From a virus, in IMG/VR virus record IMGVR_UViG_3300046535_000219, positions 1 to 38,745 of that record: a stretch of DNA of 38,745 bases. One strand, written 5' to 3'. Below are positions 1 through 38,745 of this stretch, in pieces. Made by a program: the position numbers and the translations under genes. Numbering within the stretch: the stretch's first letter is position 1; each line of letters opens with the position of its first letter. The notes under the pieces are model-generated. The model saw only the letters and a list, made by a program, of their open reading frames with translations, had not been told where the DNA came from and made no database searches.

Positions 1-67
1 GGGACCGCGCGACAGCGATGTTCAAACGTATTCAGACACAACCCTTTCGTTGTAGCATAGCATCAAA

Positions 68-679
68 ATGAGCGAAAAACCTCGAAGAAAACGCGCATCC
101 GCAGAGCCGTCGCCAGCGGCAGGGACCAAGCACAACCGCAACGAAGTTATCGAGACGTGGCCAATCGACAAGCCGCGCGACAGCGAGGCGAATGCGCGGA
201 TACATCCGGCGAAACAGATCGAGGAATTGCGCGCGTCCTTGCGGACGTACGGACAGGTTTGGCCGATCCTTGTACGCGAGGACGGCGAGATCATTGCGGG
301 GCATGGCAGGAGGACTGCGGCGGCGCTGGAGGGAATGACCGAGATCAAGGTTCTGGTGGCGCGCGGCTGGACTGAGGCGCAATGCAGAGCGTTTGCCTTG
401 CTTGATAACCGCGTGCCGCTCAATGCGGGGTGGGACGCGACGAAGCTCGCGGCGGAACTGAAGCGGGTCAAGGAAGACGGCATCGATCCGGCCTTGATCG
501 GCTTCACGGCGCGCGACATCCACCTATTGTTGACGCCCAAGGACCCAACCGAGACGGAGCCGGTGCTGACGGGGCTGACGTTCTCGGTGATCATTCGCTG
601 CGAGAACGAAGAGCACCAAGGAGAAGTGCTGCGGATGCTTGAGGAACGCGGCTTGGAATGCGAGGCGATGATCAGCTAA
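68..679 (+). CDS. Phage ParB/Srx-fold nuclease-like protein
   Basis: 203 aa. A basic N-terminal tail (residues 1-25) is followed by a ParB/sulfiredoxin-type domain. Residues 44-58 resemble the usual start of the fold (IHPAKQIEELRASLR). Residues 73-85 (GEIIAGHGRRTAA) are the conserved ParB phosphate/nucleotide-binding box, and residues 108-124 (AFALLDNRVPLNAGWD) are typical of the phage branch that accompanies DNA methylases. The C-terminal segment FSVIIRCENEEHQGEVLRML is also common in phage members. ParB-fold proteins of this kind act as nucleases, CTPases or in base modification; which applies here is unknown. It is the first gene of a plus-strand run ending in an ABC-GNAT fusion, so a joint role in DNA modification is inferred. 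It could be a lone regulator or nuclease. Confidence 0.85.
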   Translation: MSEKPRRKRASAEPSPAAGTKHNRNEVIETWPIDKPRDSEANARIHPAKQIEELRASLRTYGQVWPILVREDGEIIAGHGRRTAAALEGMTEIKVLVARGWTEAQCRAFALLDNRVPLNAGWDATKLAAELKRVKEDGIDPALIGFTARDIHLLLTPKDPTETEPVLTGLTFSVIIRCENEEHQGEVLRMLEERGLECEAMIS

Positions 680-693
680 CAAGGAGTGCAGCG

Positions 694-1110
694 ATGCCGT
701 GGGAGAAGGAGCATGAAGACGGTATGCAACAGTTTGTTGATGCCGCCGCGAAGTCAAATGGGTTGGCTATGCAGCTAGTTCTTGCGCGCGACTTCGAAGC
801 GGCGAGGCGCGCGGCCGAAGCCGGTGACGAGCAGGCGCAGGGATTTATGTTTGTGCTCGCTCAATGGGACCAGTTGACAGCGCCAGCAATCAAGGAGGGG
901 ACATTTCCGGGATGCTTTGCTTGTGATGCCGTGATCAAGCCGGGAGAGAATTTCGGCGGTCTTGTCGCATGTATGCCCATCAAGGGGGAAACAGGAGTGT
1001 TGACGGGGTTCTGTATTGATTGCATCAGCCTTGGACGAAGGGGATTGTTGCGGGTCTTGGTGGAGACAGTGAAGCAACAGATCAGTAGTGAAGGGCAAAC
1101 CTTGCAATGA
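694..1110 (+). CDS. Small Cys-pair protein, possible zinc ribbon
   Basis: 138 aa, family not recognised. The ATG at 694 is chosen over upstream in-frame starts because AAGGAG lies at 681-686. Residues 1-70 are helical and rich in Ala and charged residues. The second half has two CxxC pairs, C74/C77 and C107/C110, with C93 between them, which could hold one zinc ion. No catalytic motif is seen. It follows the ParB-like gene by 14 bp and precedes another Cys-rich small gene, so it is probably co-transcribed. Any role in the ParB/ABC-GNAT module is guilt by association. Confidence 0.7.
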   Translation: MPWEKEHEDGMQQFVDAAAKSNGLAMQLVLARDFEAARRAAEAGDEQAQGFMFVLAQWDQLTAPAIKEGTFPGCFACDAVIKPGENFGGLVACMPIKGETGVLTGFCIDCISLGRRGLLRVLVETVKQQISSEGQTLQ

Positions 1111-1119
1111 AGATCGACC

Positions 1120-1350
1120 ATGCCGCACGCGAACCATGAAAAGCGATTGAAGCGTGAGGGCTGGCCAAAGACATTTGCGCTGATGTGTTTCAACTGCAAC
1201 TGCGGGAGATTTCGGAATGGCGGTGTCTGTCCACATCAAAGTAGAAAGCTCGATCAAGTTGACACCACGCGTCAAGCAATTGTCGGGCATGTTCGACGCA
1301 CCAATTCAAAAAGTTCTATCCCACAAATGGGACGGCGATGTTCCGATTGA
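1120..1350 (+). CDS. Small zinc-binding HNH-like protein
   Basis: 76 aa, starting 9 bp after the previous stop. Residues 23-39 read CFNCNCGRFRNGGVCPH. This Cys/His-rich NGG-CPH pattern resembles the zinc knuckle found at the end of many phage HNH-type or recombination-endonuclease-like proteins. The gene overlaps the start of the ABC-GNAT gene by 134 bp in another frame. The last 35 residues therefore lie over that gene and look less constrained. It may be a remnant or a minimal zinc-finger protein. The overlap and short length make this uncertain. Confidence 0.45.
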   Translation: MPHANHEKRLKREGWPKTFALMCFNCNCGRFRNGGVCPHQSRKLDQVDTTRQAIVGHVRRTNSKSSIPQMGRRCSD

Positions 1351-2491
1351 CGAAAGACCTTGGGGCATTGGTCTGATCGTCGGCCCATCAGGGTCCGGTA
1401 AGTCCACCGTTATGCGGCATCTATTCGGTGAACAGAAAAGCCTTACTTGGAATGCGATGTCGGTGATCGATGATTTCGACAGCAAGCTATCAATAAACCA
1501 AGTCACGGATGCTTGCAGCGCAGTCGGGTTCAACACCATTCCAAGTTGGGCCAAGCCGTACGCGGTGCTGTCTACCGGGGAGAAGTTCCGTGTTGACCTT
1601 GCTCGCCATCTGATCGAGGGCGGCGACCTTGTCGTGGTGGACGAGTTCACGTCGGTGATCGACCGGCAAGTGGCGCAGATCGGCAGCCACGCGGTGCAGA
1701 AGTACATCAGGAAGACCAACAAGAAGTTCGTAGGCGTGACGTGCCATTACGATGTGATCGAGTGGTTACAGCCGGATTGGATGCTTGAACCGGCGACGAT
1801 GACGTTTCAATGGAGGGCGGTTCAGCGACGACCAGACCTTGAAGTTGAAATCGCGCGGGTCGAGCGTGCAACGGCTTGGCCCCTATTCGCTCCGTTTCAC
1901 TATCTGACAGCGGAGCTACATAGGGCAGCGGCGTGTTATTGCTTGTTCGTGGGGGGAGTACCGGCGTCATTTGCGGGAGTTCTTCATCGACCGCATTACG
2001 TCGTGCACGACATCAAGGGCGTATCGCGCGTGGTGACGCTGCCGGACTTTCAGGGGATGGGATTGGCGATGGCTTTGCTTGATACGTTGGGCGCGGCGCA
2101 TAGTGCGCTCGGGCATCGCTTTCGTATGTATCCGGCGCACCCATCGCTGGTGCGCTCGTTTGATAGATCGAAGTTCTGGAAGATGATCAAGACGCCGGGG
2201 GTGTTCTCGCCGATCCTTGGTAAGGCTTCCACGCTTGGGCGCACGATTGCGAAATTCAATCCAGACCTTGGCAAGTCTTCCGGCTTTGCGCCAGCGAACC
2301 GAACGCAGGATTATGCCAAAAAAAAATGGCACATGGGATCGCGACCGTGCGCCGTATTTGAATACGTGCACAGAGGCGATCCCATGTGCCGGGATCAAGC
2401 AACATCGCTCATAACGGGCGAAGCCGCTTCTGGACTTCGAACAGACCAAGCAATCCACGCAGCGGTGCAAAGCGCACCGGGCGCGGGTTAA
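1217..2491 (+). CDS. ABC-type ATPase fused to GNAT acyltransferase
   Basis: 424 aa. Residues ~45-195 form an ABC ATPase without membrane segments: Walker A GPSGSGKS at 56-63, signature LSTGEKFRVDLAR at 118-130, Walker B LVVVDEF at 138-144 with E143, and a switch histidine H177. Residues ~225-330 resemble a GNAT fold, with the acyl-CoA pyrophosphate loop near RVVTLPDFQGMGLA (271-284). Such soluble ABC-GNAT fusions are not transporters. Phage Mu Mom, which makes N6-carbamoylmethyl-adenine, is also GNAT-fold, so DNA base modification is a reasonable inference here with the ParB-like neighbour. The ATG has GGGAG upstream at 1204-1208. The 3' end overlaps the convergent ASCH gene by 83 bp and contains the leftward operon terminator. 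A nine-A run at 2318-2326 is a possible slippage point. Confidence 0.85.
   Translation: MAVSVHIKVESSIKLTPRVKQLSGMFDAPIQKVLSHKWDGDVPIDERPWGIGLIVGPSGSGKSTVMRHLFGEQKSLTWNAMSVIDDFDSKLSINQVTDACSAVGFNTIPSWAKPYAVLSTGEKFRVDLARHLIEGGDLVVVDEFTSVIDRQVAQIGSHAVQKYIRKTNKKFVGVTCHYDVIEWLQPDWMLEPATMTFQWRAVQRRPDLEVEIARVERATAWPLFAPFHYLTAELHRAAACYCLFVGGVPASFAGVLHRPHYVVHDIKGVSRVVTLPDFQGMGLAMALLDTLGAAHSALGHRFRMYPAHPSLVRSFDRSKFWKMIKTPGVFSPILGKASTLGRTIAKFNPDLGKSSGFAPANRTQDYAKKKWHMGSRPCAVFEYVHRGDPMCRDQATSLITGEAASGLRTDQAIHAAVQSAPGAG
2318..2390 (-). terminator. Intrinsic terminator of the leftward operon
   Basis: A perfect 14-bp inverted repeat pairs 2328-2341 with 2377-2390, with further pairing inside (CGTAT/ATACG around 2353-2365). 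Read leftward it is followed at once by the complement of nine A residues (2318-2326), a U9 tract. It begins 18 bp past the stop of the last leftward gene. This is the classical Rho-independent layout for the minus strand. It lies wholly inside the coding sequence of the convergent ABC-GNAT gene. Confidence 0.85.
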
Positions 2492-2771
2492 CAAGGACAA
2501 AGCCAAACGGCCCCTCGAAGGAGCGGTCGTTCGACTTCTCGACTACGTCAACAAGGTCAACGATGCAGACGATGCCGCCCGTTGGTAGCTCGTCGGGCAC
2601 TGCCACGCGGAAGTGCTCTGCGATCTCCTTGACCGGGCGATCATGCCAGCGTACGCCAGCATGGATCGCGAGCGGGCCACGATACTTCGTGTCCCATGTC
2701 CGGTTCTCTATACGCTTGATCCCTTCAAGGATCAGATAGGCGTAGGGTTGTCTGATAGATAGTGCCTTCAT
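2409..2771 (-). CDS. ASCH-domain protein
   Basis: 120 aa. The N-terminus MKALSIRQPYAYLILEGIKR followed by IENRTW, then KYRGPLAIHAG, is diagnostic of the ASCH superfamily, a PUA-like beta-barrel that binds RNA or modified nucleosides (some members hydrolyse N4-acetylcytidine). The central acidic segment IVCIVDLVDVV and the terminal RGLLGLFEV also fit. It is the last gene of the leftward operon. Its start overlaps the stop of the HTH gene (ATGA), so the two are translationally coupled. Its 3' end overlaps the convergent ABC-GNAT gene. The substrate is not predictable from sequence. Confidence 0.85.
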   Translation of the reverse strand: MKALSIRQPYAYLILEGIKRIENRTWDTKYRGPLAIHAGVRWHDRPVKEIAEHFRVAVPDELPTGGIVCIVDLVDVVEKSNDRSFEGPFGFVLVNPRPVRFAPLRGLLGLFEVQKRLRPL

Positions 2772-2968
2772 ATTAGCTTTTCCGTACTGTCCGGCGAGAG
2801 CCGGTGTTTGATCATGATTTTGAGCAACAAGGCAACGGACGTTGGGATCGGCGCTTCATCGGCAATCCATCTCCTTGAAGTCCGCTGGTTCACGCCAAAC
2901 AATTGCGCCGCCCCAACCTGAGACAGGTTGAGGCGGGCGATTGCATCGCGATATTCGGAGCCTGTCAT
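2768..2968 (-). CDS. Small helix-turn-helix DNA-binding protein
   Basis: 66 aa. Residues ~5-37 (YRDAIARLNLSQVGAAQLFG, then VNQRTSRRWI) form a Cro/CI-like helix-turn-helix of the putative-antitoxin type, in which SQVGAAQLFGVNQRTSRRW spans the turn and recognition helix. It probably binds DNA as a dimer and may autoregulate the operon end. It overlaps both neighbours by 4 bp (upstream 67-aa gene and downstream ASCH gene), so the three are coupled. A toxin-antitoxin reading of HTH-ASCH is possible but unproven. Confidence 0.8.
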   Translation of the reverse strand: MTGSEYRDAIARLNLSQVGAAQLFGVNQRTSRRWIADEAPIPTSVALLLKIMIKHRLSPDSTEKLI

Positions 2969-3168
2969 GTGTCCTCCTTGAAGATTGGTTCGTTGTTCGC
3001 GTCAACGACAGGGAGTAATTTGCTTGTTGGCGCATTCCATGTCGTGTCGTCGGTATCGTAGAGGACGGTCGTCGCATCGGGCGGACATCCTTGAGCGCGC
3101 TCGACCACGGATGCAGTCTCACGCGTCTTGATGTGCCATACACGTTGCCCGACTTTGAATTCATTCAT
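2965..3168 (-). CDS. Small SH3-like hypothetical protein
   Basis: 67 aa. The ATG at 3168 is preceded by AAGGAGCAATGCT, the operon's usual ribosome-binding site, so upstream in-frame starts were rejected. The sequence MNEFKVGQRVWHIKTRETAS and the following beta-rich stretch look like a small KOW/SH3 barrel (hydrophobic V-W, then a charged turn). No catalytic residues are seen. Its stop overlaps the HTH start by 4 bp. Function unknown. Confidence 0.7.
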   Translation of the reverse strand: MNEFKVGQRVWHIKTRETASVVERAQGCPPDATTVLYDTDDTTWNAPTSKLLPVVDANNEPIFKEDT

Positions 3169-3199
3169 AGCATTGCTCCTTGCTTGAAGGCCGATATGG

Positions 3200-3242
3200 C
3201 GCTTCGTGCTGCGCAGCACGAATGCTGCGCAGAGGCGAAACG
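3200..3242 (-). repeat. Type A intergenic hairpin, copy 1
   Basis: Outer arms CGCTTCG (3200-3206) and CGAAACG (3236-3242) enclose a perfect 8-bp stem GCGCAGCA/TGCTGCGC with loop CGAA. It lies just after the stop of the YD-type gene in leftward reading. The outer arm pairs through G-U as minus-strand RNA, but has a C-A mismatch as plus-strand RNA. Confidence 0.85.
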
Positions 3243-3245
3243 TCG

Positions 3246-3488
3246 TTATTTCCTTGCTGGTGTCTGGACGCTGCCGGTCTTGCGACCGTCAGCACCATAG
3301 AGTGTCGTGGTGTTTCCTTGAGTAGAGGCGCGACCGACTACGTTGCCGCTCGCGTCATAGATCGTGGTGGTTCCTTGGGTGTCGGTAGTCGAGCGTGCGA
3401 TTGCGCGCCCGTCTGGTCCGTACACCGTTGTTTGCTGCGCCGCCGCTGATGTTGCGGCGACGCAGAGTAGAACGATCAAGGTTTTCAT
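3246..3488 (-). CDS. Secreted small protein with YD-like repeats
   Basis: 80 aa. The start is ATG at 3488 with GGAG nine bases upstream; a GTG two codons earlier would sit too close to that site. Residues 1-18 (MKTLIVLLCVAATSAAAQ) are a clear signal peptide with an AAA-Q-type cleavage site. The rest consists of three imperfect repeats of about 17 residues built on TTxYGPDGRxxxRS / TTIYDASGNVVGRAS / TTLYGADGRKTGS, like YD or RHS-type beta repeats. It is probably exported to the periplasm. Similar small repeat proteins are common in rhizobial genomes. Role during infection unknown. Confidence 0.75.
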   Translation of the reverse strand: MKTLIVLLCVAATSAAAQQTTVYGPDGRAIARSTTDTQGTTTIYDASGNVVGRASTQGNTTTLYGADGRKTGSVQTPARK

Positions 3489-3494
3489 GCTCAC

Positions 3495-3980
3495 TCACTC
3501 CTTGCGCTCTGGCTGATCAAGCAACCATTGTTGACCAGCCTCCAGGCCTAGCTCGTATAGTTTCGGCATGGTCTTTCTGGCGTGATACCAATCAAGAAGT
3601 CCGTAGCAATCATTCAGAAGCGTGGCGCGTCGCACGTATTCACGTAGGAATGGCACGCCGAAATACTCGCCAATCCTTGCAAAGCCGTCCTCGGCCTTGC
3701 GAGCCGTGGGATCAATCACGATACCTTCGCGATCAATGCACCAAGCATGATCGATGGGCACGCCGTAGCACGTGACCTTGCCCTCGACATACGTCAACCA
3801 AGGACATTGGATCACAAGCCGCGTCGCATTCATGTAGCATTGCTTGATTACTCCGCGCCGCCCACTGTACGAGTGGGGCGCGACAGAGTAGCTGCGGGCG
3901 TGCGCCAACAAGAAATCGATCACAGGATTGGGACCGAAATGCTTGCGGCACGCTTCATAGTGTTGTCGTATATCACTCAT
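3495..3980 (-). CDS. Papain/transglutaminase-like Cys-His-Asp protein
   Basis: 161 aa, no family name recognised. The order KQCYMNA (C48), IDHAWCI (H78) and IVIDPTAR (D90) is that of the Cys-His-Asp triad in transglutaminase/NlpC-like papain folds, with a strand-turn between each. The ATG at 3980 overlaps the stop of the preceding 59-aa gene (ATGA). No signal peptide is seen, so it is cytoplasmic. It could be an amidase, peptidase or deamidase; an inactive relative cannot be excluded. Being in the early operon suggests a host-takeover or counter-defence role, which is inference. Confidence 0.7.
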   Translation of the reverse strand: MSDIRQHYEACRKHFGPNPVIDFLLAHARSYSVAPHSYSGRRGVIKQCYMNATRLVIQCPWLTYVEGKVTCYGVPIDHAWCIDREGIVIDPTARKAEDGFARIGEYFGVPFLREYVRRATLLNDCYGLLDWYHARKTMPKLYELGLEAGQQWLLDQPERKE

Positions 3981-4156
3981 TGCTTGATACCTCTTTCAAG
4001 GTCCTCGGCGATTTCGAGTAGCTGCAAATTGCGCAGCGTCCCGTCATCGTCCCAAGGCCAGCGTTGCGGAATGACACCGCCCAATTCCTTGATGCGGCGT
4101 TCAAGTCGCGAACGTCGTTCAAGGATGCTGCGAATGAGATCGTTGCTGTACTTCAT
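3977..4156 (-). CDS. Small charged helical protein
   Basis: 59 aa, starting at the ATG at 4156 preceded by GGAGCAACTGCT. The sequence is a charged helical pair, with an Arg-rich helix (LIRSILERRSRLERRIKELG, residues 8-27) and an acidic helix near the end (LQLLEIAEDLERGI). It looks like a short coiled-coil or helical hairpin. It overlaps the Cys-His-Asp gene by 4 bp. Function unknown. Confidence 0.65.
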   Translation of the reverse strand: MKYSNDLIRSILERRSRLERRIKELGGVIPQRWPWDDDGTLRNLQLLEIAEDLERGIKQ

Positions 4157-4209
4157 AGCAGTTGCTCCGTTGAAGAAACGCATCCAAGGATGCGGAAGAC
4201 ACCGTAAGG

Positions 4210-4252
4210 CGCTTCGTGCTGCGCACCAAGCAAGGTGCGCAGTGTCGAAACG
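4210..4252 (-). repeat. Type A intergenic hairpin, copy 2
   Basis: Outer arms CGCTTCG/CGAAACG enclose inner stem CTGCGCAC/GTGCGCAG (8 bp, 4219-4226 with 4235-4242). The loop carries CAAGCAAG. It lies between the 159-aa and 59-aa genes. The inner stem sequence differs from copies 1 and 3 but pairing is kept. Confidence 0.85.
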
Positions 4253-4263
4253 TCGTTACTTTC

Positions 4264-4743
4264 TCAGAGCGGACGTTGACGTAGTCCGGGAACGTCGCGA
4301 TTTTCGTTGTACTGCACATCGCGTTCCTGCCAACCAATTCCTTGCATACGAACGCCCTCGGGCAGGACCCACAGATGCCATTTGTTTGATGTATCGACCA
4401 AGCGACTTTCCGCTGGGTATAACTCAAACGCCTCGCGCTCTGGTCCAGCTAGTTCGTTCTTGATTTGCTGGAAGTGACGCCAATCCTTGAACATCCCGCC
4501 ATCACGTCTGCGGATGCAGAGATGCAGCATGGAATTATCAGGACCACATTTTCCGACCTGTACTTGATACAGTTCATTGATGTAGCATTCGACCATTGCG
4601 TCTGCGGCGTCGAGTTGCTTGATCATTTCCTCTTCGCTGACGCCGTAGTGCCTCGCCCCTTCCTCGACTATTTCCTTGCGGCGAAACATCTGGTCAGGAC
4701 GTAGCTTCACAAGCGGCGTCCAATGTCGCGGTAGTTTGCTCAT
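4264..4743 (-). CDS. Conserved phage protein, DUF7694-like
   Basis: 159 aa. The start at 4743 (MSKLPRHWTPL) is chosen from GGAGCACTCT just upstream. The C-terminal half contains FKDWRHFQQIKNELAGPERE, then AFELYPAESRLVDTSNKWHLWVLP. I recognise this as a strongly conserved block in many tailed-phage early regions; I associate it with DUF7694, though the name is from memory. The N-terminal ~70 residues are less conserved and helical. No catalytic residues are evident. The final ten residues after the conserved block are probably disordered. Function unknown. Confidence 0.75.
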   Translation of the reverse strand: MSKLPRHWTPLVKLRPDQMFRRKEIVEEGARHYGVSEEEMIKQLDAADAMVECYINELYQVQVGKCGPDNSMLHLCIRRRDGGMFKDWRHFQQIKNELAGPEREAFELYPAESRLVDTSNKWHLWVLPEGVRMQGIGWQERDVQYNENRDVPGLRQRPL

Positions 4744-4776
4744 AGAGTGCTCCTTGCTTGAAGTCACCGAGAGTGG

Positions 4777-4818
4777 CGCTTCGTTGCGCGCACCAAGAAG
4801 ATGCGCGCCGTCGAAACG
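4777..4818 (-). repeat. Type A intergenic hairpin, copy 3
   Basis: Outer arms CGCTTCG (4777-4783) and CGAAACG (4812-4818) enclose GCGCGCA/TGCGCGC (7 bp). The loop contains CCAAGAAG. It follows the stop of the 84-aa gene in leftward reading. Confidence 0.85.
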
Positions 4819-4821
4819 TCG

Positions 4822-5076
4822 TTAGATGATGTAGTCGGGCGGCGTCGGCCCATCAGTGAACCATTTGCGCTCGTCTAATAGGTCACTGGCGATATCCGCC
4901 GCCTCGTCGTCATCAAGGCGAACGCCGAGATAGGACCAAACGGCGACGAACAAGGGTTCGAAGCCGCATTGCCAACCAACAAGGCGCGCGTTCGCAGGCA
5001 TGTCATCGATTGATCGAACCGCCAGCGCATCGTCAACGCAGAACGAGATGTAGTCGATTGCTTGCTCGCGGGTCAT
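4822..5076 (-). CDS. Hypothetical acidic protein
   Basis: 84 aa, not recognised. It has predicted helices MTREQAIDYISFCVDDALAV and an acidic segment VRLDDDEAADIASDLLDE near the C-terminus. No membrane segment or metal motif is seen. Its ATG overlaps the stop of the 59-aa gene upstream (ATGA), so the pair is translationally coupled and likely functionally linked. Confidence 0.65.
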   Translation of the reverse strand: MTREQAIDYISFCVDDALAVRSIDDMPANARLVGWQCGFEPLFVAVWSYLGVRLDDDEAADIASDLLDERKWFTDGPTPPDYII

Positions 5077-5252
5077 CGTGTCGCCTCCCGCTTTAGTTCA
5101 CCGAGATAACCAGCGACAAAGGCGTCTTGCTCGTCCTGCGTTTCATAGGACATGCGCGCGACGAATTCCGCGCCCTCGATGCTATGTGCTCGCGCCATTA
5201 CGAAAGCGCGACCAGCCTTGTGCGCCGCAACCATTTTAGTTTCATCAGTCAT
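5073..5252 (-). CDS. Small hypothetical protein (59 aa)
   Basis: Start ATG (complement 5250-5252), preceded by the operon's GGAGCAA box; stop overlaps the start of the next gene as ATGA. Translation begins MTDETKMVAAHKAGRAFVMA, and the C-terminal half contains MSYETQDEQDAFVAGYLGEL. It is amphipathic and helical, without Cys or membrane segments. Too short to assign a family. The standard ribosome-binding site and the coupled stop make it a credible gene. Confidence 0.65.
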   Translation of the reverse strand: MTDETKMVAAHKAGRAFVMARAHSIEGAEFVARMSYETQDEQDAFVAGYLGELKREATR

Positions 5253-5287
5253 GGTAAGTTTTGCTCCGTCGTGAAGTCGCCGGATGG

Positions 5288-5331
5288 CGCTTCGTTCCGC
5301 GCACCAAGGAGCGATGCGCGGCGTCGAAACG
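5288..5331 (-). repeat. Type A intergenic hairpin, copy 4
   Basis: Outer CGCTTCG/CGAAACG; inner CCGCGCA/TGCGCGG (5297-5303 with 5315-5321). The loop contains CCAAGGAGCGA. A mini-stem GCC-GGA-(T)GGC sits on the ribosome-binding-site side. Confidence 0.85.
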
Positions 5332-5568
5332 TCAGATGTATGTCAGGAACGCCCTACCTTGATCCGTGATTGAGTAGCGGACCACGACAAGTCCTGGCGG
5401 GTTCGCGAGCGTCGATCTTCGTCGGCGCACGCGTCCTAGTTTGACCAAGGACTTTAGCGTGCCGAGATCGCAGCCTGCGTTGTTGATCAACGCATCCTGC
5501 GTGGCACCATTCGGGCAATCAGCAAGGACCCGTAAGGTGCCGACTTGAGTTCTGTTTTTATACATCAT
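5332..5568 (-). CDS. Small winged-helix-like protein
   Basis: 78 aa. ATG at 5568 (a second ATG follows directly), with GGAGCTTACT upstream. The order helix (GTLRVLADCPNGATQDALIN), helix (DLGTLKSLVKLGRV), basic turn RRRRS, then a beta-wing VVVRYSITDQGRAFL is what a MarR/ArsR-like winged helix shows, with ITDQGRAFL a typical wing-helix ending. It probably binds DNA or RNA and may regulate the phage or host. Assignment rests on pattern only. Confidence 0.6.
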   Translation of the reverse strand: MMYKNRTQVGTLRVLADCPNGATQDALINNAGCDLGTLKSLVKLGRVRRRRSTLANPPGLVVVRYSITDQGRAFLTYI

Positions 5569-5601
5569 AGTAAGCTCCGTTCTGAAGACACCAAGGATTG
5601 G

Positions 5602-5644
5602 CGCTTCGTTCCGCGCACCTTGTTAGATGCGCGGCGTCGAAACG
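5602..5644 (-). repeat. Type A intergenic hairpin, copy 5
   Basis: Outer CGCTTCG/CGAAACG; inner CCGCGCA/TGCGCGG, identical stem to copy 4 but with an unrelated loop containing CCTTG. A mini-stem CCAA-GGA-TTGG precedes it (5592-5602 region). Confidence 0.85.
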
Positions 5645-6127
5645 TCAGCGTATGTAGTTCTCGAATGCGTCGCGCAATCGCCACGCCTTACAGACCGCGC
5701 ATTCCAGTTCAGTGTCGGCGCAGCGCTGCCCGTAGTTCTTGGCGATGTACTGATCCATTCGTTTGATCAGCATCCTTGTTTCGCGATTGTAGTCACCGCT
5801 CATGCGGTGCAGATCGCCCATGTCCTTGACCGTGGAGCGCCGCTTCGATCCACCGCCGAACTTCTCCTTGAGGGTAATCAAGGCTTCGGTCAGCGGCGCG
5901 GTCATGTCGGGACGCGGCAACAGATGATCCGTCACCACGGCATGAACAAGCAAGGACGTGTCGAAGTTTTGCTCGCCATACAGTTTCCCGTTTGGCGCAA
6001 CGCCTGTTTCCCTGATCCGGCAGTTATGACCATTCGCCTCTATTTGAGTGATCATGTAATCTGTAAGACCAGTAGCGCCGCCCGCTTGCTTGACGCGGAC
6101 GATATCGCCTATTTTGAATATTCCCAT
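5645..6127 (-). CDS. Hypothetical protein with N-terminal SH3/KOW-like domain
   Basis: 160 aa. ATG at 6127 follows GGAGCAACTAAACT. Residues 1-60 (FKIGDIVRVKQ, then YMITQIEANGHNCRIRE) look like an SH3/KOW barrel. Residues ~85-155 are helical, with KRMDQYIAKNY and a C-terminal ECAVCKAW pair of cysteines (CAVC). Proteins with such barrels often bind nucleic acid or ribosome-associated factors. Its stop lies directly at the arm of hairpin copy 5. Function unknown. Confidence 0.65.
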   Translation of the reverse strand: MGIFKIGDIVRVKQAGGATGLTDYMITQIEANGHNCRIRETGVAPNGKLYGEQNFDTSLLVHAVVTDHLLPRPDMTAPLTEALITLKEKFGGGSKRRSTVKDMGDLHRMSGDYNRETRMLIKRMDQYIAKNYGQRCADTELECAVCKAWRLRDAFENYIR

Positions 6128-6164
6128 AGTTTAGTTGCTCCGTTCTGAAGTCACCAAGGATTGG

Positions 6165-6209
6165 CGCTTCGTGCTGCGCACCAATTGCTTGGTGCGCAGA
6201 GGCGAAACG
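6165..6209 (-). repeat. Type A intergenic hairpin, copy 6
   Basis: Outer CGCTTCG (6165-6171) and CGAAACG (6203-6209); inner stem of 10 bp, CTGCGCACCA/TGGTGCGCAG, with five to six unpaired bases (ATTGCT). A CCAA-GGA-TTGG mini-stem adjoins it. Confidence 0.85.
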
Positions 6210-6210
6210 T

Positions 6211-6399
6211 CTACTCGTCAGGGAAGTTCGTCATCGTCTCGTCATAGCAAGGGCCATGAAGGTCGGGCGAACATCGCTGATGTCCCTGATAGCAGGGGTG
6301 CAGTTCATTGGCGCTTTCTGCGATATTGAACCGCTGAACAAACAAACGCGCTCCGTAGCGCGTCCGTATGATCGGATTGCTTTGATATTCTTCACGCAT
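6211..6399 (-). CDS. Small Cys-containing hypothetical protein
   Basis: 62 aa. It starts inside the end of the preceding gene (8-bp overlap) and stops right beside hairpin copy 6, the layout of a normal operon member. The middle holds three cysteines (PCYQGHQRC, GPCYDE) and several His residues, possibly a metal site. No family recognised. A short gene with no ribosome-binding site of its own; translation is presumably coupled. Confidence 0.5.
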   Translation of the reverse strand: MREEYQSNPIIRTRYGARLFVQRFNIAESANELHPCYQGHQRCSPDLHGPCYDETMTNFPDE

Positions 6400-6595
6400 C
6401 GAAGTCTATCCGCACGGTCAAGGACTTCGGGTACTTGCCGCGCTCGAAAGTGGTCTTGCGAACGTACAAGGTTCCGATTTTGCAGAACGCTTGCTCGATC
6501 ACTTCGCCGCTTTCGTCCACTTCCTTGAAGCGGACCGCGCCCGGAGTTTCCTTCTCCAGTGTGAATTTGACCGTGATAGTCTTTAGCTCAGTCAT
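6392..6595 (-). CDS. Conserved small phage protein
   Basis: 67 aa. The ATG at 6595 has GGAGCAACTACC directly upstream, so a longer GTG-initiated frame reaching 6697 is rejected. The sequence TVKFTLEKETPGAVRFKEVD, then IGTLYVRKTTF and SLTVRIDF, matches a small beta-rich family I have seen in many unrelated tailed phages next to replication or recombination genes. Its biochemical role is unknown. The overlap with the next gene suggests coupling. Confidence 0.75.
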   Translation of the reverse strand: MTELKTITVKFTLEKETPGAVRFKEVDESGEVIEQAFCKIGTLYVRKTTFERGKYPKSLTVRIDFDA

Positions 6596-6859
6596 GGTAG
6601 TTGCTCCGTTGATTTGGATTGATCGATTGCATCCGGTGCCGCAATAGTGGTCGTTAGGTTTGCCAACCTGCCACACTACGCATTCGCTTATCCCCACCCG
6701 TCGGGTAACTGCCCGATATTTGCTTGATCAGCGGTCCTTTTGGGCCAATTTCTTGCGCCGCTCCGTTTATCGATCCACCGCTTTTCGGGCGGTGAGTGTC
6801 CAAGGAATGAACACTGTGAGACGGCGCGATTTCTCGCGCCGCCCTTCAGTGGTCACCAA
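6596..6859. other. Intergenic region, 264 bp, structured
   Basis: No convincing gene. From left to right it holds the GGAGCAA box of the 67-aa gene, a GC-rich palindromic stretch around CGGGTAACTGCCCG (near 6700-6716), a 6-bp hairpin CACCGC/GCGGTG (6776-6794) and the type B hairpin. It is longer than the other gaps of the operon, so an internal promoter or processing site is possible, but none can be recognised. Confidence 0.5.
6795..6851 (-). repeat. Type B intergenic hairpin, copy 1
   Basis: CACTG (6812-6816) and CAGTG (6847-6851) flank an 8-bp stem CGGCGCGA/TCGCGCCG. An adjoining small stem AGTGT/ACACT (6795-6815) competes for part of the outer arm. It lies just after the VWA gene stop in leftward reading. 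The same architecture recurs at 8447 and 9425. Confidence 0.8.
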
Positions 6860-8389
6860 TCAATGGCGTTCGCCTACGTCAATCCCGCGAGCATTCCAAG
6901 GAGTGCTTTCGAGATGTGCTCGCACGCGCACGGGATGTCCCGTGACAGCGAACAAGACAGGGCAATGCGGCTCGGGTCCGGGATCACCGATGTCCAAATC
7001 GGTGAAACAGACAATCAAAGTCGCATCGTCAACATTTTGTGCGACGTGAGCAAACAGCGGCTTGAGATTGGTGCCGCCGCCGCCGCGCGGATCGAATTCG
7101 ACATCATCGCCCGTGCGATACTCGTCAACACGCGTGACTTGCGTGTCGCCGTACACGGCAACGACTTCGTCGATGATCCCGTCATCAAGCAAGGCTTGCG
7201 TCTCCTGACTGATCGCTGCCAGCGCGATGTCATCCATCGAGCCGGAAGTGTCGATCAAGAAAACCGCTTTGCTGACGCCGTCCTTCTGCGTCGAGGGCAT
7301 TATCAGTCCGCGTGCTTGGTGCCGCCGATTGGGGCGGTTCCAAGTTTCAACACGCAATGCACCTTGTTCGCAGAATTCGCGGAGTTCATCCCGCCAATCA
7401 CGCGGCGGGTTGTTTGCTCGTTCGATATCGCGTGAGACGTGGCCGGGCAATTGCCCGATGGCTTTCGCCATCGACGCCGCTTGCCGCACGTTCTTTTCCC
7501 ACTCGATATCCTTGTCGGCGAGTTCAGTGGCGTCTTCAGAGCTATCAAGGACTTCGCCGCACTGTCCGGGATCGCCGGAAGAGCTTTGACCCTCGTTGCC
7601 TTGTTCGTCACTGTCTGCGTCGCCCGGTTCGCCCGCGTCACCGTTGCCGGTGTCTGTGGCATCGCCCTCGCCATCGTCAGCGTCGCTGCTGCCGTTGCTT
7701 GGTTCGTCGCCGGGTTCGTCGCCCTCGCCTTGATCGCCCTCGCCTTGGTCGCCGTCTTCGCCAGCATCACTGCTATCGTCGCCGTCGCCTTGGTCCTCGT
7801 CGGTGTCAGCGTCATCGGGAGCGTCACCGCTGCCTTGTTCGCCGTCATCGTCGCCGGGATCGCTGTCGGCGTCATCGGGGGCATCGCTGCCACCTTGTTC
7901 GCCGTCATCGTCGCCATCGTCGGGCTGTTCCTGTTCTTTTTCTTTTTCCTGTTCTTGTTGCCGCCGCTTTTGCTCGGCTTCAAGCTCGCGTATCCGGTAA
8001 ATGTCCTCTGCGCTCAACCCGCGAAATCGCGGATCGATCAGCGCCCCTTTCGGGAGCGTGAAACCTTCATCGATCAGGTCGATATTGATCGCGTAGTCGC
8101 ACGCTTCGTTCCATTTGATTGGATCGCGACCATTGCGACGCGTACCATGATGTCGGGCGTCGTGCTCAGTTTCGTGAGCCTGAACGCCGTACAGTTCATC
8201 ATAGGACAACGTCGCAATGAAATCAGGATTGAAAAAGTGTTGCTTGCTGTTGGTCGCCATCGTGGGAAACTTCCGCGACGGGACCGGCTCAACATGCGAC
8301 ACAAGGACACCATAGAAACGGCGTTCCTTGATCAGATTTGCCCGCACTTTCAAGATGCGATCAAATGCTACTTCATCAATCGTACTCAT
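6860..8389 (-). CDS. VWA-domain protein with HExxH metallopeptidase-like N-terminus
   Basis: 509 aa; ATG at 8389 with GGAGCAATCTACT. N-terminal ~130 residues resemble the DUF2201_N metallopeptidase-like domain, with HETEH at 72-76 followed by HH and NEACDYAINIDL. Residues ~155-330 are an acidic, Gly/Ser-rich low-complexity linker with near-identical tandem units (EQG-G-DAPDDADSD type). The C-terminal VWA domain has a complete MIDAS: DTSGS 380-384, T440 and D464 (FTDLDIGD). VWA proteins of this type work with MoxR AAA+ ATPases to remodel or insert metal into protein complexes. The MoxR gene is two genes upstream in the same transcript. Cytoplasmic; target unknown. Confidence 0.88.
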   Translation of the reverse strand: MSTIDEVAFDRILKVRANLIKERRFYGVLVSHVEPVPSRKFPTMATNSKQHFFNPDFIATLSYDELYGVQAHETEHDARHHGTRRNGRDPIKWNEACDYAINIDLIDEGFTLPKGALIDPRFRGLSAEDIYRIRELEAEQKRRQQEQEKEKEQEQPDDGDDDGEQGGSDAPDDADSDPGDDDGEQGSGDAPDDADTDEDQGDGDDSSDAGEDGDQGEGDQGEGDEPGDEPSNGSSDADDGEGDATDTGNGDAGEPGDADSDEQGNEGQSSSGDPGQCGEVLDSSEDATELADKDIEWEKNVRQAASMAKAIGQLPGHVSRDIERANNPPRDWRDELREFCEQGALRVETWNRPNRRHQARGLIMPSTQKDGVSKAVFLIDTSGSMDDIALAAISQETQALLDDGIIDEVVAVYGDTQVTRVDEYRTGDDVEFDPRGGGGTNLKPLFAHVAQNVDDATLIVCFTDLDIGDPGPEPHCPVLFAVTGHPVRVRAHLESTPWNARGIDVGERH

Positions 8390-8411
8390 AGTAGATTGCT
8401 CCGTGATTAGA

Positions 8412-8431
8412 ACCGTCCTTGTTGGGACGGT
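8412..8431 (-). repeat. RBS-side hairpin
   Basis: ACCGTCC/GGACGGT, 7 bp, with loop TTGTTG, lies between the type B hairpin and the GGAGCAA box of the VWA gene. Equivalent ACCG..CGGT stems occur at 9393-9411 and 10996-11011, with sequence-different but paired counterparts at 11282-11296 and 11611-11634. Confidence 0.7.
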
Positions 8432-8446
8432 AGTGCTCGGATTGAA

Positions 8447-8483
8447 CACTGTGGGGCGGCGCACGAATGCGCCGCCTTCAGTA
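8447..8483 (-). repeat. Type B intergenic hairpin, copy 2
   Basis: Outer CACTG and CAGT(A) flank a 9-bp stem GGCGGCGCA/TGCGCCGCC with loop CGAA (8455-8476). It sits between the stop of the 292-aa gene and the VWA gene. Confidence 0.8.
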
Positions 8484-8493
8484 GTCAGCCGTA

Positions 8494-9372
8494 TCAACCA
8501 AACAATGCACTAACAGCACTGACAATCTGATCAGCGCTTTTGCGCACGTCGGCGCGCACCGCGTCGTTCTCGCGGAGCGTTTCGGGTTCCTCGACGCACA
8601 ATTCCTTGACGATGCGATTTGTGATCGCCGTCAATTTGGCGTCGCCTGTCAGATTGAACGCGGGCAGCAATTCGGCTAACTCGCGGACATTTCCAACAAG
8701 ACTGTCGCGGAAGCATTTGCCATCGGTGGTCTTATACTCACCGAGTTTTTCGGACATGCGACCAACGGTATCGATGATCCGTTGTGCCGCATCCTGCATC
8801 GCCTTGTTGACTGCGTCCTTGGACGTAGTCTCCAATTGCTGGCGTATTTCCTCAACGGTGTCTTCGTCCAGTTCAGAACGAAAATCAGTCGCATCAGGAA
8901 ACGGCAGGATTGTCAGTTCGAAGCGGAACTTCGATCTGATTTCCTTGGCCGAAGGATAATCGGCCGCATTGAACAGGCCGTTTAACTCCTTCTGGCGTTC
9001 CGCAACAAACGAAGGAAAGTCGGCGGCAAACTTATCCGCCGCCTCGTTGAATTCCCGCTTCAAGTTCCGAAATTCATCGGTGAACTTCGTATACAAGGCA
9101 TTCGAGAGAATGCGCGGGCCTTCGTCTACCCACGGCAGCGTCATCTTGTAGTGCATATGACGTGCCTTGGATGCCGCGCCGACGATGTCGGCAAGGTGCT
9201 GTGCGGCGATCAACAACTTGTTGTACCGTCCAGCGTCCTTGGTCGCGTTGTATTTGGTGTTCGTCTCGTCGGTGACTTTCTTGTCGAGCTTGCGAGCCGT
9301 CCAAGAAGAGATGTTCACCGAAACAAGAAGAGCCTTACGCGACAGCGGTGTTGTAGTTGTAATCTTAGTCAT
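8494..9372 (-). CDS. Helical protein of the MoxR-VWA triad (DUF3150-like)
   Basis: 292 aa, almost all helix. ATG at 9372 has GGAGCAATCTT upstream. The N-terminal part LVSVNISSWTARKLDKKVTD, the segment WVDEGPRILSNALYTKFTDE and the coiled-coil FRNLKREFNEAADKFAADFP are reminiscent of DUF3150-type proteins that travel with a MoxR ATPase and a CobT/VWA protein on plasmids and phages; the family name is tentative. It lies exactly between the MoxR and VWA genes, each pair separated by a type B hairpin, so it is probably the adaptor or substrate-binding part of a three-part machine. No enzymatic motif is visible. Confidence 0.75.
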   Translation of the reverse strand: MTKITTTTPLSRKALLVSVNISSWTARKLDKKVTDETNTKYNATKDAGRYNKLLIAAQHLADIVGAASKARHMHYKMTLPWVDEGPRILSNALYTKFTDEFRNLKREFNEAADKFAADFPSFVAERQKELNGLFNAADYPSAKEIRSKFRFELTILPFPDATDFRSELDEDTVEEIRQQLETTSKDAVNKAMQDAAQRIIDTVGRMSEKLGEYKTTDGKCFRDSLVGNVRELAELLPAFNLTGDAKLTAITNRIVKELCVEEPETLRENDAVRADVRKSADQIVSAVSALFG

Positions 9373-9392
9373 AAGATTGCTCCGTTAGATAA

Positions 9393-9411
9393 ACCGTTCC
9401 TTGGGAACGGT
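9393..9411 (-). repeat. RBS-side hairpin with CCTTG loop
   Basis: ACCGTTCC/GGAACGGT, 8 bp, three-base loop TTG. It precedes the GGAGCAATCTT box of the 292-aa gene. Confidence 0.7.
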
Positions 9412-9424
9412 AGTGCCCGTTTGA

Positions 9425-9471
9425 GCACTGTGAGACGGCGCACGCCTTGTTCGCGTGCGCCGTCCTCAGTG
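9425..9471 (-). repeat. Type B intergenic hairpin, copy 3
   Basis: Outer CACTG/CAGTG; inner stem of 11 bp, ACGGCGCACGC/GCGTGCGCCGT (9435-9445 with 9453-9463), loop CTTGTTC. It follows the stop of the MoxR gene. Confidence 0.85.
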
Positions 9472-9476
9472 ATCAG

Positions 9477-10502
9477 TTATTGGACGTTGATGTCTTGATA
9501 CTTCACCGCCCACTCTCCGTAAGCGGCGGTGTTTTTTAGTGTCTCGTCGCGTGTTGTTGCATCGTGCACGACCAACATTCCGCTTTCACGCGGAAGTCGC
9601 TCGGCGTATTTAACGACCGCAGGCATAGTCGCCTTGGTCGCCATACGCGCAAGACCCGTGCACGTCGCGAACCTGATAGACGGCTCAGTCGGCACCGGAG
9701 CATTCACCGGGTCCTTGAGGATATCTTCCAAGGAACCAATCGAATGATACAGGTCGATAAAGCCATCGATCTCCGATGCGACTGCATCGCCCACGTGGGC
9801 AGCAAGCAATCGCACGCGGTGTCCGCGCGGTGCGTTGACGTATTTCGCGGCACGCGTGATGGATCGCGGTGTCGGAAATGCGTTCTCGTCGCCAACAGGC
9901 ATCATGTGCAAGCATTCGCGCCGCAGTCTGATGAAGGCGACCATTTCAGGCGCAACGCCATTGGCGTTTGCCCAATCGCACCAAGCAACAACATCGGGAG
10001 CCACGAACAAATGCGCAAAGCGATTGCGCAATGCCGTTGGCATTCGTTGCGCGGATGCGCGATCAGCGACGCGGTTTCCTGCGGCGACGATAACCCATCC
10101 TTTCGGCAACTCATACTCACCGACTTTACGATCAAGGATCAACTGGAACATGACCGCCATCATTTGAGGCGATCCAGTGTTGATCTCGTCAAGGAACAGA
10201 ATGCCGAATTCGCCATCGCGATCAACGCGGGGAAGTTCGTCAGGGACGAACCACCTTGTTGTTCCCGTGACCATGTCTGGAACCGGAATTCCTCGCACGT
10301 CAACGGGCTCGCGAATGTTGGTCCGAAACTCAATCACCTTGCGGGATGTTTCCATTCCCATTTGGCGAATGATGTCGGACTTGCCGACGCCGGGCTTTCC
10401 CCAAATCATTACGGGATCACCTTGATCGGTCAGCAGTCGCACAAGAAGTGCGGCTTCTGAAATCGTACATTCGTGTTCTTTGATTGATAGTACGTTACTC
10501 AT
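9477..10502 (-). CDS. MoxR-type AAA+ ATPase
   Basis: 341 aa; ATG at 10502 has GGAGCAACTAGCT upstream, so a much longer in-frame extension is rejected. AAA+ core: Walker A GKPGVGKS (35-42), Walker B ILFLDEI (101-107), sensor-1 Asn in VAAGNRVADRAS (N143), and Arg-finger region ALRNRFAH (158-164). The insert EFRTNIREPVDVRGIPVPD after helix 2 is typical of the MoxR clade. MoxR ATPases pair with VWA proteins to remodel protein complexes; the VWA partner is two genes downstream. Cytoplasmic hexamer expected. Its presence on a phage suggests host-complex remodelling, a counter-defence role, or a virion assembly aid; the sequence does not decide. Confidence 0.92.
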   Translation of the reverse strand: MSNVLSIKEHECTISEAALLVRLLTDQGDPVMIWGKPGVGKSDIIRQMGMETSRKVIEFRTNIREPVDVRGIPVPDMVTGTTRWFVPDELPRVDRDGEFGILFLDEINTGSPQMMAVMFQLILDRKVGEYELPKGWVIVAAGNRVADRASAQRMPTALRNRFAHLFVAPDVVAWCDWANANGVAPEMVAFIRLRRECLHMMPVGDENAFPTPRSITRAAKYVNAPRGHRVRLLAAHVGDAVASEIDGFIDLYHSIGSLEDILKDPVNAPVPTEPSIRFATCTGLARMATKATMPAVVKYAERLPRESGMLVVHDATTRDETLKNTAAYGEWAVKYQDINVQ

Positions 10503-10525
10503 AGCTAGTTGCTCCGCTAAAGAAA

Positions 10526-10547
10526 ATGGCCCGTCTGTGCGGGCCAT
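10526..10547 (-). repeat. RBS-side hairpin of the MoxR gene
   Basis: ATGGCCC/GGGCCAT, 7 bp, 8-base loop, about 10 bp upstream of the GGAGCAA box. A second stem AAACACC/GGTGTTT (10550-10567) next to it overlaps the outer arm of type A copy 7, so the two cannot form together. Confidence 0.7.
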
Positions 10548-10562
10548 TAAAACACCGTTTGG

Positions 10563-10605
10563 TGTTTCGTGCTGCGCTCCTAACAAGGAGCGCAGAGGCG
10601 AAACA
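10563..10605 (-). repeat. Type A intergenic hairpin, copy 7
   Basis: Outer TGTTTCG/CGAAACA (fully paired on both strands, replacing the G-U of other copies by A-U), inner 10-bp stem CTGCGCTCCT/AGGAGCGCAG with loop AACA. Confidence 0.85.
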
Positions 10606-10608
10606 TCG

Positions 10609-10974
10609 TTAGATGCTATCAAACAAGGCGGCTTCGGCTTCGGCGAGTGTGGGCCGCGCCTCGTTGCAAGGGTGCGTCCAAGAAAACACATACTCGCCGC
10701 CCTCGCAGCGTATCCACCAGATTTGCCCGTCCCAATCGTAGGAATAGACTTCGCTGGCGGGTGCGTTGCTCGGGTACAAGTCATCCACGTTCCTTGTTGT
10801 GGATCGTGTCGCGCGGAACTGTTCAAGAGAAACGCGCGTGAGACGCGCGATTATCTCGGTGTATTCCGTTTCTTGTTCCTCGCTTGTGCAGTAATCAGAC
10901 CGCATTGTTTTAAGACCGCAAAGGATCATAGATAGATCGGCTGCGGTGACTTGGATAAAGGACTTAGCGATCAT
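10609..10974 (-). CDS. Hypothetical protein (121 aa)
   Basis: ATG at 10974 with GGAGCAACTACC, the consensus site of this operon. The N-terminal half is helical (SMILCGLKTMRSDYCTSEEQ, a long charged helix to ~residue 60). The C-terminal half is beta-rich and aromatic (SYDWDGQIWWIRCEGGEYVF), ending in an acidic helix TLAEAEAALFDSI. Four cysteines are scattered. No family recognised. It lies immediately upstream of the MoxR gene in the transcript and could be linked to that system. Confidence 0.65.
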   Translation of the reverse strand: MIAKSFIQVTAADLSMILCGLKTMRSDYCTSEEQETEYTEIIARLTRVSLEQFRATRSTTRNVDDLYPSNAPASEVYSYDWDGQIWWIRCEGGEYVFSWTHPCNEARPTLAEAEAALFDSI

Positions 10975-10995
10975 GGTAGTTGCTCCGTGGTTAGA

Positions 10996-11011
10996 ACCGC
11001 TCGTAAGCGGT
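10996..11011 (-). repeat. RBS-side hairpin
   Basis: ACCGCT-CGTA-AGCGGT, 6 bp stem and four-base loop, between type A copy 8 and the GGAGCAA box of the 121-aa gene. Confidence 0.65.
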
Positions 11012-11020
11012 GAAGCGGGA

Positions 11021-11065
11021 TGCTTCGTGCTGCGCTCCCAAGCAAGGGAGCGCAGAGGCGAAACA
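11021..11065 (-). repeat. Type A intergenic hairpin, copy 8
   Basis: Outer TGCTTCG/CGAAACA with one G-U in minus-strand RNA; inner 10-bp stem CTGCGCTCCC/GGGAGCGCAG (11030-11039 with 11046-11055). Confidence 0.85.
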
Positions 11066-11068
11066 CCG

Positions 11069-11260
11069 TCAGATGATTGCGATAAAGAGAACTGTCGGCG
11101 CTGAACCGCCGCCGACTACAGCCTGTCCTTCATCCTCTAAGTCGCCAAGGGCGATCAGATAATCAGGATCATGCGGCGCATCAGGAAAGCATTCGGACAA
11201 TTCGCATTGCCCGCGCAGGATTTCCTCGTCGCCGTCGCAGTCATATACTTGAACCAACAT
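11069..11260 (-). CDS. Small acidic hypothetical protein
   Basis: 63 aa. ATG at 11260 follows GGAGCAAACTAAA. The sequence is strongly acidic (YDCDGDEEILRGQCELSECF, then DPDYLIALGDLEDEG) with three Cys, then a hydrophobic end APTVLFIAII. Acidic small early phage proteins often mimic DNA or bind host basic proteins, but there is no specific evidence here. Upstream frame extension is rejected on ribosome-binding-site position. Confidence 0.6.
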   Translation of the reverse strand: MLVQVYDCDGDEEILRGQCELSECFPDAPHDPDYLIALGDLEDEGQAVVGGGSAPTVLFIAII

Positions 11261-11281
11261 TTTAGTTTGCTCCGTGGTAGA

Positions 11282-11296
11282 CCGCGCATTGCGCGG
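11282..11296 (-). repeat. RBS-side hairpin
   Basis: CCGCGC-ATT-GCGCGG, 6 bp, between type A copy 9 and the GGAGCAA box of the 63-aa gene. Confidence 0.65.
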
Positions 11297-11305
11297 GAAG
11301 CGGGA

Positions 11306-11346
11306 TGCTTCGTGCTGCGCTCCAAGGAGAGCGCAGTGTCGAAACA
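11306..11346 (-). repeat. Type A intergenic hairpin, copy 9
   Basis: Outer TGCTTCG/CGAAACA; inner CTGCGCTC/GAGCGCAG (8 bp) with loop CAAGGA. It begins just after the stop of the 80-aa gene. Confidence 0.85.
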
Positions 11347-11347
11347 T

Positions 11348-11590
11348 TCAGCGGACTTTGATCAAGGAGTTCTCAAAAGAGCGCTTTGCTTTTTTGAGAA
11401 TTTCGATTTCGCGTTTGGTATTTGCTAGTTCAAGTTTCCAATCGCGATTGTAGATGCCCGCATCATTCCAGCCGGAATTAGTTTTCTGTCTGGCGACGGA
11501 TGCGCGGAGTTGAACAATGCGAAAGCATACCGCCTCAATGTGCGAGGCGATTTCCACTTTGCGCAGTTGCTTGTTCGTGAAGTACGTCAT
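11348..11590 (-). CDS. Small coiled-coil protein, first gene of leftward operon
   Basis: 80 aa. ATG at 11590 follows GGAGCAAATACT. The N-terminal helix LRKVEIASHIEAVCFRIVQL and the C-terminal LANTKREIEILKKAKRSFEN are strongly heptad-like, with a short polar link containing NSGWNDAGIYNRDW. A helical hairpin or dimeric coiled coil is expected. No function recognised. As the most promoter-proximal gene it is probably the most highly expressed leftward product. Confidence 0.65.
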   Translation of the reverse strand: MTYFTNKQLRKVEIASHIEAVCFRIVQLRASVARQKTNSGWNDAGIYNRDWKLELANTKREIEILKKAKRSFENSLIKVR

Positions 11591-11610
11591 AGTATTTGCT
11601 CCGTGAGGGA

Positions 11611-11634
11611 CGCGAGCAAGGTTTCTTGTTCGCG
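11611..11634 (-). repeat. RBS-side hairpin of the first leftward gene
   Basis: CGCGAGCAAG/CTTGTTCGCG, 10 bp with one wobble, loop GTTT, between type A copy 10 and the ribosome-binding site of the 80-aa gene. Confidence 0.65.
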
Positions 11635-11640
11635 GAAGCG

Positions 11641-11697
11641 GGTGCTTCGTGCTGTGGCCAAACCCGGAGCAGGGTCAAGCCACAGTGTCGAAGCACC
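11641..11697 (-). repeat. Type A hairpin, copy 10, in the operon leader
   Basis: Outer arms GGTGCTTCG/CGAAGCACC (9 bp, fully paired), inner CTGTGGC/GCCACAG (7 bp), 20-base loop. It is the only copy with a long loop and the only one not preceded by a gene. A competing 8-bp hairpin CACCAGTG/CACTGGTG (11694-11715) shares its outer arm. Confidence 0.8.
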
Positions 11698-12056
11698 AGT
11701 GGGAGCACACTGGTGTCAACCAAAGAACCCATTCAAGGCATCGTCCTCTAAGCGTAATCATCAGTCGCTTGATCGTTGCTACTGCGGCCTTCTGTCAGAC
11801 ATTCGCGGGATCAAACAAGGAACTTTCGGATCGGGCCTACTCGTTCACTCTCGTATTTCGGCATCACGAACGATGCGCGTTTGAATGGGGTGTTTCCTTG
11901 ATCGCGCGGCGTTGCTGCGCTCGTCGCCTCACTACTGCGGCCTTCTATCAGACATTCGTGAGCAAGGAGCGCAGCGGACGGCTGCGATCAAAAGGAAACG
12001 CCTTGCTCGATTTCGACACTTCCGACTTTAGCCATAAAGGCGCGGCGCGCATCTAA
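11698..12056. promoter_or_regulatory. Divergent leader region with paired structured repeats
   Basis: No credible gene; the open frames here are poorly constrained and lack ribosome-binding sites. A 27-bp direct repeat CTACTGCGGCCTTCT..CAGACATTCG occurs at 11779-11805 and 11932-11958 with one mismatch. Each copy is enclosed by an inverted repeat: TTGATC/GATCAA (11769-11774 with 11809-11814), and for the second a large stem of GTTTCCTTGATCGC (11892-11905) with 11984-11999, plus GCTGCGCTC/GAGCGCAGC and CTCAC/GTGAG inside. This could be a pair of small structured RNAs, an operator array or an origin. The leftward promoter must lie around here, but no consensus -35/-10 could be picked with confidence. 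Confidence 0.55.
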
Positions 12057-12416
12057 TCAAGCAAGGTTTCGTCTACTCCCGTCACGTGCCACTATGTATT
12101 GGCGTTCTGCGGGAACTGCGGTGGGCTTGTGTCTCCGTGCCCGAGAGGGCAGCGTAGGGCATTGCGCCCTATGTGTCAATGCGCTCATTTCGCCTATGAT
12201 ATCAATGGCTTACGCCGTATCGGCTAGGGCATAACGCCCCAAATGATCAAGCAAGGCAATGTATGAGAGTATTTGCGAGTAGTGGTTCGCGCATAGAGTG
12301 CCTTGATCGGCGCGTGGGGACCATCAAGGAGCCATCAAGGCACGCAAGGGGCGTGGCTAGGCAGGAGGCACGCAGGGCGCTAAAAGCGTGAACGGAGCCA
12401 GAACCAAGGAACCAAC
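12057..12416. other. Upstream region of terminase, candidate cos/packaging site
   Basis: About 360 bp with no gene seen. Three compact hairpins lie together: TGCCC-GAGA-GGGCA (12138-12151), TAGGGC-ATTGC-GCCCTA (12155-12171) and GGGC-ATAAC-GCCC (12227-12239), the last two sharing the pattern AGGGCAT..CGCCC. The stretch 12243-12430 has about seven CAAGG/CCTTG pentamers. In lambda-type packaging the cos site lies just upstream of the small-terminase gene, so this is the expected place. No cohesive-end sequence can be identified by eye. It should also carry the late rightward promoter. Confidence 0.4.
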
Positions 12417-12923
12417 ATGGCCGAACAAGGAGCCGATGGCGCAACGGTGATCACTCTGCCCGTCGTTTGCCAATTGTTGATGCTGTCGCGGCAGCGCGTC
12501 GATCAGCTAGTGGCGAGCGGGCACATCAAGAAAGTCGGGCGCGGCGAATACTCGCTTGTGGACGCCGTGCAAGGATACATCCGCTTCCTGCGGGACGAGG
12601 CGCATCAGAAGACGATGACGGCGGCAGATAGCCGCGTGCGCGATGCGAGGGCACGTGATATCGAAGTGCGAACGGCGCAGCGGCTCAGTCGCCTTGTTCC
12701 ACTCTCGGTGTATGACGAAATGATCGACGGGTTCGCTGGTGTGGTACGGAGCGAATTCGCGGGACTTCCAGCGACGTGCACGCGCAATCTAATCGAGCGA
12801 CGGATCATAGAACGGGAAACGAATGCAAGACTACGTCGGATCGCCGAGTATGCAATGGCACAAGCAATACGCCTGGAGACGGTTCGCGGCGCTGATCATG
12901 CCATCGGAGCCGATGGAGCCTGA
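12417..12923 (+). CDS. Terminase small subunit (Nu1-like)
   Basis: 168 aa. ATG at 12417 follows CCAAGGAACCAAC. Residues ~13-58 (LPVVCQLLMLSRQRVDQLVA, then SGHIKKVGRGEYSLVDAV) are a winged MerR-like helix-turn-helix as in lambda gpNu1, which binds cos. Residues 60-160 are helical (KTMTAADSRVRDARARDIEV, a charged coiled coil) for oligomerisation and TerL contact. It heads the late rightward operon and is followed by a GpA-type large subunit, which supports the call. Its 3' end overlaps the terL frame by up to 101 bp. Confidence 0.85.
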   Translation: MAEQGADGATVITLPVVCQLLMLSRQRVDQLVASGHIKKVGRGEYSLVDAVQGYIRFLRDEAHQKTMTAADSRVRDARARDIEVRTAQRLSRLVPLSVYDEMIDGFAGVVRSEFAGLPATCTRNLIERRIIERETNARLRRIAEYAMAQAIRLETVRGADHAIGADGA

Positions 12924-14853
12924 CGTATGGGCGGCAGCAAATAGAACGTATCCTCCGACAGCGGCGATCCCTGGACCGCGCGATCCTTCGTTGACGCCGT
13001 ACGTGATCGAACCGGAACGCGCCATCGCATCCGGTGCATACAAGCGCATCGTGATGGTCTTTGGTGCGCAGACGGGAAAATCAGAAGCGATGCTCGATGT
13101 CGCAGGGCAGCGGCTCGATCAGCGTCCCGGCCCAATCCTTTACGTCGGCCCCAATAAACAATTCCTCTCGGAGCAATTCGAGCCGCGCGTGATGTCGTTG
13201 CTGGACGAAGCGCCAACATTGATGGCGAAAGTCGCACGCGGGAAACGGATGACGAAGACGCGCAAGGTTGTTGCCGGTGTTCCATTCCGCCTCGCGCATT
13301 CAGGATCATCGACGGCACTGAAGTCCGATCCGGCGGTGCTGGCGTTGGTCGATGAATATGACGAGATGCGCGACAATGTGAATAACCAAGGAGGGCCGCT
13401 TGGATTGGTCGAACGGCGCGGCGACACCTATGCGGACTTCGTTTGCGTGGTGACATCGACGCCAAAGCGCGGCAGGGTCGGTCCAGCAAAGGACGAAGCA
13501 AGCGGATTGCATTTTTGGGAAGTCGCCGTCGCGGATGATATCGAAAGTCCGATCTGGCAGCTATGGCAGCAAGGAACGCGTCACCATTGGTGCTGGCCTT
13601 GTCCGATGTGCGGCGAGTATTTCGTTCCGCGCTTCAATCTACTCCGCTTTCCTCTGAAGGCGACGCCACTCGAAGCGGCGCGCGAGACGTTCCTTGAGTG
13701 TCCCAATTGCAGCGGCGTGATCGATGACGCGCACAAGGCTGAGATGAATTCACGCGGGCACTATGCTGCGCCGGGGCAGAAGATCAGCAAGAACGGCGAA
13801 GTGCATGGCGATCCGCCTGAAACAAAGACGATGTCTTTTTGGGTATCGGGACTTGCTTCGCCATTCGTCACCTTCGGGGAGCGCATCAGCGTCTTGGTCG
13901 AGGCGCAGCAATCCGGCGACGATGCGATGGTGCAGCAAGCAATCAACGCAGGCTTCGGCGAGCTATACTCGCCCGGTGGCGGCGAGGTTCCAGAGTGGGT
14001 CGAGATCAAGGAAAAGTCGCGCGGGTCGAGCTATCAGCGCGGCGAGGTTCCAGAAGACGTGCTCTATCTGACGCTGGCGTGCGACGTGCAGCGGCATTCC
14101 ATTCCCTGGACCATACGGGGATGGGGAGCGCGGGCCACGTCTTGGTTGGTCAACTACGGGTATCTGCGTGGGGACACTACCGAGGAAGAAATCTGGAATG
14201 CCCTTGGTGATCTGGTAACGCAGCCGGTCGATGGCGTTCCGATCAAGCTCGCCTTCATCGACAGCGGCTTTCGTCCAGGCAAGACCGATACGCTTCCCTT
14301 GAACCGGGTTTATGAGTTCTGCCGACGCTTTATGCGGCGCGTGCGCCCTACCAAGGGATCGTCCACGCCGATGCGAACGCCGCTGATCTTCAGCAAGATC
14401 GAAGTGAGCCGCAAGGACGGGAAGGCCGCAAAATTCGGGCTGGACCTTGTTCGCCTCGATACCGATCACTGGAAAAGTTGGGTCCATGAACGCTTGCGCT
14501 GGCCAGACGAGCATGTCGGCGGATGGCACGTCTTCAAAGGAGTTGATGATGATTATTGCCATCAACTTGTTTCGGAAGCTCGTCTAAAACAGCCAACCGG
14601 CCGCGTCGAATGGGTCCAGCGGAGCCGCGACAACCACTTCCTTGATTGCGAGGCGATGCAGGCGGCGGCAGGATATTTGCTCAATGTGCAACGTATCCCC
14701 TTGCAAAAGCTCAAGGAGCGGCCTACAGGGGAAGTCGGCACGAAGCCGGAAACCCCGCCCAAGGACAATCCAGACCCGACGCCGCAGCCGCCGATAGTGC
14801 AATTGCGCAGGCGTACGAGGCGAATTATCAGGTCGAATTACCTTGGAGCTTGA
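12823..14853 (+). CDS. Terminase large subunit, lambda GpA family
   Basis: 676 aa from the first ATG. Walker A is GAQTGKSE (81-88), Walker B LALVDEYDE (173-181). Two CxxC pairs, C260/C263 and C293/C296, form the zinc-binding insert of the GpA family. The nuclease domain begins near YLTLACDVQ with D421. It packages DNA into proheads with TerS and cuts at the packaging site. No start has a good ribosome-binding site: ATG at 12823, 12850 and 12898 are possible. The last gives only a 26-bp overlap with terS but trims the N-terminal helix. The C-terminus is Pro-rich and basic. Confidence 0.93.
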   Translation: MQDYVGSPSMQWHKQYAWRRFAALIMPSEPMEPDVWAAANRTYPPTAAIPGPRDPSLTPYVIEPERAIASGAYKRIVMVFGAQTGKSEAMLDVAGQRLDQRPGPILYVGPNKQFLSEQFEPRVMSLLDEAPTLMAKVARGKRMTKTRKVVAGVPFRLAHSGSSTALKSDPAVLALVDEYDEMRDNVNNQGGPLGLVERRGDTYADFVCVVTSTPKRGRVGPAKDEASGLHFWEVAVADDIESPIWQLWQQGTRHHWCWPCPMCGEYFVPRFNLLRFPLKATPLEAARETFLECPNCSGVIDDAHKAEMNSRGHYAAPGQKISKNGEVHGDPPETKTMSFWVSGLASPFVTFGERISVLVEAQQSGDDAMVQQAINAGFGELYSPGGGEVPEWVEIKEKSRGSSYQRGEVPEDVLYLTLACDVQRHSIPWTIRGWGARATSWLVNYGYLRGDTTEEEIWNALGDLVTQPVDGVPIKLAFIDSGFRPGKTDTLPLNRVYEFCRRFMRRVRPTKGSSTPMRTPLIFSKIEVSRKDGKAAKFGLDLVRLDTDHWKSWVHERLRWPDEHVGGWHVFKGVDDDYCHQLVSEARLKQPTGRVEWVQRSRDNHFLDCEAMQAAAGYLLNVQRIPLQKLKERPTGEVGTKPETPPKDNPDPTPQPPIVQLRRRTRRIIRSNYLGA

Positions 14854-14864
14854 CGGCTCCGCTC

Positions 14865-15191
14865 ATGCCAATCCTGAAGAGGACCCAAGGAACGCCGCTG
14901 CCGCCGACCGATGCGCAGCGCGCGATGGTGCGCAAGTTGGCGTCCCGCACCACTATCGATCTTGCTCCCGAAACTCCAGAACAAATCCTTGGTCAGATCA
15001 CTGCGCTCAAAGCGGTGATCTTTTCCGGCGTCAATAGCGCGGGCTACGGCGACAAGCGCACTGAGTTTCGTTCGCTCGCGGAACTGCGGCAAATCCTGAA
15101 CGGGCTGGAAGAGGATTTGGCGGAATTACTTGGATACGGTGGGCGCATTCGTCAGATCAGGATGACCACGCAAGCCGACAAAGGTTTGTAG
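14865..15191 (+). CDS. Head-tail joining protein, gpW-like
   Basis: 108 aa from ATG 14865, 11 bp after terL. The C-terminal half (EQILGQITALKAVIFSGVNS, then GYGDKRTEFRSLAELRQILN) matches the gpW fold: helix, beta-hairpin with a basic-aromatic turn, then helix. gpW seals the portal after packaging and is the base for gpFII. It lies between terL and portal, as in lambda. The N-terminal 35 residues are an extension relative to lambda gpW (68 aa). Confidence 0.8.
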   Translation: MPILKRTQGTPLPPTDAQRAMVRKLASRTTIDLAPETPEQILGQITALKAVIFSGVNSAGYGDKRTEFRSLAELRQILNGLEEDLAELLGYGGRIRQIRMTTQADKGL

Positions 15192-15193
15192 TC

Positions 15194-16780
15194 ATGGGCA
15201 TCGTTCGTGACGCGTTGTCGGAAGGCATTCTTGGTAGGTTCATTTCGCGCACCGGGAAGCGCGCCAGCAACTATTACGACGGCGCGGGGCAGCGGCGGCG
15301 GCTCAAATCTTGGATGCCGACGCAGTACACCACCAACGTCATCATGTCGGCGACAGGAGCCTTGCTGCGCTCGCGTGCGCGCGATGCGATGCGGAACAAT
15401 CCGCACGCCAACGCCGCCTGCGAGAGCTTCACCGCGAACCTGATCGGCACCGGCATCAAGCCATCGTCCTTGATTGAAGATGATCCCGATCTACGCCAAG
15501 CGGTGATGCAGCTATGGCTTGATTGGACCGACGAGGCGGACGCGGACGGCATCGCCGACTTCTACGGGATGCAGACCATCGTGGCGCGTTCCTTGTTTGA
15601 GGGCGGCGAATGCTTCGTGCGCTTTCGCAACCGCAGACCGGAGGACGGCTTCAAGGTCCCGCTGCAAATTCAATTGCTCGAAAGCGACATGTGCCCGTAC
15701 TGGTTCAATCAACAGGCCGCGAACGGCAATTGGATCATGAACGGCATCGAGCTTGATGCGATTGGTCGCCGTGCGGCGTACTGGTTCTATCCGGTGCATC
15801 CAGGCGACTTTCCCATCGAGCAACCAATCGCATCGATTTACCCTGTACGCATCCCGGCTTCTGAAATCCTGCACATCTTCAAGTGCACGCGTCCGGGGCA
15901 GATGCGCGGCGTTCCATTGGTCACGCCCGCATTGGTGCGGATGTTCTTGCTTGATCAGTACGATGACGCGGAACTGGAGCGCAAACGCATCTCCGCGATG
16001 TTCGCCGGTTTCATCACGACAGCGACGCCAGAGGACGTGATCCCGATTGACGGTCTGGATACGTCCGCGCCGCAAGAAGGAATTGGTCTTAGCGGACTTG
16101 AACCCGGCACGATGCAGACCTTGCTCCCCGGAGAGGACATCAAGTTTTCGGAGCCTGCTGATGTCGGCGGATCGTATGAGGCGTATCAGTATCGTCAACA
16201 AGTCGCGCTCTACGGAGCGTTGGGCATTCCTTATTCTGTCGCCACATCCGATTTGCGACGAGCAAACTATTCATCCTTGCGCGGATCAATCGTGGAGTAC
16301 CGGCGCAAACTGGAACAGTTTCAGCACAATGTAATCGTCTATCAAATGTGCGTCCCGATCTGGCGACGATGGCTCGATACCGCCGTCCTTGCACAGGCGG
16401 TTGAAGTGAACGCGGGCGTTTACGTCGCCGACCAAGCAAGCTATCAGCGCGCGAAGTGGATACCGCAGCGCAACGATTGGGTTGATCCACTCAAGGACCG
16501 GCAGGCTGAAAAGCTCGCCGTCGATGCAGGCTTCAAGTCGCGCAGCGATGTTGTTGAAGCCGAAGGATCGGACCCGGAGGAAAACGACCGGCGTATTGCT
16601 GAGGACAAGGAGCGGGCAGAAGAGCTTGATCTGGTCTTCCCCGTTGTCTACGCGGCGGCAAATCAACCGATGTCTCCGAGCGATCAAGCATCGGCCGATG
16701 CAGCGAACCAAGCCGCGCAGGACGCCGCTCAAGAAGCCGCGCAGGAGCAAGCCGATCAAGATGCCGCAGATGCGGCGTGA
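15194..16780 (+). CDS. Portal protein, lambda family
   Basis: 528 aa; ATG two bases after the gpW-like stop. It has hallmarks of PF05136: the early segment RSRARDAMRNNPHANAACES, then LIGTGIKPSS; the central FEGGECFVRFRNRRPEDGFK; and RRANYSSLRGSIVEYRR late in the core. It forms the dodecameric ring through which DNA is packaged and ejected. The C-terminal ~40 residues are Ala/Gln/Asp-rich and probably disordered. It precedes the protease directly, as expected for a lambda-type head cassette. Confidence 0.94.
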   Translation: MGIVRDALSEGILGRFISRTGKRASNYYDGAGQRRRLKSWMPTQYTTNVIMSATGALLRSRARDAMRNNPHANAACESFTANLIGTGIKPSSLIEDDPDLRQAVMQLWLDWTDEADADGIADFYGMQTIVARSLFEGGECFVRFRNRRPEDGFKVPLQIQLLESDMCPYWFNQQAANGNWIMNGIELDAIGRRAAYWFYPVHPGDFPIEQPIASIYPVRIPASEILHIFKCTRPGQMRGVPLVTPALVRMFLLDQYDDAELERKRISAMFAGFITTATPEDVIPIDGLDTSAPQEGIGLSGLEPGTMQTLLPGEDIKFSEPADVGGSYEAYQYRQQVALYGALGIPYSVATSDLRRANYSSLRGSIVEYRRKLEQFQHNVIVYQMCVPIWRRWLDTAVLAQAVEVNAGVYVADQASYQRAKWIPQRNDWVDPLKDRQAEKLAVDAGFKSRSDVVEAEGSDPEENDRRIAEDKERAEELDLVFPVVYAAANQPMSPSDQASADAANQAAQDAAQEAAQEQADQDAADAA

Positions 16781-16796
16781 GCATAGGAGTTTGAAC

Positions 16797-17795
16797 ATGC
16801 GCCATTGGTTCACGATGAAAGCGGAAGACAAGGTTGGGGAAATCCTGATCTATGACGAGATCGGCAAATCCTTTTGGGGCGACGATACCGTCACCGCCAA
16901 GCAATTCATCGATGACCTTGCTGCGCTTGGCGAGCTTAACGCGCTCACGCTTCGCATCAATTCGCCGGGCGGCGATGTGTTTGATGGTGTTGCAATTCAC
17001 AATGCGATCAAGAACCATTCGGCGGAAGTGACGGCGATGGTCGATGGCATCGCTGCGTCGGCCGCGTCCTTCATCGCGATGGCGGCGGATAAGATCGTGA
17101 TGCCGTCCAACTCCTTCATGCTGATCCACGGCGCATCCGGTTTCTCGATGGGCAACGCTGACGACATGCGCGCGACGGCCGACGACCTTGATCGCATCGA
17201 CAAGTCCTTGACCGCGACCTACGCCACCCGCTCGAAGTCAACGCAGGCCAAGGTCAAAGCGCTGATGAAGGAAGATCGCCTCATGAGCGCGGACGAGGCC
17301 CACAAACTTGGCTTCGCCGACGAAGTCACCGAAGCGGTCGAGATGACGGCGAAGTTCTCCTTGAGACTATTGCCGAAGGCGGCGGCGGATCGCTTCCGCG
17401 CCGAGACAGGGACCGAGCAAGGTGACCCGCCGTCCCCTGCGCCGGAACCTGAGAAGCCGGTGGAACAGCCGGTTGCTCCACCGGCTTCGCCGCCGATCAA
17501 GGAACAGCCGACAGCGCAGATCGTGACGCTCGCCAAGCAGCAAGGCATCGAAGAGCATCGCGCGTACGTGTCCAGCGTCACTGATCTGTGCACGCTGGCG
17601 AATGCGGCTGATCGCGTCGGCGGCTACGTGCGGGCGAATACTCCCGTCGATCAAGTGCGCAAGGAGTTGTTGACGATGCGAGCGGCCGATCCGCCAGTGA
17701 CGCCGCACCATCCGATGTTGCCGGGCAAGGAAGCGGTGACGACATCGATGTGGGACAAGGTCACTGACAAGATCAATGCCCGCTTCAAGAAGTGA
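16797..17795 (+). CDS. ClpP-like prohead protease
   Basis: 332 aa. ATG 16797 with AGGAG ten bases upstream is preferred to a much longer in-frame opening inside the portal gene. Serine protease of the ClpP/S49 type: oxyanion loop SPGGDV (56-61), nucleophile S88 in GIAAS, H111 in LIHGAS, and D160 in KEDRLMSADEA, matching the ClpP triad. Residues ~190-330 are a Pro/Ala-rich tail followed by a helical segment that may act as the internal scaffold, since no separate scaffold gene follows. It processes prohead proteins during capsid maturation. Confidence 0.93.
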   Translation: MRHWFTMKAEDKVGEILIYDEIGKSFWGDDTVTAKQFIDDLAALGELNALTLRINSPGGDVFDGVAIHNAIKNHSAEVTAMVDGIAASAASFIAMAADKIVMPSNSFMLIHGASGFSMGNADDMRATADDLDRIDKSLTATYATRSKSTQAKVKALMKEDRLMSADEAHKLGFADEVTEAVEMTAKFSLRLLPKAAADRFRAETGTEQGDPPSPAPEPEKPVEQPVAPPASPPIKEQPTAQIVTLAKQQGIEEHRAYVSSVTDLCTLANAADRVGGYVRANTPVDQVRKELLTMRAADPPVTPHHPMLPGKEAVTTSMWDKVTDKINARFKK

Positions 17796-17822
17796 AACAA
17801 GGAAAATCAGAAGGAGTTGGAT

Positions 17823-18494
17823 ATGAGCGACACATACGGGGATGCACGTCACAATCCCAAGGTTGATCCGAAGCACGCCGCCGAAGAGCAACGCAAGGCG
17901 GAAGAGAAGCGCCGCGTCGAGGGCGAGAAAAAAGCCGACGAGGGCCGTGCCCTTGTTCATGAGCGTGAGATCAAGGCCGCAGAAGACAAATTCAAACTCG
18001 AAGAGGCTGAGATCGCGGCCAAGCGCGAGGCGGACGCGGAGAGGGCCAAGGAAGCGGAGCGACTTGCTGCGCTTTCCCCGGAGGAACGCGACGCTGTAGT
18101 CACGCCGTTTGCCGCCAGCGTGCCGCACTTCACGGTATTGACTGAGCCGCATCACAGCGCGGAATTCATTCTGTCGGAGGGCAATGGCGCGATCTCGCGC
18201 GACGCCGCCTACTTCGCCGATCCAACAACTATCTACGTTGGGATGCCGGTCAAGTTTTCGGCGGCGGCAACGGCGACGCAACCGGCGACCTACGTTCCGG
18301 CTGCGGTAGGAGCGGATTGCAATGCGCTCTGCATCTACGCTGGCGGCACGATCCCCGGTGAAGGACTGCGCACCGCGATCATCGCGCGTAATGCTGAAGT
18401 CAACAAGAACTTGATCTCATGGGGCGCGATCACTGCGCCTGAACAGGTCATCGGACTTCAGACGCTCAAAGCCGCTGGCATCATCGCCCGCTGA
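17823..18494 (+). CDS. Head decoration protein (gpD-like) with charged N-terminal extension
   Basis: 223 aa; ATG at 17823, six bases after AAGGAG. Residues ~1-85 are a highly charged Lys/Glu/Arg coiled coil (EEQRKAEEKRRVEGEKKADE). Residues ~95-223 match the lambda gpD/HDPD fold (HFTVLTEPHHSAEFILSEGN, ending in TIPGEGLRTAIIARNAEVNK and LISWGAITAP). gpD trimers cement the expanded capsid. The extension roughly doubles the protein and is not part of lambda gpD (110 aa); it could serve as scaffold or bind DNA or capsid. It lies between protease and major capsid, as in lambda. Confidence 0.85.
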   Translation: MSDTYGDARHNPKVDPKHAAEEQRKAEEKRRVEGEKKADEGRALVHEREIKAAEDKFKLEEAEIAAKREADAERAKEAERLAALSPEERDAVVTPFAASVPHFTVLTEPHHSAEFILSEGNGAISRDAAYFADPTTIYVGMPVKFSAAATATQPATYVPAAVGADCNALCIYAGGTIPGEGLRTAIIARNAEVNKNLISWGAITAPEQVIGLQTLKAAGIIAR

Positions 18495-18535
18495 ACCCGC
18501 AACCGCGTCAAACGCATCAAACAAGGAACACGGAA

Positions 18536-19549
18536 ATGCTTGATATCTTTCGCGGCGATGGTTTCGGCGTGGTGCCGCTTTCAATCGCCATCAACAAGAT
18601 GTTGTTTCAGCCCGGTTACATCTCAAGTCGCGGACTGTTTCAGTCAACGTCAATCGCGCAGACATCGGTTGCTATCGAGGAAAAGAACAACATCCTGACC
18701 TTGATTGCTCCGTCGCCTCGCGGCGCTCCCGGTACGACTATCGCGAAGCCGCGTCGCGCCATGCGTATGCTTGGCGTCCCGCACTTCGAGATCAACGACG
18801 CCGTGATGGCAGAGGAAGTGCAGGGCGTGCGGCCATTCGGCGAGGAAACCGGAACAGAAAGCGTGATGACCAAGATCGCCGAGCGGATGCAGACCGCAGG
18901 GCAATCCTTGGAGTACACGCAGGAGCACGCCCGCGTTGGCGCGATCAAGGGGATCGTGACGTACGCGGACGGCACCGTGCTCAACCTGTTCGTGGAGTAC
19001 GGCATTACACCGCCCGCCGCGATCAACTTTCCGTTCAGTACAGCACCGGCGACAGGGAACATCAGGCAGATTTGCGCCAGCGTGATCCGCACGATGGGCA
19101 ACAACCTCGACGGTCAAGGTTTCAATGGCGTTGAGGCGATCTGCGGCGATGCGTTCTTCGATGCTCTTGTGTCCTGCGCCGAAGTTCGCGCCACCTACCT
19201 CAACCAACAGGATGCGTCACAGTTGCGATCCGGTTATGTCAGTGCTGGACAAGCGTGGGGATCGTTCACGTTTGGCGGCATCCTGTGGACCAACTATCGT
19301 GGCTACGCCCAAGGAGCCCCGATGGTCGAGACTGCGTCGGCGTATTTCTATCCGACCGGCGTGCCAAATCTGTTCCCGACCGTGTATGCGCCTGCGGACT
19401 ACATCGAGACGGTCAACACGATGGGTATTGCGCGCTACGTCAAGCAATATCCGATGCCGAACGACAAGGGCATTCACCTTGATACGCAGATGAACGGCTT
19501 GAATTTCTGTACTCGTCCTCTAGCGCTTCAGAAAGGATCGTTCTCCTAG
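18536..19549 (+). CDS. Major capsid protein, lambda gpE family
   Basis: 337 aa, in the usual range for gpE (341). Diagnostic segments are RMQTAGQSLEYTQEHARVGA, then IKGIV and DGTVLNLF, and a C-terminal block with APADYIETVNTMGIARYVKQ. It forms the HK97-fold shell. ATG 18536 follows ACAAGGAACACGGAA. A GC hairpin lies just after its stop, which may lower read-through into the cargo gene downstream. Confidence 0.95.
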   Translation: MLDIFRGDGFGVVPLSIAINKMLFQPGYISSRGLFQSTSIAQTSVAIEEKNNILTLIAPSPRGAPGTTIAKPRRAMRMLGVPHFEINDAVMAEEVQGVRPFGEETGTESVMTKIAERMQTAGQSLEYTQEHARVGAIKGIVTYADGTVLNLFVEYGITPPAAINFPFSTAPATGNIRQICASVIRTMGNNLDGQGFNGVEAICGDAFFDALVSCAEVRATYLNQQDASQLRSGYVSAGQAWGSFTFGGILWTNYRGYAQGAPMVETASAYFYPTGVPNLFPTVYAPADYIETVNTMGIARYVKQYPMPNDKGIHLDTQMNGLNFCTRPLALQKGSFS

Positions 19550-19569
19550 CTACCTTCCACGACTTGGTG

Positions 19570-19588
19570 CGGCGTGGGGATCACGCCG
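19570..19588 (+). terminator. Hairpin after major capsid gene
   Basis: CGGCGTG/CACGCCG, 7 bp, loop GGGAT, 20 bp past the capsid stop. It is followed by TACTCCTTTATTTG rather than a clean T-run, so it is at best a partial terminator or an mRNA-stabilising end for the abundant capsid transcript. Confidence 0.5.
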
Positions 19589-19614
19589 TACTCCTTTATT
19601 TGATTGGAGCGGAA

Positions 19615-19830
19615 ATGGTTGACGATCCAAGGCCCGAACCAATCATGCAGTTTTTCAACTACACGCATCTGCCAGCCGGTCTGCAAATGGTGAGCGCGCC
19701 TTTCCACAAGCTCGCGAGTTTGATTGTTGTCGAGTTGCCGAAAAATCCAGAGCGTACGGTGGCACTGCGCAAGTTGCTTGAAGCCAAAGACGCCGCAGTA
19801 AGAGCGGCGCTGTTCAAGGGACTGCCATGA
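19615..19830 (+). CDS. Small helical-hairpin protein, Acb2/Tad1-like candidate
   Basis: 71 aa from ATG 19615, chosen because GGAG lies upstream at 19606-19609. The core HLPAGLQMVSAPFHKLASLI, then LPKNPERTVALRKLLEAKDA ending AVRAAL, is two amphipathic helices separated by an LPxxxERT turn. This resembles a widespread phage family related in layout to the Acb2/Tad1 helical hairpin, whose members soak up cyclic nucleotide signals of CBASS/Thoeris. The match is from memory and pattern only. It is positioned directly after the capsid gene and coupled (ATGA) to the next head gene. Alternatively it is a minor structural protein. Confidence 0.55.
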   Translation: MVDDPRPEPIMQFFNYTHLPAGLQMVSAPFHKLASLIVVELPKNPERTVALRKLLEAKDAAVRAALFKGLP

Positions 19831-20210
19831 TCGACTTCGAAGCCTTGGTTCTCAGACCAGCGGGAGACATCTTCCAGATCGCGGTTGTCTATACGCCGAC
19901 CGTGAGCCAACCGGGCGTGCTGCCGTTCAAGACAAACGGCGTCTACTCGTCAACGAAGCTCGATGTGATCATGCAGAACGAGGCGATATTCTCCGATCAG
20001 CAAACGAAGTTGGATGTCAACCTTGCTGATTTCGCCGCGTACCCGCAGGAGGGCGACTTCGTCACCATCACCGATACGCGCCACCCGGCATGTGGAAAAC
20101 AGTTTTGGATTGGTGATCTGGACGAGGACGGGCAGGGCGGCGGCTCCTTGATGCTGCGTCTCAAAGAACCGGCAGATGAAATCAATCCGTACATGAGACA
20201 GCGCGCATGA
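19827..20210 (+). CDS. Head-tail joining protein, gpFII-like
   Basis: 127 aa, close to lambda gpFII (117). Beta-rich; SSTKLDVIMQNEAIFSDQQT and the C-terminal FWIGDLDEDGQGGGSLMLRL fit the FII/phage-attachment fold. Its start overlaps the preceding gene by 4 bp (ATGA) and its stop overlaps the next start. The position between capsid and tail genes matches FII, which joins the completed head to the tail. Moderate certainty on family. Confidence 0.7.
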   Translation: MIDFEALVLRPAGDIFQIAVVYTPTVSQPGVLPFKTNGVYSSTKLDVIMQNEAIFSDQQTKLDVNLADFAAYPQEGDFVTITDTRHPACGKQFWIGDLDEDGQGGGSLMLRLKEPADEINPYMRQRA

Positions 20211-20773
20211 GCAACTACGCCAGCATTATTCACGCGAAGGCGATGGAGCTTGCGAAAGGCGGCCTTGGTCCGCTGTTCAGGACTTACAGATCGACACCGA
20301 TGCTACAGATACAGCCGGGCGATCTTCCGGTCCTTGCTATTCACATTCTGCGCGAACGTCGCTTACAGGACGGGCAGGCCAATCAAACCGTACCGCATTT
20401 CAAGCACTCGTTGACGATTGGCTTCTCAGGTGCGGTGCACGTACAGACCGACAAGCAGGATCAGTTGCAAGACCTTGAAGAGACTATGAGCCTGCTCGAT
20501 GACATCCTGTTGTGCGATCCAAGGTTCGTGAACCTTGTTGAGGGCGTAACCGAGATGGATCGCGTTTCGCAGTATGCAAAGGTTGGTGAAACAACCTTGT
20601 TCGAAATCCGCGTCGAGATGGTGATGGAGTTCTCCAGCCGCTTCGAGCCGACGATTGATGACGATCTAAAGACCGTGCACGTAACCACGCAGTATCCAGA
20701 CAAGGCGCACGTTGACAGCGGAACGCCGCAGATCGAAGCCGAGTACACAATCGAAACAGACAGCGGACCTTGA
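20207..20773 (+). CDS. Tail terminator/completion protein
   Basis: 188 aa. The N-terminus SNYASIIHAKAMELAKGGLG has the helix seen in gpU/gpZ-like terminators; PMLQIQPGDLPVLAIHILRE is the first strand pair. The middle contains FSGAVHVQT followed by the helix LQDLEETMSLLDDILLCDPR. It probably caps the tail tube at the head end. Position immediately before the sheath gene supports this. It overlaps its upstream neighbour by 4 bp. Sequence identity to any named family is not obvious. Confidence 0.65.
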   Translation: MSNYASIIHAKAMELAKGGLGPLFRTYRSTPMLQIQPGDLPVLAIHILRERRLQDGQANQTVPHFKHSLTIGFSGAVHVQTDKQDQLQDLEETMSLLDDILLCDPRFVNLVEGVTEMDRVSQYAKVGETTLFEIRVEMVMEFSSRFEPTIDDDLKTVHVTTQYPDKAHVDSGTPQIEAEYTIETDSGP

Positions 20774-20811
20774 TAGGCCGCACCAACCCCGGACCAAGAA
20801 GGAGAGCGACC

Positions 20812-22365
20812 ATGCCCGTCTCGTTTAACAGCATCCCGCAAAATTGGCGGATGCCGCTTTATTGGGTTGAAGTTGATCCGTCGATGGCGGGCTATCCACG
20901 CTCGCGTCTCACTTCCTTGATCATCGGAACCATGCTCACAAGCGGAACTGCGCTTCCTGACGTGCCGGTGCCGGTGCCGTCGCAGGCCGATGCGCGGCAA
21001 TTGTTTGGTTACGGCTCGATGCTCGACACGATGGTTGAGAGCTTCACAAAGAACAATTTCGCGCAGGAGCTTTGGGTCGTTCCAATCAAGGAAGCGACCG
21101 CAGGCGTGGCGGCGAAAGGCGACATCGTGATCACTGCGCCAGCGACTTCCGCCGGAACGCTTCCGGTCTATATCGGTGGGCGTCGCGTTCAAGTATTTGT
21201 CGCCGCTGGCGAGCCGATTGATACGACTGCAACGAACATTGCCGCCGCGATCAATGCCGACTTGTCGATGCCGGTGACGGCTACCGCAACGACAGCGACC
21301 GTCGCGCTTGATGCCAAGTTCAAGGGCGTCGAAGGAAACGACATCGACGTTCGCATGGCGTACGGCGGCGCGCTTGCAGCGGAGCAAATCCCGGTTGGTC
21401 TTACTGTCACCGTTCCGGTTGACAACAAATTGACCGGAGGCACCGGCACTGTGGACATCACGCAAGCGCTGTTGAACCTTGGTGACGAAATCTACGAGTA
21501 CGTCGCCTGCGGTTACAACGACAGCACTACGCTTGCCTTGCTTGAAGAGGAATACGGCTTCGGCGACGAAGGCCGATGGGGTTGGTTGCGCCAACTCTAT
21601 GGGCACGTATTCGCTTCAAGGCGTGGCATGGGCACCGACCAGTGGGGCTACACCGATCTACTTGAGTATGGACCAACCAACAACAGCGGCGTTCTCTCTG
21701 TCATGGGCATCGAGAAGCATTCGCCCTCGCCGCCGTGGCAATACGCTGCGGCCTATGCAGCGAAGGCGGCACGCGCCTTGTTGAATGATCCGGCGCGACC
21801 GCTGCAAACCTTGACCTTGGAGGGCTGTCTGCCTGCTCCCAAGCATCAGCGCTTCGACATGAAACAGTGCAATGACTTCTCTGGTGTAGGCATCGCCACG
21901 CAAGGGCCGAACGCCGATGGCATTCCGGCAATCAAGCGTGAGAGCACGACCTACCAGAAGAACCTCTACGGTCAAGGCGATGACGCGTACGAATTGGTTC
22001 CAACGCTTGCGACCTTGGCGGCGTTGTTCCGCTCGCAGCGCTATGCGATCACGACCAAGTATCCGCGCCATAAGCTCGCGGATGACGGGACGAGGTTTGG
22101 CGCTGGACAGGCTATCGTCACGCCGAAGATCATCAAGGCAGAACTGGTCACGCAGTACGCGTCCGATGAATTCCTTGGTCGCGTCGAGAACGTGACCGCG
22201 TTCAAGAACAACCTCGTTGTCGAAAGGGACGCACAGGACCCGAACCGCGTGAATGTCCTTTATCCGCCCGATCTGATCAACCAACTCCGCATCTTCGCGG
22301 TCCTTGCTCAGTTCAGGCTCCAGTACAACAGGGGCGTCGATCCCGTTACCGGCGTCGCGGTCTAG
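20812..22365 (+). CDS. Tail sheath protein, Mu gpL-like
   Basis: 517 aa from ATG 20812, preferred over a TTG 42 bp upstream because AAGGAGAG lies at 20799-20806. It has sheath hallmarks: the N-terminal VDPSMAGYPRSRLTSLIIGT, then SQADARQLFGYGSMLDTMVE, a middle beta domain, and the C-terminal VENVTAFKNNLVVERDAQDP, then NRVNVLYPPDLINQLRIFA. It proves the virion has a contractile tail. Contraction drives tube penetration. Confidence 0.94.
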   Translation: MPVSFNSIPQNWRMPLYWVEVDPSMAGYPRSRLTSLIIGTMLTSGTALPDVPVPVPSQADARQLFGYGSMLDTMVESFTKNNFAQELWVVPIKEATAGVAAKGDIVITAPATSAGTLPVYIGGRRVQVFVAAGEPIDTTATNIAAAINADLSMPVTATATTATVALDAKFKGVEGNDIDVRMAYGGALAAEQIPVGLTVTVPVDNKLTGGTGTVDITQALLNLGDEIYEYVACGYNDSTTLALLEEEYGFGDEGRWGWLRQLYGHVFASRRGMGTDQWGYTDLLEYGPTNNSGVLSVMGIEKHSPSPPWQYAAAYAAKAARALLNDPARPLQTLTLEGCLPAPKHQRFDMKQCNDFSGVGIATQGPNADGIPAIKRESTTYQKNLYGQGDDAYELVPTLATLAALFRSQRYAITTKYPRHKLADDGTRFGAGQAIVTPKIIKAELVTQYASDEFLGRVENVTAFKNNLVVERDAQDPNRVNVLYPPDLINQLRIFAVLAQFRLQYNRGVDPVTGVAV

Positions 22366-22431
22366 CGTCTAGCAAGTGTCACGTATGGGGCCTATATAGT
22401 GCGGCTCCAACCAAGGAAGGAAACCAAGGAC

Positions 22432-22824
22432 ATGTCACGTCTGGCGCTCTGTCTTGTTTTGCAGGAAATCGGTGCAGTCGATCCCGGCTTCGGTGTCGGC
22501 GGCGGCGTCGATCCCGGCTATGGCAAGCCGATATTCCATCCCGGTCATCCCGATCACGGACTTCCAAGCGCGCCGGGTCATCCAAGCAACCGCCCTCCCG
22601 GCAGTTATCCATCCCGCCCCGACAACAGCCTGCCGTGGGCACCGGGAAACCCGGATAACAGTCTGCCGCTTCCTCCCGGCATCTCGGCACCGCCTGTCCC
22701 GCCGCATCTCAAGGAGAATTTGGTTGTTCTCTGGCGCTTGCCGAATACCACGGAGTGGCACGGCAAGGCGATTGACAAAGGACATCCCGACGCTGGCTTG
22801 CCGCCCGAGGTTGAACCCAAGTAA
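22432..22824 (+). CDS. Proline/glycine-rich repeat protein
   Basis: 130 aa from ATG 22432 (CCAAGGACATG). After a short hydrophobic start, residues ~20-85 are Pro/Gly/Asp/His repeats (HPGHPDHGLPSAPGHPSNRP and NSLPWAPGNPDNSLPLPPG), expected to form extended polyproline structure. The C-terminal 40 residues are more ordered (LVVLWRLPNTTEWHGKAIDK, then GHPDAGLPP). Similar Pro-rich repeat proteins occur in alphaproteobacterial phages near tail sheath genes; role unknown, perhaps sheath decoration. A terminator follows. Confidence 0.7.
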   Translation: MSRLALCLVLQEIGAVDPGFGVGGGVDPGYGKPIFHPGHPDHGLPSAPGHPSNRPPGSYPSRPDNSLPWAPGNPDNSLPLPPGISAPPVPPHLKENLVVLWRLPNTTEWHGKAIDKGHPDAGLPPEVEPK

Positions 22825-22854
22825 AGACGGCGTCAATCCAACTCGACAATGGAG

Positions 22855-22883
22855 CGGCGCGCACATATGCTGCGCGCCGTTTT
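22855..22883 (+). terminator. Intrinsic terminator
   Basis: CGGCGCGCA/TGCGCGCCG, 9 bp (22855-22863 with 22871-22879), loop CATATGC, then TTTT at 22880-22883. It closes the head/sheath transcript before the MptE-like gene, suggesting that the glycosylation pair and tail tube have separate control. Confidence 0.8.
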
Positions 22884-22900
22884 CATTGAAGGATTGATGT

Positions 22901-23521
22901 ATGGTCTATGGTCGCATCAACAAGCCGTTTTGGGACGATGCCCCGGTTGCGATAATCGGCGGCGGCCCCTCTCTAATCGACTTTGATCTGGAGCAACTTC
23001 GAGGCGCGCACGTCCTTGCTGTGAAGCGCGCGATCTTCAGCGTACCGTGGGCTGATGCTTGTTTCGGTCTGGATATGGACCGCTATACTGAATGGCGCGA
23101 CAAGCTATCAAGCATTCCAAGCCGCATTTATTGGGCGGTTACCGACGATCAACTCGACCGCACGACGCCATCCAAGAACACCACGTTCCTGAAGCGCCTT
23201 GTTGGGCAGGATGTGTCGGATGATCCAGGCATGATTTTCGGCGGCGGCACGTCTGGCTTCGGTGCGTTGCAGATTTGCTTGCACAAGCACGCCAAGGAGA
23301 TTGTGCTGTTTGGTTTCGACTACAACGGCAATGATGGCACCGACGCCCACTCAATCAAGCGGACGGCGAACTGGCTCGCGTGGGCAGAGCACTTCAGGGT
23401 CTACGTGCCGTATCTGATAGAGCAGGGCATTAGCGTGGTGAACGCGTGCCCGCAGTCGGCGATACGATGCTTCCAGAAAATGACGCTGGCGGATGGCGTG
23501 GCGGCTCTTCGCATCAAGTAA
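22901..23521 (+). CDS. MptE-like / DUF115-type Rossmann protein
   Basis: 206 aa. The nucleotide-binding loop IIGGGPSL (18-25) followed by IDFDLEQLRGAHVLAVKRAI, the segment FGLDMDRYTEWRD, and the C-terminal IVLFGFDYNGNDGTDAHSIK match the MptE/DUF115 group found in flagellin and LPS glycosylation clusters and in phage genomes. It probably handles or transfers a sugar. Paired with a glycosyltransferase 10 bp downstream, it suggests glycosylation of virion protein or host surface. Placed between sheath and tube, an unusual site. Start has GAAGGATTGATGT upstream. Confidence 0.78.
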   Translation: MVYGRINKPFWDDAPVAIIGGGPSLIDFDLEQLRGAHVLAVKRAIFSVPWADACFGLDMDRYTEWRDKLSSIPSRIYWAVTDDQLDRTTPSKNTTFLKRLVGQDVSDDPGMIFGGGTSGFGALQICLHKHAKEIVLFGFDYNGNDGTDAHSIKRTANWLAWAEHFRVYVPYLIEQGISVVNACPQSAIRCFQKMTLADGVAALRIK

Positions 23522-23531
23522 AGGAAAAACC

Positions 23532-24035
23532 GTGACTGCTCTTGTTGTTGCTTGCGTCTATGACGGCCACGGCTTCGAACGCATCCTTGAACTGCGAGAC
23601 GCAGTCGAGCAACATTTGCCACTGCCGTACGAGATGGCCTGCCTGACTGATCGTACCGATAGATGCAGCGGCGTCACCTTCATCGACATCACAGCCGCAA
23701 ACCTTGATGGATGGCGCGCAAAGATGGTGCTCTTCGAGCCGCAATGGCGGTTTCGGAGGAAAATAATTTACCTCGATCTCGACGTTGAGGTTGTCGGCGA
23801 TCTGTCGCCACTGGCGGATGTGCCGGGCGAGTTCTCTATCCTTGCTGACTTCAATCCAGATGCGATGGTGATCGGCGCGCTGATGGGCGAAATGATCTGG
23901 CGCGACTTCCAGCGGCAACGCGCGACATCGCGGGCGAAGTGCCTGTCGGATTGCATCAAGGAGCTTTACCCCGATGCGCCGTTCCTTGAGGATGAGCTTC
24001 CCAATGGCTTCTTCCGGGATCGTCTGATCGTCTGA
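23532..24035 (+). CDS. Short glycosyltransferase-like protein
   Basis: 167 aa from GTG 23532, with AAGGAAAAA just upstream; an earlier in-frame start lies inside the previous gene. The beginning ALVVACVYDGHGFERILELR is typical for GT-A enzymes of the GT8/GT32-like group, and IIYLDLDVEVVGDLSPL (78-94) holds the metal-binding DxD (D82, D84). FSILADFNPDAM and a terminal EDELPNGFF follow. It lacks the longer acceptor domain of cellular enzymes, so it is compact or truncated. Acts with the MptE-like neighbour; the sugar donor is unknown. Confidence 0.75.
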   Translation: MTALVVACVYDGHGFERILELRDAVEQHLPLPYEMACLTDRTDRCSGVTFIDITAANLDGWRAKMVLFEPQWRFRRKIIYLDLDVEVVGDLSPLADVPGEFSILADFNPDAMVIGALMGEMIWRDFQRQRATSRAKCLSDCIKELYPDAPFLEDELPNGFFRDRLIV

Positions 24036-24078
24036 GCGGTTGCAGCATTCGTGCGCGCCACGTGCGGGCGACGCCGCG

Positions 24079-24106
24079 TTGCACGCCCATGCGCGGCTCG
24101 TACAAT
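24079..24106 (+). promoter_or_regulatory. Candidate sigma70-type promoter before tail tube gene
   Basis: TTGCAC (24079-24084), 16-bp spacer, TACAAT (24101-24106): four of six and five of six matches to consensus. It lies 30 bp upstream of the tube gene and just after the GT stop, so the tube can be expressed independently of the glycosylation pair. Confidence 0.5.
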
Positions 24107-24135
24107 CGTCTCCTTGCTTTGAACAGGAGACGCCA

Positions 24136-24501
24136 ATGCCCCAAGGTCCCATCGCTGGCACAGCCTATCTCAAGGTGGATAGCAGTCAGTACCCGCTCAA
24201 AGGAAATCTGACGGTGTCCTCGTCGCGTTACGAGCGCACCGGCATCGCCGGACAGGACTACGTGCACGGCTACCAAGAACTGCCGCGCGTTCCCTACATC
24301 GAGGGAGATGTTTCCACGCTGCCGGAAGTCTCCACCGAATTCCTTGAGGGTGTCATCGACGCGACGGTGACGGCGGAACTGGTCAACGGCACGACCTACG
24401 TTCTGCATCATGCGTGGACCAAGGGACCAATCGACGTGAACACGCACGACGGTCAGTTCCGAATTCGCTTCGAGGGCATCGACTGCACTGAGTTGAAGTA
24501 A
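24136..24501 (+). CDS. Tail tube protein, Mu gpM-like
   Basis: 121 aa from ATG 24136, with AGGAG at 24125-24129. GTAYLKVDSSQYPLKGNLTV at the start and GTTYVLHHAWTKGPIDVNTH with GQFRIRFEGIDCTEL at the end are typical of the PF10618 tail-tube family. It polymerises around the tape measure as the inner tube driven by sheath contraction. Its place before the tail chaperone and tape measure is the normal order. Confidence 0.92.
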   Translation: MPQGPIAGTAYLKVDSSQYPLKGNLTVSSSRYERTGIAGQDYVHGYQELPRVPYIEGDVSTLPEVSTEFLEGVIDATVTAELVNGTTYVLHHAWTKGPIDVNTHDGQFRIRFEGIDCTELK

Positions 24502-24512
24502 GGACCAGCAAG

Positions 24513-24887
24513 ATGGCGGGAGAGAATGTGGCTCGTAAGCCGGAACCTGTTGCGGCGGCAACCGCTCCGGTGAAGAGAGAACGACCCAAGGAAATCGTGA
24601 TCGATCTTCTGACGCCAGTGCAGGCGCACGGCGAGATGATCGCGCAACTTAAGTTCCGCAGACCGACAGGCGGCGACATCATGGCGCTTGGCGACAACTA
24701 TCCGATCCACATCGATTGGAACACGGGCTTGATCAGACCAAACCCTCCAGCGATGGGCGATATGATGTCTACTCTTGCGGCTGTTCCACCATCAACAATC
24801 AAGGCTCTGGATGCGGAGGATTGGGCGACTTGCGCTCATGCGCTGATGGGTTTTTTCCCTCCGGGCGCGCAGGCGATGCAATACTGA
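24513..24887 (+). CDS. Tail assembly chaperone, short form (gpE-like)
   Basis: 124 aa. After a ~25-residue basic/Pro-Ala leader, EIVIDLLTPVQAHGEMIAQL, then KFRRPTGGDIMALG matches the Mu gp41/P2 gpE chaperone family. It coats the tape measure while the tube assembles. The frame carries a slippery heptamer at 24851-24857 ten codons before its stop, giving a longer -1 product. Short form is expected to be the major product. Confidence 0.88.
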   Translation: MAGENVARKPEPVAAATAPVKRERPKEIVIDLLTPVQAHGEMIAQLKFRRPTGGDIMALGDNYPIHIDWNTGLIRPNPPAMGDMMSTLAAVPPSTIKALDAEDWATCAHALMGFFPPGAQAMQY

Positions 24888-25024
24888 ATTGCTATCGTCT
24901 CGCGAAATTCTATTCACGGCACCCGGATGAATTCCTTGCCCTGACGCTGGACGATGTCCATCAGCACATGATCTGGACTGATAGATTGCTCGCGACAGCG
25001 GAGAGCAAGCGTCCGCCGTCATAG
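24513..25024 (+). CDS. Tail assembly chaperone, -1 frameshift product
   Basis: The slippery sequence T TTT TTC (24851-24857) is in frame with the short form and is an ideal X XXY YYZ site. A -1 slip after codon 115 enters a frame that adds 55 residues (NCYRLAKFYSRHPDEFLALT, then DDVHQHMIWTDRLLATAE) and stops at 25022-25024, giving a 170-aa fusion. The added part resembles the E' extension of P2-like phages. A hairpin CGATGCAA/TTGCTATCG spans the zero-frame stop (24873-24898) and may stimulate shifting. The downstream frame has no start site of its own and leads straight to the tape measure gene. Coordinates here run from the shared start. Confidence 0.85.
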
Positions 25025-25034
25025 GTAAGAAATT

Positions 25035-27842
25035 ATGGCATCGAACGAGGAAGTCCTTCGACTACGGATGACGGTGGTCAACGAAGAGGCGTTGGCGAAC
25101 ATTCGTGCGTTTGGTCGTGAAATCGGGATCATGCCGCAAAAGGCAAATCCCGCGATCCAGAACGTCAACAAGGAATTTCTCGCGCTATCCAACACCTTGA
25201 AGGGCATGGGCACCGGGCTGACGCAGATCATCCCGGCGCTTGGTGCTGTCGGTCTTGGGGCGGGCAGCGCGGCAGTCGGCATCGGTGCATTGCTCTACAC
25301 GCTGACCAATGCGGCGAAGCGAGTTGTTGAACTGAAATACGCCTCCAAAGAATTGGGAATGAGCGAGCGTGATATCCGCTCCTGGCAGGGTGCGGCAGAG
25401 CGCGTCGGCGTGTCGGCGCAGTCGATGACGCAAGGACTTGCCAATTTCAAGAAGACGACCGATGGATTGAAGTTCAACATCGGTGGCGCGCGAGACGAAT
25501 TGTACGCGCTTGGTGCCGGTCCAATCGTGCAGCGTATGCAGGCGGCGACCAATCAGGCCGATAAGCTCCGCGTGGCGTTCCAGTTCAAGGACGCCTTGAT
25601 GAAGGACGATCCGTCCGGGTTCAAGGCGCGGATGTTCTTCGATCAGATCGGGCTTGGTGCGGACAAGGCGCGGTTGTCGTTCGAGCAATACGAAGCCGTG
25701 CAGAAGAACATGAAACCCATGTCGCCAGAACAGATAAAGGCGGCTGATGATTACAACAAACAATTGATCACGCTTGGCGAGAGTTGGGATCATCTCGTCA
25801 TAACGACGGCAAAGCCTTTGTTTCCGCTCGCCACCGCGACGATGAACGCTATCAGCCAGGGCATCGAAAGCAACATCAAGCAATTCGATGCTCTCGATAC
25901 GGCGCTGCAACACGCCAAGGACAAATGGGCGCGCGGAGATTACGCTGGCGCGGCAAAGACCGCGTTGTTTGGTGACGCTGATCCGAAATTCGCGCATCAA
26001 GGACCGGCCTCCGAGCGTGATGATCTACTTGGTATCGTCCCAAAACGCCGCACGACGCCAAGATTGTTTGGCGGCGGGCGGTTCAAATATCATATGCGCG
26101 GCGAGGAACTTGCCAGCCAGGAGGGCTGGAACGCATTGCAGGAAAGTTTGCGTACGAAAGCGCCGACTAGCACCAAGACACCGAGCATCGATGATATTGC
26201 CGGTGGCGGGTTTAGGGTGCCTGAGTTGGCTCGTGGCGGCATCGTCACTAAACAAACATTGGCGATGATTGGCGAGGGCGGGCCGGAAGCAGTCATTCCA
26301 CTCGACACCACAGGAACCGGCGGCGCAGCAAACAAGGCGGATGAAGTCCACACCGTAAAGGAGGGCACGTTCCAAGCGTTGATGGACTTCAAGGAGTATT
26401 TAGGCGCTGCCGGTGGTGGTGGCGTTGGTGGCGCTCCGATGGGAGCATTGCCTGGTTTCGGCGGTGGCGGTGGCGGTGGTGGCGCTGGCGCTGGTGGTGG
26501 CGCTGGCGGCATGGGCAGTATTCCAGGCGGCGGCGGTGGGAACGGTGTTGGCACCGATGGTCAACCAACAACAGGATCGCACGGCGGCGCTGGTAGCGCC
26601 GGTGATCGCGACGGGACACCAGACGGCGGCGGCGGCGGCGGCGGAAGCGGGAACCTTGCTTCCCAACGCGAAGAGTTCAAGAAGGAACTGGATGCCGATC
26701 CACAACTGAGGAAACTTGCAATCGGCGCGATGTCAAAGGAAGGCGGCGTCCAATCAAACCTTGAACAGTTGATGAACATGGCGGCGATGCGTCACCAGAC
26801 GCTTCGCAAGGCACTTTATTCGGGGCAGTACGGTCCCGTGACAGGAAGAAACAGGTTGTCAACCGCAGCCTTGATAGCTGCTGGAGAAAAAGCCGGAAAT
26901 GCTGGCGAAGCAGCGCTTGGAAAGGTCTACGGCGGATCAAATATCACTGACTACGCCACCGACCAAGGCATGAAGGGCGATCCGAACTACGACAAGTATA
27001 TGTCGAACCCAAAGTATTGGGGGATGCACAAGGTCGAGGGTGCTTGGTTTTCGGCTCACGGTGAGGCTGGTCGCAAGTGGGCGACGGAACAGAGAGCAAG
27101 AGACGCGCAGGCAAACGCTGCACCGGCAGCGCCAAACGGTCAACAACAAGGAGCAAACACGGGTGATGGTGGCAAGGCTGTAAGTGGCGGCGGCGCAGTT
27201 ACGCATGAAGGAACGGGGCGAATGGTGTCCCCGGAGATCATGCGCTCGATGGCTTACGCTGGCACGATAGCTGGTGTCAGAACCAACGTCGCGCACGGTG
27301 ACGAACCGGGGCACGCACGTCACCATCAAGGCGCATCGTCTGGTGACGTTGATCTCTACGACGAGAGCGGCAGAAAGTTGGACGTACGCAATCCCGAAGA
27401 TAAAGCGAAGATGGAGCAATACATCGAGGCCGCCGCCGCATCTGGTTCCAGCGGGATCGGGTTTGGCAAGGACGGCTCTTACATGGGTTTCTCCCGAATG
27501 CACGTAGGCGCTGGCAGTCCCGCAGTTTGGGGCGCGCAGGGGAAAACAGCAAATGCCCCGGATTGGGTTGCAAGGGCTTATGCAAGAGGGCGAGCGAACC
27601 AAGTTTCTCCAGAGCAACAACAAGCGGCAATAACAAACCGTATCGACGGTGCGGTGGACACCGCCGCCGCTGGTTCACAGAAGATTGACGGCAAGGTGCA
27701 CGTCACTGTGAATTCAAACGGCACCGCAGCAAAGACCACCGCAAAATCCGAAGGCGCGCTGTGGCAGAGGTCAACGATTGAGAACTACAAGCAAATGCAG
27801 CCGACGAGCCAACCTGTAAGAACAGTAGAGATGCAGGAATAG
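25035..27842 (+). CDS. Tape measure protein with C-terminal cell-wall enzyme-like domains
   Basis: 935 aa. Residues ~1-330 are helical with a hydrophobic segment (GAVGLGAGSAAVGIGALLYT) and resemble tape measures. Residues ~455-535 are a Gly-rich linker. Residues ~546-700 include LAIGAMSKEGGVQSNLEQLM and look lysozyme-like. Residues ~735-860 contain H760-A-R-H-H-Q-G-A-S-S-G-D771-V-D773, a His/Asp pattern like VanY/M15-type peptidoglycan peptidases. It sets tail length and is ejected on infection; the wall domains would open peptidoglycan. Family of each enzyme domain is not certain. Confidence 0.85.
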   Translation: MASNEEVLRLRMTVVNEEALANIRAFGREIGIMPQKANPAIQNVNKEFLALSNTLKGMGTGLTQIIPALGAVGLGAGSAAVGIGALLYTLTNAAKRVVELKYASKELGMSERDIRSWQGAAERVGVSAQSMTQGLANFKKTTDGLKFNIGGARDELYALGAGPIVQRMQAATNQADKLRVAFQFKDALMKDDPSGFKARMFFDQIGLGADKARLSFEQYEAVQKNMKPMSPEQIKAADDYNKQLITLGESWDHLVITTAKPLFPLATATMNAISQGIESNIKQFDALDTALQHAKDKWARGDYAGAAKTALFGDADPKFAHQGPASERDDLLGIVPKRRTTPRLFGGGRFKYHMRGEELASQEGWNALQESLRTKAPTSTKTPSIDDIAGGGFRVPELARGGIVTKQTLAMIGEGGPEAVIPLDTTGTGGAANKADEVHTVKEGTFQALMDFKEYLGAAGGGGVGGAPMGALPGFGGGGGGGGAGAGGGAGGMGSIPGGGGGNGVGTDGQPTTGSHGGAGSAGDRDGTPDGGGGGGGSGNLASQREEFKKELDADPQLRKLAIGAMSKEGGVQSNLEQLMNMAAMRHQTLRKALYSGQYGPVTGRNRLSTAALIAAGEKAGNAGEAALGKVYGGSNITDYATDQGMKGDPNYDKYMSNPKYWGMHKVEGAWFSAHGEAGRKWATEQRARDAQANAAPAAPNGQQQGANTGDGGKAVSGGGAVTHEGTGRMVSPEIMRSMAYAGTIAGVRTNVAHGDEPGHARHHQGASSGDVDLYDESGRKLDVRNPEDKAKMEQYIEAAAASGSSGIGFGKDGSYMGFSRMHVGAGSPAVWGAQGKTANAPDWVARAYARGRANQVSPEQQQAAITNRIDGAVDTAAAGSQKIDGKVHVTVNSNGTAAKTTAKSEGALWQRSTIENYKQMQPTSQPVRTVEMQE

Positions 27843-27845
27843 CAC

Positions 27846-28451
27846 ATGGCGCTTGTAGCTAAACGAGTACCCCAACAAGTTCCGTCGCATCGCCCCAAAT
27901 ACCCTTGGCGCGAGAAGTATCAACAGGCGTGGTTTCGTGGCGCATCGTTCCACGTTGAAACCGACATGCGCGCGAGTGGAAGGCGCGTTGCCTTGCATCA
28001 GTATCCGAAGAGGAACACGCCGTACGCCGAAGACATGGGGCGTCAAGCGATCCAGTTCAAAGTCCAGGGCTATTTGATTGGTCCGAATTATCTGGATGAC
28101 AAGGACATCCTGATCGGATGTCTTGAGGCTGACGGTCCCGGCTTGCTGCAATTGCCTATGCCATATCAAGGCGGCACCATCATGGTGATGGTGCAGAGCT
28201 ACGCCGTGACCGAGGCACGCGAACGCGGTGGCTACTGTGTTGTTGATATGGGCTTTATCGAGTACGGCGATCCGGTATGGCGCGCGACCGTTTCGACGGC
28301 GGCGGAAATCCAGAAGTCGGCAACCAACGTCGAGAGCGCCGTGACAGGACCAGACCAACCAACAACGCAGACGGCACAAGAGGCTGCACCGTATGCGAAC
28401 ACGTACATGAGCACCGATATATCAAACTTCGTTCCCTCGTTTGAAGAGTGA
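27846..28451 (+). CDS. Baseplate/DNA-circularisation protein N-terminal half (Mu gpN-like)
   Basis: 201 aa. WREKYQQAWFRGASFHVETD, then GRRVALHQYPKRNTPYAEDM and GYLIGPNYLDDKDILIGCLE are the hallmarks of DNA_circ_N (PF07157) at the start of Mu gpN. Mu gpN is about 490 aa, and this protein covers only the N-terminal domain; the next gene supplies the remainder. The C-terminal 50 residues are a Thr/Gln/Ala-rich linker. It begins four bases after the tape measure stop. Confidence 0.88.
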   Translation: MALVAKRVPQQVPSHRPKYPWREKYQQAWFRGASFHVETDMRASGRRVALHQYPKRNTPYAEDMGRQAIQFKVQGYLIGPNYLDDKDILIGCLEADGPGLLQLPMPYQGGTIMVMVQSYAVTEARERGGYCVVDMGFIEYGDPVWRATVSTAAEIQKSATNVESAVTGPDQPTTQTAQEAAPYANTYMSTDISNFVPSFEE

Positions 28452-28454
28452 CCG

Positions 28455-29126
28455 ATGACGAGCGATGAAGCAGACGAAGTCCTTGGTATTGTGCAGCGCA
28501 TTGGTCCCGTTGTGCTGTCATCAGCCGTCGATATGTCGAGCACAGTCGGCACGTCGCTGCGGCGCTGCGTCGGAATGTTGATGGCTGATTTCAACATGAC
28601 CAATCTCCCGACATTCAGTATTGCGTTCACCTTGTGCCTTGATCTGGCGCGGCACTGCTATGCGACGCTGACAACGATGGATCGCGTGCGCAAGGCGGCG
28701 CTTGCTGAAGCGCCGAAAGCACTGCCTGCAACGCAAACCGTGCTCGCCATCGTGCGGCTGACGCTCGCGTGCGAAGCAAGGATCATCTCCTTTATGTCGT
28801 TTCGCTCACGCGAGGATGTCGAGGCGGTTGCCGTCGCCATGAACGATGCGTTTACGCAAACCAGCGAAGTCGCGGCAGATGACCTTGATGCGGCAACCTA
28901 CATGGCGATCACTCGATTGCATGGTGATGTGACACGGCATCTTGCTGATCGTGGGCGCAGACTACCGCGCGTGATCAGCTACAACTATCAAATGGTTATG
29001 CCAGCGCTTCGTATGGCGCAACGGGCGTATGGAGAGCCGTCACGGTATCAGGAATTGGTTGACGAGAATTCCGTAGTGCATCCCGCGTTCATGCCTCGCA
29101 GCGGCAAGATGTTAGCGGTGGCGTGA
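28455..29126 (+). CDS. gpN-like C-terminal half as separate protein
   Basis: 223 aa, starting three bases after the gpN N-half stop. Helical throughout; the end, MRLAQRAYGEPSRYQELVDE style, reads ALRMAQRAYGEPSRYQELVD, then VVHPAFMPRSGKMLAVA, the usual terminal block of gpN-type DNA-circulation proteins (RAYGDPSR..EL..N..HP.F.P). The N-half and this gene together have the length and order of one gpN (425 aa). They are clean open frames, so splitting is a stable state rather than obvious decay. Confidence 0.8.
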   Translation: MTSDEADEVLGIVQRIGPVVLSSAVDMSSTVGTSLRRCVGMLMADFNMTNLPTFSIAFTLCLDLARHCYATLTTMDRVRKAALAEAPKALPATQTVLAIVRLTLACEARIISFMSFRSREDVEAVAVAMNDAFTQTSEVAADDLDAATYMAITRLHGDVTRHLADRGRRLPRVISYNYQMVMPALRMAQRAYGEPSRYQELVDENSVVHPAFMPRSGKMLAVA

Positions 29127-30337
29127 TGGCTCCTACGTTTGGAACAACAACGCCGCCACCGACCGAGCCGGTGCAGCAATCGTTTCGCCTTAACACGGGC
29201 AAGGAGATTGCCACGCTTGAAGTGCGAGGAACCTTGTTCACCAACTGGACGACCGTGCGCGTCGAGCAGCACGTCACGGAGCCATTTCCTAAATTCCAGT
29301 TTGAATGCACCGAGGAAAGTCCCATGCCTGCATCGTGGGACGCTTTGCATTTTCTTCCAGGCGATATCGTGCGGGTCTATGTCGGCGGCGTTCCTGCGGT
29401 GTTTGGTTATATTACTGAACGTCACGTTGGGTTCGATGAGAAGAACCACGGCATTCGCTTGATTGGATGCGGCGATACGGTCGATCTAACAAACTCTTCC
29501 GTACCGATTGAAAAGTTGGACGGGCACGATGGACAATCTTGGTCTGCGCTTGCGCGCGATCTAATGATGCACCTTGGTATCAAACTAGAGACGAAGGGAG
29601 CCGTTGACGAAACGCCGTTCAAGAACATTCAGATACAGCCCGGCGAAACTATCATGATGGCAATCGAGCGTTACGCGAAGATGCGCAACATCGTCATCGG
29701 GTCCAACGCGATGGGCGGTCTGCTTGCTATCGGAGAGAACAGCGCATCGCCATCCGGCGACCTTGTTGAGGGCGTCAACATACTGCGAGCGAATTGCGTG
29801 CTTCGCGATCAGATGGTTTATCGGAAAATCTACGTTCTTGGTCAGAACACCGGCAGCGATCAAGCGTACGGCGACAGTCAGAACAAGCAAATCGCATTCG
29901 AGCAAGGGACATCGACACGCAACAGATACATGGTGACGGTCGCGGACGTAGCCGACACAATGCACGGCGTACAGCGACGCGCGATGATGGAGAAAGTATT
30001 CACCGAGGGAAGCCAACTTGAAGCTCAGATCACCGTGCAAGGCTGGTTCAAGGACCAGAACCAAAGCAACGATGTTTGGAAAGCGGGCGAATATTACACA
30101 GTCACTTCCCCGTCGCTTACGCTGCCGGGACAGGTTCTTGGTTGCTCAGGTTGCATCTATGAACAGAGCGACGCGGGAACAACAACAACTCTCATAATGG
30201 TTGATCCAATCCACATGAATGCGCAGTTTGGTTTGTTGAGCTATCGGAAGGCGGCGATGGATGTCGTACGGCAGGACGCCGAACGTCTCTCTCAACAACG
30301 TATATTGAACCAAAATCAACAGGACCAAACACCATGA
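29126..30337 (+). CDS. Baseplate hub protein, Mu gpP/gp44-like
   Basis: 403 aa from ATG 29126 (a GTG one codon earlier is possible), coupled to the preceding stop as TGATG. NTGKEIATLEVRGTLFTNWT, then FPGDIVRVYVGG-like FLPGDIVRVYVGGVPAVFG, and AIERYAKMRNIVIGSNAMG, then GGLLAIG fit the late-control-D/gp44 hub fold. In Mu this forms the central baseplate hub on which the spike sits. Its order before gp45 agrees. Confidence 0.9.
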   Translation: MAPTFGTTTPPPTEPVQQSFRLNTGKEIATLEVRGTLFTNWTTVRVEQHVTEPFPKFQFECTEESPMPASWDALHFLPGDIVRVYVGGVPAVFGYITERHVGFDEKNHGIRLIGCGDTVDLTNSSVPIEKLDGHDGQSWSALARDLMMHLGIKLETKGAVDETPFKNIQIQPGETIMMAIERYAKMRNIVIGSNAMGGLLAIGENSASPSGDLVEGVNILRANCVLRDQMVYRKIYVLGQNTGSDQAYGDSQNKQIAFEQGTSTRNRYMVTVADVADTMHGVQRRAMMEKVFTEGSQLEAQITVQGWFKDQNQSNDVWKAGEYYTVTSPSLTLPGQVLGCSGCIYEQSDAGTTTTLIMVDPIHMNAQFGLLSYRKAAMDVVRQDAERLSQQRILNQNQQDQTP

Positions 30338-31353
30338 ACAGAAACACGCTCATGGAAATGTCGGGACGCGCAATGCACATGTTCCAGCGTCTTACGCTGA
30401 ACAAGGGCAACGATAACCCGATGATGCAGGAGTTAAACTTCGACGGCATGAATTCCGAGGGCCGTAATCTTGTTGAGCGGGTTCAATCATTCGGTATGTC
30501 AACGGTGCCGTTGCCGCGCGACGAGCAAGGCGGCAGCGGCGGCGGTGGCGGTGGTGGTGGAACTGGCGGGAATGGCGCTGGCATGTTGGGCAAGGCAGCG
30601 GAGGGTATCGCGGTGTTCCTTGGTGGACAGCGCAATCATCCGGTCGTTCTTGGTATCGATGACCGCAGGCACAGGCCGATGGGACTGAAGCCGGGGGAGA
30701 GCTTCCAGTACGATCACCAAGGCCAAGGAACCTTGGTGCGTCTCGCAGCGACCTATCTGTTGTCGCTCGATGACGACGGCAACGGTCAAGCTCCCGGTGG
30801 CAAGATGCTGCGGGATGCGGATGGCAGGGAGACAGGCAAGAGCGAGAAGAAGGAGCGCTTCGTTTCCTTGCGCCACGTCAACAAGAAAAAGCAAGACCGT
30901 AGTAGCGGCGGAACACCGCAGCAAAATCTCCAGACATGGAAGGATGCGGGCTATGATGTCGCTGCCATGAGCGCGCTGGAGCGGGCGTCGGCTGCGAGTT
31001 CGCCCAATCGGGAGAGCTACAAGCACGAAGGCGATAGCGTCAATCATGAAGTGCGCGTGACCAAGGGGCGTATCGAGTTTCGCAGCGGGGACAGCGTTGT
31101 CGGATATTACGACGGCGGCAGCAAGAAATGGAGCTTCACTGGCGAGATGCGTCTCGGTAGCGACGACGCCAATCATCCGGTCTACGGCGTCAATGGCGGC
31201 GTCGGCATGACCACAACGACAAGCGGCAGCGGCGCTGTGCTGGTCAAGGCACCGCAGCCGGGGCCGCCGACATCGCAGGACATCCATCCTCTGGAAGCGG
31301 AGATTGCCGCGCTCAGAGAAAGAATTGCCGCGCTTGAAGCGAGGATGACGTGA
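30334..31353 (+). CDS. Baseplate spike protein, Mu gp45-like
   Basis: 339 aa. VERVQSFGMSTVPLPRDEQG, then GIAVFLGGQRNHPVVLGIDD is the OB-fold of Mu gp45/gpV. A Gly-rich loop (GGSGGGGGGGG) interrupts it near residue 65. Residues ~225-300 (HEVRVTKGRIEFRSGDSVVG, YYDGGSKKW) form the repetitive beta-helix that makes the spike. The end is a coiled coil (LEAEIAALRERIAALEARMT). Start overlaps the hub stop by 4 bp. Confidence 0.9.
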   Translation: MNRNTLMEMSGRAMHMFQRLTLNKGNDNPMMQELNFDGMNSEGRNLVERVQSFGMSTVPLPRDEQGGSGGGGGGGGTGGNGAGMLGKAAEGIAVFLGGQRNHPVVLGIDDRRHRPMGLKPGESFQYDHQGQGTLVRLAATYLLSLDDDGNGQAPGGKMLRDADGRETGKSEKKERFVSLRHVNKKKQDRSSGGTPQQNLQTWKDAGYDVAAMSALERASAASSPNRESYKHEGDSVNHEVRVTKGRIEFRSGDSVVGYYDGGSKKWSFTGEMRLGSDDANHPVYGVNGGVGMTTTTSGSGAVLVKAPQPGPPTSQDIHPLEAEIAALRERIAALEARMT

Positions 31354-31862
31354 TGGGTAGCGACGTAAGGTTTCTTCAGCAACTCGACTTTCCGGCGTAC
31401 GCTGTCCAACTCGATTGGTTGCTGACGGATCAGAACCTTGTCGCTGACGGCTACGATCTGCAATCAGCGGTGATCGTTGCGCTTGGCACCGATGCCCTTG
31501 CTCCAGGCGGTATGGAGCTTCCTGATCCAGATGCTACTGATCGACGTGGTTGGTGGGGCGACATGGAAGCGGATGACATATGGGGAGGCTGGCCAGTTGG
31601 TTGCTTGTTGTGGCTGTTGTCGCGCGCAAAGATCACCGGACCATTTGCGCGCGAAGGCTCTACGCAGGCGCGTGCCGATGGATGGACGCGCGAGGCGATG
31701 AAACCTTTTACGCAGCGTTTGATTGCTTCGCATATTGATGTATCGACGGAGCGCGTTAGTTTGCAGCGCATCGACATCGGCGTGACGATCTATCGCGGTC
31801 CTGATCTGGCGATATCGCTTCTCTACAATGAACTGTGGGACGATTTGCGGGAGGGCAGATAA
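31353..31862 (+). CDS. Baseplate protein, Mu gp46-like
   Basis: 169 aa from ATG 31353, overlapping the gp45 stop (TGATG). DLQSAVIVALGTDALAPGG and DATDRRGWWGDMEADDIWGG are typical of PF07409 (RRGWWGD), with LERIDI-like RVSLQRIDIGVTIYRG in the C-terminal half. It is the wedge component equivalent to P2 gpW/T4 gp25. Confidence 0.9.
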   Translation: MGSDVRFLQQLDFPAYAVQLDWLLTDQNLVADGYDLQSAVIVALGTDALAPGGMELPDPDATDRRGWWGDMEADDIWGGWPVGCLLWLLSRAKITGPFAREGSTQARADGWTREAMKPFTQRLIASHIDVSTERVSLQRIDIGVTIYRGPDLAISLLYNELWDDLREGR

Positions 31863-32938
31863 TGCCTTGGAGTACACCAACACTTCGTGACACGCGCCGC
31901 CTGACGCGCGACTACGTGCTATCGCAACTTGGCGCGAAAGTTATGATCCCGAATTCCGTTCTGCGCATCATGAGCGATGCGATGTCCGGTCTTGCACATC
32001 TCGCCTTGCTTTACCTCGATTGGCTGTCGAAGCAATTGCTACCTGATACAGCCGAGAAGGAATGGCTGGATCGTCACGGCGATATTTGGTTGGTCAACGC
32101 CGATGGCTCGAAAGGGCGCAAGCCAGCGACGTATGCACAGGGCGTCATCGAATTCAGCGGCGCGTATGGCGTGATCATTCCGGTCGGGACCTTGCTCGTC
32201 GGCAGCAATGGCTATCAGTACCAGACAGTGACACAAGGACAAATCGGCAGCGATGGTCTTGGGACATCCAACGCTGTTGCGATCACTGCGGGCAGCGGCG
32301 GCAATCTTCCAGACGGCGACGCGGTGACGCCCACGCCAGCAATCACTGGCGTCGATAGCGCGGCGTTCCTTGGAAACATGGCTGGCGGCTTCGATCAGGA
32401 AACGGACGATCAGCTACGCGAGCGAATTCTGTTTCGCATTCAAAACCCGCCGATGGGCGGCAGTCAGGCGGATTACGTTCGATGGGCGATGGCGTGTCCA
32501 GGCGTGACGCGCGCATGGGCCGCGTCCGAGCAAGGCATCGGCACCGTCACCGTCCGTTTCCTGATGGACGATACCTACCCGGACAACCACGGACTTCCTT
32601 TGCCGACAGACATCGAAGTGGTGGCGACCTACATCGATCAGAAGCGTCCGGTGACGGTCAAGGATTGCTACGTGGTTGCTCCGATCTTGATGTTTTACGA
32701 CATCACGATCAGCCAGTTGGTGGATGACCAGCCGACAGTGCGCGCACGTATCGAGACTTCGATCCACGACATGGAGCTTCTCAAGTCGCAGCCGGGAGCA
32801 ACCATGCACAGATCGTGGGTCGATGAAGCGATCAGTCAAGCAGTCGGCGAGGAATACCATGAGCTTGCTTTCAGCACGGTGACGATGCCAGCGCCGGGAT
32901 ACATGCCGGTCCTTGGGACTGTGTTGTACCAGCCATGA
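31862..32938 (+). CDS. Baseplate protein J-like, Mu gp47
   Basis: 358 aa from ATG 31862, overlapping the gp46 stop by one base (TAATG). Segments EWLDRHGDIWLVNADGSKGR, then GVIEFSGAYGVIIPVGTLLV, and FDQETDDQLRERILFRIQNP are typical of baseplate J/gp47. It forms the wedge arm linking hub and fibre platforms. Confidence 0.93.
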   Translation: MPWSTPTLRDTRRLTRDYVLSQLGAKVMIPNSVLRIMSDAMSGLAHLALLYLDWLSKQLLPDTAEKEWLDRHGDIWLVNADGSKGRKPATYAQGVIEFSGAYGVIIPVGTLLVGSNGYQYQTVTQGQIGSDGLGTSNAVAITAGSGGNLPDGDAVTPTPAITGVDSAAFLGNMAGGFDQETDDQLRERILFRIQNPPMGGSQADYVRWAMACPGVTRAWAASEQGIGTVTVRFLMDDTYPDNHGLPLPTDIEVVATYIDQKRPVTVKDCYVVAPILMFYDITISQLVDDQPTVRARIETSIHDMELLKSQPGATMHRSWVDEAISQAVGEEYHELAFSTVTMPAPGYMPVLGTVLYQP

Positions 32939-33735
32939 CAGAACCGATCTACGCACCGCTCGTTCCGCATCAAGGCGATAAGCACGTCACTCGCACGGGC
33001 GACGATTACGCCGATGCGATGGAGCGCTTGCTGCCTCAAGGACAGGCGTGGCCGCGCTCCATCGGAAGCATATTGATGCGAACGGTAACCGGCCTAACGC
33101 GCATATGGGGCGACGTTGAGATACGTGCTTCAGCCTTGCTTGAAGTCGAAAGCGATCCGCGCATAACGGTCGAGATGCTTCCCGATTGGGAGCGTAATTG
33201 GGGACTGCCCGATCCTTGCTACAGCGAGCCGCTTACGATTGCGGAGCGGCAACTTGCGTTGATGATGCGGATGACGATGCTTGGCTCGCAGTCGCGCGAG
33301 TTCTTCATTCAGGTCGCTGCAATGATCGGCTACACGATCATGATCAGCGAGTACCGCGTATTTGTTTGTGGCATCGACAGATGCGGCGACAATCGCGTCT
33401 ATGGCGACGGCTCCAACCCGATGTTCAACGAGTGGCATCAACCAATCAAGGATGTCGGCGGAAATCCTGTTGCCCTTGGCGAGCTTTCGGAATGGCCGAA
33501 CTACGGATTGGGTCCACCGGAGAACAGGTTCTATTGGACCGTCCACGTCGATCAAGCAAAACTGATCTGGTTCCGTGTCACGTCAGGACAGACCGGCGTC
33601 GATCCACATCTGCGCATCGGCCTTGCTGACGATCTCGAATGCTTGCTCAATCGTTGGAAGCCAGCGCATACGCATATCATCTTCGACTACGGCAACTTGA
33701 GCCATCCGGGCGATCCGATGGCGGGCACGCCTTGA
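32935..33735 (+). CDS. Tail protein, Mu gp48 (DUF2313/YmfQ-like)
   Basis: 266 aa. DDYADAMERLLPQGQAWPRS followed by LEVESDPRITVEMLPDWERN, then WGLPDPC is the PF10076 signature. The family is the P2 gpI equivalent, closing the baseplate and anchoring fibres. Coupled to gp47 by an ATGA overlap. Confidence 0.92.
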   Translation: MTEPIYAPLVPHQGDKHVTRTGDDYADAMERLLPQGQAWPRSIGSILMRTVTGLTRIWGDVEIRASALLEVESDPRITVEMLPDWERNWGLPDPCYSEPLTIAERQLALMMRMTMLGSQSREFFIQVAAMIGYTIMISEYRVFVCGIDRCGDNRVYGDGSNPMFNEWHQPIKDVGGNPVALGELSEWPNYGLGPPENRFYWTVHVDQAKLIWFRVTSGQTGVDPHLRIGLADDLECLLNRWKPAHTHIIFDYGNLSHPGDPMAGTP

Positions 33736-33747
33736 TAGGAGGGCACC

Positions 33748-35085
33748 TTGAAATATAACCAACCCTACGGCATCACCGATCCGAACGCCGGTTACATCAA
33801 CGGTGATCCGACTGTCGGACAGATGGGTTCGATCCCGCCTGCGGCGAGCATCGAGCAGCCGCAGCGCGAAATCGTGAACCTGATCAATAACGCGAGGTAT
33901 GGTGACGGGTTGCCGTTCGCAGTACCAAGCTCCACCGACCTCGCTCAGATGGTCAAGGCCGTACAGAGCGGCCTGTTCAACTACGGGCGCGACACCGGCA
34001 CGGCGAATGCTTACGCGACCAACATCTACCCGCCGCCGATCAACTACTTCGACGGGTTCCGCGTCATTCTTCGGATCACAAACACGAACACCGGGCCTTC
34101 GGTGCTCAACATCAATTCGTTGGGCAACAAGAACATCGTGCATCGTGACGGCTCGACCTTGACCGGCGGCGAGCTTCAAGCGGGTACGATCCATTGCTTC
34201 ATCTACGATGGCGTCAACTTCGAGCAAGTTTGGGGAGCAAGCATGGCGGCTGGTATGCCGATCTACTTGACTGCTCCAAGGAACTTCTACGTCAACTCGA
34301 ATACAGGGAACGACAATTACGACGGAACCGTTGCCGCGTTCACGAGTGGCGCGCATGGTCCGTTTAGGACATTGCAGCGCGCATCTTTTGAAGTAATCAA
34401 ATACAATCTCAACGGTTACATGATCACCGTCTACGTCGCTGACGGCAGCTACAACTCCGTGGACCTTTACATGGTCAACGGCAGCGGCAGCATCGTATGG
34501 CAGGGAAACGAAAGCGCTCCAGCGAATTGCTTGATCACCGGGGCCGGAAACACTTGCATCAGGGCGGCGAACGCCGGGAGCCAGTATCGCATCCAAGGCT
34601 TCAAATGCACGACCACCGGAGCGCCGCAGCCGGGTTCCTTGATGTGCGGCATCTACGCTGCGGGAAGCACTCTCGCGATCAGGAACATGGACTTCGGTGC
34701 CTGCGACGGTGGGCACATGGCCTGCGGCTATCAGTCGGCGCTCTACCTTGACGGGACATTCAACCTTTCTGGCGGGTGCGCTGGATCAAGCATCTTCAGA
34801 GGCGTGCATCTGTACGCCTCCACAAGCTCTCAAATCCAGATTGCGAACGGTTCCGTGCCGCCGACGATCAACATTCCAGCCGGGATCAACTTCAACGACT
34901 GTTTCCTCAAGCTCGACGTTATGAGCATGGCGCGCGTCTGGTACACGGCGATGAACGGGTTTGGAAACGTGTCGGGCAAGAAGTACACCGTTTCCACCAA
35001 CTCCATCTCGAATGCTGGCGGCGGTCCAAACTACTACCCCGGCAACATCGCCGGAACCGTGGATACGCAGGGGCAATACTGGTAA
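33748..35085 (+). CDS. Tail fibre or tailspike-like protein with beta-helix
   Basis: 445 aa from TTG 33748, supported by AGGAGGG at 33737-33743; no ATG is suitably placed. The N-terminus (SIPPAASIEQPQREIVNLIN, then FAVPSSTDLAQMVKAVQSG) matches the baseplate-attachment part of Mu-type fibres. Residues ~185-445 (FYVNSNTGNDNYDGT, then FRTLQRASFEVIKYNLNGYM) begin like a parallel beta-helix spike and are rich in Gly, Asn and Ser. No catalytic triad can be named. Probable receptor-binding or capsule-degrading part. Confidence 0.85.
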   Translation: MKYNQPYGITDPNAGYINGDPTVGQMGSIPPAASIEQPQREIVNLINNARYGDGLPFAVPSSTDLAQMVKAVQSGLFNYGRDTGTANAYATNIYPPPINYFDGFRVILRITNTNTGPSVLNINSLGNKNIVHRDGSTLTGGELQAGTIHCFIYDGVNFEQVWGASMAAGMPIYLTAPRNFYVNSNTGNDNYDGTVAAFTSGAHGPFRTLQRASFEVIKYNLNGYMITVYVADGSYNSVDLYMVNGSGSIVWQGNESAPANCLITGAGNTCIRAANAGSQYRIQGFKCTTTGAPQPGSLMCGIYAAGSTLAIRNMDFGACDGGHMACGYQSALYLDGTFNLSGGCAGSSIFRGVHLYASTSSQIQIANGSVPPTINIPAGINFNDCFLKLDVMSMARVWYTAMNGFGNVSGKKYTVSTNSISNAGGGPNYYPGNIAGTVDTQGQYW

Positions 35086-35104
35086 CCAAGGAGCAAGGAC
35101 TTCG

Positions 35105-35680
35105 ATGACTTTCATTGATCAGCCGTACACCTATGATCTAAAGGCTTCCTACTGGCTTGCGGACGATGGTCGTTTATTTGGGAGCGCGCCGCAGGCATTG
35201 GTGACAACCGCCGATCCAGACTATGTCGCTTGGTGCAGTAACCATGCAGCGATCCTGTGGCCACGCGACGATGGTGGCGCGCAGACCGATGCTACGCTTC
35301 AAGCGGTGCTTGCTCCGTTTGGCATCTTTGTAAACCTGAACTACTACGCAGCGAACTGCCGCTACAATCTTGCGAGCGGCGGCGTCACCATTGCGGGCAA
35401 CAGGTATCTGTCTGATCCGACGGCGCGCAATACCGTTTCCAGTGCTCACGATTATGCGGTGGCAAATCCAGGCCACATCACAGATTGGAAGCTCGCCAAC
35501 GGAACCTTCATCAAACTCAACGAAGCGCAACTTGCGCACGTGCTGCAAGAAATGGCGACGTTCGTTCAGGCGTGCTTTACTTGCGAGAGCAATCAAGTAG
35601 CTGGCATCGCTGGCGGCACGGTCACTACAAGGGCACAGATCGACGCGGCGTTCGCCGCCATTCCAACTACGTATCCGTAA
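35105..35680 (+). CDS. DUF4376-containing fibre accessory protein
   Basis: 191 aa from ATG 35105. The C-terminal two thirds (RYNLASGGVTIAGNRYLSDP, then WKLANGTFIKLNEAQLAHVL and MATFVQACFTCES) is DUF4376, found in or beside tail-fibre and fibre-assembly genes of many phages. The N-terminal ~70 residues are unrelated to known domains. It probably helps fibre folding or forms a tip piece. Confidence 0.85.
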   Translation: MTFIDQPYTYDLKASYWLADDGRLFGSAPQALVTTADPDYVAWCSNHAAILWPRDDGGAQTDATLQAVLAPFGIFVNLNYYAANCRYNLASGGVTIAGNRYLSDPTARNTVSSAHDYAVANPGHITDWKLANGTFIKLNEAQLAHVLQEMATFVQACFTCESNQVAGIAGGTVTTRAQIDAAFAAIPTTYP

Positions 35681-35690
35681 GGGGATCGCC

Positions 35691-36035
35691 GTGGCTATCG
35701 TCAACATCACCGTTACCAATGACGCGGACTTCTATCGGACGTTTGCTTGGCAAACGCTCGCGGGAGCGCCAATCAACATGGCGGGCGGTCTGATGGAGAT
35801 GATGCTGCGCCGCCACGCCACTGACGCCGCTGCTGTCCTTCGCCTCGGTAGCGACACCGGGGAGATTGTCTTTGTTGATCCGAACAACGGCGTCTTTACC
35901 GTGCGAATGTCGCAAGACATGCTCGAACACTTGGCGTTAGGGGATTACGAGCACTCCAACATTTTCTCGCGCGGCGGGTACAAGGTTCGTGTGTGGTCTG
36001 GACTACTGACCAACAGCGCGGGTCCAACCCGATGA
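35691..36035 (+). CDS. Baseplate upper protein-like fibre adaptor
   Basis: 114 aa from GTG 35691 (AAGGGGATCGCC upstream). [20 protein letters not shown] followed by [13 protein letters not shown], and [20 protein letters not shown] have the layout of BppU-type N-terminal domains, a beta-sandwich that sets fibres on the baseplate. It precedes the collagen-like fibre and overlaps it (ATGA), so it likely assembles with it. Confidence 0.7.
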
Positions 36036-37372
36036 CCGACACAGGAATTGAAGTCATCCAAGACAACAACGTGAGCATCGCCTTGAGCGACGACACGGTT
36101 GTTGTTGCCTACGATGGCGAGACTGATGTCATCCAGACATTCGAGCAAGGGCCTCCCGGTCCTCCCGGTCCTCCCGGCCCACAAGGTCCGGTTGGCGATG
36201 CGTCGGATGTTGTTGGTCCGCCTGGACCGGCTGGACCGATTGGGCACGCTGGTCCGCAAGGTCCGCAAGGTCCGAAGGGCGACACTGGCTCGCAAGGACC
36301 GGCGGGCATCGGCGTCAACATCAAAGGAGAGGTTGCTACATCAGCCGATCTACCAACGGCTGGAATGAACAATGGCGATGCGTATGTAGCCAAAGACACC
36401 GGCGACGTTTGGGTTTGGAACGGCACGGCCTGGATCAATGTCGGGCCGATCCAGGGACCGCAAGGGCCGAAGGGCGACACGGGAGCGGTTGGGCCGCAAG
36501 GACCGCAGGGCATTCCCGGTGCGAGCGGTGGAGCGCCGTCCGACGCCGTTCCCTTGATGGATGGTACGGCTGTTCCCGGCGTAGCAACCAAATACACGCG
36601 CGAAGATCATGTGCATCCGACCGACACGTCGCGAGCGTCGTTGGCCTCGCCGGTGTTTGATGGAAATGTTCTCGTTCCGACCGGCGGCGTCAATATTGGG
36701 TCGAACGCAGACCCCGGTCTAGGAAATCTCGCCGTCACAGGCAGGCTGTCGGTAGGGAAAGTTTTGGTTCTTGCTGCGAATACCGATCTCAACACCATAA
36801 CCAATCCCGGCATGTACGTTTGTGGCGACAGCACATGCACGCACGGTCCTTATATCGGAGGGCAATGGTACATCGAAGCGATCCCCTACGGCGACGGGAC
36901 AAGCGCCTACGTTATGCAGCGCGCAACCGATCTTGTAAATCTTGCATTTGAATATCTGCGGCTCAAGATCAACGGTGTTTGGACGGCGTGGATGCAAACT
37001 TCTGCGCCGACCAGTCAGTACACGCCTTGGACGGCTTGGACGCCGACGTTGTCTGTTGGATCAGGAGCGCTGACCAGTGCTGTGGCGAAGGGGCGGTTCA
37101 AGCAACTCGGCAAAGTGGTGCATTTCAGCGTTGAGATACAAATCACCACGAACGGAACAGGCGGCACGTATCTCGGCTTCACGCTTCCGGCTCCCGCGAT
37201 CCTTAGTGGTCAAGCATTTGCGTTTACCGCGACACTGGTATCCGGCGTGGCGTGCAAGGGCAGCATTCAACCAAATCTTCCTAATGCCGGATACCTCGCG
37301 AGATGGGACAATGCTTATCCCGGTTTTGATGGAGCGTGGATTTGGGCCTCCGGTACATACGAGGCGGCCTGA
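36032..37372 (+). CDS. Collagen-like tail fibre with knob domain
   Basis: 446 aa from ATG 36032. A ~39-residue head ([15 protein letters not shown]) leads to collagen triplets in two blocks (about 39-97 and 145-175), separated by a module [19 protein letters not shown]. Then [20 protein letters not shown], followed by VHPTDTSR, precedes a pyocin-knob-like segment ([20 protein letters not shown]) and a C-terminal beta domain. Gly-X-Y repeats would make a trimeric triple helix; the knob is likely the receptor-binding tip. Paralogous with the next gene. Confidence 0.88.
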
Positions 37373-38745
37373 TGGAGTTACAACAACAAGACGCCATCGG
37401 TGCTCTGAGCACGACAATCGTTGTCACGTTCGACAGTGAGGTTGATGTCATCCAGACGTTCGACGCCGGACCTCCAGGGCCGCCCGGACCTCCGGGCGCT
37501 CCCGGTGCTGGCGGCGATCCGGGCACGCCAGGACCGAAAGGCGATCCAGGCCCACAAGGACCCGTAGGTCAGACAGGTCAGCAAGGCATTCCCGGCCCAC
37601 AAGGACCTCCGGGCACGCCCGGAGGACCAGAGGGTCCAGCGGGACCGGCTGGTCCACAGGGACCGGCGGGACCGACCGGGCCGCAAGGAGCCGCGTCAAC
37701 GGTGCCGGGACCGGCTGGACCGAAAGGCGATCAAGGAGACACGGGCGCGACCGGAGCCGCATCAACAATTCCCGGCCCGCAAGGACCCGCTGGTGCGGTG
37801 GGACCGGCTGGACCGAAGGGTGACACGGGCGACGCATCAACAATTCCCGGCCCGCAAGGACCGGCAGGAGCGGCGGGGCCGCAAGGCGCGACCGGCGTCC
37901 AAGGACCGAAGGGCGACCAAGGAGACGTTGGGCCTGCGGGGCCGCAGGGCGTCCAAGGAGCTACCGGCGCGGCATCGACAGTGCCCGGTCCTCAAGGTCC
38001 GGTGGGACCAGCGGGGCCGAAGGGCGATCAAGGAGACGTGGGCGCGGCCTCGACGGTGCCGGGTCCGGCGGGATCGCAGGGGCCGAAGGGCGATCCTGGA
38101 CCCGCAGGCGCACAAGGCAATCCGGGAATTGACGGCAATACCGTGCTCTACGGCGCTGGCGCTCCCGCATCCGCTCTCGGCGTCAACGGAAATTTCTACA
38201 TCAACACAACAACTAATTTCATCTACGGACCGAAAGCCGCTGGCGCATGGCCAGCGGGCACGTCGCTCGTCGGGCCACAGGGCGCACAAGGAACCGCAGG
38301 GGCACAAGGACCGCAGGGCAATCCCGGCGCACAGGGCGCGCAGGGACCGCAGGGACCGCAGGGCGTAGCGGGGAATACCGTACTGTACGGGAGCGCCGAT
38401 CCGGTCGCTGGCACTGGCGTCGATGGGAACTTCTACATCAACACGACTTCGCATTATTTGTTTGGTCCGAAGGCCGCAGGTGGCTGGCCCGCTGGCACAT
38501 CACTTGTAGGTCCACAAGGGCCGCAGGGCATCCAAGGCATTCAGGGTATTCAAGGACCAGCCGGTGCAGGAACGCCTTCGACGGTTCCGCCGCTGATGGA
38601 TGGCGTTGCGACAGTCGGCACGTCAACCGCCTTCGCGCGTGAAGGTCATATTCATCCAAGTGACACATCGCGAGTGGCCAAGACCGGCGATACCATGACT
38701 GGCAATCTAAACATGGGCAATGGCACGGCAATTATTATCCAGGGA
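37372..38745 (+). CDS. Collagen-like tail fibre, partial
   Basis: At least 458 aa; open at the right edge. ATG 37372 overlaps the previous stop (TGATG). The head ([20 protein letters not shown]) is homologous to the previous fibre's. About 210 residues of Gly-X-Y follow, with repeated [16 protein letters not shown] units and then two near-identical modules of the type [20 protein letters not shown], then [11 protein letters not shown]. It ends in [17 protein letters not shown], the start of a typical phage fibre repeat. It reads in all-Gly-X-Y frame without stops to the last base, so it is a real gene cut by the window. Confidence 0.9.

Follow-up and report, generated by a model that had tools for sequence, protein, structure and literature searches.

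The window, a 38,745-nucleotide stretch of viral DNA (IMG/VR record IMGVR_UViG_3300046535_000219), contains a conserved unit of two genes, in which a ParB-like gene is accompanied by a single polypeptide that joins an ABC ATPase to a GNAT acyltransferase domain. Judged from sequence and structure models, the latter is a soluble ABC ATPase, complete in its catalytic motifs, fused to a GNAT domain with an acyl-CoA loop and coupled to ParB, and the two proteins probably act as one DNA-modification machine. This role, put forward in the original prediction, remains the best reading, in line with a published prediction, the ParB link and the exchange and co-occurrence with Mom, while a place in the Mom family by sequence and a part for the two small Cys-rich ORFs found no support. 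The features are as follows.

68-679, + strand: ParB/Srx-fold protein, 203 aa, conserved partner of ABC-GNAT
nt 299 (residue 78), + strand: GHGRR nucleotide-binding box of the ParB-like protein, from sequence
694-1110, + strand: orphan protein, 138 aa, inserted between ParB and ABC-GNAT and not conserved with the module
1120-1350, + strand: decayed HNH endonuclease ORF, 76 aa, aligned across an internal deletion with the intact HNH gene of a related locus (L005)
1217-2491, + strand: ABC ATPase-GNAT acyltransferase fusion, 424 aa (phrog_11143, E 7.5e-95)
1382-1405, + strand: Walker A, GPSGSGKS, residues 56-63 (G56, S58, G59, G61 and K62 invariant in 65 homologues)
1568-1585, + strand: ABC signature, LSTGEK, residues 118-123 (L118, S119 and G121 invariant)
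1628-1648, + strand: Walker B and catalytic Glu, LVVVDEF, residues 138-144 (D142 and E143 invariant)
1745-1747, + strand: switch histidine H177 (invariant in 65 homologues)
1829-2371, + strand: GNAT domain, about residues 205-385 (AlphaFold2, Foldseek, VIA-align)
1898-1903, + strand: His228-Tyr229 dyad of the GNAT domain (invariant in 83 homologues)
2051-2068, + strand: acyl-CoA pyrophosphate loop, QGMGLA, residues 279-284, from sequence
2409-2771, - strand: ASCH-domain gene converging on the module (Pfam ASCH, E 1.6e-9)

The conserved unit and its ORFs

The four ORFs on the + strand (68-679, 658/694-1110, 1120-1350 and 1217-2491) are real and co-directional, as had been predicted. The second probably starts at 694, behind an AAGGAG motif, rather than at 658, and its product would therefore be 138 aa long. 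The conserved unit consists of ParB and ABC-GNAT only, so that the four-gene system originally proposed stands for these two genes and is rejected for the Cys-rich ORFs between them. The 138-aa protein has no match in Pfam, PHROGs, NCBIfam or phages and is absent from the loci of relatives. The 76-aa ORF is, on its alignment, an HNH endonuclease that has lost its catalytic middle, and it plays no working part in the module. Indeed, an intact HNH gene in L005 overlaps the ABC-GNAT start in the same manner, with the ABC-GNAT start codon conserved at the same GGGAGAT site, and Gordonia phage AnClar likewise carries an HNH gene in this slot between ParB and ABC-GNAT. Because of the intact HNH gene in L005, a reading of the 76-aa ORF as a Com-like zinc-finger regulator (Com of phage Mu overlaps mom) was dropped.

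The predicted ParB fold was confirmed by a Pfam ParB_N match above the cut-off (28.4 against 26.3 bits), and both the ParB_N domain and a GHGRR-type nucleotide box, the marks of the ParB/Srx fold, are present. PHROGs matches were phrog_620 'ParB-like' (E 7e-41) and phrog_498 'DNA methyltransferase' (E 1e-37), and a link to methyltransferases also appeared in PADLOC MTase_II (E 4e-23) and in many tblastn matches annotated as DNA methyltransferase. The model of canonical partition ParB (TIGR00180) scored 37.8 bits, below its cut-off of 58.45, and aligned residues 44-116 only. Phage ParB-DNA methyltransferase fusions (phrog_498) share a closely similar ParB domain with the window's protein, but their modifying enzyme is a methyltransferase instead of an ABC-GNAT.

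As predicted, the ABC motifs are complete, their catalytic residues are kept across 65 homologues, and the Pfam ABC_tran match exceeds its cut-off. The fusion of both domains in one polypeptide was likewise borne out: folded alone with AlphaFold2, the C-terminal domain reached a pLDDT of 85, and structure searches matched it to GNAT acetyltransferases (Foldseek E 7e-7; VIA-align Z 14.7 over 137 residues). The domain was originally placed at residues 220-340, and its presence holds while its limits are wider. It combines the fold and the Q/RxxGxG/A acyl-CoA loop of the GNAT superfamily; around this loop, P276 and G280 are invariant and Q279 and G282 almost invariant in the homologue alignment. 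PADLOC matches of the fusion to mad3 and mad8 were set aside, as only the ATPase motifs were covered.

A DNA-modification system of GNAT and ABC ATPase was predicted by Iyer 2013 (NAR 41:7635) and is restated in a 2021 jumbo-phage survey (PMC7824862), which gives Tenacibaculum phage pT24 as an example carrier. The ABC and GNAT genes of pT24 match residues 49-318 of the window's protein (37% identity, tblastn E 5e-52, a comparison with the genome site rather than with QAX98348.1 itself), but in pT24 they are two ORFs, and the matching site is annotated as two ABC genes. By its ABC-GNAT coupling and its homology to pT24, the window's protein belongs to the predicted family. Literature searches returned no experimental report of DNA-base acylation by any family member, and none on COG2401.

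Neighbours of ABC-GNAT and the exchange with Mom

Homologues of ABC-GNAT occur in 81 phage records. The gene-neighbourhood survey called for in the original prediction showed that ABC-GNAT is preceded by a co-directional ParB gene in 163 of 175 non-redundant loci, the two genes usually touching or overlapping (median gap -1 nt), and two planctomycete genomes (L121 and L185) encode ParB, ABC and GNAT in a single ORF. Because, among 86 Mom loci, no more than about 3 have ParB next to the Mom gene, we regard the link as specific to ABC-GNAT and reject ParB as a common neighbour of acyl DNA-modifying enzymes.

Other neighbours are restricted to parts of the family. One clade has a formyltransferase gene behind ABC-GNAT, and in the reverse search 76 of 80 loci of this formyltransferase contained ABC-GNAT; another set carries an aspartate decarboxylase and a CoA-transferase (26 of 27 CoA-transferase loci with ABC-GNAT). 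The remaining loci of either kind lie at contig edges. These enzymes are dedicated to ABC-GNAT and point to amino-acyl or formylated marks. The links are new here, compared with Iyer 2013 as cited in the survey (PMC7824862), and a literature search for phage ParB and GNAT genes accompanied by PanD, a CoA-transferase or a formyltransferase found no paper. Among laboratory phages, Gordonia phage Axumite has the version with the formyltransferase, Rhodococcus phage Jace the one with PanD and CoA-transferase, and Leptospira biflexa phage LE4 the core alone. None of the three enzymes is encoded in the window.

ABC-GNAT can also occupy the place of Mom. Two Mu-like Porphyromonas phages, for which transposase, MuB and Gam were found, share tail genes (2.76 kb at 84.8% identity) and a right end (87 bp at 83%), and the slot between these regions holds Mom in one phage and ABC-GNAT with the formyltransferase in its sister. 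Furthermore, Mom lies directly upstream of ABC-GNAT and formyltransferase in five loci (PF25680 in L328), and PX29 likewise holds both Mom and ABC-GNAT; their presence together suggests different products. The natural exchange and the loci with both genes, together with the ParB link, support a role in DNA modification, as do the ParB matches to DNA-methyltransferase families, the dedicated accessory enzymes and the published prediction.

The exchange concerns a single slot of one phage group, and unrelated accessory genes can be traded at slots of this kind as well. A search for a second case among sisters of Komp_PAO1_1 met no near relative in the collection.

Candidate substrates of the predicted acyl transfer

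The closest solved GNAT folds among the matches listed are RimI and Naa50, protein N-terminal acetyltransferases, and the domain could accordingly be thought to acylate a protein (host RNA polymerase, ribosomal or nucleoid) as a takeover factor, with ParB and ABC targeting DNA-bound proteins. We consider this unlikely: the common GNAT fold tells little of the substrate, the relatives of ParB belong to DNA methyltransferases, and the exchange and co-occurrence with Mom, like the dedicated enzymes for acyl donors and formylation, agree better with a mark on nucleic acid.

Acylation of RNA (tRNA or mRNA) is less likely still. The pairing of NTPase and GNAT resembles TmcA, an enzyme of this composition that makes ac4C, and ASCH or PUA-like domains, of which the window has one, frequently bind RNA. 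In addition, the YqfB-type ASCH amidohydrolase strips N4-acyl groups from cytidine with the catalytic triad Lys21-Thr24-Glu74 (PMC6972931). However, the ParB fold is associated with DNA and has relatives that are parts of DNA methyltransferases, the ATPase is of the ABC type and not a helicase, and the slot exchanges with Mom, a DNA enzyme.

The ASCH gene itself overlaps the 3' end of ABC-GNAT by 83 nt. ASCH genes occur in about a fifth of ABC-GNAT loci (38 of 190), in 28 of these 38 no further than 365 bp from the stop codon of ABC-GNAT, and the gene is probably linked to the module; its product may be a reader of modified bases. A PDB search aligned it not to YqfB but to the human ASC-1 ASCH domain, its nearest solved relative (E 1e-10), and in a by-eye placement of its motif GIKRIENR on the YqfB residues, Lys and Arg seem kept and Thr does not. 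In the GNAT-EVE and ASCH systems (Iyer 2013; PMC7641849), acylation of a DNA base by a GNAT is similarly predicted, with an ASCH protein encoded nearby; there, EVE (often PIN) domains replace ABC and ParB, and the systems are placed among toxin-antitoxin-like systems.

That the GNAT domain is a divergent Mom yielding the same N6-(carbamoylmethyl)adenine appears highly improbable. Mom of phage Mu (PF25680, PDB 8bv8) has a GNAT fold and occupies the same slot in the sister phages, occasionally beside ParB (Microbacterium phage Appa); a His-Tyr pair is invariant in both families (His228-Tyr229 in ABC-GNAT, His58-Tyr59 in Mom, paired by a weak hhalign alignment), and a phage Mom model ranked 14 (E 2e-4) among the GNAT matches when a viral structure library was searched with the GNAT domain. 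Nevertheless, Mom lacks an ABC domain, and membership of the Mom family was not borne out by sequence: the hhalign comparison was not significant (E 0.043, probability 1.2%), the Mom HMM had no match in the window, and Mom was not among the Pfam matches listed for its ORFs. The SFAD...GxxYxAxN stretch, invariant in a six-member Mom alignment, is absent from the ABC-GNAT consensus and the SFAD motif from the window's protein, while the QxxGxG/A loop of the latter was not seen in the Mom alignment. In two PDB structure searches, 8bv8 was not among the best 50 matches listed, and the presence of both genes in PX29, L328 and others again suggests different products.

Although database records use names like 'ABC iron siderophore transporter' and Foldseek gave matches to transporter ATPase domains, we dismiss a membrane transporter with an incidental GNAT, given the absence of a transmembrane-like stretch in ABC-GNAT (the hydropathy maximum, 1.74, lies in a strand of the GNAT domain) and of a permease among the clustered neighbours, the mere ~55 residues from Walker A to the signature and the constant ParB link.

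A possible mechanism of DNA modification

In a DNA-modification machine of this kind, ParB, which has parts of phage DNA methyltransferases among its relatives, would load or position the complex on phage DNA, and the ABC dimer would close around or present the DNA in an ATP-dependent cycle; in the original prediction, ParB would choose the site and the ABC domain could slide along the DNA. GNAT would then move an acyl group from acyl-CoA to the exocyclic amine of a base, and the mark, which the convergent ASCH protein may read, would protect the phage genome against host nucleases or defences. Lacking acyl-donor enzymes, the window's module would use host acyl-CoA. The dedicated enzymes found in relatives probably adjust which group is transferred there: aspartate decarboxylase and CoA-transferase suggest beta-alanyl-CoA, and the formyltransferase would act on the added group.

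Counted against the DNA-modification reading were RimI and Naa50 as nearest solved folds, the non-significant Mom comparison, the window's want of acyl-donor enzymes and the single slot of the Mom exchange.

More tentatively, the family could represent a modular amino-acyl DNA hypermodification, in which a ParB-ABC-GNAT core acylates bases genome-wide, with swappable beta-alanyl-CoA supply (aspartate decarboxylase and CoA-transferase III) or GAR-transformylase-like formylation and with ASCH readers. If true, N-beta-alanyl or N-formyl-aminoacyl bases, placed by an NTP-driven complex, would add a new class to the DNA base modifications. The ABC-GNAT family is found in hundreds of phages and prophages of several bacterial phyla under the labels 'unknown function' (phrog_11143) or 'ABC transporter', and would, if it acylates DNA, constitute a widespread layer of protection that has been overlooked. 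The dedicated enzymes beside it provide specific targets for mass spectrometry, namely beta-alanyl or formyl-aminoacyl nucleosides in culturable phages.

Architecture of the ParB and ABC-GNAT genes

The 38,745 bp record is that of a contractile-tailed phage, with genes for tail sheath, terminase, portal and major head protein. The four plus-strand ORFs which the original prediction had joined into a DNA-modification system are present at its left end, as called among the following features.

Features of the window (position, strand, description)
68-679, +, ParB/Srx-fold protein
694 (start), +, 138-aa ORF behind AAGGAG
1120-1350, +, 76-aa Cys-rich ORF, overlapping the ABC-GNAT start
1217-2491, +, ABC ATPase fused to GNAT (phrog_11143, 'unknown function', E 7.5e-95)
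2409-2771, -, ASCH gene, overlapping the ABC-GNAT end by 83 nt
6860-8497, -, HNH endonuclease (phrog_1314), in the minus-strand operon
9477-10826, -, ATPase (phrog_1297), in the same operon

The proposed fusion of an ABC ATPase with a GNAT domain is borne out. The ATPase elements are complete in the sequence (Walker A 56-63, signature 118-123, Walker B 138-144, switch His177) and invariant or nearly so among 65 homologues. AlphaFold2 gave confident models of the full-length protein (pLDDT 88, pTM 0.77) and of the GNAT domain (pLDDT 85), and the latter matches solved GNATs in both Foldseek (best E 7e-7) and VIA-align (Z 14.7 over 137 residues, with an rmsd of 3.4). QGMGLA is the sequence of the acyl-CoA loop in this domain; His228-Tyr229, Arg271, Pro276, Gly280 and Trp321 are invariant in the homologues.

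We gathered 190 loci (80 from viral contigs, 80 from genome contigs, the others from named phages), both sets of 80 being the best-scoring rather than a random sample. Of these, 167 have a ParB gene upstream of ABC-GNAT in the same orientation, with a median gap of -1 nt. After sequences more than 75% identical had been merged and some further loci added, 163/175 have it there, two more being cut by the contig end. As a control, any ParB was found in only four of 86 loci of Mom, the adenine-modifying GNAT-fold enzyme of phage Mu, and adjacent in about three. ParB, ABC and GNAT even form one uninterrupted ORF in two planctomycete loci, L121 (4266-6107; ABC and GNAT confirmed by Pfam) and L185 (4314-6149), while Streptococcus, Lactococcus, Oenococcus and the Tenacibaculum phage pT24 have ABC and GNAT split over separate ORFs. 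The 80 best genome-contig relatives (L111-L190) belong mostly to Planctomycetota and Nonomuraea. Two ParB genes and a distant stand-alone ABC gene occur in SSU5-like and Stenotrophomonas phages (L028 1611-4770, L029 2096-5127), and SSU5 has a further protein with a marginal GNAT match (E 0.069).

The two small Cys-rich proteins, originally counted as members of the system, drop out of it. Because ParB directly abuts ABC-GNAT in relatives, we regard the 138-aa and 76-aa ORFs as insertions. The former has no relative in any library searched. The latter corresponds to an intact HNH endonuclease ORF at the equivalent place in the relative L005, with the identical overlap onto ABC-GNAT; its first nine residues and last third are kept and the HNH core is lost. 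Window DNA 1148-2211 aligns to L005 1575-2635 at 74%, the preceding stretch being without alignment. In Gordonia phage AnClar, an HNH gene occupies the slot held by ParB in its sister phages.

DNA as the probable target and the comparison with Mom

Four lines of evidence argue for DNA as the target: the type of ParB, the exchange of Mom and ABC-GNAT in one genomic slot, their co-occurrence and a published prediction. The window ParB matches phrog_498 (E 1e-37) and PADLOC MTase_II (E 4e-23), many of its phage matches are annotated as DNA methyltransferase, and it is of the kind present in phage DNA methyltransferases. Two sister Mu-like Porphyromonas phages, in which transposase, MuB and Gam were found, have tail genes in common over 2,762 bp (84.8%) and their last 87 bp (83%); between these stretches one carries Mom, the other ABC-GNAT and a formyltransferase. 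The matching right-end position holds Mom in Mu and in Pseudomonas phage JD024. Five further loci (L328 1290-4190, L312, L313, L316, L337) carry a cassette of Mom (Pfam E 6e-52 in L328), a short ParB-like ORF, ABC-GNAT and formyltransferase, with Mom a short way upstream of ABC-GNAT, and such phages may use both acyltransferases. Finally, a jumbo-phage survey restates an earlier prediction that a GNAT coupled to an ABC ATPase acylates a DNA base in a way not yet characterised, with pT24 as example (PMC7824862, citing Iyer 2013); the match of the window protein to the pT24 locus has E 5e-52. What we propose for the target base, the acyl group and the sequence specificity, and for the parts played by ParB and ATP hydrolysis, is inference.

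The suggested likeness to Mom lies in the fold and fails for sequence. Both are GNAT folds with an invariant His-Tyr pair, and a Mom model ranks 14th in the viral structure library (E 2e-4). However, the window has no match to the Mom HMM, hhalign between the families gives only E 0.043, and the SFAD motif of Mom is absent from the ABC-GNAT family. It is therefore reasonable to say that ABC-GNAT works like Mom, but not that it is a Mom. Aeromonas phage PX29 possesses both, and in Microbacterium phage Appa (L193 2469-3621) ParB overlaps a Mom gene, a ParB-Mom pair without ABC.

Accessory genes and the possible acyl group

ASCH genes occur in 38 of the 190 loci (near-copies included), in 28 of these at most 365 bp from the ABC-GNAT stop and mostly convergent; none was found in the 86 Mom loci, where the flanks searched were shorter. 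ASCH and EVE proteins are proposed readers of modified bases and companions of other GNAT systems (PMC7641849), and the ASCH enzyme YqfB strips acyl groups off N4-acylcytidines (PMC6972931). The closest solved relatives of the window protein are human ASC-1 ASCH domains (E 1e-10). Since the Thr nucleophile of YqfB appears to be absent, it is more likely a reader than an eraser of the putative mark. An inverted repeat (2328-2390; 23-nt arms, 17-nt loop) within the 3' coding end of ABC-GNAT immediately precedes the convergent ASCH gene, and may act as a terminator or represent an inserted hairpin.

Two non-overlapping sets of relatives carry further enzymes downstream of ABC-GNAT.

Accessory enzymes beside ABC-GNAT
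PanD (aspartate decarboxylase, best Pfam E 2e-33) with a short protein of CoA-transferase family III: L014 4098-5206; L102, L097, L116, L174, L175, L178, L277-L302
Formyltransferase, directly downstream: L012, L015, L017, L024, L032, L304-L383

In reverse searches with the CoA-transferase, 26 of 27 further viral loci contained ABC-GNAT and 22 contained PanD; in viral contigs this family is found almost only beside ABC-GNAT. With the formyltransferase, ABC-GNAT was present in 76/80 loci (directly upstream in 75), and all five exceptions begin at a contig edge. As PanD yields beta-alanine and enzymes of family III transfer CoA, a natural guess for the donor in the former set would be beta-alanyl-CoA; in the formyltransferase clade, an added aminoacyl amine might be formylated. 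A partnership of another kind is conceivable for PanD, since its maturation in E. coli depends on the GNAT-fold protein PanZ, but PanD is missing from most ABC-GNAT loci. Some of what these neighbourhoods show may already be known; the links to PanD/CoA-transferase and formyltransferase offer a new clue to the acyl group. In a quick FastTree phylogeny of 175 sequences, the formyltransferase set forms a single clade with a support of 100. The label for CoA-transferase requires 8 changes on this tree and that for the ASCH gene 22, and these two have therefore been gained or lost repeatedly.

Follow-up and report, generated by a model that had tools for sequence, protein, structure and literature searches.

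Attenuators of the trp type are built from competing hairpins, 1:2, 2:3 and 3:4, the choice between which is gated by a ribosome. The ribonuclease III sites of T7 are about ten internal-loop hairpins between the genes of phage transcripts, in which neither a third strand competing for pairing nor a constant distance to the stop codon is known. Internal-loop stems are the targets of many RNA-binding proteins, and integron attC sites carry the cores R'/R'' (RYYYAAC/GTTRRRY). In translational coupling by RNA unfolding, of which E. coli rpmI-rplT, phage f1 VII-IX and MS2 coat-lysis are examples (review PMC12548453), a ribosome translating the upstream gene is believed to open a structure in which the downstream start site is buried; each known case is one structure, specific to its gene, around that site. 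Cluster K mycobacteriophages have a 13-bp box, GGGATAGGAGCCC, beside the start codon (PMC3203893), and upstream of this conserved box, at non-structural phage genes, lies a multi-copy inverted repeat of ~50 bp (SAS/ESAS), whose arms show no RNA-like covariation and contain a putative promoter with sigma-70-like -35/-10 hexamers (PMC3203893, PMC11373665).

Here, we analysed a 38,745-nt stretch of viral DNA (IMG/VR record IMGVR_UViG_3300046535_000219, positions 1 to 38,745; the window), in which a leftward operon holds 13 hairpins on the minus strand, ten of type A and three of type B. A preliminary description had reported ten hairpins. All were found where it had placed them and are the type-A copies, 10/10 of them on the minus strand with covariance-model scores of 41-70 bits on that strand; its count missed the three hairpins with a CACUG/CAGUG arm. 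In the element, a 3x2 internal loop joins P1 (GUUUCG/CGAAGC, strands 1 and 2) to P2, a stem of variable sequence that is 8 to 12 bp long, or longer, depending on the copy. Strand 3 lies downstream, and strand 4 is the Shine-Dalgarno (SD) box of the next gene. The features are as follows.

3200..3242, minus strand: type-A copy 1, P1 CGUUUCG/CGAAGCG, 3x2 loop CCU/CA, P2 of 10 bp; 69.6 bits
3186..3189, minus strand: copy 1 strand 3, CUUC, partner GAAG in strand 2
4210..4252, minus strand: type-A copy 2; 65.9 bits
4195..4198, minus strand: copy 2 strand 3, CUUC
4777..4818, minus strand: type-A copy 3; 54.5 bits
4760..4763, minus strand: copy 3 strand 3, CUUC
5288..5331, minus strand: type-A copy 4; 56.9 bits
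5273..5276, minus strand: copy 4 strand 3, CUUC, pairing GAAGCGCC/GGCGACUUC
5263..5267, minus strand: strand 4 as seen at copy 4, the Shine-Dalgarno box GGAGC of the following gene
5602..5644, minus strand: type-A copy 5; 67.2 bits
5584..5587, minus strand: copy 5 strand 3, CUUC
6165..6209, minus strand: type-A copy 6; 60.7 bits
6147..6150, minus strand: copy 6 strand 3, CUUC
6812..6851, minus strand: type-B hairpin 3' of the VWA gene
6795..6801, minus strand: its strand 3, GGACACU, partner AGUGUUC
8447..8483, minus strand: type-B hairpin in the DUF3150/VWA gap
8432..8438, minus strand: its strand 3, GAGCACU, partner AGUGUUC
9426..9471, minus strand: type-B hairpin in the MoxR ATPase/DUF3150 gap, P1 CACUG/CAGUG
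9412..9418, minus strand: its strand 3, GGGCACU, partner AGUGCUC
10563..10605, minus strand: type-A copy 7, U-A in place of U.G in P1; 62.3 bits
10549..10556, minus strand: copy 7 strand 3, GGUGUUUU, partner GAAACACC, altered jointly with strand 2
10525-10548: clear terminator, a hairpin separate from the element
11021..11065, minus strand: type-A copy 8; 54.8 bits
11012..11016, minus strand: copy 8 strand 3, GCUUC
11306..11346, minus strand: type-A copy 9; 52.8 bits
11297..11301, minus strand: copy 9 strand 3, GCUUC
11643..11695, minus strand: type-A copy 10, C-G in place of U.G in P1, longer P2; 41.5 bits
11635..11639, minus strand: copy 10 strand 3, GCUUC

Covariation and strand polarity strongly support an RNA element, as had been proposed from compensatory change. 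As the preliminary description had it, the outer arm CGUUUCG/CGAAGCG contains a single U.G pair, replaced in copies 7 and 10, and changes on one side of the inner stem are matched on the other; a pattern scan for CGUUUCG/CGAAGCG matched six copies, its reversed control none. Double changes occur in 13 of the 17 pairs (237 double-change cells compared with 59 in shuffles), 0/500 shuffles reach the covariation score, and a control with slid partners fails. The P1 letters and the loop are the best conserved part of the element. Loop letters vary across copies while the mismatch is kept: the flanking mismatch X.Y is paired in 1 of 95 compared with 16.3 expected (0/20,000 permutations are as low), and the first.last mismatch in none compared with 3.6 expected. 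The ten copies score far lower on the opposite strand than on the minus strand; for the copy at 3200 the values are 26.8 and 69.6 bits.

A second partner for the 3' arm of P1 lies 4-20 nt downstream, and their pairing gives P3 (GAAGC/GCUUC). Since P1 and P3 both use CGAAGC they are mutually exclusive, the feature that marks competing-hairpin attenuators. Hence, the second stem of the preliminary description is present as claimed but not independent: it borrows the outer-arm strand CGAAGC as its own 5' strand and therefore competes with the first stem. Sequence comparison strongly supports P3 as a predicted alternative pairing. A 4-nt match to strand 2 lies downstream in 84/96 copies compared with 40/96 in a mirror-image control, and a 5-nt match in 53 compared with 10 (n = 96). 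Half of the variant copies have strand 3 altered jointly with strand 2 (GGAAC/GUUCC, GCAAC/GUUGC, GAAAC/GUUUC and, in copy 7, GAAACACC/GGUGUUUU); about 12 of the 96 copies, three GGAAC variants among them, have no clear P3. In 87/96 copies the first or second pair of P1 is imperfect whereas P3 is not, and the conserved U.G wobble of P1 sits at the base that forms C-G in P3. Computed mean stabilities are -7.9 kcal/mol for P1 and -6.6 kcal/mol for P3, P1 being slightly stabler. Two mutually exclusive helices are both backed by natural conservation. A triple helix on P1 was excluded, given that the strand-3 variants obey antiparallel complementarity (GGAAC/GUUCC, GCAAC/GUUGC).

Beyond the window, covariance-model hits to the element come from 41 further viral contigs and from genomes of Bradyrhizobium and Bosea, the carriers including Bradyrhizobium elkanii WSM2783, Bradyrhizobium sp. 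SRL28 and Bosea lathyri, in agreement with the anticipated presence in relatives, and the element-bearing phages mostly have Bradyrhizobium-like soil bacteria as hosts. Other classes have the same plan in different letters (UGAGC/GCUCA, GGAGC/GCUCC and type B), and the different P1 sequences GUUCA, GUUCC and CACUG occupy the same kind of operon. No catalogued RNA family in Rfam matches the element: Rfam 15 gave no window match at the gathering score and a permissive search gave chance-level matches only, in line with the earlier remark that it is no named element. It is a widespread structured RNA absent from Rfam. Against cultured phages, megablast of the operon gave no match and blastn with the hairpins as queries gave chance-level matches only. 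An intrinsic terminator was rejected, as no U run follows P1/P2 in the ten copies.

The element is anchored to the upstream stop codon. As a rule, strand 1 (GUUUCG) begins 1-4 nt past it, the stop codon lies 1-10 nt 5' of P1 in about 67/85, and the distance from stop codon to P2 is 10 nt in 39/71 and 11 nt in 14/71; a terminating ribosome would therefore melt P1 only. This predicts, from sequence spacing, the overlap of upstream stop codon or ribosome with structure that is a feature of RNA-unfolding coupling. The siting right after a stop codon given in the preliminary description applies to the copies generally, with the exception of copy 10 (11643-11695), for which the ORF scan shows no long-ORF stop directly upstream. 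Downstream, 10/10 type-A gaps have the GGAGC box ahead of the next ATG, as it had noted. In silico, masking strand 1 and the loop raises SD accessibility from 0.48 to 0.60, compared with 0.54 to 0.58 in a random-core control (difference p=8e-5). The mean effect is modest; predicted accessibility rises in 9/9 testable window copies, in one from 0.04 to 0.77, and the copy-4 box (5263..5267) is predicted to be hidden when strand 1 is available and free when it is masked. A hidden SD is predicted for the window copies and the type-A average and not for other classes, and in the GUUCA class the masked footprint frees the SD inconsistently. The effect is equal when the heads and tails of different copies are exchanged, so strand 3 and the SD show no visible pair-by-pair co-evolution.

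The mutual exclusivity of P1 and P3, together with a plan that recurs in different sequences, points to a strand-exchange switch and not to a simple processing site or 3' stabiliser. We give close to an even chance to the reading that the element is a ribosome-gated strand-exchange switch that couples translation of neighbouring genes. It would be a cis-acting RNA switch of competing strands, sited between co-transcribed phage genes. At rest, strand 1 would pair with strand 2 as P1, parted by the 3x2 mismatch loop from a strong P2 of free sequence. A terminating ribosome would cover ~10 nt past the stop codon, that is strand 1 and the loop but no P2, and strand 2, thus freed, would pair with strand 3 as P3. 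Otherwise strand 3 (strand 1 in some window copies) could pair with the GGAGC SD box of the next gene, so that formation of P3 would expose the box and couple both genes. Ribosome gating, the effect on the SD box and the positive direction of the coupling are what we infer. At the sequence level, support comes from P1/P2 covariation, the conserved mismatch loop and a P3 that most copies have and that shows triple covariation in part, and also from the U.G flaw at the base that forms C-G in P3, the fixed stop spacing and the plan in other classes. More tentatively, the element may represent a new phage RNA class, portable and sequence-interchangeable, in which the leaving ribosome flips the RNA in a toehold-like manner and licenses the next gene, forming an operon-long relay. 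Should the switch mechanism be right, it would show how a phage can keep the many small genes of a long transcript in balance through the termination of translation.

Such a switch would resemble trp-type attenuators in its ordered strands, with 1:2 excluding 2:3 and a ribosome covering strand 1; the 3:4 counterpart in the window would be the strand 3-strand 4 pairing that hides the SD. Unlike them it would read termination and not codon stalling, most copies have no terminator, and there are many per operon. Compared with RNA-unfolding coupling, it is a portable module behind many genes, anchored at the stop codon and with a putative strand exchange.

That a hairpin after the stop codon acts as a translational insulator, blocking scanning by the terminating ribosome while P3 compacts the space before the start so that genes start independently, is rather unlikely. 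In most copies the hairpin does sit 1-2 nt behind the stop codon, each gene has a strong SD of its own, and in a library screen that PMC12548453 cites, coupling is reduced by structure just past the stop codon, a finding that suits an insulator better than a coupler. However, any stable hairpin would suffice, mismatch loop and strand exchange would be unneeded, and relatives such as L008 have plain hairpins or none. Ribonuclease III processing as at T7 R sites, with the P1-P2 rod cut between genes to give each cistron its own ends, we consider unlikely; P3 would then be either structure left over ahead of the next gene or a restraint on cleavage. Multi-copy intergenic hairpins on one transcript are common to both systems, and a stem of about 17 bp with a conserved, asymmetric, never-paired loop would suit the enzyme. 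The third strand and the fixed stop-codon spacing are not known from the T7 sites, and processing leaves unexplained the 10-11 nt from stop to P2, the conserved competing strand 3, and a P1 kept flawed where P3 is perfect; P2 length also varies (8 to 12 bp or more).

An RNA-binding protein of phage or host could instead recognise P1 and the loop, the most conserved parts, and control translation, decay or antitermination, with P3 as the unbound form. This seems quite unlikely to us, given that GUUCA, GUUCC and CACUG elements share operon type and plan and that loop letters change while the mismatch stays. No non-repetitive protein family is common to all 15 element-bearing contigs compared, several of which are fragments, and the simpler reader is therefore host machinery, for example the ribosome. 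A DNA-level element, either a set of inverted and direct repeats to which a DNA protein binds or a hairpin of the mobile or recombination kind (attC, ESAS-like operator), is highly improbable. Many copies, cassette-like siting behind single genes and repeats in alternating direction would suit it, but the transcribed strand is the one that keeps the U.G pairs, the other strand scores 27 bits where this one scores about 70, and stem covariation and fixed stop-codon spacing are signs of RNA. The outer arms GTTTCG/CGAAGC do not fit the attC cores, GUUUCG failing to match GTTRRRY. SAS/ESAS shares with the element the layout of a multi-copy inverted repeat of ~50 bp ahead of a conserved box close to the start of non-structural genes, but was likewise rejected: the box near the start codon is ACGGAGCAA and not that of cluster K, the arms covary strongly, a third strand is present, the anchor is the upstream stop codon, and no sigma-70-like promoter lies at the elements on the minus strand in 1-13000. 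Of the readings weighed, the ribosome-gated switch is the one we prefer.

The observation in the preliminary description is confirmed and its interpretation partly supported; it did not choose among the possible jobs that it listed, and stem exclusivity and recurrence in different sequences were missed there. Stop-codon readthrough was rejected, the in-frame stretch to the next ATG being open in 42/65 compared with 43 and 37 in the other frames. In the type-B pattern scan of viral contigs, all 10 matches beyond the near-identical L022 were chance-like. About half of the matches in the GUUCA scan were due to chance, the genuine ones being L118, L119, L228, L231-L233 and L238, and within this class L228 and L231-L233 have a 2x2 loop.

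The ten type-A hairpins that a preliminary description had reported in the gaps of the leftward operon are all present at their reported positions and fold as described, with an outer stem P1 (CGUUUCG/CGAAGCG), an internal loop with 3 nt on its 5' side and 2 nt on its 3' side, and a variable inner stem P2, mostly of 8–12 bp. The replacement of the U.G pair in copies 7 and 10 is also as reported, by U-A and C-G respectively. Three more hairpins (type B), with arms CACUG/CAGUG, occupy the gaps that follow the MoxR, DUF3150 and VWA genes of the window. The earlier statement that no named element of this form was known agrees with Rfam, which gave zero matches to the element.

Covariation, the check proposed in that description, is far above shuffles. 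An alignment of 77 distinct copies was fitted to the model and hence leans towards the structure; 96.9% of its cells are paired, a value inflated because the seed set was chosen with a filter requiring P2 pairing, while the pattern scans supplying loci required at most three closing pairs of P2. Both sides have changed in 13 of 17 pairs, doubly changed cells number 237 versus 59 in shuffles, and none of 500 shuffles reaches the score. Slid structures fail on this alignment, and a gap-free alignment that was not model-fitted gives the same picture. Two closely related contigs, L042 and L046, carry compensated P2 differences in the same gap (CUGCGCGUCC/GGGCGCGCAG versus CCGCGCAUCC/GGGUGCGCGG). 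The proposed strand polarity is borne out by model scores that are far lower on the opposite strand; the copy at 3200, for example, drops from 69.6 to 26.8 bits. It is near certain that the element is a real, structured RNA of the transcribed strand.

Relatives were searched with a loose-arm pattern and then with a covariance model built from 15 equal-length copies. The element occurs in 42 of 44 other viral contigs tested, which is not a frequency because the set was chosen mostly for containing candidates, and in 41 without G001, a contig nearly identical to the window; the predicted presence in relatives thus holds. It was also found in 11 of 272 Bradyrhizobium genomes and in Bosea lathyri, and a 398-genome sample of the order held no element except in two genomes already counted among Bradyrhizobium. 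Two of the bacterial records correspond to IMG/VR contigs that carry identical hits (L109/L137, L091/L136), which suggests proviruses. In some operon relatives these gaps hold simple hairpins that are rich in GC and resemble terminators (contigs L008 at 11070, 13590 and 16173; L013 at 8084 and 11846; all on the plus strand). Type-A hairpins number none in L008 and one in L013, and both keep a type-B-like hairpin (12027 and 6521), that of L008 lying, judged by position, between the DUF3150-like and VWA genes.

Nearly every copy has GCUUC or CUUC (strand 3) downstream of CGAAGC (strand 2), and the two pair to form a third stem, P3, often lengthened (GAAGCGCC/GGYGACUUC). Of 96 copies, 84 have a 4-nt match to strand 2 in the ~40 nt downstream, compared with 40 in the mirror-image test upstream; 5-nt matches number 53 versus 10. 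Where strand 2 is altered (eight copies), strand 3 has changed to match in four (GGAAC/GUUCC, GCAAC/GUUGC, GAAAC/GUUUC, GAAACACC/GGUGUUUU), and the remaining four have no clear P3. P1 is flawed at pair 1 or 2 in 87 of 96 copies, mostly by U.G, and P3 has C-G at that base; in contig L020 the flaw is C.A, and P3 has U-A. Because the flaw in P1 is a good pair in P3, the wobble first noted in the preliminary description is usually the sole base separating strand 1 from strand 3. P1 and P3 are very probably mutually exclusive. On contig L113 (7695–7768 and 8177–8222 plus downstream (-)), one small hairpin (about CAGGTTTTTGCTTTCCGCAAAATACCGG) recurs in two elements, closing into the loop of P2 in the first and of P3 in the second, as though it had inserted there and left both stems intact.

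The internal loop is kept open. Of 95 hairpins, one has a standard pair between the 5' and 3' positions beside P2, versus 16.3 expected by permutation (0 of 20,000), and the outer two positions form none versus 3.6 expected (p about 0.003); a true P2 pair shows the opposite trend (92 versus 40). Since the letters vary, both beside P1 (A.A, C.A, G.G) and beside P2 (A.C, U.C, C.U, G.A), it is the loop geometry that is conserved. A sequence-blind scan of the phage DNA examined for two-part hairpins found 3x2 loops over-represented (117 versus 22–68 per other size), with 76 of the 117 adjoining a stop codon and strand 3 present in 44 versus 17 for the mirror control. The classes include GUUCA/UGAGC/GCUCA and GUUCC/GGAGC/GCUCC; L228 and L231–L233 have CGUUCAG/CUGAGCG plus GCUCA with a 2x2 loop, and type B follows the same plan (CACUG/CAGUG/GCACU). 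This recurrence with other letters argues against simple sequence-specific protein binding. Two 55-nt hairpins on L036, an unrelated phage (about 910–1460 (+); outer stem of 11–12 bp, GUGUGGCCAU/AUGGCCACAC; 3x2 loop; GUGUG copy downstream), are possibly a further class of the design.

Masking strand 1 and the loop in the folded ensemble raises exposure of the Shine-Dalgarno (SD) hexamer from 0.48 to 0.60 (69 elements); random cores built to the same design go from 0.54 to 0.58 (p=8e-5). Exposure rises in all nine testable window copies, for example from 0.21 to 0.93 and from 0.04 to 0.77. As the GGAGC box of the window (strand 4) is complementary to strand 3 (GCUUC:GGAGC), pairing there would alternate between 1:2 plus 3:4 and 2:3. 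Two observations limit this result: the effect persists when heads and tails are swapped between copies, and it is inconsistent in other sequence classes. The switch is therefore better supported than its output.

Of 85 copies with an upstream ORF, 39 have the stop of that ORF ending 1 nt before P1, and in about 67 it ends 1–10 nt before. The distance from stop to the first base of P2 could be taken for 71 copies and is 10 nt in 39 and 11 nt in another 14. In a ribosome with a stop codon in the A site, the mRNA channel reaches roughly 9–11 nt further. Given this spacing, a terminating ribosome would occlude strand 1 together with the loop and halt at P2. Among 15 element-bearing contigs, some of them fragments, one repetitive, tail-like family is near-universal (13 of 15) and no other is; MoxR and VWA genes occur in eight and a DUF3150-like gene in seven. 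The simplest assumption is that a host machine, for instance the ribosome, reads the element. The whole chain, gating by a terminating ribosome with positive coupling, is a tentative proposal to which we give slightly less than an even chance. The element would act as RNA-unfolding translational coupling and competing-hairpin attenuators do, but differs from both in being a repeated portable module. As tested, it does not belong to Rfam families, the ESAS/SAS repeats of cluster K mycobacteriophages, attC sites or intrinsic terminators.

The 38.7-kb IMG/VR contig encodes terminase, portal, major head, sheath and tape-measure proteins and hence represents a contractile-tailed phage, with a host that we infer to be Bradyrhizobium-like. 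Besides small unknown proteins, the products of its leftward operon include a MoxR-type AAA ATPase (phrog_1297, AAA_5), a protein with a weak DUF3150 match and a VWA/metallopeptidase-like protein (DUF2201, phrog_1314). Between an element and the MoxR gene (window 10525–10548 (-)) lies a typical intrinsic terminator (GGCCCGCACAGACGGGCC AUUUUCUUU). This gene seems to be guarded by a conserved terminator, given that contigs L016 and L010 place other GC hairpins followed by U runs in the same gap. In five phage contigs (L103, L111, L113, L116 and L119), the gene after an element belongs to a family of small arginine-rich genes with about DAMRRMLTARERVARR close to the N-terminus, and P2 differs in each of the five. 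Immediately upstream of copy 10, a short inverted repeat (ACCAGTG-TGCTCC-CACTGGT; window 11696–11720 (-)) is possibly part of the operon leader.
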